Below are positions 1 to 64,000 of a stretch of 64,000 bases of DNA, piece after piece. A program made the position numbers and the translations under genes. The stretch's first letter is position 1. Each line of letters begins with the position of its first letter. Below the pieces are notes generated by a model. The model was not told the DNA's origin, did no database searches, and saw only the letters and a list, made by a program, of their open reading frames with translations. The stretch is from Cepaea nemoralis (lineage: Eukaryota; Mollusca; Gastropoda; Stylommatophora; Helicidae). The stretch spans positions 18,678 to 82,677 of the forward strand of contig JACEFZ010017842.1 in assembly GCA_014155875.1 (NCBI GenBank). The letters are read 5' to 3'.

Positions 1-155
1 ACATGTGATATAAACTTGGCCATGTGATATAAACTTGGCCATATGATATAAACTTGGCCATGTGATATAAACTTGGACATATGATATAAACTTGGCCATG
101 TGATATAAACTTGGACATATGATATAAGCTTGGACATATGATATAAACTTGGGCA
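1..155. repeat. 19-bp tandem repeat
   Basis: About eight copies of a 19-bp AT-rich unit built around gatataaacttgg, alternating catgtg and catatg starts. It lies in the intron upstream of the first exon seen and is cut by the window edge, so its full length is unknown. Confidence 0.9.
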
Positions 156-293
156 CATAACCCAAGACTGTGTGAGATGGTGAACCAAGGCTGCCCATGC
201 ACACCAACATGGCACATGATGATGATGTACAATTTGTGAAAGAAAAATCATTGACAGAGATGATACATGCTCCTGAAGTAACATGAGTGGACT

Positions 294-354
<61 letters not shown>

Positions 355-357
355 GAC
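294..357. repeat. (GAT)n microsatellite next to the E1 acceptor
   Basis: A nearly pure GAT run ends 15 bp before the E1 splice acceptor. Its translation as poly-Asp is not in the E1 frame, so I read it as intronic. It leaves E1 with only a short pyrimidine stretch (tttgtccaccag). Confidence 0.9.
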
Positions 358-372
358 ATGTTTGTCCACCAG

Positions 373-625
373 GAGATGACTCTCATTGGGCAGTATCTTC
401 CAGTGAGCTGCCTGAGCCAAGAGTTGTGCAAGCCGAGGGCAGCCCAGCAGCTTCAGCTTTGCCAGCCAGCAGCCTGACACCTGCAACAGGGGTCAGTAGC
501 CCACCTTCGGATCTCAATGACAATGGCAGCTCATTGCTGTCTGAGGAGAGCGAGGTTCTGACTGAAAGCATGCACAAGATGAGCAGTGTACTGCCGACCA
601 TGTGGATGGGCACTCAAGATGGGAG
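373..625 (+). CDS. MAPK8IP3/SPAG9-like: JIP3/JIP4-like scaffold protein, exon E1 (partial gene)
   Basis: This exon encodes a Ser/Pro/Ala-rich linker followed by the start of the WD40-like C-terminal domain of a JNK-interacting protein 3/4. That family scaffolds JNK-pathway kinases and links kinesin-1 and dynein to vesicle cargo. The exon ends in LPTMWMGTQDG, close to the LPTMWLGAQNG of vertebrate JIP3/4. The acceptor is tttgtccaccag|GAG (phase 1) and the donor GGGAG|gtatct (phase 2). Joining to E2 gives GSIYVHSSV, the expected continuation. The linker before residue ~70 of the exon is poorly conserved in the family, so the acceptor is less certain than the donor. Earlier exons lie upstream of the window. 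Confidence 0.88.
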
Positions 626-835
626 GTATCTGGCTGGCTCACTCACTCACTCACTTACTTATTAATTCACTCACCCCCCCCCCCCCCCCAAGCCACCCAC
701 TCACTCATTCACCCACTCACTTATTCTCTCATTCACTCATTTATTCTCTCTCACTAACTCACTCACCCACCACTTACTCACTCACTCATTTATACTCTGA
801 CTCACTCACTCATTCATACAACATATTGAAGGGAT
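626..835. repeat. (TCAC)n-rich low-complexity tract with poly-C
   Basis: Directly after the E1 donor the intron is made of ctcactcactcac runs with a C-homopolymer at about 673-688. No coding signal. Confidence 0.9.
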
Positions 836-940
836 AAGTAAAATACAGGATCAAGTCTACATTTTGAGGGATGGGGTGAATGGTTACATGGTCTCACAAC
901 AGCACAAGTCAGACACAGACCTGTCCCTGGCATTGAGGTA

Positions 941-3900
941 TATGGTGCCAGCTCTAGACTTGTATTGCCCAGTCAGCACTAGATGGTGCCAGCTCTAGAC
1001 TTGTATTGCCCAGCCAGCACTAGATGGTGCCAGCTCTAGACTTGTATTGCCCAGTCAGCACTAGATGGTGCCAGCTCTAGACTTGTATTGCCCAGTCAGC
1101 GCTAGATAGTGTCAGCTCTAGACTTGTATTGCCCAGCCAGCACTAGATGGTGCCAGCTCTAGGCTTGTATTGCCCAGCCAGCACTAGATGGTGCCAGCTC
1201 TAGACTTGTATTGCCCAGTCAGCACTAGATGGTGCCAGCTCTAGACTTGTATTGCCCAGCCAGCACTAGATGGTGCCAGCTCTAGACTTGTATTGCCCAG
1301 TCAGCACTAGATGGTGCCAGCTCTAGGCTTGTATGTATTGCCCAGTCAGCACTAGATGGTGCCAGCTCTAGACTTGTATTGCCCAGTCAGCACTAGATGG
1401 TGCCAGCTCTAGACTTGTATTGCCCAGCCAGCACTAGATGGTGCCAGCTCTAGACTTGTATTGCCCAGTCAGCACTAGATGGTGCCAGCTCTAGACTTGT
1501 ATTGCCCAGTCAGCACAAGATGGTGCCAGCTCTAGACTTGTATTGCCCAGCCAGCACTAGATGGTGCCAGCTCTAGGCTTGTATGTATTGCCCAGTCAGC
1601 ACTAGATGGTGCCAGCTCTAGACTTGTATTGCCCAGCCAGCACTAGATGGTGCCAGCTCTAGGTTTGTATGTATTGCCCAGTCAGCACTAGATGGTGCCA
1701 GCTCTAGACTTGTATTGCCCAGCCAGCACTAGATGGTGCCAGCTCTAGGCTTGTATGTATTGCCCAGTCAGCACTAGATGGTGCCAGCTCTAGACTTGTA
1801 TTGCCCAGCCAGCACTAGATGGTGCCAGCTCTAGACTTGTATTGCCCAGTCAGCACTAGATGGTGCCAGCTCTAGACTTGTATTGCCCAGCCAGCACTAG
1901 ATGGTGCCAGCTCTAGACTTGTATTGCCCAGTCCAGCACTAGATGGTGCCAGCTCTAGGCTTGTATGTATTGCCCAGCCAGCACTAGATGGTGCCAGCTC
2001 TAGGCTTGTATGTATTGCCCAGCCAGCACTAGATGGTGCCAGCTCTAGACTTGTATTGCCCAGTCAGCACTAGATGGTGCCAGCTCTAGGACTTGTATTG
2101 CCCAGCCAGCACTAGATGGTGCCAGCTCTAGACTTGTATTGCCCAGTCAGCACTAGATGGTGCCAGCTCTAGACTTGTATTGCCCAGCCAGCACTAGATG
2201 GTGCCAGCTCTAGGACTTGTATTGCCCAGTCAGCACTAGATGGTGCCAGCTCTAGGACTTGTATGTATTGCCCAGTCAGCACTAGATGGTGCCAGCTCTA
2301 GGCTTGTATGTATTGCCCAGTCAGCACTAGATGGTGCCAGCTCTAGACTTGTATTGCCCAGTCAGCACTAGATGGTGCCAGCTCTAGACTTGTATTGCCC
2401 AGTCAGCACTAGATGGTGCCAGCTCTAGACTTGTATTGCCCAGTCAGCACTAGATGGTGCCAGCTCTAGACTTGTATTATTGCCCAGTCAGCACTAGATG
2501 GTGCCAGCTCTAGACTTGTATGTATTGCCCAGTCAGCACTAGATGGTGCCAGCTCTAGACTTGTATTGCCCAGTCAGCACTAGATGGTGCCAGCTCTAGA
2601 CTTGTATTGCCCAGTCAGCACTAGATGGTGCCAGCTCTAGGCTTGTATGTATTGCCCAGCCAGCACTAGATGGTGCCAGCTCTAGGACTTGTATGTATTG
2701 CCCAGCCAGCACTAGATGGTGCCAGCTCTAGACTTGTATGTATTGCCCAGTCAGCACTAGATGGTGCCAGCTCTAGGCTTGTATGTATTGCCCAGTCAGC
2801 ACTAGATGGTGCCAGCTCTAGGCTTGTATGTATTGCCCAGTCAGCACTAGATGGTGCCAGCTCTAGACTTGTATTGCCCAGTCAGCACTAGATGGTGCCA
2901 GCTCTAGACTTGTATTGCCCAGTCAGCACTAGATGGTGCCAGCTCTAGGCTTGTATGTATTGCCCAGTCAGCACTAGATGGTGCCAGCTCTAGACTTGTA
3001 TGTATTGCCCAGTCAGCACTAGATGGTGCCAGCTCTAGACTTGTATGTATTGCCCAGTCAGCACTAGATGGTGCCAGCTCTAGACTTGTATTGCCCAGTC
3101 AGCACTAGATGGTGCCAGCTCTAGACTTGTATTGCCCAGTCAGTACTAGATGGTGCCAGCTCTAGACTTGTATTGCCCAGTCAGTACTAGATGGTGCCAG
3201 CTCTAGACTTTGTATTGCCCAGTCAGTACTAGATGGTGCCAGCTCTAGACTTGTATTGCCCAGCCAGTACTAGATGGTGCCAGCTCTAGACTTGTATTGC
3301 CCAGTCAGTACTAGATGGTGCCAGCTCTAGACTTGTATGTATTGCCCAGTCAGCACTAGATGGTGCCAGCTCTAGACTTGTATTGCCCAGTCCAGTACTA
3401 GATGGTGCCAGCTCTAGGCTTGTATGTATTGCCCAGTCAGCACTAGATGGTGCCAGCTCTAGACTTGTATTGCCCAGTCAGCACTAGATGGTGCCAGCTC
3501 TAGACTTGTATTGCCCAGTCAGCACTAGATGGTGCCAGCTCTAGACTTGTATTGCCCAGTCCAGTACTAGATGGTGCCAGCTCTAGACTTGTATTGCCCA
3601 GTCAGCACTAGATGGTGCCAGCTCTAGGCTTGTATGTATTGCCCAGTCAGCACTAGATGGTGCCAGCTCTAGACTTGTATTGCCCAGCCAGTACTAGATG
3701 GTGCCAGCTCTAGACTTGTATTGCCCAGTCAGCACTAGATGGTGCCAGCTCTAGACTTGTATTGCCCAGTCAGCACTAGATGGTGCCAGCTCTAGACTTG
3801 TATGTATTGCCCAGTCAGCACTAGATGGTGCCAGCTCTAGGCTTGTATTGCCCAGTCAGCACTAGATGGTGCCAGCTCTAGGCTTGTATTGCCCAGTCAG

Positions 3901-4375
3901 CACTAGATGGTGCCAGCTCTAGACTTGTATTGCCCAGTCAGCACTAGATGGTGCCAGCTCTAGACTTGTATGTATTGCCCAGTCAGCACTAGATGGTGCC
4001 AGCTCTAGACTTGTATTGCCCAGTCAGCACTAGATGGTGCCAGCTCTAGACTTGTATGTATTGCCCAGTCAGCACTAGATGGTGCCAGCTCTAGGCTTGT
4101 ATGTATTGCCCAGTCAGCACTAGATGGTGCCAGCTCTAGACTTGTATTGCCCAGTCAGCACTAGATGGTGCCAGCTCTAGGCTTGTATGTATTGCCCAGT
4201 CAGCACTAGATGGTGCCAGCTCTAGGCTTGTATGTATTGCCCAGTCAGCACTAGATGGTGCCAGCTCTAGACTTGTATTGCCCAGTCAGCACTAGATGGT
4301 GCCAGCTCTAGGCTTGTATGTATTGTCCAGCCAGCACTAGATGGTGCCAGCTCTAGACTTGTATTGCCCAGCCGC
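941..4375. repeat. 41/45-bp minisatellite, ~80 copies
   Basis: The unit is about 41 bp (gatggtgccagctctagact, then tgtattgcccagtcagcacta). A 45-bp variant carries an extra GTAT after cttgtat. Further variants are a/g in tagact or taggct, cc or tc in cagccagc or cagtcagc, and a late cluster with agtac for agcac (about 3130-3690). The two lengths are interspersed, which suggests conversion or block duplication. Copies decay from 4376 to ~4490. It lies in intron 1 and is non-coding; in-frame readings are repeat artefacts. Confidence 0.95.
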
Positions 4376-4490
4376 ACAGATGGTGCCACTCTAGACTATG
4401 TATTGCCCAGGTCGCACTAGATGTGCTTCTGCTCTAGTTTAGTTTGTACATGACTGTGCCACTCAGACTGTATGCCCAGCGCATGTGGGC

Positions 4491-4734
4491 CATCAGATGT
4501 ATGAGGATGATACTTTGTCATTTTAACATGAATGTATTGAAACCAGGAATTGTATGCAATTGGATGCTACAGTTGTGTATGAAAGATGACTAGTTAATGT
4601 GTGTTCTAGTATCCTGTAATGTATGACAGGATTTGATCTCATCAGTTGTATGCATTGTGCGTATCCAGTTTTTATCTCTTGCTTCCCTGATTGTATCTAT
4701 TCTTAGTTTTGCTGTTCCCCGCTCGTATTCCTTC
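4491..4734. other. Intron 1 unique sequence
   Basis: No gene, repeat or transposon signature seen. It separates the 41/45-bp array from the 36-bp array. Confidence 0.6.
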
Positions 4735-5115
4735 TTGTGCTGTCTCCTCCAGCTTTCTGTATGTCCTATCTTGTGCTGTCTCCTCCAGCTTCCTGTATGT
4801 CCTATCTTGTGCTGTCTCCTCCAGCTTCCTGTATGTCCTATCTTGTGCTGTCTCCTCCAGCTTCCTGTATGTCCTATCTTGTGCTGTCTCCTCCAGCTTC
4901 CTGTATGTCCTATCTTGTGCTGTCTCCTCCAGCTTCCTGTATGTCCTATCTTGTGCTTTCTCCTCCAGCTTCCTGTATGTCCTATCTTGTGCTGTCTCCT
5001 CCAGCTTCCTGTATGGTCCTATCTTGTGCTGTCTCCTCCAGCTTCCTGTATGTCCTATCTTGTGCTGTCTCCTCCAGCTTCCTGTATGTCCTATCTTGTG
5101 CTGTCTCCTCCAGCC
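4735..5115. repeat. 36-bp minisatellite, first block (~10 copies)
   Basis: The unit is cctatcttgtgctgtctcc followed by tccagcttcctgtatgt. The length is a multiple of three, which leaves several frames open on both strands. Each unit holds a good 3' splice-site look-alike (gtgctgtctcctccag). Same family as 5868-6990. Confidence 0.93.
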
Positions 5116-5867
5116 CCCTCTGCCAAGTGCAAAGCTTTGTAGTGGCTCGAACAATGCACTTGACAATTTAAGGATCCGCTATGCATACAAACCACAGAAG
5201 TCTTTTGCGTCCTTAGTCAACACATTCAGTTTTATTGCTGAACAGTACTCACACGTGACTGTCATACGCCACTGGCTTCCTGCCGTTATCGCATCCTGCG
5301 TATGACCAGCACACCCACTGTTTATGAATATAATGCATGGTTAGCCTAATCGTCATGTAAGACCTTGGTTGGTGCATATTGAAGATCTCACACTACCTCT
5401 TTCTAACTTAATTACCAAGTCTACTCATGCACATAACCTGTAACCAACAATCACTTGTCACTGCGTGTATCTGCCCTCCATTCTGGTCAAGTGTGTTGTC
5501 AAACAGTGTTGAATGTCACGCTGCCACTTGCCGGCGTTCGCGGCCCCATCATCAGGCATCGGCTAAAGAGTGTTGCTTCATGATCACCAAATTCCATAAA
5601 GGGAGTTGTATTTAACTTTGAACTGCGTCTCAGATGATCTTATAGCTGCTTATTCTTCTCAATCGAACCTTCCCTGTCCACATCTTGGCCTCCACTGCCC
5701 AACACAGTGTCTGCCATTCTCAGCCTGAGAGCAGTCATGTGACCACGTTAGCTCCACTCACTCACATCACCGGTGTTTCCTCGCTTTTCCCCTACCGTGT
5801 GTCTTAGCGGCATCTGTCTAGTTTCTTCGTTTGACACATCTACTATATTCCCTGTATCCATCTCATG
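5116..5867. other. Intron 1 spacer between two 36-bp blocks
   Basis: Mixed-composition sequence with no recognisable domain on either strand. Short open frames of ~60 codons show no family resemblance. It may be an insertion that split one array, but I see no target duplication. Confidence 0.5.
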
Positions 5868-6990
5868 GCACCCTCCATGTCCTATCTTGTGCTGTCTCCT
5901 CCAGCTCCCTTCATGTCCTATCGTGTGCTGTTTCCTCCAGCTCCCTCCATGTCCTATCTTGTGCTGTCTCCTCCAGCTCCCTCCATGTCCTATCTTGTGC
6001 TGTCTCCTCCAGCTCCCTCCATGTCCTATCTTGTGCTGTCTCCTCCAGCTCCCTCCATGTCCTATCTTGTGCTGTCTCCTCCAGCTTCCTATATGTCCTA
6101 TCTTGTGCTGTCTCCTCCAGCTCCCTCCATGTCCTATCTTGTGCTGTCTCCTCCAACACTCTCAATGTCCTATCTTGTGCTGTCTCCTCCAGCTCCCTCC
6201 ATGTCCTATCTTGTGCTGTCTCCTCCAGCTCCCTCCATGTCCTATCTTGTGCTGTCTCCTCCAGCTCCCTCCATGTCCTATCTTGTGCTGTCTCCTCCAG
6301 CTCCCTCCATGTCCTATCTTGTGCTGTCTCCTCCAGCTCCCTCCATGTCCTATCTTGTGCTGTCTCCTCCAGCTCCCTCCATGTCCTATCTTGTGCTGTC
6401 TCCTCCAGCTCCCTCCATGTCCTATCTTGTGCTGTCTCCTCCAACACTCTCAATGTCCTATCTTGTGCTGTCTCCTCCAGCTCCCTCCATGTCCTATCTT
6501 GTGCTGTCTCCTCCAGCTCCCTCCATGTCCTATCTTGTGCTGTCTCCTCCAACACTCTCAATGTCCTATCTTGTGCTGTCTCCTCCAGCTCCCTCCATGT
6601 CCTATCTTGTGCTGTCTCCTCCAGCTCCCTCCATGTCCTATCTTGTGCTGTCTCCTCACAGCTCCTCCATGTCCTATCTTGTGCTGTCTCCTCCAGCTCC
6701 CTCCATGTCCTATCTTGTGCTGTCTCCTCCAGCTCCCTCCATGTCCTGATCTTGTGCTGTCTCCTCCAGCTCCCTCCATGTCCTATCTTGTGCTGTCTCC
6801 TCCAACACTCTCCATGTCCTATCTTGTGCTGTCTCCTCCAGCTCCCTCCATGTCCAATTGTGTTCTGTCTACTCCATTTCCCTCCATGTCCTATCTTGTC
6901 TGACTCCTCCATTACTCTCCATGTCCTATCTTGTGCTGTCTCCTCGAACCTCCTCCAGGTCCTATCTTGTGCTGTCTCCTCGAATCTCCT
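5868..6990. repeat. 36-bp minisatellite, second block (~30 copies)
   Basis: Same unit as 4735-5115, but mostly agctccctccatg instead of agcttcctgtatg. A sub-variant with aacactctcaatg recurs at about 6154, 6442 and 6550, a hint of higher-order duplication. Long frames on both strands (about 360-390 codons) come only from the 36-bp period. Confidence 0.93.
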
Positions 6991-7915
6991 CCAACACCTC
7001 AAATGTTATTAATCTCTGTCTCCTCCAACCCTCTCCATGTCATTAATCTCTGTTTCCTCCAACTCTCTCCATGTCCTCCCATGTTATTAATCTCTGTTTC
7101 CTCCAACTCCTTCCATGTCCTATCTTGTTCTGTCTCCTTCAACTCCCTCCATGTCCTACCTTGTTCTGTCTCCTCCAACCCCTTCTATGTCCTCCCATGT
7201 TATTAATCTCTGCCTCTCCAACCCCCTCCTTGTCCTCTCATGTTATTAATCTCTGTCTCCTCCAACTTCCTCCATGTCCTACTATGTTATTAATCTCTGT
7301 CTCTAATTCTCTTCTCAGTTTGGTTTTAGGTCCCCCTCCATGTCCTCTCATGTTATTCATCTGTCTCTATTCTCTTCTCTGTATATTTGAGGTCTCCCTC
7401 CAGCTCCCGCCGTGTCTTCCCATGCTCTTCTCTGTGTATTTGAGGTCTCCCTCCATGTCCTCCCATGTTATTCATCTCTGTTTCCTCCAACTCCCCCCAT
7501 GTCCTATCTTGTTCTGTCTCCTTCAACTCCCTCCATGTCCTACCTTGTTCTGTCTCCTCCAACCCCTTCTATGTCCTCCCATGTTATTAATCTCTGCCTC
7601 CTCCAACCCCCTCCTTGTCCTCTCATGTTATTAATCTCTGTCTCCTCCAACTTCCTCCATGTCCTCCCATGTTATTCATCTCTGTCTCTAATTCTCTTCT
7701 CAGTTTGGTTTTAGGTCTCCCTCCATGTCCTCCCATGTTATTCATCTCTGTCTCTAATTCTCTTCTCCATATATTTTAAGTCCTCCTCCATGTCCTCCCA
7801 TGTTATTCATCTCTGTCTCTAATTCTTTTCTCCATATATTTTATGTCCTCCTCCATGTCCTCCCATGTTATTCATCTCTGTCTCTAATTCTCTTCTCCAT
7901 ATATTATATGTCTTG
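6991..7915. repeat. Degenerate pyrimidine-rich repeats
   Basis: Irregular alternation of tctcctccaactccctccatg, cccatgttattaatctctg and ttctaattctcttctcc blocks; an approximate 260-bp block at 7040-7310 recurs at 7470-7730. It grades out of the 36-bp array. The last block (ttctaattctcttctcc to gatccagagaaggatctt) has a diverged relative at 19650-19750 in intron 4. Confidence 0.75.
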
Positions 7916-8329
7916 TTCTATTTATGTTGCCCAGTGGGATCCAGAGAAGGATCTTCCAGTGACACTATCATCAGGTGTTCTCAGTATTTGTCACATCTGG
8001 TGGCAGCTTCTTTCTCTCAACTCTTGATTCCCTGCAATCTGCTCCCCAAGCTCCACATAGTGATTCTGTCTTACAATTTTAGTCCTTCTGTTCTGCTCAT
8101 CATCAGGTAATGAATATTTGCAGTTCACTAGTCATTGCTCTTTGTTTTTTATCCACACAGCAATACTGATTTGACTTTAGAGTTACACATTCTAAGTTTA
8201 ATTTTCTGTGACTTGCACACATTTTCCTAGTGCTATGAATGATCTTCTTGCCTGGCGTATTCTTATTTTAATGTCTCTTTCTATCTGTTCCCTGTTTGTT
8301 TACATTGGCCACCTACACAGATGTATGAT

Positions 8330-8650
8330 ACACTTGATAGACCACTGAGTGAACTAACAGAGATAGTGAAGTTTATACAGGAGACAAGAAGGCAAATGCA
8401 GACTGACAGGAGCCTAGTGAGCTCACGTCAGTTTTAAGTGTGTAATATGCGTTGGCATGGACTGAACAGAAGAGTTGAAAATACTATTGAAAGGGTCACT
8501 CAAGCTGAGACCATCACAGGAACAGGAGGATCAAAAGTCGAACTGATGGTGGCAAGTGTTATTGCTGCCATGTGAATAAAGATCTAGAGAGATACTGTCA
8601 TAGACAATAAGTTTCAAGGAAAAGGAAGAAGAAGATATATGATTCTGCCT
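8330..8650 (+). pseudogene. Non-LTR retrotransposon ORF end, fragment
   Basis: DRPLSELTEIVKFIQET can be read from about 8337, followed by untranslated tail. It matches the ORF termini found at 10911 and 22008 (YGPLSEL...FIKETTLQL). Only the last ~30 codons and 3' tail remain. The rest of 7916-8923 shows nothing else. Confidence 0.55.
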
Positions 8651-8923
8651 CTTGGAGTGAGTTATTACCAAGTGAGATTGAATTATCATTTGCCTAATTT
8701 ATTCTCATTTCATTATCTTTTCCCATGAATTTTTAAGCCTGATTTTTTTGGCATCCTCCCCTCCCACCAACCCACCCCATCGAATGTATGTGAACTTGAC
8801 ATTTAATTAATCATTTATTGGTAAAGTTAAGATAAACTTTAGATTGATGATTATCCAGGTAATTGAGTGTTTGAACATTAGAGCAGTATCAGCTGTACTG
8901 TAGTTTCTTGTTTGTGGTTGCAG

Positions 8924-9004
8924 CATATATGTCCACTCATCCGTGTCTGACTGGAGGAGGTGCATCCACTCCGTCAAACTGAGAGACTCGGTCCTGGCCA
9001 TTGT
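8924..9004 (+). CDS. MAPK8IP3/SPAG9-like: JIP3/JIP4-like, exon E2
   Basis: An 81-nt exon between ttgtggttgcag and the consensus donor GTAAGT. With two nucleotides from E1 it reads SIYVHSSVSDWRRCIHSVKL then RDSVLAIV. This is a blade of the WD40-like domain; the vertebrate equivalent has [26 protein letters not shown]. It starts in phase 2 and ends in phase 2, matching E1 and E3. No internal stop is present and the domain spacing matches the family. It is the only conserved element in the 13 kb between E1 and E3. Confidence 0.93.
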
Positions 9005-10910
9005 GTAAGTTATTCATGGATTATCTGTACGTTTAGGGATTGTGAATAAGTGAATTTGGATTCTTGGCAGGTAGATACATGAGTGTTCGAATGAATGAGT
9101 GGATGAATTTATGGATTACAAATGAGTGTACGATTAGTGAATAATTGCTGATGAGTATGTGAATTGTAGACAGATGCCATGTAGTTGACTGTCTGTTGTC
9201 CACTGTCATGTCCAAACAACCAGTTAAAAGACAAATGTGTATAATCTGTCCACCATGACCAACCCTAGATGTCAAACTCTACAGAAGTCTGCAGAATTTG
9301 CAGAAGACAGTATAGTTCATGTGGCAAACACAATTGTAGATATAAGTTGATTCCAGGCGAATAGAAAGAAGATGTAGATAACTATCCTTCATAGTCATGT
9401 CCGGGTGGGACAAATGCATATAATTTGATTGTTTGTCCACAGCAATGTCCACATCGCCAGGTGATATGAACGTATATAATTTGACTGTTTGTCCATTGTT
9501 AGAATTGGGGGTGCTCTGCAGAGTTAAATGTACTATCACTGGCGAGCAACCCCAGTGAGTCTGGACAAAATCTATATGGCTGAAATAAAGATTAAGCCCA
9601 TGAATATCCAAGAGAACAGCTGCCAATGGTTCATTAAACAAAGGTGAATTTAGCTGGTCTTGATATCCCCAAGGAGGGGGAAAGGGAAAGTCAGATGCCT
9701 AGGTTTATGTCGACAAATGGACTACTAAGCAGGTCAGATTTTCCTCTCTCTTATCTCCCATCCCTGTTATGTAATTATTCCCCCACCAAGGTAAGCAACT
9801 GCGTTCCTTGGAAAAAAAGTATAACGACTGAACTATGAGTTTTAAACAAATTACACTCACTTTTATTGTCTATCATTAATCATTGAATATATGATGGTTA
9901 TCAAGATGATGATAGCGAAACTATAGAGGTTTATGCAATTCAACATTCATATATGTGAAATGATGAAAAGCAAGTACATAACTCTAAGTTACTTGTATCC
10001 TGTCTGGATGTATGGCCGGGTTACGTGACAGATAAACACAACCGGTCGGTATTCGGAACAGCGTTCTGTCCTGACGCCACCTGGTCCGTCATTGTCACTG
10101 CACGGGAAAACATGGTGCTCTTGTTGAGAGCTTGCCCTAATATCTGATTTGAAACCTTCCAAGCCCAGTCTTTATACCATTTCTTATCTATTCTTATCTG
10201 TTCTGTCAGTGGGTGGTAGCCATGTGTTTTTCCTGGCCCAGCCATGTTGTCTGTCCTTTCATAACGTTTACAGTAGCAAGGTTCTTCATCACCTCGCATA
10301 TGGCTATGAGGTGTTAGCCTAGAGATTTTTATCACCCAAGGAGGTTCCACCTTGTGTCTCGATTCAGCCTGACTTTCCCACCTTGTGTTTGTTGAGAGTT
10401 CCCAGTCATGGGTCAGTCTCACGCCTTTTTCACACTTGTGCCTGGCTGAGACATTGCATTATGAATCCAACACTTAATGACTATTGTCTCTGCGAACGTG
10501 TATGCTGTTTCATGCCTTGTTCCCACGTAGCAACCAGACCATGGTCGTTTTGATTACTTTGTGTGCAATCTTACGTCCTGGCTTGGCAGAGAGTGCCCTT
10601 GTGCAATGGCACGCAACATTGCGTCAGCTTCTTAATTGTAGAGGATACAGTTTATTCTTCTGTAACTCCTCTAAGTGGTCCTTCCTCTCTTATTGAATAC
10701 TTCCATGTAGGAAAGCATTCTGGTGAAACTCGTGGCATTCTGTGTCACCACGGCAATGTCCACATGATGGGGTGATATGAACGTGTATAATTTGACTGTT
10801 TGTCCACAGTAATGTCCACATTACCAGGTGATATGAATGTATATAATTTGACGGTTTATCCACGGCAATGTCCACATCACCAGGTGATATGGATGATATA
10901 ATTTGACTGT
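9005..10910. other. Intron 2, first part, with dispersed 58-bp-family units
   Basis: Single diverged copies of the unit that forms the 13.0-14.28 kb array occur near 9165-9265, 9425-9510 and, as three units, 10745-10915. They read tgtccacagcaatgtccaca then caccaggtgatatgaa, tataatttgactgttt. The rest, including a 133-codon open frame on the minus strand at 10021-10422, shows no recognised domain. Confidence 0.6.
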
Positions 10911-11030
10911 GACTATGGACCACTGAGTGAACTAAAAAAAGACAGTTACATTCATGCAAGAGACAACATTGAAAGACATTTACATTCATGCAAGAGACAA
11001 CATTGCAGTTATAGACACATTTCAAGCGAA
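10911..11030 (+). pseudogene. Non-LTR retrotransposon ORF end, fragment
   Basis: ctatggaccactgagtgaac followed by gcaagagacaacattgcagt, the terminal YGPLSEL...ETTLQL stop region also seen at 22008. The terminal part is duplicated once here. It runs straight into the gaacgaac tail of the next element. Confidence 0.6.
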
Positions 11031-12702
11031 TGACGAATGAACGAAGGAACGAACGAACGAACATTATTTTAAAAGGGTAACAAATTGGGCACGCAGGCCC
11101 GTCTTACATTCGGCCCTTTCGATCACATGGGGAAAGAAAAAACATTGTCAAATGAAAGTTGTAAACATAAACAGTGCATATTGCAATGTTGTGAGACACA
11201 TCCCCCATCCACCCTCACACCCCTCAGCCACCCACACATCCCACAGCCACCCACACATCCCCCACCACCCACACATCCCCCACCCCCACACCCCACCCCC
11301 ACACATACCTCCACCAACACGCAAACACCCACCCACATATTCTCCACCACCCACCCACACTACCCACAACCACCCAGCAAAACACACATCACAAAACCAC
11401 ACACACACATACCCCCGTCATCCCACACATCCCGCACCTATCCACACATACATCCCACACCCTCATAATTTTCCCCACCCACACACACATCAGCCAACCT
11501 ACACCCACTCATCCACCCAATATCCGCCACCTCTCAACTACACATCCCCCACCTATACACACATCCCCACCCACAAACACATCTCCCCACCTGCCCACAC
11601 ATATCCCCCACCCATAAACACCCAAATATACACACCTCCCACCCACACACACCCCACCACCCATATATACCCCACCCACACACATCCGCCGCTCACACAC
11701 ATCTTCCCACAAACACACACATCCCCCAACCATACACTCATCTCTCACACACATCCACCCACTCACGTACTCATCCATCAACCACTCACACCCACACATC
11801 ACCCATCCGCCCATCAACACATGCATCTCTCATCTACCCTCCCACCCACACACACCCCAACCACCCAGCCAAACACACATCCCCCATCCTCACATACATC
11901 CTTCATCCACCTGCACAACCCACACCTCCCCCACCTCTCACACATCTCCCCTCCCACACAACTCCACCTATAAACATCCCCCCACACACACCCCACATGC
12001 ATTCCTCATACACATCCCCGCCCACACATCTCTCACTCAATCACACATCTCTCACCCACACACACATCTCCCTACACATCCCCCACCTACAAACATCCTC
12101 ACCACCCACACATACATCCTCCACCCACTCACATTTACCTCATCCACACTCGCACACTCCCACCCACACAGACATATCCCATTCACAGACACCCCCCCCC
12201 CACTCATCCCCCACACCCATTACACACCCATCCCCCAACCCACACAATCTCCTACACACCCATTCATCCACCCAAATACACATTCCCTATCCACACCCCC
12301 AACCCACCAACACCCACATACTTCCAATAATCCTCTCAAATATCCCCACACACACACACATCCCTCACACACACACATACATCCCCCACCGACTACACAT
12401 CCCTTCACCCAGTCACACATCACCCATCAACCATACACATCCCCCACACACAACCCCTCCACACATACATTTCCCCACACCCCCACACACATCCCTCACA
12501 TACAGACCCACACAAACATCCTCACATCTACACGCATACATGATGCCTCACATGATCACTGAAACTAATGAGAACAAACTCCCACACTTTACACACAGTT
12601 GAGACACTGATGATTGTCGTGAGCATTCTTGCAAAAATTGTAAGCAGTGGAGAAAAAATTGTACATATACATTGTGTAGCGTAAAAATTAGTGATGCAAT
12701 TC

Positions 12703-12779
<77 letters not shown>

Positions 12780-12985
12780 TTTTACATACACACACTCTCA
12801 CACTCATTCACTCTCACTCACACTCACTAACTCTCCCACTCACTCTACAGTAATTTACATGTGTTAATTTTATGCATGTTAAAATCAAGTGGCATTCAAA
12901 GTGATAATATGAAAATGAGAATACACAAAGAATATGAAACAACATATTAGATGACATATGTGTGCTCAATTCTCTCTCTGTGACA
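11031..12985 (-). mobile_element. CACCC-rich retroposon-like element, copy 1
   Basis: Read on the minus strand, the element ends with gcctgcgtgcccaatttgtt, then acccttttaaaataa (an AATAAA-type signal) and a (GTTC)n tail, as retroposons do. The body is ~1.35 kb of degenerate ccacacatcccccac-type satellite (11190-12540). The other side has a conserved block (12545-12710), a CT run (12711-12773) and a ~200-bp AT-rich end. Copies 2 (16806-18935, opposite orientation) and 3 (57290-59275) define the limits. No protein-coding capacity is credible. Confidence 0.75.
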
Positions 12986-13004
12986 GAACAAGAAGAAGAC
13001 TGTT

Positions 13005-14280
13005 TGTCATCCACAGCCATGTCCACATAACTAGGTGATACAAATGTATATAATTGACTGTTTGTCCTCCGCCGCCATGTCCATGTAACTGCGTGAGACA
13101 AATGTATATAATTGACTGTTGTTCTCCACAGCCATGTCATGTAACTGCGTGAGACAAATGTATATAATTGACTGTTTGTTCTCCACAGCCATGTCCATGT
13201 AACTGCGTGAGACAAATGTATATAATTTTACTGTTGTTCTCCACAGCCATGTCCATGTAACTGCGTGAGACAAATGTATATAATTGACTGTTTGTTCTCC
13301 ACAGCCATGTCCATGTAACTGCGTGAGACAAATGTATATAATTGACTGTTTGTTCTCCACAGCCATGTCCATGTAACTGCGTGAGACAAATGTATATAAT
13401 TTTACTGTTTGTTCTCCACAGCCATGTCCATGTAACTGCGTGAGACAAATGTATATAATTGACTGTTTGTTCTCCACAGCCATGTCCATGTAACTGCGTG
13501 AGACAAATGTATATAATTGACTGTTTGTTCTCCACAGCCATGTCCATGTATAATTGAACTGTTTTGCCCTCTGCTGCCATGTCCATGTAACTGCGTGATA
13601 CAAATGTATATAATTGACTGTTTGTCATCCACAGCCATGTCCACATAACTAGGTGATACAAATGTATATAATTGACTGTTTGTCATCCACAGCCATGTCC
13701 ACATAACTAGGTGATACAAATGTATATAATTGACTGTTTGTCATCCACAGCCATGTCCATGTAACTGCATGAGACAAATGTATATAATTGACTGTTTGTT
13801 CTCCACAGCCATGTCCATGTAACTGGGTGAGACAAATGTATATAATTTTACTGTTTGTCATCCACAGCCATGTCCATGTAACTGGGTGAGACAAATGTAT
13901 ATAATTTTACTGTTTCTCATCCACAGCCATGTCCATGTAACTGCGTGAGACAAATGTATATAATTTTACTGTTTGTCATCCACAGCCATGTCCATGTAAC
14001 TGCGTGAGACAAATGTATATAATTTTACTGTTTGTCATCCACAGCCATGTCCATGTAACTGGGTGAGACAAATGTATATAATTTTACTGTTTGTCATCCA
14101 CAGCCATGTCCATGTAACTGCGTGAGACAAATGTATATAATTTTACTGTTTGTCATCCACAGCCGTGTCCATGTAACTGCGTGAGACAAATGTATATAAT
14201 TTTACTGTTTGTTCTCCACAGCCATGTCCATGTAACTGCGTGAGACATATGAATATAATTTGACTATTTGTTTTCCGCAG
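13005..14280. repeat. 58-bp minisatellite ending at the E3 splice acceptor (~22 copies)
   Basis: The unit is about 58 bp: gactgtttgttctccacag, CCATGTCCATGTAACTGCG, tgagacaaatgtatataatt. Each contains a pyrimidine-rich AG followed by CCATGTC. The last unit runs directly into the real acceptor ttgttttccgcag|CCATGTCAAG of E3, so the true 3' splice site is the end unit of the array. Some units have ttttact for ttgact. Minus-strand frames across it are period artefacts. Confidence 0.93.
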
Positions 14281-14348
14281 CCATGTCAAGGGACGGGTCC
14301 TGGCCTCCCTGACTGACGGAACTATTGCTGTCTTCCACAGAGCTACAG
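14281..14348 (+). CDS. MAPK8IP3/SPAG9-like: JIP3/JIP4-like, exon E3
   Basis: A 68-nt exon reading (V)HVKGRVLASLTDGTIAVFHR-AT between ttgttttccgcag and G|gtattt. Vertebrate JIP3/4 has [20 protein letters not shown] at the same place. It enters in phase 2 and leaves in phase 1, which fits E2 and E4. Its length is not a multiple of three, so skipping would shift the frame. Its acceptor is embedded in the 58-bp array, and it sits between the two inverted CACCC elements. Its identity is clear despite the short length. Confidence 0.93.
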
Positions 14349-14394
14349 GTATTTGCTTTGTTTGTTGTAAGCAATGTTTTTTTCTTAGTACACC

Positions 14395-14757
14395 AGTCTA
14401 ACCACACACAGTTTCACAGGTGTGTGCTCGAGACAGGACATAAGACAAGAATCCCACAGTTTCACAGATGTATGCTGGAGATAAAAAATAAGACAAGAAT
14501 CCCACAATTTCACAGATGTAAGCTGGAGATAGAAGATAAGACAAGAATCCCACAGTTTCACAGATGTGTGCTGGAGATAGGAGATAAGAAAAGAATCCCA
14601 CAGTTTCACAGATGTCTGCTGGAGATAGAAGATAAGACAAGAATCCCACCGCTTCACAGATGTAAGCTGGAGATAGAAGATAAGACAAGAATCCCAGTTT
14701 CACAGATGTGTGCTGGAGATAGAAAATAAGACAAGAATCCCACAGTTTTACAGTGGG
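14395..14757. repeat. 48-bp minisatellite, first block
   Basis: Seven to eight copies of cacagtttcacagatgtgtg then ctggagatagaagataagac, aagaatcc. Being a multiple of three it stays open in several frames. It continues at 15183-15315 on the far side of a SINE. Confidence 0.92.
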
Positions 14758-14769
14758 GGGAGGGGGGGG

Positions 14770-15182
14770 GGGCCTGGCTGGCTGAGTGGTCTCGAGGTAT
14801 GGTGTCTGCCTCGAGTGCTGGAGGTCCCGGGTTCAGGCCCCAGTGAGGACCGGGATTTATTTAAAACATCCACCAGGACTTCCAGTAATAAAAATTTCCC
14901 CTGGTCTCAGGGTAGTGAGATCGGACGCCCGTGTGTATTGTTGCGCACGTAAAAAATCCCTTGGCAGTTGGAAATCGAAAAAGAGTAGCCTAACGGCGCT
15001 GCCAGGGCAAAATTTTGAGTTAAAAATCTACCCAAAGTATTTCAGGATCCTCGCCGATGCAACGGAGTTCGTGCATTGAGCTGAGTTTCTCCAGACTCAG
15101 GTTTGAGTTAGGAGGAAAACGGAGCACTTATGGGTTAAACTGTGTGCCGTGATGTTGATCCAGCGACTAAACTAAACTAAAA
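14770..15182 (+). mobile_element. tRNA-derived SINE, family 1
   Basis: The head resembles a tRNA gene: box A-like tggctgagtgg at about 14778 and box B-like GGTTCAGGCCC at about 14831. A ~330-bp body follows and the tail is aaactaaactaaaa. A G-run (14755-14771) precedes it. A second copy lies in reverse at 29903-30260 with the same body. The SINE splits the 48-bp array, whose units resume right after it. It is not a functional tRNA, because the anticodon arm is not convincing. Confidence 0.8.
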
Positions 15183-15315
15183 AGATGTAAGCTGGAGACA
15201 AGAATCCCACAGTTTCACAGGTGTGTGCTAAAGATAGGAGATAAGATAAGAATCCCACAGTTTCACAGATGTCTGCTGGAGATAGAAGATAAGGCAAGAA
15301 TCCCAGTTTCACAAA
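15183..15315. repeat. 48-bp minisatellite, second block
   Basis: About three more units of the array at 14395-14757, which was cut by the SINE insertion. From 15316 to ~15590 I see AT-rich intron with no recognisable feature. Confidence 0.88.
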
Positions 15316-15589
15316 TTTATATTGCAACATCATAACTAGAAAAAATCAACAATCCAAAGGATCATCAGATTTGTAAATCAAGAATTATATGGCTAACAAA
15401 ATTTGTACTAGAACTTCATAACAAAAGAATGCCAATAATCCTAGTGTTAATAATATTTGTGTTAGAACTTACAAACCAATTTTACACAGAATAATAATTG
15501 TCTTTTAATAATTTGTGCACATAAAATGTACAAAACTTCAAGATAAGATCATTGAGGTTAAAATACTTATATTGGATTCAGTAAGTTTT

Positions 15590-16515
15590 GTTGCGTATCT
15601 TATTTTTGATTTGCTGGTATGTAATTCTCTGTTGTCTGGTTGTATATCTGTAATCCCTGATTGTCTATCTGTCTATGTGTAATTCTTATTGTCTGACTGC
15701 ATATCTGTACTCCATGATTGTCTGCCTAACGGTATGTCTGTAATTCATGATTGACTGTCTGTTCCTATATCTGCAATCCCTGATTGTTTGTCTGACTGTA
15801 TATATCATCATCATGTGCCATGCCGATAAGCATGGGCGGTCTTGCTTCACCATTTCACTCGATCACCAGAGTCGTGGATCAGCTCTGTGTTCTTTTCTTG
15901 ACCATGCCACATGGCCAAGCCTTCCAGGTATTTATTTCTCTGTCTTCCCCTTATTCTCTTCCCCTCAATCTTCCCAGTTGTCACCAAGTTCACCAATTTA
16001 TTTCTTCTCATAACATGACCAAAAAATTTTGACTGTCTATGTCTAATTTCTCTAATCAGTGTACGATTTTCATTTGTTTCTTGGGGGCCTGGTCTTTGGT
16101 TTTTCTGTCTGTCTGTGATATTCTTTGCATTTTCATCAGAAACCACTTTTCCACAGCCATCAGATGTTTTTCAACCTGTTTGCTCATTGTCCACGCTTCA
16201 CATCCATACAAAAGCACAAGTTCTATGTAGCACCTCAGCAATCTTTTTCTCGTTGCAAATGACATTTCTTTATTGGTCAGTTTGTTTTCCATCTTGCAAA
16301 AGGCTACTTTTGCCATTGCGATTATTGTACTAATCTCTTCAAGACATCTCCCATCAGATGTTATGACTGTTCCAAGATAATTGTAATTGACTGTATATAT
16401 GAAATCACTGATTGTTTGACTGCATATCTGTAATCCATGGCTGTTTAACTGTATATCTGTAATTGATGATTGTCTGTCTGACTACATCTGTAATTCCTAA
16501 TTGCCTGACTCATCT
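15590..16515. repeat. ~31-bp minisatellite (gattgtctgtctgactg), interrupted
   Basis: Degenerate units of tgattgtctgtctgactg plus tatatctgtaatc at 15600-15803 and 16385-16515, split by a LINE fragment. The same unit returns at 19195-19310, where it runs into the E4 acceptor. The separation is explained by LINE fragments, a SINE and a CACCC element inserted in between. Confidence 0.75.
15806..16385 (-). pseudogene. Non-LTR retrotransposon 3' fragment (post-RT region)
   Basis: On the minus strand the sequence reads LLYGCEAWTMSKQVEKHLMA, then after a frame change IREIRHRQSKFFGHVMRR and LVTTGKIEGKRIRGRQR. These are typical of the region after reverse transcriptase in many animal non-LTR elements. 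The tail has a (TGA) run. Two frames are needed, so it is broken. The same family supplies the 67-codon fragment inside each 2.6-kb tandem copy near 42299, 44968, 47520 and 50116. Confidence 0.8.
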
Positions 16516-16735
16516 CATCTCTTATCTCATCTTGTTCCTCTTGTACCTTGCGGTGTCGAGGTGAACATAAGCAGTGGGAGAGTGCCTGTTTATGGGCTTC
16601 ATGTGTCAAGATTCCCATGGACTTTGCTATTCCCTCTGTCCATCGTTTACATGGTTGCCCTCTTTTTCTGGTTCCGTTTGATCTGCACATCATTGCTTGT
16701 TGTGATATACTGTCTGTTAGTTCTTTTTTGCATAT
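16505..16735 (-). pseudogene. Second non-LTR retrotransposon 3' fragment
   Basis: The minus strand reads CRSNGTRKRGQPCKRWTEGI, another post-RT LINE signature (RGRPxKRW-type), from a family different from the preceding fragment. A short remnant of SINE family 2 (16736-16805) follows, recognised by catcagcattttccagctgc and ggcaagattacgctcag. Confidence 0.65.
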
Positions 16736-16805
16736 CCCTTACATAACATTGCAGTCAACATCAGCATTTTCCAGCTGCTGTTGATGTACTAGGCAAGATT
16801 ACGCT

Positions 16806-17049
16806 CAGAGAGAGAGAGAGAGAGAGAGAGTTGAGCGCACGCATGTCATGTAACATACTATTCCATATTTTTTATGCATTCTCACCTTTCATATTATGAG
16901 GTATCATTTTGTATGCCACTTGATTGTCATGTAACATGCCATTCCATATTTTTTTTCTGTATCCTCATCTTTCATATAATTTTGTATGCCACTTGATTTT
17001 ATCATGTATAATATAACATTACTGTGATGTGAGTGAGAGAGTTAGTGAG

Positions 17050-17146
<97 letters not shown>

Positions 17147-18935
17147 GAACTGCATCACTAATTTTTACGCTACACAATGTATATGTACAATTTTTTCTCC
17201 ACTTACAATTTTTGCGAGATTGCTCACGACAATCATCAGTATCTCAACTGTGTGTAAATTGTTGGAGTTTTCTCTTATTAGTTTCAGTGATCATGTATGT
17301 GTGTAGATGTGAGGATGTTTGTATGGGTGTGTATGTGAGGGATGTGTGTGAGGTGTGTGGGAAATGTATGTGTGGAGGGGTTGTATGTGGGGGATGTGTA
17401 TGGGTTGATGGGTGATGTGTGGATGGGTGAAGGGATGTGTAGTCGGTGGGGGATGTATGTGTGTGTGAGGAATGTGTGTGTGGGGGGGGGGGGATATTTG
17501 GGAGGATTATTGGAAGTATGTGGGTGTTGGTGGGTTGGGGGGTGTGGGTAGGGAATGTGTATTTGGGTGGGTGAATGGGTGTGTAGGAGATTGTGTGGGT
17601 TGGGGGATGGGTGTGGAGGATGAGTGTGGGGGTTGTCTGTGAATGGGATATGTCTGTGTGGGTGGGAGTATGTGAGTGTGGATGGGGTAAGTGTGAGTGG
17701 GTGGAGGATGTATGTGTGGGTGGTGAGGATGTTTGTAGGTGGGGGATGTGTGGGTGGGTGGGGAGATGTGTGAGTTGGTGAGAGATGTGTGGGAGGGGAT
17801 GTGTATGAGGAATGCATGTGGGGGATGTGTGTGTGGGGGGAATGTGTTTATGGGTGGAGTTTTGTGTGGGAGGGGAGATGTGTGAGAGGTGGGGGAGGTG
17901 TGGGATGTGCAGGTGGATGATGGATGTATGTGAGGATGGGGGATGTGTGTTTGGCTGGGTGGTTGGGGTGTGTGTGGGTGGGAGGGTAGATGAGAGATGC
18001 ATGTGTTGATGGGCGGGTGGGTGATGTGTGGGTGTGAGTGGTTGATGGATGAGTACGTGAGTGGGTGGATGTGTGTGAGAGATGAGTGTATGGTTGGGGG
18101 ATGTGTGTGTTTGTGAGAAATGTGTGTGAGCGGCGGATGTGTGTAGGTGGAGTATATGTGGGTGGTGGGGTGTGTGTGGGTGGGACGTATTTTTTTTTGG
18201 GGTGTTTATGGGTGGGGGAGATGTGTGGGCAGGTGGGGAGTTGTATTTGTAGGTGGGGATGTGTGTATAGGTGGAGGATGTGTAGTTGAGAGGTGGCGGA
18301 TATTGGGTGGGTGAGTGGGTGTAGGTTGGCTGATGTGTGTGTGGGTGGGTGGGGAAAATTGTGAGTGTGAGGGTGCGGGATGTATGTGTGGATAGGTGCG
18401 GGATGTGTGGGATGACGGGGGTATGTGTGTGTGTGGTTTTGTGATGTGTGTTTCGCTGCGTGGTTGCGGGTGTGTGGGTGTGTGCGTATCGGTTATGGGA
18501 TGGGTGGGGGATGTGTGTGTGGGTGGGGGATCAGTGGGTGGGTGGCGGCATGTATGTTTGCCTGAGTCTGTGTGAGTGCGTGGAGGTATGTGTGGGTGCG
18601 TGGAGGTATGTGTGGGTGGGTGGGAGGGATGTGTGGGTGGCTGCGGGTGTGAGGGTGGATGGGGGATGTGTCTCACGACATTGCAATATGCACTGTTTAT
18701 GTTTACAACTTTCATTTGACAATGTTTGTTGTTTTCCATGTGAATGTACCATGCGTAATATGCATTGTTTATGCTTACAAAATCCATTTGACAATGTTTT
18801 GTTTTTTCCCTATGTAAATGTAACATGCACATTTGATGAATGAAAGATGAGTGGTCGAACGGGCCGAATGTAAGACGGGCCTGCGTGCCCAATTTGTTAC
18901 CCTTTTAAAATAAAGTTTGTTTGTTCATTCGTTCG
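16806..18935 (+). mobile_element. CACCC-rich retroposon-like element, copy 2 (inverted relative to copy 1)
   Basis: Reverse-complement counterpart of 11031-12985. An AT-rich end with GA runs (notably 17050-17143) is followed by a conserved block ending near 17310, a ~1.35 kb TGTGGGTGGG satellite (17310-18660), then gtgagacacat-complement, the ctgcgtgcccaatttgttac end, aaaataaag and (GTTC)n. It carries an extra ~80-bp duplicated block (about 18730-18835) that copy 3 also has and copy 1 lacks. Copies 1 and 2 form a ~2 kb inverted pair around E3. Confidence 0.78.
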
Positions 18936-19110
18936 TTCAGTAGTTTGCCATTGCGTTCTGAGCGACTGGCTCACATACCCCGTAAGTTACAGACGCGGTC
19001 AGAACCGCTACCGATTCTCGCGCACATCTCGTTACTCACGAGAGTATTCGGGATTACGGAGAAAGACGCTAACACCCTAAACCACTAACCACTAGTCTGT
19101 TAGTGGCCTA
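18936..19110 (-). mobile_element. SINE family 2, fragment
   Basis: Diverged reverse copy of the SINE at 33578-33828: cagtagtttgccattgcgtt, ctgagcgactggctcac and gggattacggagaaag can be aligned. The ends are eroded. No gene between here and 19194. Confidence 0.65.
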
Positions 19111-19194
19111 GTTATATGTCCAAACAATTTAACTTGCTGATTTCTGATGAAATTTAGCGTTGCTACAACCCCCACTTTAGTCCTGATTTCTTCA

Positions 19195-19310
19195 TTTCTG
19201 ATTTTCTTTCTGTCTGACTGTGTATCTGTAATCTGCGACTAGTCATCTGACTATATCTGTAATTGATTATTGTTTGTCTGACCATATGTCGTAATATGTG
19301 ATTGTCTTAG
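19195..19310. repeat. ~31-bp repeat units running into the E4 acceptor
   Basis: Three to four units of the family at 15590-16515. The last one (gtaatatgtgattgtcttag) is the E4 acceptor itself; compare array unit gattgtctgcctaacggtat at about 15716. Confidence 0.7.
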
Positions 19311-19462
19311 ACGGTCAGTGGGATCTAGTCAGCTACCACCTGATTGTGGCTGGTCAAGCCAAAGAGTCGGTCTGCTGTATGACCATTGTGGATGGTCAGC
19401 GGGTCTGGTGTGGCTACAAGAACAAAATCCACATTGTCTGTCCGCTCTCCATGATCATCCAG
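19311..19462 (+). CDS. MAPK8IP3/SPAG9-like: JIP3/JIP4-like, exon E4
   Basis: A 152-nt exon (phase 1 in, phase 0 out). It reads DGQWDLVSYHLI, then [20 protein letters not shown] and ends SMIIQ. Vertebrate JIP3/4 has GQWDLSNYHLMDLG...[25 protein letters not shown], so this is a WD40-like blade with the diagnostic VWCGYKNK stretch. The acceptor is gattgtcttag and the donor CAG|gtgaga. The exon end ctctccatgatc recurs exactly 45 bp downstream in the intron (19490). Confidence 0.95.
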
Positions 19463-19904
19463 GTGAGATGTGGTCAGTGATGGATGTTTCTCTCCATGAT
19501 CCTCCTCCTCCCTCCTCCTCCTCCCCCTCCTCCTCCTCCTCTCTTTGATCCCTTCAATGCAGCATCTATCCTCTACCATCCAACACCAAGCCTTCCTATT
19601 CTTTCATCTCTTGTAGTTTCTTCCAAGTTTTCTCTGTATCATACATCTCCGTTTCTAATTCTCTTCTCCGTCTCTAACTCTTATTGCCGTGTGCTTTTAT
19701 TTCTCCTTCCATTTCTGTTGCCTCGTGGATTCCAGAGGAAGGACTTTTCTAGCCACAAGCTGGGATTAGCAGGTTTCTGAACTGAAATGTCACAGAGATG
19801 TTCTGAGAATATCGTGGACCAAGATGAGGACAAATACTGATATTGTACAAAATCTGAACAAACTGCTCATAAACAGTATCATATGTCAGGAACGGAAGTA
19901 CTGT
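19463..19904. other. Intron 4, first part
   Basis: A CTC-rich run (19499-19548) is followed by sequence related to 7660-7960 of intron 1 (ctaattctcttctcc, gattccagaggaagga). No gene. Confidence 0.6.
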
Positions 19905-20800
19905 GGCCGTATGAAATGCGACAGTGATCTACAACAGTAATAGAAGGCCTGGTTGCTGGGAGAAGTGACAGTGATCTACAACAGTAATAGAAGGCCTGCT
20001 TCCTGGGAGAAGTGACAGTGATCTACAACAGTAATAGAAGGTCTGGTTGCTGGGAGAAGTGACAGTGATCTACAACAGTAATAGAAGGCCTGGTTGCTGG
20101 GAGAAGTGACAGTGATCTACAACAGTAATAGAAGGCCTGGTTGCTAGGAGAAGTGACAGTGATCTACAACAGTAATAGAAGGCCTGGTTTCTGGGAGAAG
20201 TGACAGTGATCTACAACAGTAATAGAAGGCCTGGTTGCTAGGAGAAGTGACAGTGATCTACAACAGTAATAGAAGGCCTGGTTGCTGGGAGAAGTGGCAG
20301 TGATCTACAACAGTAATAGAAGGCCTGGTTGCTAGGAGAAGTGACAGTGATCTACAACAGTAATAGAAGGCCTGGATGCTGGGAGAAGTGACAGTGGTCT
20401 ACAACAGTAATAGAAGGCCTGGTTGCTGGGAGAAGTGACAGTGATCTACAACAGTAATAGAAGGCCTGGTTGCTGGGAGAAGTGACAGTGATCTACAACA
20501 GTAATAGAAGGCCTGGATGCTGGGAGAAGTGACAGTGATCTACAACAGTAATAGAAGGCCTGGATGCTGGGAGAAGTGACAGTGGTCTACAACAGTAATA
20601 GAAGGCCTGGTTGCTGGGAGAAGTGACAGTGGTCTACAACAGTAATAGAAGGCCTGGTTGCTGTGAGAAGTGACAGTGATCTACAACAGTAATAGAAGGC
20701 CTGGTTGCTGGGAGAAGCAACAGTGATCTACAACAGTAATAGAAGGCCTGGTTGCTGGGAGAAGTGACAGTGATCTACAACAGTAATAGGGACCCCTGCT
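19905..20800. repeat. 47-bp minisatellite (~19 copies)
   Basis: The unit is gtgacagtgatctacaacag, taatagaaggcctggttgct, gggagaa. Variants (gatgctg, gttgctagg, cttcctg) recur in clusters, so blocks of several units were copied. Confidence 0.95.
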
Positions 20801-20859
20801 TCCTGGGACAAGAGGCAGGGGTCAGCTAACATGGCGGTGGACACGGGACATTGAATACC

Positions 20860-21245
20860 CGACGGGCATCAACATACATGAGTTTGAGGGTGTTTCTGAT
20901 GGGACATTAGATTCATGGCAGGCATCAACATACGTGAGTTTGAGGGTGTTTCTGATGGGACATTAGATTCATGGAAGGCATCAACATACATGAATTTGAG
21001 GGTGTTTCTAATGGGACATTATATACTTGGCAGGCATCAACATACATGAGTTTGAGGGTGATTCTGATGGGACATTAGATACCTGGCAGGCATCAACATA
21101 CATGAATTTGAGGGTGTTTCTGATGGGACATTAGATTCATGGCAGGCATCAACATACATGAGTTTGAGAGTTTTTCTGATGGGACATTAGATACCCGACG
21201 GGCATCAACATACATGAGTTTGAGAGTTTTTCTGATGGGCCGTGA
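20860..21245. repeat. ~56-bp minisatellite (~7 copies)
   Basis: The unit is catcaacatacatgagtttg, agggtgtttctgatgggaca, ttagattcatggcagg. The first and last units share the variant acccgacgggcatc. Two longer (~120-bp) direct repeats follow at 21285-21560 (cattgagttacaccagacct, atcatgcacaatcagtact). Confidence 0.9.
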
Positions 21246-21619
21246 TGAGAGCCCATGACTTGACACATGATGATGATGACATGACAATACAGTAGCACTG
21301 AGTTACACCAGACCCTGACTGTAGGAGATACTGAGGGTACAGAATTGTCCTTGAACTCTTGCAATGTGTGTGCGAGCCTATCGAGGGATGTTATCTCTTG
21401 ATCATGCACAATCAGTACTTGAGACAACACAGTAGCATTGAGTTACACCAGACCTTGACTGTGGGGTATACTGGGGGTACAGAATCGTCCTCTAACTTGG
21501 GCAATGTGTGTCCGAACCCATTGAGGGATATTATCCCCTGATCATGCACAAACAGTACTGGAGGGGCTCCTGTCTGGGAAATTGCCAGTACTACGGTCAC
21601 TACTTTCTGAACGTGGCAG

Positions 21620-22095
21620 CCAGCATAAGGTCACATACTGTGGATACCATCTCACTGTGGAGTACCCGGAAACGAGAGAGCTGATTGACTAGCTAAGGAA
21701 GGAACAAAAGAACCTGATGTACCTGTTACATACCACCAAAAGAAAAGAATGATCAAATCAGTTAGAAAGCCACCAACACTAGCTGAAGACGACTACCACT
21801 TTATGGACAGATCAGAACAAATCATTATTCTGTGCCTCAGAACAGGACACGATAGCTTATGCAACCACATGTATACAACATTCAAGATTGACGAATCAGC
21901 CATGTGCACATGTGGATTGGCGCCGCAGACAGCAGAGTACATACTCCAAGATATGACATATCTAAGCAATCCATCTGGCCTGGAGAAACAACAGTGGAAG
22001 ATAAACTCTATGGACCACTGAGTGAACTGAAAAAAAATACAGTTACATTCATAAAAGAGACAACATTGCAGTTATAGACACATTTCATACAAGAG
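21620..22095 (+). pseudogene. Non-LTR retrotransposon ORF2 C-terminus, fragment
   Basis: The open stretch 21749-22021 reads EDDYHFMDRSEQIIILCLRT, then GHDSLCNHMYTTF and CTCGLAPQTAEYILQD. This is the Cys-containing C-terminal region that follows RT/RNase H in many animal LINEs (the usual context is RTGHxxLxxHxY...CxCG...EHxLxxC). In another frame the ORF ends YGPLSELKK...ETTLQL and stop. It is frameshifted and 5'-truncated. Confidence 0.75.
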
Positions 22096-22345
22096 ACAAC
22101 ATTACAGCTATAGACATATTTCATACAAGAGACGACATTACAGTTATAGACACATTTCATACAAGAGACAACATTACAGTTATAGATACATTTCATACAA
22201 GAGACAACATTGCAGTTATAGACACATTTCATACAAGAGACAACATTGCAGTTATAGACACATTTTATACAAGAGACAACATTGCAGTTATAGGACACAT
22301 TTCATATAAGAGACAACAATGCAGTAATAGACACATTTCCAGCAA
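22050..22345. repeat. 36-bp satellite made from the retrotransposon ORF terminus (~8 copies)
   Basis: The unit is acaagagacaacattgcagt, tatagacacatttcat. It equals the last codons of the adjacent LINE ORF (KETTLQL, stop) plus ~12 nt of 3' sequence, repeated about eight times. The same terminal segment is doubled at 10950-11030. Confidence 0.85.
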
Positions 22346-22526
22346 TCGATAGAAGGAATCCCCTGATCTTGTCTTAGCTCTCAATTTTTATTTGATCTAG
22401 TATGTCCTCTGATCACCACATCTGTCCTCTACCTCTATGAGTGCCAGTCAATACCTGTGAGTGTATTTCTCTTAGTTAACAATCATGTGTCCACCACTCA
22501 CCTGTATCATAAATTCTCATACTCAG

Positions 22527-22698
22527 AAAACCTTTGATGCCCACCCACGGAATGAGAGCGTTGTCAGTCAGCTGTGCTGGGTGGGAGATGGGGTGTGGGT
22601 GTCCATCCACCTGGACAGCACGCTGCGCCTGTACCACGCCTACACCCATCAGCACCTGCAGGACATCGATGTGAAGCCCTGTGTCTCCAAGATGATCG
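22527..22698 (+). CDS. MAPK8IP3/SPAG9-like: JIP3/JIP4-like, exon E5
   Basis: A 172-nt exon (phase 0 in, phase 1 out) reading [57 protein letters not shown](G). It is the most conserved exon here; vertebrate JIP3/4 has [36 protein letters not shown] and [18 protein letters not shown]. The acceptor is attctcatactcag and the donor ATCG|gtgagt. The last 22 nt plus the first 23 nt of the intron are the founder of the 45-bp array that follows. Here the exon differs from the array and from vertebrates: PCVSKMIG against PYVSKMLG. Confidence 0.97.
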
Positions 22699-25600
22699 GT
22701 GAGTACTCTATCCTTGTGTGGCCCCATGTCTCCAAGATGTTGAGTGAGTACTCTATCCTTGTGTGGCCCTATGTCTCCAAGATGTTGGGTGAGTACTCTA
22801 TCCTTGTGTGGCCCTATGTCTCCAAGATGTTGGGTGAGTACTCTATCCTTGTGTGGCCCATGTCTCCAAGATGTTGAGTGAGTACTCTATCCTTGTGTGG
22901 CCCTATGTCTCCAAGATGTGGAGTGAGTACTCTATCCTTGTGTGGCCCTATGTCTCCAAGATGTTGGGTGAGTACTCTATCCTTGTGTGGCCTATGTCTC
23001 CAAGATGTTGGGTGAGTACTCTATCCTTGTGTGGCCCTATGTCTCCAAGATGTTGGGTGAGTACTCTATCCTTGTGTGGCCCCATGTCTCCAAGATGTTG
23101 AGTGAGTACTCTATCCTTGTGTGGCCCCATGTCTCCAAGATGTTGGGTGAGTACTCTATCTTGTGTGGGCCCTATGTCTCCAAGATGTTGGGTGAGTACT
23201 CTATCCTTGTGTGGCTCCTATGTCTCCAAGATGTTGGGTGAGTACTCTATCCTTGTGTGGCCCTATGTCCTCCAAGATGTTGGGTGAGTACTCTATCCTT
23301 GTGTGGCCCTATGTCTCCAAGATGTTGGGTGAGTACTCTATCCTTGTGTGGCCCTATGTCTCCAAGATGTTGGTGAGTACTCTATCCTTGTGTGGCCCTA
23401 TGTCTCCAAGATGTTGGGTGAGTACTCTATCCTTGTGTGGCCCTATGTCTCCAAGATGTTGGGTGAGTACTCTATCCTTGTGTGGCCCTATGTCTCCAAG
23501 ATGTTGGGTGAGTACTCTATCCTTGTGTGGCCCTATGTCTCCAAGATGTTGGGTAAATACTCTATCCTTGTGTGGCCCTGTCTCCAAGATGTTGGGTGAG
23601 TACTCTATCCTTGTGTGGCCCTATGTCTCCAAGATATTGGGTGAGTACTCTATCCTTGTGTGGCCCTATGTCTCCAAGATGTTGGTGAGTACTCTATCCT
23701 TGTGTGGCCCTATGTCTCCAAGATGTTGGGTGAGTACTCTATCCTTGTGTGGCCCTATGTCTCCAAGATGTTGGGTGAGTACTCTATCCTTGTGTGGCCC
23801 TATGTCTCCAAGATGTTGGGCTGAGTACTCTATCCTTGTGTGGCCCTATGTCTCCAAGATGTTGGGTGAGTACTCTATCCTTGTGTGGCCCTATGTCTCC
23901 AAGATGTTGGGTGAGTACTCTATCCTTGTGTGGCCCTATGTCTCCAAGATGTTGGGTGAGTACTCTATCCTTGTGTGGCCCTATGTCTCCAAGATGTTGG
24001 GTGAGTACTCTATCCTTGTGTGGCCCTATGTCTCCAAGATGTTGGGTGAGTACTCTATCCTTGTGTGGCCCTATGTCTCCAAGATGTTGGGTGAGTACTC
24101 TATCCTTGTGTGGCCCTATGTCTCCAAGATGTTGGGTGAGTACTCTATCCTTGTGTGGCCCATGTCTCCAAGATGTTGGGTGAGTACTCTATTCCTTGTG
24201 TGGCCCTATGTCTCCAAGATGTTGGGTGAGTACTCTATCCTTGTGTGGCCCTATGTCTCCAAGATGTTGGGTGAGTACTCTATCCTTGTGTGGCCCTATG
24301 TCCCCAAGATGTTGGGTGAGTACTCTATCCTTGTGTGGCCCTATGTCTCCAAGATGTTGGGTGAGTACTCTATCCTTGTGTGGCCCTATGTCTCCAAGAT
24401 GTTGGGTGAGTACTCTATCCTTGTGTGGCCCTATGTCTCCAAGATGTTGGGTGAGTACTCTATCCTTGTGTGGCCCTATGTCTCCAAGATGTTGGGTGAG
24501 TACTCTATCCTTGTGTGGCCCTATGTCTCCAAGATGTTGGGTGAGTACTCTATCCTTGTGTGGCCCTATGTCTCCAAGATGTTGGGTGAGTACTCTATCC
24601 TTGTGTGGCCCTATGTCTCCAAGATGTTGGGTGAGTACTCTATCCTTGTGTGGCCCTATGTCTCCAAGATGTTGGGTGAGTACTCTATCCTTGTGTGGCC
24701 CTATGTCTCCAAGATGTTGGGTGAGTACTCTATCCTTGTGTGGCCCTATGTCTCCAAGATGTTGGGTGAGTACTCTATCCTTGTGTGGCCCTATGTCTCC
24801 AAGATGTTGGGTGAGTACTCTATCCTTGTGTGGCCCTATGTCTCCAAGATGTTGGGTGAGTACTCTATCCTTGTGTGGCCCTATGTCTCCAAGATGTTGG
24901 GTGAGTACTCTATCCTTGTGTGGCCCTATGTCTCCAAGATGTTGGGTGAGTACTCTATCCTTGTGTGGCCCCTATGTCTCCAAGATGTTGGGTGAGTACT
25001 CTATCCTTGTGTGGCCCCTATGTCTCCAAGATGTTGGGTGAGTACTCTATCCTTGTGTGGCCCTATGTCTCCAAGATGTTGGGTGAGTACTCTATCCTTG
25101 TGTGGCCCTATGTCTCCAAGATGTTGGGTGAGTACTCTATCCTTGTGTGGCCCTATGTCTCCAAGATGTTGGGTGAGTACTCTATCCTTGTGTGGCCCTA
25201 TGTCTCCAAGATGTTGGGTGAGTACTCTATCCTTGTGTGGCCCTATGTCTCCAAGATGTTGGGTGAGTACTCTATCCTTGTGTGGCCCTATGTCTCCAAG
25301 ATGTTGGGTGAGTACTCTATCCTTGTGTGGCCCTATGTCTCCAAGATGTTGGTGAGTACTCTATCCTTGTGTGGCCCTATGTCTCCAAGATGTTGGGTGA
25401 GTACTCTATCCTTGTGTGGCCCTATGTCTCCAAGATGTTGGGTGAGTACTCTATCCTTGTGTGGCCCTATGTCTCCAAGATGTTGGGTGAGTACTCTATC
25501 CTTGTGTGGCCCTATGTCTCCAAGATGTTGGGTGAGTACTCTATCCTTGTGTGGCCCTATGTCTCCAAGATGTTGGGTGAGTACTCTATCCTTGTGTGGC

Positions 25601-26952
25601 CCTATGTCTCCAAGATGTTGGTGAGTACTCTATCCTTGTGTGGCCCTATGTCTCCAAGATGTTGGGTGAGTACTCTATCCTTGTGTGGCCCTATGTCTCC
25701 AAGATGTTGGGTGAGTACTCTATCCTTGTGTGGCCCTATGTCTCCAAGATGTTGGGTGAGTACTCTATCCTTGTGTGGCCCCTATGTCTCCAAGATGTTG
25801 GGTGAGTACTCTATCCTTGTGTGGCCCTATGTCTCCAAGATGTTGGGTTGAGTACTCTATCCTTGTGTTGGCCCTATGTCTCCAAGATGTTGGGTGAGTA
25901 CTCTATCCTTGTGTGGCCCTATGTCTCCAAGATGTTGGGTGAGTACTCTATCCTTGTGTGGCCCTATGTCTCCAAAGATGTTGAGTGAGTACTCTATCCT
26001 TGTGTGGCCCTATGTCTCCAAGATGTTGGGTGAGTACTCTATCCTTGTGTGGCCCTATGTCTCCAAGATGTTGGGTGAGTACTCTATCCTTGTGTGGCCC
26101 TATGTCTCCAAGATGTTGGGTGAGTACTCTATCCTTGTGTGGCCCTATGTCTCCAACATGTTGGGTGAGTACTCTATCCTTGTGTGGCCCTATGTCTCCA
26201 ACATGTTGGGTGAGTACTCTATCCTTGTGTGGCCCTATGTCTCCAAGATGTTGGGTGAGTACTCTATCCTTGTGTGGCCCTATGTCTCCAAGATGTTGGG
26301 TGAGTACTCTATCCTTGTGTGGCCCTATGTCTCCAAGATGTTGGGTGAGTACTCTATCCTTGTGTGGCCCTATGTCTCCAAGATGTTGGGTGAGTACTCT
26401 ATCCTTGTGTGGCCCTATGTCTCCAAGATGTTGGGTGAGTACTCTATCCTTGTGTGGCCCTATGTCTCCAAGATGTTGGGTGAGTACTCTATCCTTGTGT
26501 GGCCCTATGTCTCCAAGATGTTGGGTGAGTACTCTATCCTTGTGTGGCCCTATGTCTCCAAATGTTGGGTGAGTACTCTATCCTTGTGTGGCCCTATGTC
26601 TCCAACATGTTGGGTGAGTACTCTATCCTTGTGTGGCCCTATGTCTCCAACATGTTGGGTGAGTACTCTATCCTTGTGTGGCCCTATGTCTCCAAGATGT
26701 TGGGTGAGTACTCTATCCTTGTGTGGCCCTATGTCTCCAACATGTTGAGTGAGTACTCTATCCTTATGTGGCCCTATGTCTCCAAGATGTTGGGTGAGTA
26801 CTCTATCCTTGTGTGGCCCTATGTCTCCAACATGTTGGGTGAGTACTCTATCCTTGTGTGGCCTTATGTCTCCAAAATGTTGGGTGAGTACTCTATCCTT
26901 GTGTGGCCCTATGTCTCCAACATGTTGGGTGAGTACTCTATCCTTGTATGGC
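22677..26952 (+). repeat. 45-bp minisatellite copied from the E5/intron-5 donor junction (~94 copies)
   Basis: The unit is tatgtctccaagatgttg-G|GTGAGTACTCTATCC-ttgtgtggccc, that is exon 3' end, donor site and first intron bases. It is 45 nt and stays in the E5 frame as [15 protein letters not shown] for the first four units. A 1-nt deletion at about 22858 then leads to a stop at 22875-22877. Nearly every unit keeps GTGAGT. Rare variants are aacatg for aagatg (26150-26950), single-base indels and ctgagt or ttgagt. Frames of up to 594 codons are a by-product of the 45-nt period. Confidence 0.97.
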
Positions 26953-27144
26953 CATCAACTCGTGCAGCCAGCTAGTCACACAACACTATATTGTATTGTA
27001 CGTTGTAAATGCATTACTATATGCTTGAGCTCTTATAAGAGGAATGTCTGATCAGAACAACTATTATCGGGGTCTCAGGTGAGTTCGCCTTATCAGGTCT
27101 GCACTGTATTCATATAAATTGTGGTTGCTATGATAAAAAAAACA

Positions 27145-29590
27145 CTTGTCTACAGTTGTCATGGCAGGGCCAGTCTAAATGATTGATTGAATGTTGAGTA
27201 TGCCTACAGTTATCATGGCAGGGCCAGTCTAAATGATTGATTGAATGTTGAGTCAGGCATACAGTAGTAGTGGCAGGGTCAGTCTAAATGATTGATTGAA
27301 TGTTGAGTCATGCCTACAGTTATCATGACAGGGCCAGTCTAAATGATTGATTGAATGTTGAGTCAGGCCTACAGTAGTAGTGGCAGGGTCAGTCTAAACG
27401 ATTGATTGAATGTTGAGTCAGGCCTACAGTTGTCATGGCAGGGCCAGTCTAAATGATTGATTGAATGTTGAGTCAGGCCTACAGTTAGTCATGGCAGGGC
27501 CAGTCTAAATGATTGATTGAATGTTGAGTCAGGCCTACAGTTGTCATGGCAGGGTCAGTCTAAATGATTGATTGAATGTTGAGTCAGGCCTACAGTTGTC
27601 ATGGCAGGGCCAGTCTAAATGATTGATTGAATGTTGAGTCAGGCCTACAGTTAGTCAGTGGCAGGGCAGTCTAAATGATTGATTGAATGTTGAGTCAGGC
27701 CTACAGCTGTCATGGCAGGGCCAGTCTAAATGATTGATTAAATGTTGAGTCATGCCTACAGTAGTAGTGGCAGGGCCAGTCTAAATGATTGATTGAATGT
27801 TGAGTCATGCCTACAGTTGTCATGGCAGGTCCAGTCTAAATGATTGATTGAATGTTGAGTTCAGGCCTACAGTAGTAGTGGCAGGGCCAGTCTAAATGAT
27901 TGATTGAATGTTGAGTCATGCCTACAGTTGTCATGGCAGGGTCAATCTAAATGATTGATTGAATGTTGAGTTAGGCTTACAGTTGTCATGGCAGTGCCAG
28001 TCTAAATGATTGATTGAGTGTTGAGTCATGCCTACAGTTGTCATGGCAGGGCCAGTCTAAATGATTGATTGAATGTTGAGTTAGGCCTACAGTTGTCATG
28101 GCAGGGCCAGTCTAAATGATTGATTGAATGTTGAGTCATGCCTACAGTTGTCATGGCAGGGCCAGTCTAAACGATTTATTGAATGTTGATTCAGGCCTAC
28201 AGTTGTCATGGCAGGGCCAGTCTAAATGATTGATTGAATGTTGAGTTAGGCCGACAGTTGTCATGGCAGGGCCAGTCTAAATGATTGATTGAATGTTGAG
28301 TCATGCCTACAGTTGTCATGGCAGGGCCAGTCTGAATGATTGATTGAATGTTGAGTCAGGCCTACGGTAGTAGTGGCAGGGTCAGTCTAAATGATTGATT
28401 GAATGTTGAGTCAGGCCTACAGTTGTCATGGCAGGGCCAGTCTAAATGATTGATTGAATGTTGAGTCATGCCTACAGTTGTCATGGCAGGGCCAGTCTAA
28501 ATGATTGATTGAATGTTGAGTCAGGCCTACAGTTGTCATGGCCAGTGGCGTCACTGGAGTTGGTGTCACCCATGCGGTAAACTCTTGGTGTCACCCCTCT
28601 AGACTTTCACCATGGTCTTCTTCCGAGTGTTCCTGTACCATATATAATCGCATATAGTAATGTTTGTAAAATAAGTCAAAAAGTTAATAAGGACATAAGA
28701 AAGAAAACAAATTGAACAATATAACTTCAATACTTCAGGTAAAACATAAATAAAGAACTTCGACAAACTCGGACAAAGTTAAATTTTTGTTATTTTGCTA
28801 TGTCTGCTTTGTCAAATTTGCAATTTTTTTATTTTGGTGTCACCCCTTGATGGTGTCACCCGGTGCGGCCCGCACCCCCCGCACCCCCCGCGTGACGCCC
28901 CTGGTCATGGCAGGGCCAGTCTAAATGATTGATTGAATGTTGAGTCAGGCCTACAGTTGTCATGACAGTGCTAGTCTAAATGATTGATTGAATGTTGAGT
29001 CAGGCCTACATTCGTCATGGCAGGGTTAGTCTAAATGATTGATTGAATGTTGAGTTAGGCCTACAGTTGTCATGGCAGTGCCAGTCTAAATGATTGATTG
29101 AATGTTTATTCATGCCTACAGTTGTCATGGCAGTACCAGTCTAAATGATTGATTGAATGTTGAGTCAGGCCTATAGTTGTCATGGCAGTGCCAGTCTAAA
29201 TGATTGATTGAATGTTGAGTCAGGCCTACAGTTGTCATGGCAGGGCCAGTCTAAACGATTGATTGAATGTTGAGTCAGGCCTACAGTTGTCATGGCAGTG
29301 CCAGTCTGAATGATTGATTGAATGTTGAGTCAGGCCTACAGTTGTCATGGCAGTGCCAGTCTGAATGATTGATTGAATGTTGAGTCAAGCCTACAGTTGT
29401 CATGGCAGGGCCAGTCTGAATGATTGATTGAATGTTGAGTCATGCCTACAGTTGTCATGGCAGGGCCAGTCTAAACGATTGATTGAATGTTGAGTCATGC
29501 CTACAGTTGTCATGGCAGGGCCAGTCTGAATGATTGATTGAATGTTGAGTCAGGCCTACTGTTGTCATGGCAGTGCCAGTCTAAATGATT
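27145..29590. repeat. 55-bp minisatellite (~38 copies)
   Basis: The unit is ctacagttgtcatggcaggg, ccagtctaaatgattgattg, aatgttgagtcaggc. Variants (gtagtagtgg for gttgtcatgg, catgcc for caggcc, tctgaat for tctaaat) are clustered. It is split by a hAT-type MITE at 28543-28903. Confidence 0.95.
28543..28903. mobile_element. hAT-type non-autonomous DNA transposon (MITE), 361 bp
   Basis: The left end is CAGTGGCGTCAC; the right end, reverse-complemented, is CAGGGGCGTCACG. It is flanked by the exact 8-bp direct repeat gtcatggc (28535-28542 and 28904-28911), which occurs once in every normal 55-bp unit. CAG-starting inverted termini with 8-bp target duplications are the hAT hallmark. No transposase coding; the interior is AT-rich with tggtgtcaccc motifs near both ends. 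Confidence 0.9.
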
Positions 29591-29592
29591 TC

Positions 29593-29690
29593 ACAGGCCT
29601 TATTCACTGCCATGGGTTGTAGTTATTAAGCCTTTTTGAAGCGCAATGTACCAAACCATCTTATGTCAAGACAGCAAGGTGCCAATGAAT
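29593..29690 (+). mobile_element. 5'-truncated LINE 3' end
   Basis: The sequence cactgccatgggttgtagtt, aagcctttttgaagcgcaat and gtcaagacagcaaggtgcca aligns with the 3' end of the LINE at 34462-40215 (reverse strand there). Only the last ~100 bp are present, a typical 5'-truncated insertion. 29691-29902 holds nothing I recognise. Confidence 0.7.
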
Positions 29691-29902
29691 GATGATATGG
29701 CCCACAGGCAGGACGTTGCCCATTCCTGACATAGAATACCTGCACCTGTTCCAGGTCCACTCAGACATTGTAGAAACTGGGTCATTCATTGACATTGAGT
29801 GCCTGTGATGCTGGCCAGTGTTTTACGTTGACCCTAATGTTGTTTGCACTAACTACTCCGAGTTCTTGTTCTGTTGATCACGTTTGTTTGATCTCTATGA
29901 TG

Positions 29903-30260
29903 TTACTAGTTTAGTTAAGTGGACAGATCAACATCACGGCACACGGGTGTAACCCATAAGTGCTCCGTTCTACTCCTAACTCAAGCCTGAGTCCAGAGAA
30001 TATCAGCTCAGTACTCAAACTCTGTAGCACCGGCGAGGATCCTGAAATAATTTGGGTAGATTTTTAACTCAAAATTTTGCCGGGCAGCGCCATTAGGCTA
30101 TACTTTTTTATTTTCCAACTGCCAAGGGATTTTTTACATGCAGAACAATACACTTGGGCGTCTGATCTCACTACCCAGAAACCAGGGGACATTATTTTAC
30201 TAGAAGTCCACGTGACAAAATACCGGCCCTCACCGGGGCTTGAAACCCGGGAAAGAATGT
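29903..30260 (-). mobile_element. SINE family 1, second copy (head truncated)
   Basis: The reverse complement aligns with the body of the SINE at 14770-15182 (tgcacataagtgct region, gaggatcctgaaata, actgccaagggatttttt, box B-like gggcttgaaacccgggaaa region at 30236). The box A end is lost. Confidence 0.8.
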
Positions 30261-30264
30261 ATGA

Positions 30265-30420
30265 GAGGAAATAGAGAAGAAGGGCAGAATGTCAGACGGG
30301 CCTGCGTGCCCAATTCTTAACCCTTTAAAAATAAAGATTTTAGTTCGTTCGTTCGTTCTTCTTCTTCTTCTTCTTCTTCTTCTGCTTCCATGCCGATTTT
30401 TTTTTTTTTTCCGATTTGAT
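30265..30420 (+). mobile_element. CACCC-element 3' end remnant plus (TTC)n
   Basis: ggcctgcgtgcccaattctt then aaccctttaaaaataaag and gttcgttcgttc match the 3' terminus of the CACCC-rich element. The body is missing. A TTC run and a T-run follow. Confidence 0.65.
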
Positions 30421-30429
30421 TTGCGTTGT

Positions 30430-31465
30430 GCCCTGTTTACAGCAGACCTGCTTCGTGCGCTGACCCGGGCCGCGGCTTCACCCGGTCCCCTGGTGGGAGC
30501 ATCTAATTTTAATTCATATCGAGTCTATAAGCTCTCCCCGTTCCCGACTATCTGTTGTCCTGTCTAGCTGTCCTGTCTGTCCCGGCCGCTTCACCCAGTA
30601 CCTGTTGGGGAGCAATCTAATTTTATTCATATACGTATCATATAAGCTCTCCCGTTCCCGACTATCTGTTTGTCTTTATCTGTCTATCTGTCCCGCCCGG
30701 CTTCACCCAGTCCCTGGTGGGAGCATCTATTTAATTCATATACGTAGTCATATAAGCCATCCCGTTCCCGAACCTGTCCTGTCTTGTCTAATCTGTCTGT
30801 CTGACCCTGCGCCGGGTGGGCCCCCCCCCCCCCCCCCCTTTTTTCACCCGTCCCTGTGGGGAGCATGTCATCTAATTCATATAAGTAGTCAATAAGCTTC
30901 CGTTCCCGACTATCTGTCTATCTATCTGACCCGGCGTGGTTTCGCCCAGCTCCTGGCGCACAGTAACTTAAAAGAATGTCCTTCCACACACCATTCAATG
31001 AAAACTGTAGAAAAAGATGGGTTACAATGTTATGCATTATGCATTATTTTTATGAAAACTTTGAAAATGCCTTAAAGATTATATCATTATTTATTATAAC
31101 TCATATGCCTGAAAATAACTATAGACAAAGAGTTTAACAATAGTGCAAGTAAGTCCAACAATATGACTATAAAGTATATAAAAATGTTATTAAAAGTTAT
31201 GCCCCTTGAAATAACTTTTCTAGAGTGAAGTCCCCCTGCTATATAGACATTATATAATGAAAATGGAAAAGTAAATGTTATTAAATAAGTCGACGATTTT
31301 ACATTAAGAAATTATTATAGTCGGTTGCAAATGAATGAAAGGAAGACGTGTAGAAAATTTCATCTCAATCGGATGTACCGTTATTGAACGCATCCAATAC
31401 ATAAATCCCCACACACAAACAAACAAACATACACTCTGTTTTATAGATATAGATTATAGACTGTA
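30430..31465 (-). mobile_element. Dispersed element with GC-rich end (Helitron-like?), copy 1
   Basis: Four ~130-bp repeats at 30440-30950 (ggcttcacccagtccctggt, gggagcatct, ataagctctcccgttcccga) are the reverse complement of the GC-rich end seen at 59288-59335. The other end (31330-31465: gaagacgtgtagaaaatttc, acaaacaaacaaacatacac) matches 56640-56700. The family is therefore dispersed. A Helitron-type origin is suggested only by the hairpin-like GC end and CTAG terminus of copy 2. Confidence 0.5.
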
Positions 31466-31649
31466 ATCTATTTTTATAGACAAAATGGAGTATGTGGTCA
31501 ATATCATGGAGTCACCTTTACTTTCCTGAATATTCCCCGATACCCATAGATTGGGTCAACATGGGAGCCCAGGGTAATTTGTTAAAAGTCCCTGCATCCA
31601 TGGGTAGTCAGACACATGGTCCGCCATGACGGCAAGCTAGCATGCATTC
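31466..31649. other. Intron 5 unique sequence
   Basis: No gene or repeat recognised between the dispersed element and the mariner. Confidence 0.5.
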
Positions 31650-32998
31650 TATAAAGGCGTTAATTTGAAATCCGTTCGTGCCGCACGGCGCGTAATTGCG
31701 TACGTTGAACATGATCATGTCATAGTCATGTGATAAGTACTGACCAATGAATAAAAGAGCAAGTGCTTATCGTCCCATGATGCATAGGTTCTGTTTCTGA
31801 CCGTTGAGAAAATGGCCGGGTTGATCCAAAATCCGTCCAAAGAAGCTCAAAGAGCGGTGATTCAGTTTCTTTCATTTGAAGGATGTTGACCAGTGGACAT
31901 TCATCGAAGAATGCAGGCAGCGTACGGTAACAAATGTGTGTCGAAGACAACAATGACAGACTGGGCACGGATGTTTAGGAAAGGACGTCAGTTCACGACA
32001 GATATTCGATGGTCAGGTTAAGCGCATATTGTTGCAACAGAAAAAAAAACATTGCCAGAATGGATGCGGCAGTACCGATGAACCGTTGTCGAAGCATACG
32101 TTCGCTAATGAAAGAATTTGATGTATCAGGGACAATTCAAAAGGTCGTTCGTAAGAAACTGCAATATCGGAAGATGTGTTCAGTGGATACAACGGATGTT
32201 GACTGACCACCAAAAAGAGGAACACATGGGATGGTGTTTGAACCACTTGCTGCGTTACAGAGTGGAGGGTGATGCATTTCTCTTCCGCATAGTGGCAGGC
32301 ATGAATCATGGTGTCACCACTTTGAGCCGAGCAGCAAAAGAGAGAGCATGCAATGGAAGCATGCTGGATCACCAAAAGCCAAAAAATTCAAGTTACAGGT
32401 TTCCGCTGGTAAGGGTATGCTGAACACATTTGTTGACCATGAAGGTTATTGTTGGCCAACTTTAAAGAACCTGGTGTCAACATCAACTCTACCCACTACT
32501 TGCAAACACTAGACAAGCTGCAAAAAGCCATCAAGAATAAACGATCCAGCATGCTTTCTCGCGGTGTGATTTTGTTGCACGATAATGCTCATCCGCATGT
32601 CACAAAGATTGTGCAGGAAGCATTAGCAAGGAAGAAGTGGGAAATTCTGCAACAACCAACATATAGTCCTGATTTGTCACCATGTGATTTTCATTTGTTT
32701 GGATCACTAAAACAAAAATCTCAAGGGGCAACGATTTCACACAGATGCAAACGTAATGAGCGCAGAAAACACTTGATTCAGTGAGCAACCACAATCCTTT
32801 TTTTGCGGACAGCATTCGCCGCCTACCTAAGCAATTTGATGCTTGCCTTAATGCCTCCGGCGGCTTCTTCTGACCAATCCTTGGTGCATAATTCATTCAA
32901 AATGAATGCTTTGTTTAATTCTACCACACCTGTTAATGTTTCTTTCATGCTTTTGTAATGAAGCCATTGGAACGGGTTTCAAATGAACGCCCCTAATA
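31650..32998 (+). mobile_element. mariner-type DNA transposon, inactivated
   Basis: The ~1.35 kb length is standard for mariner. The ends are inverted repeats: aaggcgttaatttgaaatcc at ~31655 and, reverse-complemented, ggggcgttcatttgaaaccc at ~32992, both next to TA. The transposase is read in pieces: a helix-turn-helix N-terminal part from ~31820 (RMQAAYGNKCVSKTTMTDWA), a middle part, and the C-terminal HDNAHPHVTKIVQEAL...YSPDLSPCDFHLFGSLK at 32580-32715. The last part keeps the D and PDLxPxDFHLF motif region of the catalytic core. At least three frame changes and several stops inactivate it. Confidence 0.88.
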
Positions 32999-32999
32999 T

Positions 33000-34461
33000 G
33001 ATGTTACTATTTGTTCCATCTACTCTACCCATTGTTTAAATCTGCTGCAAGTGTTCTATCTACATTAGTCCATTCTGTCTATATTAACTGTTTGTTCTAT
33101 CTGCTCTGTGTTCTATTTACAGTATCTGTTATGTATAAGTAACTGTTATATCTATTGTAACTCTTTGTTGTGACCACTGTAAATGTATATTTGTTCTATC
33201 TAAATAATACATTTCCTGTTGTTCTACTTACTATAAACATTTCTTATAGTTCTGTCTACTGTAAACATTTCTCTATGTCCTATCTACTTTCAGCCTTTAC
33301 CTTCTGTATATTAATATCTTCCATATTTCTATAAAAGAAGGAACATTTCTTATTGGTCTTTCTACTGTAAACATGTGTGGGGGGTTCTATCTACTGTAAA
33401 TATGTTTTGTTTGTTCCATCTGTTGTAAATGTTTGTTTGTTCTATCTACTGTAATTATGTTTGTTAGGTCTATCTACTGTAAATATATTTGTTTGTTCTT
33501 TTTACTGTAAATATGTTTGTTTGTTCTGTCTACTGTAAATATGTTGTTTGTTCTATTTACTGTAAATATGTTTGTTTAGCCGGTCTTTCTGGCTGTGGGG
33601 TTACAACACTTTCTCTCTGTAATCCCGTTTATCACGCAGAGTCTCGTAGCGGAGCGAGAGCTGAGGTGGTTCGACCCCCGCTCGTGACTTGCGGGATACT
33701 GAGCCGGCCGCTCAGAAAGCAATGGCAAACTACTGAGCGTAATCTTGCCAAGAGATCAACATACAGCTGAAAGATGCTGGTGTTGACAGCTAAGTCCTGT
33801 AAAGGATATGCTAAAAAAAAAAAAAAAAATGTTTGTTTATTCTATCTAACCTTTTGATGTTTTGTTTGTTCCATCTACTGTAAATATGTTTGTTTGTTCT
33901 ATCTACTATAAATATGTTTGTTTGTTCTATCTACTATACATATGTTTGCTATATCTACTATAAATATGTTTGTTTGTTCTATCTACTATGCATATGTTTG
34001 TTTGTTATATCTACTATAAATATGTTTGTTTGTTCTATCTACTATAAATATGTTTGTTTGTTCTATCTACTATGCATATGTTTGTTTGTTATATCTACTA
34101 TAAATATGTTTGTTTGTTCTATCTACTATAAATATGTTTGTTTGTTCTATCTACTATAAATATGTTTGTTTGTTATATCTACTATAAAAATGTTTGTTTG
34201 TTCTATTTACTGTAAATATGTGTGATTATTCTATCTATGGTAAATATGTTGTGTTTGTTCTATCTACTGTAAATATGTTTGTTTGTTCTATCTAATATAA
34301 ATATGTTTTGTTTGTTCTATCTACTGTAAATATATTTGTTTGTTCTGTCTACTGTAAATATTTTTGTTTGTTTCTATCTACTGTAAATATGTTAGTTTTA
34401 TCCATGGCAAATATGTTTCTTCTGTCTGTTGTAAATATGCTTGTTCTATCTACTGTAATTC
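33000..34461. repeat. 28-bp minisatellite (gtttgttctatctactgtaaatat)
   Basis: Degenerate from 33000, then regular units of tgtttgttctatctactgta plus aatatgtt. Blocks with ctataaat and ctatgcat recur at 33890-34160. It is interrupted by a SINE at 33578. It originally continued to the E6 acceptor: the sequence right of the LINE (tctactgtaaattatgtttg, tttattctag) is one more unit. Confidence 0.88.
33578..33828 (+). mobile_element. SINE family 2, complete copy with A-tail and target duplication
   Basis: It begins agccggtctttctggctgtg and has a box B-like GGTTCGACCCC at ~33670. It ends with a 17-nt A-run. The flanking direct repeat atgtttgttt lies at 33568-33577 and after the A-run (33829-33838). 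Related copies: 61065-61321 (reverse), 18936-19110 (reverse, worn) and 16736-16805 (remnant). Confidence 0.88.
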
Positions 34462-34520
34462 ATTGGCACCTTGCCGTCTTGACAGACAATAGTTTGTGCT
34501 TCAAAAAGGCATAATAACTT

Positions 34521-35273
34521 TTACCCATGGCGGTAGCGAATGTGACTGATAAGGCCAATTCGCGCTGTAAATATTCGTTCACAGTGGGTGCATGTGAACA
34601 CGTGGTCATTTCCACCATCATGCACCATCTTACGTCTCACATGCTCGGTGTGTGACTTATCTGCAATAATTTTCTCCTTTGTCTTTATTCCATTTCTGAT
34701 GTTTGCCCTCCATGCAACACGTTCAGCGGCGACTTGCTCCCAATATGCATTATCAATGCCTGTATCAATCATGTCCCGTTTACACACATCTTTGTATCGT
34801 AGTAGAGGCCAACCCTGAGATCTCTTACCCATCTGTAATTCACCAAAAAAGATGTCCTTTGGTATTCTACCATCATCCATCCTCCTAAGATGTCCTATCC
34901 ATCTAAGTCTACGAAGACTGAGCATGGAATAAACCGTCACACAACCTGATCTTTCCAATACTTCAGTATTTGTGATTTTGTCTTGCCACTTAATACAGAG
35001 AATTCTTCGCAGACACCGCATATGAAAGCTGTTTAAACATTTCTCTTGGTGTAAGTAAGTTGTCCAGGTTTCACTGCCATAAAGAAGAGTACTAAAGACA
35101 CAGGCTTGATAGACAAGGACTTTTGTTTTGGCAGTAAGCTTCCTGTTCTCCCGGACTCTTGTTCTTAACCTGTTCATTGTTGTTGCTGCCTTACCAATCC
35201 GGATGTTGATTTCCTGATCTAGGGATAATTTGCTATTTACCACTGATCCTAGATATGTAAAATGGTCTACCAT
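34521..35273 (-). pseudogene. LINE ORF2, C-terminal part with C2H2 finger
   Basis: A 250-codon open frame. The N-terminal part is the post-RT thumb region (FTYLGSVVNSKLSLDQEINI, STLLYGSETWTTY at residues ~60-85). A conserved middle contains RRLRWIGHLRRMDDGRIPKD. It ends in a Cys2-His2 finger (CTHCERIFTARIGLISHIR followed by YRHG). This order is well known from animal LINEs. It joins the RT frame at 35318 across a short frame break, so the ORF is not intact. Confidence 0.85.
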
Positions 35274-35317
35274 CTCTAGTTCGGCGTCGTCAATAACGAT
35301 TGATGGTACCCCATCAA

Positions 35318-36275
35318 TTATGTCCCTTGTGACATAATCTGTGTCTTCTGTTTGCTAATTGTTAAACCAAATTCAGAACAAGCATTGGAGAATGCAGATA
35401 GTAGACATTGTAATTCTTCCTCAGAGTGGTTCGTAACTACAGCATCATCTGCGAAAAAGCCTCCCAATTTGGGTCTTGGCCTCCAATCTCTGAGCATTGT
35501 GGAGGCCGCCATCTGAGTGTGAGTAAATGTATATACCACCATCCTGATCACGAAAGGCATATTTCAGTAGAAGTGAAAAGTATATTCCAAAGAGGGTGGG
35601 AGCTAGTACACAACCTTGCTTAACACCACTCTTGATTTCAAACTCTTCAGAAGTTGCACCATCAAACTTGATTATACCCTTCATGCCTGTGTGGAACGAT
35701 TCCACAATGGACAGAAGAGTTGGTGGGCAGCCAATCTTCTTTAGTGCCTTGAACAGACCCTCACGTCTGACCAAATCAAATGCCTTTGTGAGGTCGATGA
35801 AGGCAATAAACAGTGGTTGATTCTGTTCACGGCATTTTTCTTGCATTTGTCGCAATGAGAATATCATATTAATGGTAGACCGGTTCTGTGGAAAGCCACA
35901 CTGTGATTTGGGGTAGACTTGATCTCCTAGGACTTGAAGTCTGCGCAGAACAATTCTGGCAAATACTTTTCCAACAATACACAGTTGTTGCAGTCGCTCC
36001 GATCGCCCTTGTTCTTGTACAGTATTATGATGCTTGAATCTTTGAAATCCTGTGGGACTTGTCCTTCTCGCCAGCATATCTCTATTAGTTGGTGGATCTG
36101 TAGAGTGAGTGTGTCTTGCCCACTCCTGATAACCTCTATTGGAATTCCATCCTTACCTGGAGCCTTGCTAGATGCAAGTTCATTTATAGCACACTTAACT
36201 TTTGTTATAGTGGGAAGTGTGTCCAGGTGGTCAAGAGTTGGTAGAGCCTCTATGGCTTTGAGGGCATCATCCCCC
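35318..36275 (-). pseudogene. LINE ORF2, reverse transcriptase domain (frameshifted)
   Basis: RT motifs appear in order on the minus strand: KAPGKDGIPIEVIRSG and LYKNKGDRSDCNN (about 36020-36180, one frame), CGFPQNRSTINMIF and FIAFIDLTKAFDLV (35760-35900), SGVKQGCVLAPTLF (about 35600-35640), then in another frame GGFFADDAVVTN (about 35435-35465) with the catalytic Asp pair. At least two frame changes (near 36080 and 35455) disrupt one ORF. The catalytic residues themselves are retained. Confidence 0.87.
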
Positions 36276-37222
36276 TAGTTTGGTCTCACTTGAGTAAAGC
36301 TCCACCTGTCCATCTGCTGTTTCTTATCAGTTATGATTTCTCCAGTCAATGTTTTCAATGGTGCACTTCTTTTGATCATTGGACCACAGGCTTTCTTTAT
36401 TCCTTCATACACACTTCTGACGTTTCCCTTATCACTTGCAATTTGAATGGACTCACATAACTTGATCCAATAATCATTTGCACACTGCCTGGCAGCCTTT
36501 TGCACATCCTTCCTAGCTTGCTTTAGCTCACTCAGAGTGTTACGTGTGGGTCTTTCCTTGTTTCTTAAGAGAGCTATCTTCTTCTTATCAATCAAGGGCT
36601 GCAGAGTCTGGCTGTTTGCCGCAAACCAGTCCTGCCTCTTATGATCCACAGTGCCATAAACCCCTACGGCAGTTTTATAAAGAATTTCCTTAAGTTGACC
36701 CCACTTTTCACTTACTGTACAATTTTCTTGTGTATCAGTGAAAGCGTCATCAAGTTGCTGTTGAAACTGAAAGCACTTTTCAGGATCGTGAGTGTTAATA
36801 ATATTAATCCTGGGGCTAGATTTGTGTTTAGCCGTGTAGATTCTCTTTGGTCTCAGTCTAACCCTTGCAACAACCAAAGAATGATCTGTATCACAGTCAG
36901 CACTGTGGTAACTTCGTGTAAATGATATATGGTTCAGATGTTGTCTCCATGTGATGATGATGTCCAGCTGGTGCCAATGGCCGGATGTTGGATGTTTCCA
37001 TGTGACTTTATGCAGCTCTTTTGTTTTAAAAAAGGAGTTTGTAATACATAGGTCATTTCTAGTGCAATGCTCCAGCAGCCTTTGCCCATTTTCATTCATG
37101 CGACCGATGTTGTATTTTCCAAGGCACACTGGCCATGAACTCGAGTCCTTGCCCACACGAGCATTGAAAGCACAGAGCACATAAATGTAGTCAGATTTTG
37201 GAAGTGCCTTGACGTGGTACAT
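36275..37222 (-). pseudogene. LINE ORF2, endonuclease C-terminal half and linker
   Basis: A 315-codon frame. It starts in the endonuclease at KSDYIYVLCAFNARVG, where the family has GDFNARVG, so the usual GD is CA here. It goes on through WQHPT-like WKHPTSGHWHQLDIII and SADCDTDHSLVVARVRL, the expected D-H catalytic region, and a basic linker to the RT. The N-terminal half of the domain lies at 38998-39500, beyond an inserted element. Confidence 0.85.
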
Positions 37223-37224
37223 TT

Positions 37225-38995
37225 CGCACTGCGAGCGCTATCAAGACAAGTCACATGAACAAGTCAAGAAGCCTGATACGGGGGAAAATGACACGTCGCA
37301 AGAACACCAAGAAACACACGGTATCCAAGATGTGCAGTGTGGGAGCCGACAAGACCGTCAAGAAGATGAACGTGGAGAGCCTGCCTGCTAACTGTACTAA
37401 AGAACCTGAAACTACAAGTATTACTGAAGCTACCACAAGGGGAAGATCGACAGCCCACCACAGACAAGAGTCAAGACAATAGAGAAGAAGGAGGAGAAAG
37501 ACACCAGAGCCGGGAACACCGACTCAAAAACAGTCCGATGGGTTGTCAAGCGGATTCGAGTGGAGCTAACAGACAAAGAAATCCTGAAGCAGCTATGAGA
37601 AGAGAATCTTCACATCTGAATCTTGAAGGCGGAGCGGCTCCTCACCTACTCCAAGATACCTACAACCTTGGCAGTGGTGACGTCGGAGGGCAGCGAAATG
37701 CCGACCACAGTATCAATCAGCAAGAAAATACAACAGCCAGAGAGATTCATCCCAAGAGTCAATCAATGTTCAAGATGCCAGAGAGCCGGCCACAGCAGAG
37801 CAACATGCCGCAGTAAGATGGAAATCTGACGGTATTGCGCCGATCACCACATCTTAAAGGAGTGTTAGCTGGCCAAGCTGGACACGGACTTCTGAGCACC
37901 CAACAACAAAAGAAAGTGCGCCAACTGCCTGGGCATGCATGGAGTAAGATACTTAGGCTGTCCATACCTCCAAAGACACAGAGACATCTTAAAGATCGCC
38001 ACCACCAAAAAGACACCATATAAGGACGCAGTGCGGAGGTGCGAGACAGCAACCTGCATCTCACAAGCCGAGAAAGAGCAACTGCAAAGCCAGATTGATG
38101 AGTTAAAGAAGCAAGTCAAGCTACTGCAAACATCGGCACCAACCAGCGACAATGGGAAACTTCTTGATGAAATAAAGGAGATCCCGCGGGACATCAAACA
38201 AGAGGTGGAGAACATGAGGCAGATGACAAAGATAAATGAAGAGATTCTACGAGACATCAAAGTGGTAAGAGAAATGCTAACAAATGAAAGGGAGCCAAAC
38301 CAAATCAAACCAGCAGAAGAAACGGAAAAGATCACAGAGAAACCACAAGATGAAATCCAACAAGAGACCGAACCGGAACCGCAAGATAAAGCCAGCAGCC
38401 CAGCCACGACAATATCCCGACAGACATCCGAAGAAAACCAAGATGACCATCCTGACGTCGGTACGGAGAAACCCCGGGCACCTACCTTGGAGGAGCTACA
38501 AGAGGGGGCAAGAGTGGAGGTACTCAGGCACCAGGAATTCAAAGGTGTTGGGATGAAAGAGAAGAAACTCAGATGCTATGAACCTGATTATGATCCTGAC
38601 TACTCGTACTACATAGAAGACGGAGAGAGAAAACTATGGCTGACCGCGGAGGAAAAAATCGAAAGGAAGCAGAAACTCAAACTCGAAAGTGAAAACAGGC
38701 GCAAGGAGGAAAATGGAAACGTCGAAAAGCTCCTGCAGAAAATACACAAAAAAGGAAACAAAAAGACCAAATAAAAAGTCCTTATAAGGACTGTACCCAG
38801 ATGAGCCAGAAGCCTGCACCAACAAAGAGAACCACAAAAGCATACAAGCACAAAGGACAGCCACCGAACGACCCCCAGCTGACGTCACAGACACAAACCA
38901 ACATAATCAGTCCAAGATAGGACTCACAAGACAAGAATTAGGGTGAATGAACCCACAAAAATTCCACAGGATCTCAACAATAACCACAGCTTAAA
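37225..38995 (+). mobile_element. Element nested inside the LINE endonuclease, carrying an ORF1 (gag-like)
   Basis: A 1.77-kb segment on the opposite strand separates the two halves of the LINE endonuclease. Flanks share a diverged ~17-bp match (ttggaagtgccttgacg / ttggaacttccttgatc), possibly a target duplication. The contents are an ORF1-type protein (see next entry) and no RT, so it is a truncated non-LTR element or an ORF1-only derivative. Confidence 0.65.
37255..38774 (+). pseudogene. ORF1/gag-like nucleic-acid-binding protein of a non-LTR element
   Basis: The reading starts with a basic region (37255-37482). A stretch at 37545-37830 in other frames includes a zinc knuckle CSRCQRAGHSRATC, followed by CADHHILKEC-type and CANCLGMHGVRYLGC-type knuckles near 37835-37970. 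The 279-codon open frame 37935-38774 then gives a coiled-coil-like acidic region (KEQLQSQIDELKKQVKLLQT) and a highly charged C-terminus ending KIHKKGNKKTK. Three CCHC knuckles plus a coiled coil is the usual plan of Jockey/I-type ORF1 proteins. At least two stops or frame changes in the N-terminal half break it. Confidence 0.7.
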
Positions 38996-38997
38996 AA

Positions 38998-39500
38998 CGC
39001 AGGTTGAACGAGGCCGAATTTGGAATTTTTGTTTTGAGAATTGGAATTGGAACTTCCTTGATCACGGAGTCTAACTCCTCATAGAACGAATCCTTCACAT
39101 CATCAAAGGAATCGAGTGTCGATGCATATGCAATAATAATGGTGGCAAAACTACAAGAGAGAATAATAGTCTTTCATTTCCTCCTGCTGGAATTTCAATC
39201 ATTCCCAGTAGTGAATTCTTCACTGCAACGCCCACACCATGTTGCCTTTTTTCTGCCTGCCCTCTACCCTTCAAAAAAAAAGGTGTAACTTGTTTTCCCT
39301 TAGTGACCCTTCCTCAGCGAGACGAGTCTCCTGCAGGCCAGCAATATCAGTGTTAAGACGATTGAGTTCAGCATCAATCACAGCCATTTTTCTCATATCG
39401 TCAATATTGGTCAAGTCAGTGGAAAATCCTGGACACGTGGTTCTCACGTTCCAGGTTGCAAGCCATATCTTGAGTTTTCTATCTTTCTTTTTATTAGTAC
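38998..39500 (-). pseudogene. LINE ORF2, endonuclease N-terminal half
   Basis: The minus strand reads ATWNVRTTCPGFSTDLTNID then AELNRLNTDIAGLQETRLAE (39300-39460). These are the first two conserved blocks of the AP-endonuclease domain (NxR and QETR). Further on it reads YASTLDSFDDVKDSFYEELD (about 39060-39130). Indels such as the A-run at 39268-39282 break the frame. Confidence 0.8.
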
Positions 39501-40244
39501 CTGGTGTATTGGTTTTACAGCCTGCGATTCAGATTTTGTCTTAGCCCCAAGCACCCATTGATGCAGGCAGGCTGTGGCGGATCAGCACCCAATTGGCCGG
39601 GGGCTGCCCAGCTTGAGGCGGGCGGTAGCTGATTAGTGACACCTGTAGGTGTCTCCCACTGTCAGAGGCAACGCGTGGTGCCCCATGTCTATGCCAATTG
39701 ACAGGGACTTATAACCCGTAACAGTTGCCTCTCGCTTTAATTCCGAGACCGGTTAAGACCAGGAATGGTGTTATTGCCTCTCTATAGAACAAAGCCTGGG
39801 CTAAAATATAGAGATCATGTGTTGCCCATGCAGCACGATCCCTCCCTCGGCCTGCCTAGTTCACTCCAGAGGAAAGGTAACACCTCTAAATCTGGAACAA
39901 GATAAGCTGCAGAAGCTGCCGGATCATGCAATGCTCTAACTGTCCGCCTGTCAGAGCTTCGATCGTAGACCAGCTGCCAACCAAGGCGTAGGGCCTGGTC
40001 TGCCCGGCCATGACATTTTGTCTTTAGGTTGCATTTCCTCGCACCAGGGTAAGGCTTGTACCCTCTCAATTGTGCTCTTCCACCTGAAGCTGTTGGCACA
40101 ATGTGGGGTGTCGGGTTTGGTAAGCGCCGCCCAACGTTTGGCGCTAACAGAAAGCAGGTAGTACTGTCTACAGTTATACGGTAGCTCAGTCATATCTGAC
40201 TAAGACCTGACACCTCTACTGTAAATTATGTTTGTTTATTCTAG

Positions 40245-40361
40245 GTGTAGGTTTAAGAAAACAATTTATGTTTGTCGGAGTGACAGCAATGATGATCTCA
40301 TGTAATCGCCTCTGGATTGGGACTAACAATGGAGTCATCATGTTCATTCCTTTGCCTGAGA
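40245..40361 (+). CDS. MAPK8IP3/SPAG9-like: JIP3/JIP4-like, exon E6
   Basis: A 117-nt exon (phase 1 in, phase 1 out) reading (G)VGLRKQFMFVGVTAMMISC, NRLWIGTNNGVIMFIPLPE. Vertebrate JIP3/4 has [37 protein letters not shown]. The acceptor is gtttgtttattctag|GT and the donor GAGA|gtgagt. The SCNRLWxGTxNGVIxxIPL signature makes it certain. It sits 17.5 kb downstream of E5 because intron 5 is swollen by repeats and a LINE. Confidence 0.96.
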
Positions 40362-40494
40362 GTGAGTATATATGTAGCTATATATATCCTGCTCTCTCTC
40401 CTCCCCTCCAGCTCTCTCTCCCTCCCTCCCTCCCACTCTCTCTCTTTCTCCCTCCCACTCTTTCTCTTTCATCCTCCCATCCTTTCTCTCCTTT

Positions 40495-40551
<57 letters not shown>

Positions 40552-41328
40552 GTACACACACACACACACACACACACCCATCCCCCTCTGTCTGGGTGTT
40601 TCACATAAATGTGTGTATCTTTGTCTGTCCATCTGTCTTTCACCTTTCTCTTTATATCCTTCCCTCCCTCCCTTCCCCTCTCTCCCTCCCTTCAACTCTC
40701 TTTCCCCCCATGGTTCCGTCGCCCTGCTACTGAGTGCGTGGTGCGACTCTGTGAGCTGTGAAATTCATGTGGAATGTTTTTACATCTGTCCGCTTTTGTT
40801 TGTACAGTGAACTGCATGTTCAGAACAATGGCTACCAGCTGTTGCTGAATTGACTGATTTGTCTTTTCGGTTCATGAGTGCATTTTTCAGTAGACTCCTG
40901 GGAGTCGACACTGGAGCTACGGTGTTCATGCTTTGTGCAGTGCTTTTGGCGGGTCGCCCTGCAGAAAGAGACCGAGCCATGTGGGATAAAACCCGGGTCA
41001 ATGAAGTCTTTCTGGTAACTGCCGATTTCATCGACGATGAACTGTAATTTTTTTGGATGACTTTTGTATTGGCATTCTGTCGGCGGCATTATGAACAGTG
41101 TACCTGTGCGGGCTGTTGGACTGCCAAGACTCCTATCTATTTCACTTTTCACATTGGACAGTGAGGAGCATTTTGTGTGATATTCACTGGCACAGGAACG
41201 GATCATAATGGGGATAACCCATTGCCGTCAAGTTGGAACCTGGACTAACTAATTAACTCTCTTTCCCCCTCTCTACCTCCTGTCCCCCTCTTTCATGTAT
41301 AACCATCACCACAATAAGTTATATATCA

Positions 41329-41775
41329 TTGATCTGGTTCACATCCAGGCCTGCCCTGGCAGTACACTGCTTCTCCTGGGATCATGCTTTCTGTGACTTG
41401 TGTTTCTCTGTCATGTCCTGCTGGTTCACATCCAGGCATGCCCTGGCAGTACACAGATTCTCCTGGGATCATGCTTTCTGTGACTTGTGTTTCTCTGCCA
41501 TGTCCTGCTGGTTCACATCCGGGCATGCCCTGGCAGTACACTGCTTCTCCTGGGATCATGCTTTCTGTGACTTGTGTTTCTCTGTCATGTCCTGCTGGTT
41601 CACATCCAGGCATGCCCTGGCAGTACACAGATTCTCCTGGGATCATGCTTTCTGTGACTTGTGTTTCTCTGCCATGTCCTGCTGGTTCACATCCAGGTAT
41701 GCCCTGGCAGTACACAGATTCTCCTGGAATCATGCTTTCTGTGACTTGTGTTTCTCTGTCATGACCTGCTGGAGA
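41329..41775. repeat. 87-bp minisatellite inside tandem copy 1 (5 units)
   Basis: The unit begins tggttcacatccaggcatgc and includes cagtacactgcttctcctgg. It has two alternating forms, cactgcttctcc and cacagattctcc. As 29 codons it stays open on both strands. Equivalent arrays: 43912-44445 (6 units), 46644-47005 (4) and 49145-49590 (5). Confidence 0.92.
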
Positions 41776-42289
41776 GGCAAGTCAGTCAGCCACCCACTAC
41801 ACCTTAAATACATTGGGAATTGTTGCCATACTAGTATTTGCATGGACCAATCAGAGCTCAGTGCCTGGTGTGGTCAGTATCACGTGGCTGCCTTTACTTC
41901 CCCAGACACCTCCTGGTACCCGTGTCCAGCTGGGTCAGCCTGGTCAATTTAAAAAATGTGCCCTAGTGCATATTCACACCCATGGCCAGCAGACAGTGAC
42001 CTAGTTCACAGCCACAACACTAATCTCATAGTGGGAGATTGGTGTGGCTACGTCAAGTGTTGGGACCATCACCTTCTGTAGGCCTGAGGGCACAGAGACT
42101 CAGAAGACCTGTCTGTCCCTCCCGTAGTGAATGATGAGAGCTGGGGCAGCAAATCGTGGCCCTACAGCAGCCTTGTCATTGTTAGTATAATGTTTATGGT
42201 GACTGTGTTCTGCCTTTATGTAAAAACACACACCCATTATATATAGAACATTATATACAACAATAAGAAAGAGGCACACAGCGTTTTTT

Positions 42290-42505
42290 TTTGGTCATGT
42301 GATGAGCAGAGATGCATTGGAGAACATCGTTACAACTGGAAAGATCGAAGGGAAGAGAGGCAGAGGCAGACCAAGAGAAATTATGCTGGATGGATTGAGA
42401 TGGTGGCATGGAAGGATATATACAGCAGAGTTGATCCAGAAAACCAAAGACCGAGATTTGTGGAGAGACATGAGCGCGTACGCCAGCCGGCATGGCACTT
42501 GATGA
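42290..42505 (+). pseudogene. LINE 3' fragment inside tandem copy 1
   Basis: It reads NIVTTGKIEGKRGRGRPREI then MLDGLRWWHG and ends near a TGA-rich tail. It matches the LINE fragment at 15806-16385 (LVTTGKIEGKRIRGRQR). The same fragment recurs near 44960, 47515 and 50108 because it was carried along in the tandem duplication. Confidence 0.8.
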
Positions 42506-42737
42506 TGGTGATGACACAAACCCACACACATGCATGCATCCACACGAAAGCTGGCAGCAAACCCTGGCCCAACAGCAGCCTTGTCATTGTTAATATAACG
42601 TTTATGATGATTTTATTCCGCCTTTATGTATAAACACACACACACCCACACAAATGCATGCAGGCACATGTGCGTGTGCGTGCATACAAACACACACACA
42701 TAGACAGAGATATAATTGTACTGATTCTAACAACCAG

Positions 42738-42881
42738 ACAACAAGCAACCAATGACTGCCACATCCACCAGCACAGACTCTGACAGTCAACCTGGTGGCG
42801 ACACCAGCATGAAGAATTTTCCCCCTTACATGTCCTTCCATGGACATAAGGATGCCGTCACTTTCTTCGCTGCGGTGCCAG
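42738..42881 (+). CDS. MAPK8IP3/SPAG9-like: JIP3/JIP4-like, exon E7 copy a
   Basis: A 144-nt exon, acceptor attctaacaaccag, donor CCAG|gtcagt. With the A carried from E6 it reads (N)NKQPMTATSTSTDSDSQPGG, DTSMKNFPPYMSFHGHKDAV, TFFAAVP(G). Vertebrate JIP3/4 has NKTSG at the start and LCFHGHRDAVKFFVAVPG at the end. Phase 1 at both ends and a length divisible by three make it symmetric. This copy keeps FF as in vertebrates; the other three read FL. It is therefore the best candidate for the ancestral copy. It is shorter than the vertebrate exon, lacking the PGSVIRVYGD-type middle. Confidence 0.93.
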
Positions 42882-43074
42882 GTCAGTCTGGGCATCACAT
42901 AATTTCTCATGCTGAATGTGAATGACTTTATTTATGGAGATTAGCATTGTCTGCTGCTGCCTTCCACTCCATGTTTGCTGTTGCTTTGTGTTGTAGATTC
43001 AGTGTCCAATGGCAAGATTAGCATTGTCTGCTGCCTTCCACTCCGTCTTTGTGCTTTGTGTTGTTGTAGATTCA

Positions 43075-43137
<63 letters not shown>

Positions 43138-45464
43138 GTGCACACATACACACACACACACACCCATCCCCCTGTCTGGGTGTTTCACATAAATGTGTGT
43201 ATCTCTGTCTGTCCATCTGTCTTTCACCTTTCTCTTTATATCCTTCCCTCCCTCCCTTCCCCTCTCTCCCTCCCTTCAACTCTCTTTTCCCCCATGGTTC
43301 CGTCGCCCTGCTACTGAGTGCGTGGTGCGACTCTGTGAGCTGTGAAATTCATGTGGAATGTTTTTACATCTGTCCGCTTTTGTTTGTACAGTGAACTGCA
43401 TGTTCAGAACAATGGCTACCAGCTGTTGCTGAATTGACTGATTTGTCTTTTCGGTTCATGAGTGCATTTTTCAGTAGACTCCTGGGAGTCGACACTGGAG
43501 CTACGGTGTTCATGCTTTGTGCAGTGCTTTTGGCGGGTCGCCCTGCAGAAAGAGACCGAGCCATGTGGGATAAAACCCGGGTCAATGAAGTCTTTCTGGT
43601 AACTGCCGATTTCATCGACGATGAACTGTAATTTTTGTGGATGACTTTTGTATTGGCATTCTGTCGGCGGCATTATGAACAGTGTACCTGTGCGGGCTGT
43701 TGGACTGCCAAGACTCCTATCTATTTCACTTTTCACATTGGACAGTGAGGAGCATTTTGTGTGATATTCACTGGCACAGGAACGGATCATAATGGGATAA
43801 CCCATTGCCGTGAAGTTGGAACCTGGACTAACTAATTAACTCTCTTTCCCCCTCTCTACCTCCTGTCCCCCTCTTTCATGTATAACCATCACCACAATAA
43901 GTTATATATCATTGATCTGGTTCACATCCAGGCCTGCCCTGGCAGTACACTGCTTCTCCTGGGATCATGCTTTCTGTGACTTGTGTTTCTCTGTCATGTC
44001 CTGCTGGTTCACATCCAGGCATGCCCTGGCAGTACACTGCTTCTCCTGGGATCATGCTTTCTGTGACTTGTGTTTCTCTGTCATGTCCTGCTGGTTCACA
44101 TCCAGGCATGCCCTGGCAGTACACAGATTCTCCTGGGATCATGCTTTCTGTGACTTGTGTTTCTCTGCCATGTCCTGCTGGTTCACATCCGGGCATGCCC
44201 TGGCAGTACACTGCTTCTCCTGGGATCATGCTTTCTGTGACTTGTGTTTCTCTGTCATGTCCTGCTGGTTCACATCCAGGCATGCCCTGGCAGTACACAG
44301 ATTCTCCTGGGATCATGCTTTCTGTGACTTGTGTTTCTCTGCCATGTCCTGCTGGTTCACATCCAGGCATGCCCTGGCAGTACACAGATTCTCCTGGAAT
44401 CATGCTTTCTGTGACTTGTGTTTCTCTGTCATGACCTGCTGGAGAGGCAAGTCAGTCAGCCACCCACTACACCTTAAATACATTGGGAATTGTTGCCATA
44501 CTAGTATTTGCATGGACCAATCAGAGCTCAGTGCCTGGTGTGGTCAGTATCACGTGGCTGCCTTTACTTCCCCAGACACCTCCTGGTACCCGTGTCCAGC
44601 TGGGTCAGCCTGGTCAATTTAAAAAATGTGCCCTAGTGCATATTCACACCCAAAGCCAGCAGACAGTGACCTAGTTCACAGCCACAACACTAATCTCATA
44701 GTGGGAGATTGGTGTGGCTACGTCAAGTGTTGGGACCATCACCTTCTGTAGGCCTGAGGGCACAGAGACTCAGAAGACCTGTCTGTCCCTCCCGTAGTGA
44801 ATGATGAGAGCTGGGGCAGCAAATCGTGGCCCTACAGCAGCCTTGTCATTGTTAGTATAATGTTTATGGTGACTGTGTTCTGCATTTATGTAAAAACACA
44901 CACCCATTATATATAGAACATTATATACAACAATAAGAAAGAGGCACACAGCGTTTTTTTTGGTCATGTGATGAGCAGAGACGCATTGGAGAACATCGTT
45001 ACAACTGGAAAGATCGAAGGGAAGAGAGGCAGAGGCAGACAAAGAGAAATTATGCTGGATGGATTGAGATGGTGGCATGGAAGGATATATACAGCAGAGT
45101 TGATCCAGAAAACCAAAGACCGAGATTTGTGGAGAGACATGAGCGCGTACGCCAGCCGGCATGGCACTTGATGATGGTGATGACACAAACCCACACACAT
45201 GCATGCATCCACATGAAAGCTGGCAGCAAACCCTGGCCCAACAGCAACCTTGTCATTGTTAATATAACGTTTATGATGATTTTATTCCGCCTTTATGTAT
45301 AAACACACACACACCCACACAAATGCATGCAGGCACATGTGCGTGTGCGTGCATACAAACACACACACACCCACACAAATGCATGCAGGCACATGTGCGT
45401 GTGCGTGCATACAAACACACACACACATAGACAGAGATATAATTGTACTGATTCTAACAACCAG

Positions 45465-45608
45465 ACAACAAGCAACCAATGACTGCCACATCCACCAGCA
45501 CAGACTCTGACAGTCAACCTGGTGGCGACACCAGCATGAAGAATTTTCCCCCTTACATGTCCTTCCATGGACATAAGGATGCCGTCACTTTCCTCGCTGC
45601 GGTGCCAG
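45465..45608 (+). CDS. MAPK8IP3/SPAG9-like: JIP3/JIP4-like, exon E7 copy b
   Basis: Tandem copy of E7a with both splice sites and the frame intact. The only change noticed in the conserved part is TFLAAVP for TFFAAVP. Upstream, the CA-rich stretch holds an extra ~60-bp duplication (45305-45420) absent from the other copies. Whether this exon is ever included in mRNA cannot be told from the sequence; inclusion with E7a would add 48 residues without a frameshift. Confidence 0.8.
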
Positions 45609-45801
45609 GTCAGTCTGGGCATCACATAATTTCTCATGCTGAATGTGAATGACTTTATTTATGGAGATTAGCATTGTCTGCTGCTGCCTTCCACTCCATG
45701 TTTGCTGTTGCTTTGTGTTGTAGATTCAGTGTCCAATGGCAAGATTAGCATTGTCTGCTGCCTTCCACTCCGTCTTTGTGCTTTGTGTTGTTGTAGATTC
45801 A

Positions 45802-45868
<67 letters not shown>

Positions 45869-47962
45869 GTGCACACATACACACACACACACACCCATCC
45901 CCCTGTCTGGGTGTTTCACATAAATGTGTGTATCTCTGTCTGTCCATCTGTCTTTCACCTTTCTCTTTATATCCTTCCCTCCCTCCCTTCCCCTCTCTCC
46001 CTCCCTTCAACTCTCTTTTCCCCCATGGTTCCGTCGCCCTGCTACTGAGTGCGTGGTGCGACTCTGTGAGCTGTGAAATTCATGTGGAATGTTTTTACAT
46101 CTGTCCGCTTTTGTTTGTACAGTGAACTGCATGTTCAGAACAATGGCTACCAGCTGTTGCTGAATTGACTGATTTGTCTTTTCGGTTCATGAGTGCATTT
46201 TTCAGTAGACTCCTGGGAGTCGACACTGGAGCTACGGTGTTCATGCTTTGTGCAGTGCTTTTGGCGGGTCGCCCTGCAGAAAGAGACCGAGCCATGTGGG
46301 ATAAAACCCGGGTCAATGAAGTCTTTCTGGTAACTGCCGATTTCATCGACGATGAACTGTAATTTTTGTGGATGACTTTTGTATTGGCATTCTGTCGGCG
46401 GCATTATGAACAGTGTACCTGTGCGGGCTGTTGGACTGCCAAGACTCCTATCTATTTCACTTTTCACATTGGACAGTGAGGAGCATTTTGTGTGATATTC
46501 ACTGGCACAGGAACGGATCATAATGGGGATAACCCATTGACGTGAAGTTGGAACCTGGACTAACTAATTAACTCTCTTTCCCCCTCTCTACCTCCTGTCC
46601 CCCTCTTTCATGTATAACCATCACCACAATAAGTTATATATCATTGATCTGGTTCACATCCAGGCCTGCCCTGGCAGTACACTGCTTCTCCTGGGATCAT
46701 GCTTTCTGTGACTTGTGTTTCTCTGTCATGTCCTGCTGGTTCACATCCAGGCATGCCCTGGCAGTACACTGCTTCTCCTGGGATCATGCTTTCTGTGACT
46801 TGTGTTTCTCTGTCATGTCCTGCTGGTTCACATCCAGGCATGCCCTGGCAGTACACAGATTCTCCTGGGATCATGCTTTCTGTGACTTGTGTTTCTCTGC
46901 CATGTCCTGCTGGTTCACATCCAGGCATGCCCTGGCAGTACACAGATTCTCCTGGAATCATGCTTTCTGTGACTTGTGTTTCTCTGTCATGACCTGCTGG
47001 AGAGGCAAGTCAGTCAGCCACCCACTACACCTTAAATACATTGGGAATTGTTGCCATACTAGTATTTGCATGGACCAATCAGAGCTCAGTGCCTGGTGTG
47101 GTCAGTATCACGTGGCTGCCTTTACTTCCCCAGACACCTCCTGGTACCCGTGTCCAGCTGGGTCAGCCTGGTCAATTTAAAAAATGTGCCCTAGTGCATA
47201 TTCACACCCATGGCCAGCAGACAGTGACCTAGTTCACAGCCACAACACTAATCTCATAGTGGGAGATTGGTGTGGCTACGTCAAGTGTTGGGACCATCAC
47301 CTTCTGTAGGCCTGAGGGCACAGAGAATCAGAAGACCTGTCTGTCCCTCCCGTAGTGAATGATGAGAGCTGGGGCAGCAAACCGTGGCCCAACAGCAGCC
47401 TTGTCATTGTTAGTATAATGTTTATGGTGACTGTGTTCTGCCTTTATGTAAATACACACACCCATTATATATAGAACATTATATACAACAATAAGAAAGA
47501 GGCACACAGCGTTTTTTTGGTCATGTGATGAACAGAGACGCATTGGAGAACATCGTTACAACTGGAAAGATCGAAGGGAAGAGAGGCAGAGGCAGACCAT
47601 GAGAAATTATGCTGGATGGATTGAGATGGTGGCATGGAAGGATATATACAGCAGAGTTGATCCAGAAAACCAAAGACCGAGATTTGTGGAGAGACATGAG
47701 CGCGTACGCCAGCCGGCATGGCACTTGATGATGGTGATGACACAAACCCACACACATGCATGCATCCACATGAAAGCTGGCAGCAAACCCTGGCCCAACA
47801 GCAACCTTGTCATTGTTATATAACGTTTATGATGATTTTATTCCGCCTTTATGTATAAACACACACACACCCACACAAATGCATGCAGGCACATGTGCGT
47901 GTGCGTGCATACAAACACACACACATAGACAGAGATATAATTGTACTGATTCTAACAACCAG

Positions 47963-48106
47963 ACAACAAGCAACCAATGACTGCCACATCCACCAGCACA
48001 GACTCTGACAGTCAACCTGGTGGCGACACCAGCATGAAGAATTTTCCCCCTTACATGTCCTTCCATGGACATAAGGATGCCGTCACTTTCCTCGCTACGG
48101 TGCCAG
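47963..48106 (+). CDS. MAPK8IP3/SPAG9-like: JIP3/JIP4-like, exon E7 copy c
   Basis: Third copy, open and with intact acceptor and donor. It reads TFLATVP where E7a has TFFAAVP, so it is the most diverged of the four at the conserved C-terminal end. The Phe and Ala positions affected are conserved in vertebrate JIP3/4 (KFFVAVPG), which could mean relaxed constraint on this copy. Confidence 0.78.
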
Positions 48107-48297
48107 GTCAGTCTGGGCATCACATAATTTCTCATGCTGAATGTGAATGACTTTATTTATGGAGATTAGCATTGTCTGCTGCTGCCTTCCACTCCATGTT
48201 TGCTGTTGCTTTGTGTTGTAGATTCAGTGTCCAATGGCAAGATTAGCATTGTCTGCTGCCTTCCACTCCGTCTTTGTGCTTTGTGTTGTTGTAGATT

Positions 48298-48366
<69 letters not shown>

Positions 48367-50554
48367 GTGCACACATACACACACACACACACCCATCCCC
48401 CTCTGTCTGGGTGTTTCACATAAATGTGTGTATCTCTGTCTGTCCATCTGTCTTTCACCTTTCTCTTTATATCCTTCCCTCCCTCCCTTCCCCTCTCTCC
48501 CTCCCTTCAACTCTCTTTCCCCCCATGGTTCCGTCGCCCTGCTACTGAGTGCGTGGTGCGACTCTGTGAGCTGTGAAATTCATGTGGAATGTTTTTACAT
48601 CTGTCCGCTTTTGTTTGTACAGTGAACTGCATGTTCAGAACAATGGCTACCAGCTGTTGCTGAATTGACTGATTTGTCTTTTCGGTTCATGAGTGCATTT
48701 TTCAGTAGACTCCTGGGAGTCGACACTGGAGCTACGGTAGTTCATGCTTTGTGCAGTGCTTTTGGCGGGTCGCCCTGCAGAAAGAGACCGAGCCATGTGG
48801 GATAAAACCCGGGTCAATGAAGTCTTTCTGGTAACTGCCGATTTCATCGACGATGAACTGTAATTTTTGTGGATGACTTTTGTATTGGCATTCTGTCGGC
48901 GGCATTATGAACAGTGTACCTGTGCGGGCTGTTGGACTGCCAAGACTCCTATCTATTTCACTTTTCACATTGGACAGTGAGGAGCATTTTGTGTGATATT
49001 CACTGGCACAGGAACGGATCATAATGGGGATAACCCATTGCCGTGAAGTTGGAACCTGGACTAACTAATTAACTCTCTTTCCCCCTCTCTACCTCCTGTC
49101 CCCCTCTTTCATGTATAACCATCACCACAATAAGTTATATATCATTGATCTGGTTCACATCCAGGCCTGCCCTGGCAGTACACTGCTTCTCCTGGGATCA
49201 TGCTTTCTGTGACTTGTGTTTCTCTGTCATGTCCTGCTGGTTCACATCCAGGCATGCCCTGGCAGTACACAGATTCTCCTGGGATCATGCTTTCTGTGAC
49301 TTGTGTTTCTCTGTCATGTCCTGCTGGTTCACATCCAGGCATGCCCTGGCAGTACACTGCTTCTCCTGGGATCATGCTTTCTGTGACTTGTGTTTCTCTG
49401 TCATGTCCTGCTGGTTCACATCCAGGCATGCCCTGGCAGTACACAGATTCTCCTGGGATCATGCTTTCTGTGACTTGTGTTTCTCTGCCATGTCCTGCTG
49501 GTTCACATCCAGGCATGCCCTGGCAGTACACAGATTCTCCTGGAATCATGCTTTCTGTGACTTGTGTTTCTCTGTCATGACCTGCTGGAGAGGCAAGTCA
49601 GTCAGCCACCCACTACACCTTAAATACATTGGGAATTGTTGCCATACTAGTATTTGCATGGACCAATCAGAGCTCAGTGCCTGGTGTGGTCAGTATCACG
49701 TGGCTGCCTTTACTTCCCCAGACACCTCCTGGTACCCGTGTCCAGCTGGGTCAGCCTGGTCAATTTAAAAAATGTGCCCTAGTGCATATTCACACCCATG
49801 GCCAGCAGACAGTGACCTAGTTCACAGCCACAACACTAATCTCATAGTGGGAGATTGGTGTGGCTACGTCAAGTGTTGGGACCATCACCTTCTGTAGGCC
49901 TGAGGGCACAGAGACTCAGAAGACCTGTCTGTCCCTCCCGTAGTGAATGATGAGAGCTGGGGCAGCAAATCCGTGGCCCTACAGCAGCCTTGTCATTGTT
50001 AGTATAATGTTTATGGTGACTGTGTTCTGCCTTTATGTAAAAACACACACCCATTATATATAGAACATTATATACAACAATAAGAAAGAGGCACACAGCG
50101 TTTTTTTTTGGTCATGTGATGAGCAGAGATGCATTGGAGAACATCGTTACAACTGGAAAGATCGAAGGGAAGAGAGGCAGAGGCAGACCAAGAGAAATTA
50201 TGCTGGATGGATTGAGATGGTGGCATGGAAGGATATATACAGCAGAGTTGATCCAGAAAACCAAAGACCGAGATTTGTGGAGAGACATGAGCGCGTACGC
50301 CAGCCGGCATGGCACTTGATGATGGTGATGACACAAACCCACACACATGCATGCATCCACATGAAAGCTGGCAGCAAACCCTGGCCCAACAGCAACCTTG
50401 TCATTGTTAATATAACGTTTATGATGATTTTATTCCGCCTTTATGTATAAACACACACACACCCACACAAATGCATGCAGGCACATGTGCGTGTGCGTGC
50501 ATACAAACACACACACATAGACAGAGATATAATTGTACTGATTCTAACAACCAG

Positions 50555-50698
50555 ACAACAAGCAACCAATGACTGCCACATCCACCAGCACAGACTCTGA
50601 CAGTCAACCTGGTGGCGACACCAGCATGAAGAATTTTCCCCCTTACATGTCCTTCCATGGACATAAGGATGCCGTCACTTTCCTCGCTGCGGTGCCAG
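50555..50698 (+). CDS. MAPK8IP3/SPAG9-like: JIP3/JIP4-like, exon E7 copy d
   Basis: Fourth copy, identical to copy b in its conserved end (TFLAAVP), with intact splice sites. It is the copy closest to E8 (11.3 kb downstream), and its phase-1 end joins E8 (G|GC) correctly. It is followed by the longest run of the 77-bp repeat. Confidence 0.8.
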
Positions 50699-50814
50699 GT
50701 CAGTCTGGGCATCACATAATTTCTCATGCTGAATGTGAATGACTTTATTTATGGAGATTAGCATTGTCTGCTGCTGCCTTCCACTCCATGTTTGCTGTTG
50801 CTTTGTGTTGTAGA

Positions 50815-51840
50815 TTCAGTGTCCAATGGCAAGATTAGCATTGTCTGCTGCCTTCCACTCCATCTTTGTCTGTGCTTTGTGTTGTTGTAGATTCAGTGTC
50901 CAACGCATAGATTTGCATTGTCTGTTGCCTTCCACTCTGTGTTTATCTGTGCTTTATGTTGTTGTAGTTTCAGTGTCCCACAGGTAAATTAGCATTGTCT
51001 GCTGCCATCCACTACGCCTTTGTCTGTGCTTTTTGTTGTAGTAGATTCAGTGTCCCACAGGTAGATTAGCATTGTCTGCTGCCATCCACTCCGCCTTTGT
51101 CTGTGCTTTTTGTTGTAGTAGATTCAGTGTCCCTTGGGTAGATAGCATTGTCTGCTGCCTTCCACTCCGTGTTTGCTGTTAATTTGTGTTGTAGTAGATT
51201 CAGTGTCCCACGGTAAGATAAGCATTGTCTGCTGCCTTCCACTCTGTCTTTGTCTGTGCTTTGTATTGTTGTAGATTCAGTGTCCCACGGGTAGATTAGC
51301 ATGGTCTGCTGCCATCCACTCCATGTTTGTCTGTGCTTTGTATTTTTGTAGATTCAGTGTCCCATGGGTAGTTTAGCATGGTCTGCTGCCTTCCACTCTG
51401 TCTTTGTCTGTGCTTTGTATTTTTGTAGATTCAGTGTCCCACGGGTAGATTAGCATTGTCTGTTGCCATCCACTCCATGTTAGTCTGTGTTTTGTCTTGT
51501 AGATTCAGTGTCCCACGGGTAGATTAGCATGGTCTGCTGCCATCCACTCCATGTTTGTCTGTGCTTTGTATTTTTGTAGATTCAGTGTCCCATGGGTAGA
51601 TTAGCATGGTCTGCTGCCTTCCACTTTGTCTTTGTCTGCGCTTTGTATTTTTGTAGATTCAGTGTCCCATGGGTAGATTAGCATGGTCTGCTGCCATCCA
51701 CTCTGTCTTTGTCTGTGCTTTGTATTTTTGTAGATTCAGTGTCCCATGGGTAGATTAGCATGGTCTGCTGCCTTCCACTCTGTCTTTGTCTGTGCTTTGT
51801 CTTGTTGTAGATTCAGTGTCCCATGGGTAGATAGAGCCTG
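50815..51840. repeat. ~77-bp minisatellite with acceptor-like motif (~13 copies)
   Basis: The unit is gattcagtgtcccatgggta, gattagcatggtctgctgcc, ttccactctgtctttgtctg, tgctttgtatttttgta. Each contains ctttgtatttttgtag|ATTCAGTGTCC, a plausible 3' splice site. Two units also end each of tandem copies 1-3. The first unit (ATTCAGTGTCCAATGGCAAG) is open in the phase of E7 (DSVSNGK); most later units have a stop. Confidence 0.9.
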
Positions 51841-52372
51841 CTTCTTTGGATGCAACCTGTCTAGAGGAAGCAAACTTGAGTTGTGTAGAAGTACAACCCC
51901 CCCCCCCCCCTTTTTTTTTTTGAGGCGCACATTCTTTATATATTATCACTAATTATCGATTTTGCACCTCAAATTGCAATCTATTTTTAGCGCTTATCGA
52001 TTTTGCTCTTCAAAGGGGCGATAACTCCTGGTATTTATTTTTTAATGGGCGTGGTCAAGTGACCCCTTGGAGTATAGGGAAGGGGACGTCTAGTGATGTG
52101 GTGGTGTGTACAGCATAAAACATTAAACATTAACAAAACGATTCAAAGAAGATATGTAATTTTTAATACAGGGAAAACATATATAGAATACAATACATAG
52201 GTAAATGGGGAGAGGTGTAAGGGTGACGTTATACTAGGTTAGAAAAGTGACCGCTCAGGATGTAAGATGGGTGGTAGCACAATATTTGTATATATAAAAA
52301 AAGAGGTGGCCTCAATGACTTAAGAGGGGTGAGGGGTGGTTTAATCATCGATTGTTTTGTTATATAGAGTTG

Positions 52373-53595
52373 AGTTGAGTTAAGAACCGATGTCACTGCA
52401 CTCAGGACATTCCTATACGTGTTTCGTCTACTCGTTCAACGGCCAGCAAAGAGTCATACTACTAATAGTTCCCACCGCTATTTGATTAAAAGTTCTCCTG
52501 GTCTTCCCTCTTAGTTTTGAGATTCTTCCAAAACCCCTGTCGATCCCCCGCAATTTCATTCTTTCCACATATGGGTTCTCAATGGTACTCAGTGGAGTTT
52601 AAAATCCTGCACCTTTACTTTTTTATATCTTTCAGCCTCTTCCAATTCTGTGTCAACTGAATTGGTTGCTCTCTGCACCCTCTGCTAATTCCTTATGGCC
52701 GCCTGCCAAGAAACGAAACCGTGTCATATGAAAGCATCATTCCAACTGGTCTGACATCTTGGTATTTGTCTAGGGTGTAATATTAATTATGGCTCGAACA
52801 AACACGTTACGATGTACAGATCTATTATGTATACAACTCACAAGAGTCTCTGTCAGTGAGAGTGATTAGAGTTTGGGGCTCGAGCTTTTTATTTCAGGCA
52901 ACGTAGCTAGACAACCTTGGCAGACTGTCTTTATCATACAAGTATAGTTGTACGCCATTCCTGTCTGTCTGAACACTGTCAGAATATTAGACTTGTTCTG
53001 GGACCATCTAGAATTACGAGCTATTCAGTCTTGTCTTCTCCAGTGACTTATTTTTCTATTCTTAGAAAGTCTATCCGCAGCAACTTTGATAAATTCCTTT
53101 TCATCGTAGCTGATGCTACGCTACAAGTGGTTGGCTATCGTCCGGGATAGATAGTTCAAACTTTCAATCTTCTTTCACTAGAGATTCTAGTAAGGTGTTG
53201 CCTCACAGTAGATCTCAATATTAAACTATACTAAGTGAAACTATACTAAATAAAACTATAGAAATTAATAGTGACAATAGGTAGTATAATATAGCATAAC
53301 TAAACCCTAAGATAGCCAATATAAGATAAGATACTATAATATAACATACTAGAATAAAATATAACATAACATAATATAACATAATATAACCTGGTCCCAA
53401 AAAGTTAGGGCCAATATCATAAGTGAGTGTGGGCTGATGGGTAAGTCCCTGTGTTGTATCGTAAATTGTGTATGTGAATACTGTCAGTGAATTTATTACT
53501 TGCATAATTTCAGGACTTAGCGATTTTCACCACTTAGTGGTGAGTAAGTGTATTTCAGGGTGCTTCACGTTATCCCAACTTTGTTACCAATTAAT
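52373..53595. other. Composite interior upstream of the gag-like ORF
   Basis: No conserved domain found. The last 100 bp before the gag-like start (cacgttatcccaactttgtt, accaattaat) could be leader or primer-binding region of an LTR element, but I could not identify LTRs. Confidence 0.4.
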
Positions 53596-54735
53596 ATGTC
53601 TTTCGAAAAGCCACCTACGACAGAGGAGCTGAGAGAAGAAGGTACTTTGTTAGGGTATGAAGGTGTCGAATAGGGCAAGTGTGTAAAATAAGCAGAACGA
53701 GAGTGGAGAATTGAACAAAGGGACATCATTAAGGAAAGAGAGAAGGAAGCAAGAGAGGAAAGAATTAAAATCGCAGAAATTGAATCTAGAGAGAAGATGC
53801 AGATGCGACAAGCTGAAATAGACCAACAGCTGAAGCAAGCGGAACTGGAAATGAAGAGGGAAGAACAGTTGAGACAGCATGAATTGGAACTCAGGAGATT
53901 GGAGTTGCAAAATCCTGATGCTTCCAGGTACAGTAACGCTAGTTCTCCCCATCACAGTAGTGAAATTTCTTCAGGACCGTCTCTCTCCCTAGGATCCATG
54001 AGCTTACCACTGGCCCACTTCAACCCGAAGGAGGATCAGATGGATGAATACCTTGATCGCTTTGTCATCATGTGTGAAGCTTATAATCTGCCTAAAGAGA
54101 AATATAATATCAAACTCTCCCAAGGAATCCGTGGCCCGGCCCGTGGCAGGTATTTAACTGCACATGGTGAGGCAGGTACTGCTAAACCTAGTCATACTGA
54201 TAAGGCCCAAAATAATCCTTCCACACAGAATCAGGGTTATCCAAACAATAACTCTGAAGGTAAGGACAACAGGTGGCACACTGGTAGTCCACACCAAAAC
54301 CCAGGTAATTACAATAGTAACCAGTCATCTCAACCTCAACAACCTACAGGTAATAGAGTGGGTAACCAATATTGTAAAAATTGCAGAACAAACGACCACC
54401 ATACGAGTTCTTGCAAAAACAAACCCCCTGTCCATTACGCGGCTTGTTTGACTTGGGCGGATAAAAACCACCAATGGAGGACCCCTGATGATAATCAAAG
54501 ACCTCCAGTAGTTGAGACGATTACTGTAAATGGGAGACAGGTACCGTGTTTATATGACACTGGTCTTGAAAGTGACGCGGCCATTGCAGCTCACTTAGTG
54601 AAACCTGGACAATTCACAGGCCACAATATTGAGTTAAGAGGTGCTACTCTGAGCTCTGAACCTAAACTTGTTAAAGTTGCTAGAGTTAAGGTGACATCCA
54701 AATATGAATTTTCTGCTATCTTTTGGAAAACATAG
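53596..54735 (+). pseudogene. Gag-protease fragment of a Ty3/gypsy-like retroelement (broken)
   Basis: The frame begins MSFEKPPTTEELREEG at 53596 and hits a stop at 53671. It resumes as a Glu/Lys/Arg-rich coiled coil (EIDQQLKQAELEMKREEQLR) and a capsid-like part (LAHFNPKEDQMDEYLDRF). A zinc knuckle CKNCRTNDHHTSSC lies at about 54376. A protease start (VPCLYDTGLESDAAI, with DTG) is at about 54541. The ORF ends at 54735 in a stop with no RT or integrase following. Between LDRF and the knuckle the capsid is shortened by an internal deletion. It is dead and 3'-truncated. Confidence 0.75.
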
Positions 54736-56469
54736 TGGAACCTGTTGAAGACAGAACACACCTGGTGAGAGCAACCCGATTCCGACCTTTATTAGGTGAG
54801 TGTAGGCCGACGGCCGCACTCAGATATATAACAGAGAACTAAACTCTGTCATAAGGCAGAGGAGCTCATCACTTCGGTCTGTGTCATGGTAAGACAAGGA
54901 AAGACTAAAGGAAAAGTGCAGAAACCCAGTAGATACCCTACTGGAAGATCCCACCATTTGACATTTCCTTTATGCCCCCAACCATCCTCAATCTCCCTAA
55001 ATATTATCCCACTACATTGTTCTTAACTCACTGAGTTAATTGATATCTCACACTAGCTAGTTTAAGCAACGCGATAGCCTACTGTTGCCGACGCTCCTAT
55101 AATACGTTGTCACAACGCACATTACTACACTCGATTCCTAAGAATAATCTAATTTGGGTCTATTTAATTAAATACCATATATTTATTCCTGTTTGAAATT
55201 GAGACTACTAAATCACACAATGGATAAATGTCCGCCGATGTAAATCAACAAAAGACACTGTAGTCTCTCTCCATAATCAAACCAGGAACATCACACACGT
55301 CCTTATTGCCTCACAACATTTGGTCGACTCCCGCCAAAGTTGTTTGTCCAGACTGTTTTAATACTGTGTCTGAATGACGTCACAAATCTGACTAGACACT
55401 AGGCGTCGAGAAGCTATTTTTTCTCTCCTTTTCCGACTCGATGTAACAACCGGCCGGCTGTCCCGCTTTAATCTGGGGAATTGTCCCCGGTACTCCAAAA
55501 AGTCTTGCCGGCCTGTGATCTAGAGAAATCTTTTCCCCCACAACAAAAGATCTTGCCGATTCCCATCAGGACAGGTTGTCTCCAACATCAAAGAATGGCG
55601 GCCGCCTGTAGACGAATGGCGCGACAGTCTTTCATCGATCGACAACTCCAAGAATTTCCGCGACAGTTAGTTGTATATCGTTTACAGGACGTCGCATTCA
55701 ACCCCAACCCATTTTCCCGTCCATTTGTTTCTTTGTTATTTATATATCAATTTTTATGTTTTTTTTTATTTGAAGATCTGTAACTCATAACACCATCCTT
55801 AAAAACAGTGGTCTCTTCTTCCTAAATACATCACCAAAAGAGAAATGCCATATTATACTGTTGTTTCTACCTACAACGCCACTGACACTACATGTTTTGA
55901 AATAAAATAGTGTCGCCCATAGACAATATTGATAATACACGGGTTTTACTGTACAATTACAAGCAATGAAACCGACAGCCTCGCGACTCGCACACAGGAC
56001 GGTCAATATAATGATGTAATCATACCTACCACACCCTAAGATATGACTTGTGGGGGGATCAATATTTGAATCGCTCACTAACATAGCATTTTTAATTTCC
56101 TCGCCAACACTAGACACAGTCGATAAATGCATTATATACCCGCACTACCCAGAACATCCTACCCAGAGCACACAGCTTGATACCCCTATGACTGAGACAC
56201 CCCGACCTCTGGACTTAACATCTATAGCATCTTAACACCACTGGCCTTATCCGCGCACCCCCGTAATCCTAATATGTGACTTAAACATAGGTGTGATGAT
56301 GATGTTTCTATAATGTATGATGATAGTGATTATGTCATATCCACCTTTAAAAAACCAGTGGTCACTTATTATTAGTAATATATAAGGAACCCTATCGTTT
56401 CTGATGCTCGGATCCACAAAACGTTATGCTCTGCAGGGAACCCATCAGTCGGACTAGTTTACTAAGGAT
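54736..56469. other. Composite interior downstream of the gag-like ORF
   Basis: No conserved pol domain on either strand. A 100-codon frame at 55481 has no family resemblance. The sequence includes gtgacgtcacaaa-like and GC-rich spots (ccggccggctgtcccgc at 55450) but nothing I can name. Confidence 0.4.
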
Positions 56470-56537
56470 ATATAAGAAAAAACAATTGATGATTAATCCA
56501 CCCCTCGCCCCTCTTAAGTAATTGAGGCCACCTCTTT

Positions 56538-56539
<2 letters not shown>

Positions 56540-56618
<79 letters not shown>
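56540..56618. repeat. (TA)n run, insertion site of the next element
   Basis: About 39 TA steps. The same TA run resumes at 59336-59351, directly after the CTAG end of the inserted element, so the insertion split one TA run. Confidence 0.85.
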
Positions 56619-56620
<2 letters not shown>

Positions 56621-57289
56621 GCGATGCCTGTCTGTCTGTAAGTATGTATGTATGTATGTTGTTTATGCGTTCGCATTTTCTACACGTCTTCTTCTCATTC
56701 CGGTGCTGCCAACTGTCATAGTTTATTAGTGTACAAACAGTTATTTACTTAATAAAATTTAATATTTTAATTTACATTATAATTTATATATAGCGAGGGG
56801 ACATAACTTTTAATAGCATTGCTATATATGTAAAATTGTTGCATATTTCTCAAATAGGTGGACCTTTTCGCTACAGTTATCTACAGGCATATGCGTTATA
56901 ATCCTCCTCCTTCTCCCCCTCCTCCTTTTCCTCCTCCTCCCCTCCCTCCTCCTCTTCCCCTCCTCCTCCTCCTCCCCCTCCTCCTTCTTTTTCTTCTGCT
57001 GCTGCTGCTGCCGCCGCTCCATTTACCCAAGTTTATTGTTGGGGGAAGATGTAAAGATCTTTCAAGTGCTCTTTCTAATGTTTTTTGTAGGTAGGTAGAC
57101 AGACAGACTGATTGATTGATCCCCGCCAGGGGCTGGGTGAGGCCGGGTCAGGTCCTCAAGATGGATGGATGGATAGACAGCTGGGCCACGCCGTCAGACA
57201 GACAGGCAGGCAGGCAGACAGTCAGACTGACAGACAGAGATAGATAGATAGAGGTAGCTAGATAGATATCGATAGATAGATAGAACGAA

Positions 57290-59275
57290 TGAACGAATTT
57301 TATTTTAAAAGGGTAACAAATTGGGCCCTTTCAATCACTCATCTTTCATTCATCAAATGTGCATGTTACATTTACATAGGAGAAAAAAACACATTGTCAA
57401 ATGGATATTTTAAGCATAAACAATGCATATTACGCATGGTACATTCACATGGGGGGAAAATAACATTGTCAAATGAAAGTTGTGAACATAAACAGTGCAT
57501 ATTGCAATGTTGTGAAACACATCCTCCATCAACCCTCACATCCCGCAGCCACCCACACATCCCCCAGCCACCACACCTCCCCCACCCACCCACACATACC
57601 TCCACACACTCACACAGACCCAGGCAAACATACATGCCACCACCCACCCACTGATCTCCCACCCACACACATTTCCCCACCACACACACACATCATCCAC
57701 TCATCCCATAACCGACACGCACACACCCACCCACATATTCTCCACCACCCACTCACACACCCGCAACCACCTAGCATAACACACATCACAAAACCACACA
57801 CACACACATACCCCCGCCAACCCACACGTCCCGCTTCTATCCACACACACATCCCCCATACTCACAATTTTCCCCACCCACCCACATACACATCAGCCAA
57901 CCTACACCCACTCACCCACCCAATATCCGCCACCTCTCAACTAAACAACCCCCACCTATATGTCTCAAAGTCATTCAACCGCCAAAGCGTTAGAACTCAA
58001 ACTGGAGTAACATATGTAACAAAGTCGCTCACCTTGAAGACTGTTTCAATTCGAGATAAATACTTTTTTATTCAGATTAGTCTCTTTTCAGAAAAATCGA
58101 TATATAACACTGTTGTAAAATCTAACGGGCCCCTGACACGGGGACGGGACGTTACATGTCAATACAAACCCAGCTGTTTATATCTTTTCTATAATTGCTC
58201 AGTCTCTCAAGGACTATCGCAAACCATTATAAACTCGTCGTCTATGATTTATGTCCTGGTCCGAACATGGTATGAATGCCATACAAACAGGCGATCTCCT
58301 CTTCTAGTAAATATGCCTCGCCTAGACGATCAAGTCCTTTTTAACACGGAGCTCAAAGGAAGCACACCGCTGACTTCATGTCGTTTCTCGAAGTGACCTT
58401 CTGTTGCTGTCCCTACAATGCTTACGTCGGTCTTAGTTCCCGGTCGTCAAGTCATTCTAATGTTAGACTGGGAATCTCCTAATTCCTATTAGGTGGTGCG
58501 CGTGACCACTATGTGGCTCTATACACACATCCCCACCCACAAACACATCTCCCCACCTACCCACACATATCCCCCACCCATAAACACACAACTCCCACCC
58601 ACACACCCCACCACCCACATATACCCCACCACACACATCCGCCGCTTACACACATCTTCCCACAAACACACAATCCCCGACCCATACACTCATCTCTCAC
58701 ACACATCCACCCACTCACGTACTCATCCATCAACCACTCACACCCACACATCACCCACCCGCGCATCAACACATGCATCTCTCATCTACCCTCCCACCCA
58801 CACACACCCCAACCACCCAGCCAAACACACATCCCCATCCTCACATACATCCTTCATCCACATGCATAACCCACACCTCTCATACATCTCCCTTCCCACA
58901 CAAAACTCCACCCATAAACACCTCCCCCCACACACACATCCCCCACATGCATTCCCCATACACATCCCCGCCCACACTTCTCTCACCCACACACACATCT
59001 CCCCACCCACACACACATCTCCCCACCCACTCACACATCCCCCACCTACAAACATCCTCACCACCTACACATACATCCTCCACCCACTCACATTTACCCC
59101 ATCCACACTCACAAACTCCCACCCACACAGACATATCCCATTCACAGACACCCCCCCCCCCCCCCACACACACACACACACACACACACTCATCCTCCAG
59201 ATCCATTACACACCCATCCCCAACCCACACATTATCCTACACACCCATTCACCCACCCAAATACACATAGGCCTA
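57290..59275 (-). mobile_element. CACCC-rich retroposon-like element, copy 3 (interrupted)
   Basis: Starts (on +) gaacgaatgaacgaatttta, ttttaaaagggtaac and aligns with copies 1 and 2 through gttgtgaaacacatcct into the CACCC satellite. It includes the extra ~80-bp block of copy 2 (57340-57455) and lacks the far CT-run end. It is interrupted by a 558-bp insertion at 57961-58518. Confidence 0.78.
57961..58518. mobile_element. Solo-LTR-like insertion, 558 bp, 5-bp target duplication
   Basis: Copy 1 of the host element reads cccccacctatacacacatc at 11545. Here the same site reads cccccacctata, then 558 bp of unrelated sequence, then ctatacacacatc. The exact 5-bp duplication ctata and the length fit a solo LTR. 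It starts TGTCTC but ends GGCT rather than CA, so the class is not proven. No internal coding signal. Confidence 0.7.
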
Positions 59276-59775
59276 TAGACAGACAGACAGACAGATCCCC
59301 GTCAGGGACTGGGCGAAGCCGGGCCGGGTCAGCTAGTATATATATATATATTGTGCTACCGTCCATCTTACATCCAGAGCTGTCACTTTTCTAATCTTGT
59401 ATAACTGTCACCCTCACACCTCTCCCCATTTAACTATGTATTGTATTCTATATATGTTTACCCTGTATTAAAAATTATATATCTTCTTTGAATCGATTTG
59501 TTAATGTTTCATGTTTTATGCTTTATGTTGTATCACACCACCACGTCACTAGACATCCCCTTCCCTATACTCCGAGGGATCACTTGACCTCGCCTCCTTG
59601 ACCACACCCATTTTTTCAATAAAATCAATACCTTTGAGGTGCAAAATCGATCAGCACTAAAAATAGATTGCAATTTGAGGTGCAAAATCGATAATTAGTA
59701 ATAATATATAAGGAATGTGCACCTCTAAAAAGGGGGTGAGGGGCTTTTGTACTTCTACACTACTAACTTGACACA

Positions 59776-60290
59776 AACGCAGGCCAAAGTCGGACACACT
59801 AACCCTTGAGGTGCATAATTTAGCGTGACACACTCCCCTCGAAAGAAGAACAAAGAAGCAGAAGATGTTGTGTCCAGTTCTATATTTTACTATTGATGTT
59901 CTTGTTGAATTTCCTGTTCTTTGTTCTGTACAGATTTTGTCTCCGATTGCCACACTGTAGTTTCCCATTCTGTCTAGTGTATTGATATTGCTTTCCACTG
60001 CTACTCCATGTTTCTCATTGTTCTGTGTTGTATTGATGTTGTCTGCCACTGTCATTCTAAACTTTTCCATTGTTCTATGTGTTGTATTGATGTTGTCTGC
60101 CACTGCCCTTCTAAACTTTGCATTGTTCTATGTGATATTCTGTTGTCATCTTTAGACAGAGATCATGCTGTCTGAATGTCTTTTGTTACATCAGACAGAG
60201 ATATTCTGGAATATTGTTTTCGATGTCTGATGAATGACATGGAATCATCAAATAAGTGCACATGAGCAAATTCATTTTTGCGTATTGTGA
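59776..60290. repeat. Degenerate ~60-bp repeats (ttgtattgatgttgtctgcc)
   Basis: Four to five loose units between about 59900 and 60140 (ccattgttctatgtgttgta, ttgatgttgtctgccactg). The rest is unassigned intron. Confidence 0.6.
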
Positions 60291-60700
60291 ATAAATGTCC
60301 CAGTTTGCTCCCTTTTTATATACTTAGCCACCGCAGACAAGAGTGACTAAATGTGTCCCAATTTATTCCATTTTAATAAACTTAGCCACCTCAGACATGG
60401 GTGAATACATATGTTCCAGTTTATTCCCTATTTATATACATAGCCAATGTGTCCCAGTATTTTCCCTATTTATATACTTCTCACCTGAGATATGGGTGAA
60501 TAAATCTGTCCCAGTTTATTCCCTGTTTATATACATAACCACCTCAGACATGGGTGAATAAATCTGTCCCAGTATTTTCCCTATTTATATACTTCTCACC
60601 TGAGACATGGGTGAATAAATCTGTCCCAGTATTTTCCCTGTTTATATACATAACCACCTCAGACATGGGTAAATTGCATGTGACCTAGTTTATTCCATCT
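60290..60700. repeat. ~58-bp minisatellite
   Basis: The unit is acctcagacatgggtgaata, aatctgtcccagtttattcc, ctatttatatacatagcc; about seven copies with variable ends. Confidence 0.88.
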
Positions 60701-60704
60701 TTAT

Positions 60705-61064
60705 ATACTTGTTACCTCACTTGCTCTATACAAATGTGGGTGTAGCTCCATGGGCTCAGTGTGATGCTGACATCAGGCACTGAGTGCCACTTGCTCTATA
60801 CAAATGTGGGTGTAGTTCCATGGGCTCAGTGTGATGCTGACATCAGGCACTGAGTGTCACTTGCTCTATTAAAATGTGGGTGTAGCTCCATGGGCTCAGT
60901 GTGATGCTGACATCAGGCACTGAGTGTCACTTGCTCTATACAAATGTGGGTGTAGCTCCATGGGCTCAGTTTGATGCTGACATCAGGCACTGAGTGTCAC
61001 TTGCTCTATACAAATGTGGGTGTAGCTCCATGGGCTCAGTGTGATGCTGAAATCAGACACTGAG
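60705..61064. repeat. 70-bp minisatellite (~5 copies), continued at 61322-61375
   Basis: The unit is gtgtcacttgctctatacaa, atgtgggtgtagctccatgg, gctcagtgtgatgctgacat, caggcactga. The array is split by a SINE and resumes with one partial unit after it. Confidence 0.9.
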
Positions 61065-61321
61065 TATCACTTTTTATTTTGTTAAATTCGCATATCCTTT
61101 ACAGGACATCGCTGTCAACAGCAGCATCTTTCAGCTGTCTGTTGATTTCTTGGCAAGATTATGTTCAGTAGTTTGCCATTGCTTTCTGAGCGGCCGGCTC
61201 AGTTATCCCGCAAGTCACCAGCGGGGGACGAACCGCTCCCAGTTCTCGCCCGCTACGAGACTCTGCGTGATAAACGGGATTACGGAGAAAGTGGTGTAAC
61301 CCCTCGGCCAGAGAGACCGGC
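61065..61321 (-). mobile_element. SINE family 2, reverse copy
   Basis: The reverse complement aligns with 33578-33828 over nearly the full length, including ccggtctctctggccgaggg at the head, the box B-like region at ~61230 and cttgccaagaaatcaac. It lies inside the 70-bp array. Confidence 0.85.
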
Positions 61322-61375
61322 GAGTGTCACTTGCTCTATACAAATGTGGGTGCAGCTCCATGGCTCAGTTTCGTT

Positions 61376-61980
61376 CTAACAGGACCATATTACTTAATAA
61401 CAACACCAATTTTTGTGCTGCGGTCAATGGGCTGTACTCGCATGAGTTTGCGACAGCTCAGACAACTACAGGAGTTGGTGGTTGGTGGTCGCGAGAGAGG
61501 GGAATGATGGATGGAAATAGAACTTCATCCAGGCAAGTCATTGTAGCCCGTCAATCACTGAGTTTGCTCAGATCGCACATTCTTAATTTGAATGTTTAAA
61601 CACATTTCCTTATGAAAGTTTGTAAAAACAGGAATAACTCTGAAAGAATAATATGCTTCGTCTTAATGAAAATATAATTGTTTAATGAGATCATATACTC
61701 AGCGTGCCATCGAAAATCATTCCACATGCCGCGATTGGCACACGTGTCGTAGGTTGCCGACGCCAGATCTAGACTGTGACATTCTGTCTACAATGGTCAA
61801 GGTTGATAGAAATAACTACAGAGGCAGCAGCTATGGATGAAGCCAACATCTTGGAGATTGTTGGATGATTGTGAGATTGTTGGATGATTGTGAGATTGTT
61901 GGATGATTGTGAGATTGTTGGTTATCTGATCCGGCCATGCTTTGTTGGTTATCTGACCTGGCCATGTCTATCTCTCCTAG
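61376..61980. other. End of intron 7 with 19-bp repeats before the E8 acceptor
   Basis: 61376-61845 shows no recognised feature. At 61855-61925 there are about four units of agattgttggatgattgtg. Two units of gttggttatctgaycyggcc, atg (61918 and 61947) follow and merge into the acceptor catgtctatctctcctag. Confidence 0.75.
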
Positions 61981-62121
61981 GCATCCAGAGACAGCGACTG
62001 AAGGCAGGCTCACAACCCCCTCCTTCAACACTTCCACCCAGAGGAGAAGCTGTGCCTGCTCCACCATCAAACTCTCGGCTGATCCTGGCTGGTGGAGAGG
62101 GCTACGTGGACTTCCGGGTGG
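61981..62121 (+). CDS. MAPK8IP3/SPAG9-like: JIP3/JIP4-like, exon E8 (last exon in window)
   Basis: A 141-nt exon (phase 1 in, phase 1 out) reading (G)IQRQRLKAGSQPPPSTLPP, RGEAVPAPPSNSRLILAGGE, GYVDFRV(G). Vertebrate JIP3/4 has VLVLSGGEGYIDFRIGD at this point, after a variable Ser/Pro linker, as seen here. The acceptor is tctatctctcctag and the donor GTGG|gtgagt. The remaining family residues (a KAERSHxIVWQV-type end) are not found before 64000, so the terminal exon lies downstream. Confidence 0.94.
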
Positions 62122-62189
62122 GTGAGTGACCAGACTGACTGTGTCAATGAATTTGAACATTGTGTAGGCACAGCAAAGGTCGGTTAATC

Positions 62190-62890
62190 AGACCATCATT
62201 TAGGCACAACAAAGATAGTTATAACGAAAGTCATAACGATAGTCATAACGAAAGCTCGGAAAGGTTTGTCAGCAATGAGAGTCATGGCGACTGCCAATAT
62301 CGAGCAAAGACTGCTAATACTTCTGTTCCAAGGACTGGTGCTTTCACGCATCGAGTATGCCCTGGCCATCCTCACTGTCAGCCCTACATAGATTGGAAGA
62401 CTTGAAAAGGTACAAAACGAAGGCATGCGCATCATTTTGGGCTGCACGAGAGACACCAGCTGTGTAGCAATGAGATACCTCCTTGACTTCCCGACAATGT
62501 GTCATCAAGCGATGCTACAGGCATTACGGGATAAACTTCTCTCGCACCACACAAAAAGATTTGTCAGTCGTACGAGAGGAATTGATTACACATTTTTATT
62601 GCCACTGGCTCTTTACATTACACAAATGCACAAAACTGTCTCTAATAAATCACACATGAATACACAGAATTTCCTATCACTAGTCGTCCCTAGCCCTACT
62701 GCTAAATCTATCTACTCATCTAAAGAAATACGCATCGACGCTAAGCGATGTGTTCCCTACGAAGTCTGTCCCCCGTCTGATGATTCTCCGCGTGCTGATT
62801 ACACAGTACGCGGAAGGACCTCGTGCGCACTTCGGCTTTTGCGTGCTACATCATTCAACACGCTTAGAGTAGTGGTCTACTCTTGAGTTC
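62190..62890 (+). pseudogene. Non-LTR retrotransposon fragment, end of RT to start of RNase H
   Basis: In changing frames it reads IEQRLLILLFQGLVLSRIEY then ALAILTVSPT (about 62300-62390), QNEGMRIILGCTRDTSCVAM and LDFPTMCHQAMLQALRD (62415-62535). It ends near FNTLRVVVYS (62850-62884), where Jockey/I-type elements begin the RNase H domain. The 153-codon open part is 62425-62886. Both ends are truncated. Confidence 0.75.
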
Positions 62891-64000
62891 TATTCTAGTG
62901 CTTGGTGTCCATCATGTTGGCGTGATTACACCGTGACCAGAGTGCTTACTCTCTGGTTGACACCTCCGTGTCTCATGAGAGAACTGTTTGACAGTTCCCC
63001 TTCCTATCTACTCCCTACACCTACCCTGCCCTCATGTAGGGGCACTGGGTTACCTCTAATCTACTTGAGGTAGACCACTCATCCCGGGTGGTCTTCCCTC
63101 CTATCTATTTTAGTCTTTGACACACACCCTCCCCTCCTGTGTTGCGTTACAAACTTTGACTCCTGGTTGTGACGCAAGAGGTTTCTAAAAATTAGTGTAT
63201 CTAATTTTTTTGTCAAAGACTACTGATAACTTGGTTCTGGGTAACTCAATAGACCTCTACTGACTATTGTCACAATGTAGTATTACTTTACTTGGCTACT
63301 GGTGATCGCCACAAACTTGTCTGGTTGGCGTGAGCCCTCTTCTCAATCGCAATATTATATTATTAGAGGTTTGTCTGAACCGGACCATTGTCTTATCAGA
63401 CCTGCCCTCAATATGTAAATTAACTTACTACCCATACAAAGTTGATTTTCTTAGGATCAACACACGAATTGCTTCATGTCCCCCATATAATATTACACAA
63501 CCCTTGCACAAGCTGTGTGCGACAGGCTTTACCTATCTCGCTTCCGCGTGTAAAGTATCTTTCACTGTTAAGTTAGTGTTTCGCTGTCTATTGTGTCCCC
63601 TGACCCGGAGTTATCTCCCTTTGATCTAAAAATGTATGTACTTTACATGTTTGTTTTCCTGGTTGTTTGCGTGTTTGGCTGTACCTAATAATATAATTTA
63701 CCTTCTAACATGTGTGTCCTGTCTATCATTTATATGTAAGTTAGTTTTCAAGTGCCATAATCCGGTTAAATGTGGCCACAAACAAGTGTATAACACTAAT
63801 TCGTGACTACGTTTCCGTCTTATGAGACTTAAAATACTTTCTCTAAGGTCTACACTAAACTACACACAACACATTCGAGACAGTATATCTCAACATTGAA
63901 AGCAAACGCTTGACGTAGACAAATAATAAAAAGTCGCGTTGAGCGGCAGAAAAATCCGCTTTTTTGTTTTTTTTTTTCACATCACTCTCCAATTGTCATT
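62891..64000. other. Intron 8, unassigned
   Basis: T-rich sequence with no domain recognised on either strand; a 99-codon frame at 63330 has no resemblance I know. It could be the 3' part of the preceding LINE, followed by unique intron. A T-run lies near the window end (63960-63978). Confidence 0.4.

Follow-up and report, generated by a model that had tools for sequence, protein, structure and literature searches.

A Minisatellite of 95 Donor-Bearing Units Spans an Exon-Intron Boundary in a Probable JIP3/JIP4-Type Paralog of Cepaea nemoralis

Boundary-spanning minisatellites in lancelets, humans, and a snail

Minisatellites that carry copied splice sites, known as mirages, have been described in the lancelet genes for Adh3, the globins BflGb6 and BflGb9, troponin C, and PGBD5; in the available excerpts of these reports, the units measure ~10 to 160 bp, the edges of the clusters lie outside homogenization, and the mirages are reported to be without effect on mRNA splicing (PMC3087553, PMC3902484). 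The authors of the globin work suggest, in the same excerpts, that the copied sites could serve as cryptic sites. In humans, variable internal tandem repeats occur at exon-intron boundaries within segmental duplications, with units averaging 30 bp and present four times (~160 bp), and the available part of that report describes them as being kept in exons or making novel introns (PMC2812944).

The array described here crosses the boundary between exon 5 (E5) and intron 5 of a snail gene. As in the mirages, its unit spans an exon-intron boundary (22 + 23 nt) and the functional boundary lies outermost: E5 is intact, its donor is at 22699, and the match to P0121, a protein of another snail, ends there. 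The excerpted reports place all of the published cases that we found in lancelets, whereas Cepaea nemoralis is a mollusc, and the 95 units counted here compare with six and three in the two haplotypes of BflGb6, a single duplicate in BflGb9, and three for the PGBD5 repeat. Three further features set the snail array apart from the mirages: the predicted strength of most copies exceeds that of the real donor, the live exon and the copies have diverged, and a donor-side and an acceptor-side array lie in one segment of the JIP gene. Judging from the excerpt available, the human repeats resemble the snail array in being minisatellite expansions at boundaries with possible changes in splicing, and the snail array differs from them in its length (4.3 kb) and in being apparently intronic. 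Tandem genomic duplication of segments bearing AGGT has reportedly also given rise to introns; there, too, splice signals are copied in tandem, but the snail array enlarges an old intron and creates no new one.

This class of structure is thus already described in lancelets, and regulatory roles for the snail array are unsupported; what is new is that, for 81 of the 94 copies, pairing with U1 is predicted to be stronger than for the true donor, that an older exon end appears to be kept in the array, and that a second array lies at E3. We consider it likely that the array is a mirage-type, boundary-spanning minisatellite tolerated in intron 5 of a fast-evolving JIP3/JIP4 paralog, for which no positive function is needed.

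The host gene

In the window, i.e., the whole 64,000-nt stretch of snail DNA that was analyzed, eight exons with GT-AG ends and consistent phases (Table 1) join into one 375-amino-acid frame containing a C-terminal WD40_2 propeller (PF19056, 1.3e-38 in Pfam), and tblastn of P0121 matched all eight. The match in E5 ends at 22700, where the codon is completed by the donor G. E6 has two candidate starts, with a second in-frame AG 6 nt inside, and the P0121 match begins only at 40265. A protein search gave 144 relatives among 4827 candidates, and a longer chimeric query, the sole purpose of which was to reach full-length proteins, gave 4210 relatives among 7989 scored; alignments took the best 120 of the 144, and 119 from the best 120 of the 4210. 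Among the matches listed, specifically named relatives are mostly C-Jun-amino-terminal kinase-interacting protein 3 or 4 or sperm associated antigen 9, and the best relative is P0121, from the land snail Bradybaena similaris (75% identity); a second JIP of the same species, P0123, is conserved (58% identity). The precomputed domains of P0121 include PF09744 and PF16471, which we take to be the N-terminal coiled-coil and leucine-zipper parts of the JIP3/JIP4 family, and the corresponding region lies upstream of the window. Rfam searched at gathering scores gave no match, and a PDB sequence search gave two matches with an E value of 2.1.

Table 1. Positions of the exons, intron 5, arrays, and donors within the window
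Feature	Position	Strand	Basis
Exon E1 (of the window)	373..625	+	GT-AG ends; P0121 tblastn match from 375
Exon E2	8924..9004	+	GT-AG ends, P0121 tblastn
58/59-nt array over the intron 2/E3 acceptor boundary	12998..14287	+	Tandem Repeats Finder, self matches
Exon E3	14281..14348	+	GT-AG ends, P0121 tblastn
Exon E4	19311..19462	+	GT-AG ends, P0121 tblastn
Exon E5, 172 nt, ends in phase 1, peptide from KTFDAHPRN	22527..22698	+	AG before, GTGAGT after
45-nt array, 95 donor-bearing units over the E5/intron 5 boundary	22676..26953	+	Tandem Repeats Finder, anchor search
True donor GTGAGT, U1 duplex predicted at -10.8 kcal/mol	22699..22704	+	Exon ends, duplex model
Intron 5, 17,546 nt, phase 1, GT-AG	22699..40244	+	3' end possibly 6 nt later
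Copy donors 22744, 22789, and 22834 with open E5 frame (+15, +30, +45 residues)	22744..22839	+	
Exon E6 (VGLRKQFMFVGVTAMMISCNRLWIGTNNGVIMFIPLPE)	40245..40361	+	Splice ends, P0121 tblastn
Exon E7, 144 nt, phase 1-1, first of four tandem copies	42738..42881	+	Self matches, P0121 tblastn
Exon E8	61981..62121	+	GT-AG ends, P0121 tblastn

In a tree of 21 selected proteins (the window product and 20 hand-picked from the 239 listed relatives), the window product and P0121 pair with a support of 100/100, and their branch lengths are 0.46 and 0.06, respectively; because of this pairing and the long window branch, the gene is read as probably a fast-evolving JIP3/JIP4-type paralog. The other tree combined the window product with 36 proteins hand-picked from 120 listed relatives. 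An initial assumption that the DNA came from a lancelet was discarded in light of the trees, and the pairing with P0121 points to a stylommatophoran land snail as the probable host. It is possible, though we think it doubtful, that this paralog is losing its function in the species and that the array is one symptom of decay, which would be compatible with the preferred reading of a tolerated minisatellite. The same difference in branch length between the window product and its Bradybaena partner points that way, as do changes at 43 of 188 near-invariant columns (22 in P0121 and 5 in P0123) and the state of E7, which is without ~20 residues of P0121 and quadruplicated (further tandem copies start at 45465, 47963, and 50555); all eight exons are open with GT-AG ends, however, and, given 81 residues that differ from P0121, 3.8 stops would be expected without constraint, against 0 observed (P = 0.023), a test weakened because the exons were partly picked for being open. 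To judge from its sequence, the gene is not plainly dead.

The donor array and the exon end that it copies

Tandem Repeats Finder reports the 45-nt array with a period of 45, 95.1 copies, 98% matches, and a score of 8184, which is far beyond chance. The original prediction was of a 94-copy minisatellite at 22677..26952, the unit of which combines the last 22 nt of E5, a GTGAGT donor, and ~23 nt of intron, so that the true donor is followed by about 90 duplicates, and the analysis bears this out. The repeat finder places the array at 22676-26953, E5 ends at 22698 with the donor G at 22699, and each unit consists of 22 nt of exon end (22677-22698 in the exon) and 23 nt of intron start. An anchor search returned 95 donor positions, i.e., the true donor and 94 copies, the last at 26929; GTGAGT is intact in 92 of the 95, one reads GTAAAT, and two are disrupted by a 1-nt insertion. 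The 94 spacings between donors are 45 nt (75 cases), 46 nt (10), 44 nt (8), and 43 nt (1), and 58 of the 94 inter-donor units are identical. Apart from itself, the E5 donor region has 95 matches, 94 of which span the boundary with at least 5 nt on either side. Chance or a coding repeat was considered as the origin of the array and rejected: its stop-free stretches are long, but 19 of the 94 spacings are not 45 nt and only 4 of the 95 donors leave the frame open.

GCC stands at the joints between units (TTGTGTG-GCC-CTATGTC), in the exon (GAA-GCC-CTG), and in the intron past the last unit (ATG-GCC-ATC); a 3-nt GCC match at the break points may therefore have primed the first duplication of the 45-nt stretch made of the exon 5 end and the intron 5 start. 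With the original exon end still outermost, the gene would tolerate the array as intron. On the acceptor side, the same gene segment carries the 58/59-nt array, which ends within E3 and has a unit composed of intron end, acceptor, and ~7 nt of exon; 22 copies lie ahead of the true acceptor, with AG in 20 of them and an open frame from none (0/22). The acceptor ends of E4 and E6 also match arrays in their own introns.

The 22 nt of E5 itself differ from the unit consensus at 3 positions: the live exon end reads PCVSKMIG, and the array copies encode PYVSKMLG. Across the 113 joint-covering rows of the best 120 of the 144 relatives, these sites hold Tyr in 110 and Leu in 112, and the Cys or Ile of the live exon occurs in 0/113. 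A pooled pattern count over the 239 listed relatives gave Tyr in 223/224 and Leu in 224/224 matches; since the pattern fixes adjacent residues, it tilts to conserved rows, and the 113-row count is the fairer one. P0121 reads EPYVSKMLG and continues directly with SGKLGFSF. At the nucleotide level, the array region contains 86 instances of TATGTCTCCAA, 5 of CATGTCTCCAA, and a single TGTGTCTCCAA, the last being the exon's, as well as 92 instances of ATGTTG against one ATGATC, again the exon's. Because the copies encode the form that is near-universal in relatives and the live exon does not, the array appears to hold the older exon end, and the simplest reading would be that its first copies date from a time when PYVSKMLG was still encoded by the exon, which later came to read PCVSKMIG through changes at 3/22 positions. 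An exon altered before most of the expansion, with an early copy retaining the older bases, would look the same. The Pfam scores of the exon-end variants (67.9 versus 68.7 bits) are weakly informative.

Donor choice, growth of the array, and conservation of the unit

U1 pairing was predicted with a nearest-neighbor duplex model of the 5' end of U1. The true donor is predicted to pair at -10.8 kcal/mol and 81 of the 94 copies at -11.8, with 4 further copies at -10.6 and 9 at -6.5 to -7.9 kcal/mol, the first copy (22744) being among the weakest group. GTs of equal strength are rare outside the array (11/4065; 1/912 for the remainder of intron 5). According to the model, then, 81 of the 94 copies would have an advantage of ~1 kcal/mol over the true donor in binding U1, which counts against a passive array. 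Only four of the 95 donors are both in frame and open (22699, 22744, 22789, and 22834), and 44 of the 95 are in phase behind a stop. The 15-residue in-frame blocks that had been proposed are thus available from three downstream donors, although the first added block differs from the consensus block, and the 1-nt deletion predicted near 22858 to end the frame is there, as a 44-nt spacing before donor 22878.

In a human survey, of which excerpts are available, the upstream donor was preferred where flanking introns were long and the sites near-equal, the stronger site was dominant in 86% of events, and smaller exons were favored, with a bound at 250 nt. By analogy, the 86% figure would count against use of 22699. 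The introns around E5 measure 3.1 and 17.5 kb, and in 223 of the 239 listed relatives, all from other species, the second exon part follows directly on the first (16 are unclassed). Extra residues near the joint occur in 2 of 119 aligned relatives (8 in P0215 and another sequence in P0238), neither of which resembles the repeat. Because of the position rules, the lancelet mirages, and the direct joins in relatives, and with the nearer copy 22744 being weak, 22699 is expected to be dominant; the exon 5 acceptor would most likely be paired with this nearest donor by exon definition, and 22789 (+30) and 22834 (+45) would be the sole plausible productive alternatives, with minor use at most.

We regard it as unlikely that a copy has taken over from 22699, i.e., that the mRNA uses an in-frame copy (best 22789 or 22834), that the protein gains 15-residue blocks in a number varying with the array, and that the copy supplies PYVSKMLG before E6, leaving the now interior original exon end and the start of E6 free to diverge. 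Three copies do have an open frame, 22789 and 22834 are predicted to be stronger than 22699 (-11.8 versus -10.8 kcal/mol), and the original exon end and the E6 start are altered at near-invariant sites. Among the 24 near-invariant residues that lie no more than 15 residues from the E5/E6 junction, 12 are changed, compared with 13 of 103 elsewhere (P = 1.6e-4; windows of 10, 15, 20, and 25 residues were tried, with P values of 0.002, 0.00016, 0.0005, and 0.008), and the best 30-residue stretch of changes was equalled in 1 of 300 permutations. A mainly molluscan and fish set gave 12/27 versus 31/161 (P = 0.0065), and direct comparison with P0121 gave 10/29 versus 71/345 (P = 0.10). Two of the three comparisons therefore show changes clustered at the junction, a pattern not predicted by a passive array; if real, the clustering would suit such a takeover or a local relaxation. 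Against a takeover, the repeat-like peptide is absent from all 239 listed relatives including P0121, though these are other species, and no candidate protein shares three words of the repeat peptide (candidates having lengths of ~66-210 amino acids only). Moreover, the WD40_2 score in Pfam falls from 67.9 to 59.8, 57.6, and 56.8 bits when 1, 2, and 3 blocks are added, and the exons of 262 nt (22789) and 307 nt (22834) would exceed the 250-nt bound in the excerpted human survey. The protein-length variation put forward in the original prediction is accordingly left unsupported by relatives and candidates alike. Were a takeover true, a minisatellite would be shifting an exon boundary stepwise in a gene that is still used.

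To return to a minisatellite tolerated in the intron, two central blocks each have 13 of 16 units identical to the consensus, against 6/16 and 6/14 in the end blocks. This uniform middle with diverse edges is attributed to slippage or unequal exchange, by which the array would have grown to 95 units. An assembly artefact, in which a few true units were inflated or mis-polished, strikes us as very unlikely: indels do occur in 20 of the 94 units (19 of altered length), many of them in C or G runs, and their share of the variant cells (22 indel versus 26 substitution) is above that between 2.6-kb duplicates (~1:3), but ordered edge variants, a uniform center, and intact unique flanks are traits of a real minisatellite.

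Donors that mattered should escape mutation; the donor hexamer holds 4 of 48 variant cells versus 6.4 expected (P = 0.40), and so no special protection is seen, at low power. The intron half of the unit has 9 of the 48 variant cells, fewer than the exon half (P = 7e-6), or 9 of 27 by distinct variant types (P = 0.08), and the C and G runs sit in the exon half; this is a slight sign of constraint, or else of slippage at the homopolymers there. Minisatellites occupy 22,353 of the 64,000 nt of the window (35%), and in circular shifts, which count the four E7 copies as four exons, 2 exon overlaps were seen versus 4.4 expected (3.7 with a stricter list). GTRAGT occurs in the consensus of 2 of the window's 51 tandem-repeat rows, so most arrays here are without donors, and together these counts give no sign of arrays favoring exon ends or donors. 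The two exon-overlapping arrays may simply sit where they are harmless, the real site being the outermost one. To conclude that arrays and the ends of introns are linked in general would be an over-reading: among ends outside arrays, scored for at least four array matches within 8 kb, the count was 3/12 versus 47/800 for random 60-mers (P = 0.03), and P = 0.15 without one low-complexity end.

Of the roles suggested earlier, that of a donor decoy keeps the predicted stronger U1 pairing of 81 of the 94 copies in its favor, but the hexamer shows no special protection (low power) and overlaps are not above random. That the donors act as a U1 sponge, holding U1 at the start of the 17.5-kb intron to curb premature polyadenylation or to keep the nascent donor near the polymerase, is hard to credit and finds no support in the analysis: ~86 near-equal or stronger predicted U1 sites lie within 4.3 kb, such sites being rare elsewhere as counted above, nascent 5' splice sites are tethered through U1 according to published work available in excerpt, and 8 AATAAA and 3 ATTAAA lie downstream in intron 5, but both motifs are absent inside the array, no sign is seen that the donor hexamer is spared relative to the other positions of the unit (low power), and few repeat rows of the window have a GTRAGT consensus.

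The mirage phenomenon is thus apparently carried from lancelets to molluscs, at a far larger copy number. The intron appears to retain older exon-end sequence that the live exon has lost. With ~86 natural donors, whose predicted U1 pairing nearly equals or exceeds that of the real donor, lying right after a live exon, donor usage at this locus would weigh exon proximity against U1 strength, making it a natural test of donor choice.

Boundary arrays and tandem exon copies

Minisatellite arrays (counted at a period of at least 20 nt and at least 3 copies) occupy 22,353 of the 64,000 nt of the window in 33 merged blocks. One of them, at exon E3, is an acceptor-side boundary array, i.e., a minisatellite whose unit spans an exon-intron junction; the AG is kept in 20 of its 22 acceptor copies, and an open frame was obtained from none of the 22. 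Exon E7 (42738-42881) lies in a tandemly repeated segment, with E7 copies starting at 42738, 45465, 47963, and 50555. The copies differ from the first E7 by 1 to 2 substitutions per 144 nt, and all are phase 1-1; the frame would therefore be preserved under repeated or alternative E7 inclusion. E7 is without about 20 residues, CSMAQAQ among them, that are found in P0121, a JIP protein of Bradybaena similaris.

Features of the predicted JIP3/JIP4-type gene and its introns
Feature	Position	Strand	Detail
Acceptor-side boundary array, E3	12998-14287		True acceptor + 22 copies
DDE transposase remains, intron 5	32443-32784	(+)	DDE_3, 2.2e-7
Reverse transcriptase remains, intron 5	35445-36152	(-)	RVT_1, 9.4e-21
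Two in-frame acceptor AGs, E6	40243-40250		6 nt apart: TAG, then GTGTAG
Segment with E7, ~2.6 kb	about 40400-50750		Four tandem copies; limits approximate

Intron ends resembling upstream repeats

Just ahead of E6, the final 30 nt of intron 5 show a 93% match to a 28-nt array (33353-34398); the array is located 6 kb upstream of that intron end (40185-40244), with the reverse transcriptase sequence between the two. Next to E4, the end of intron 3 (19251-19310) resembles diverged repeat units at 15620-16506 (75 to 80% match), about 3 kb upstream.

JIP relatives in other molluscs

Two full-length JIP proteins, P0121 and P0123, are present in Bradybaena similaris; one is conserved, and the other sits on a long stem (0.82) common to it and the window protein. 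Together, the two proteins and the shared stem point to a duplication of JIP in snails in which one of the copies is fast-evolving. The E5/E6-equivalent junction may vary outside the window gene as well, because P0215, isoform X10 of a JIP gene model from the limpet Patella vulgata, carries 8 extra residues (DRYRFKLK) there.
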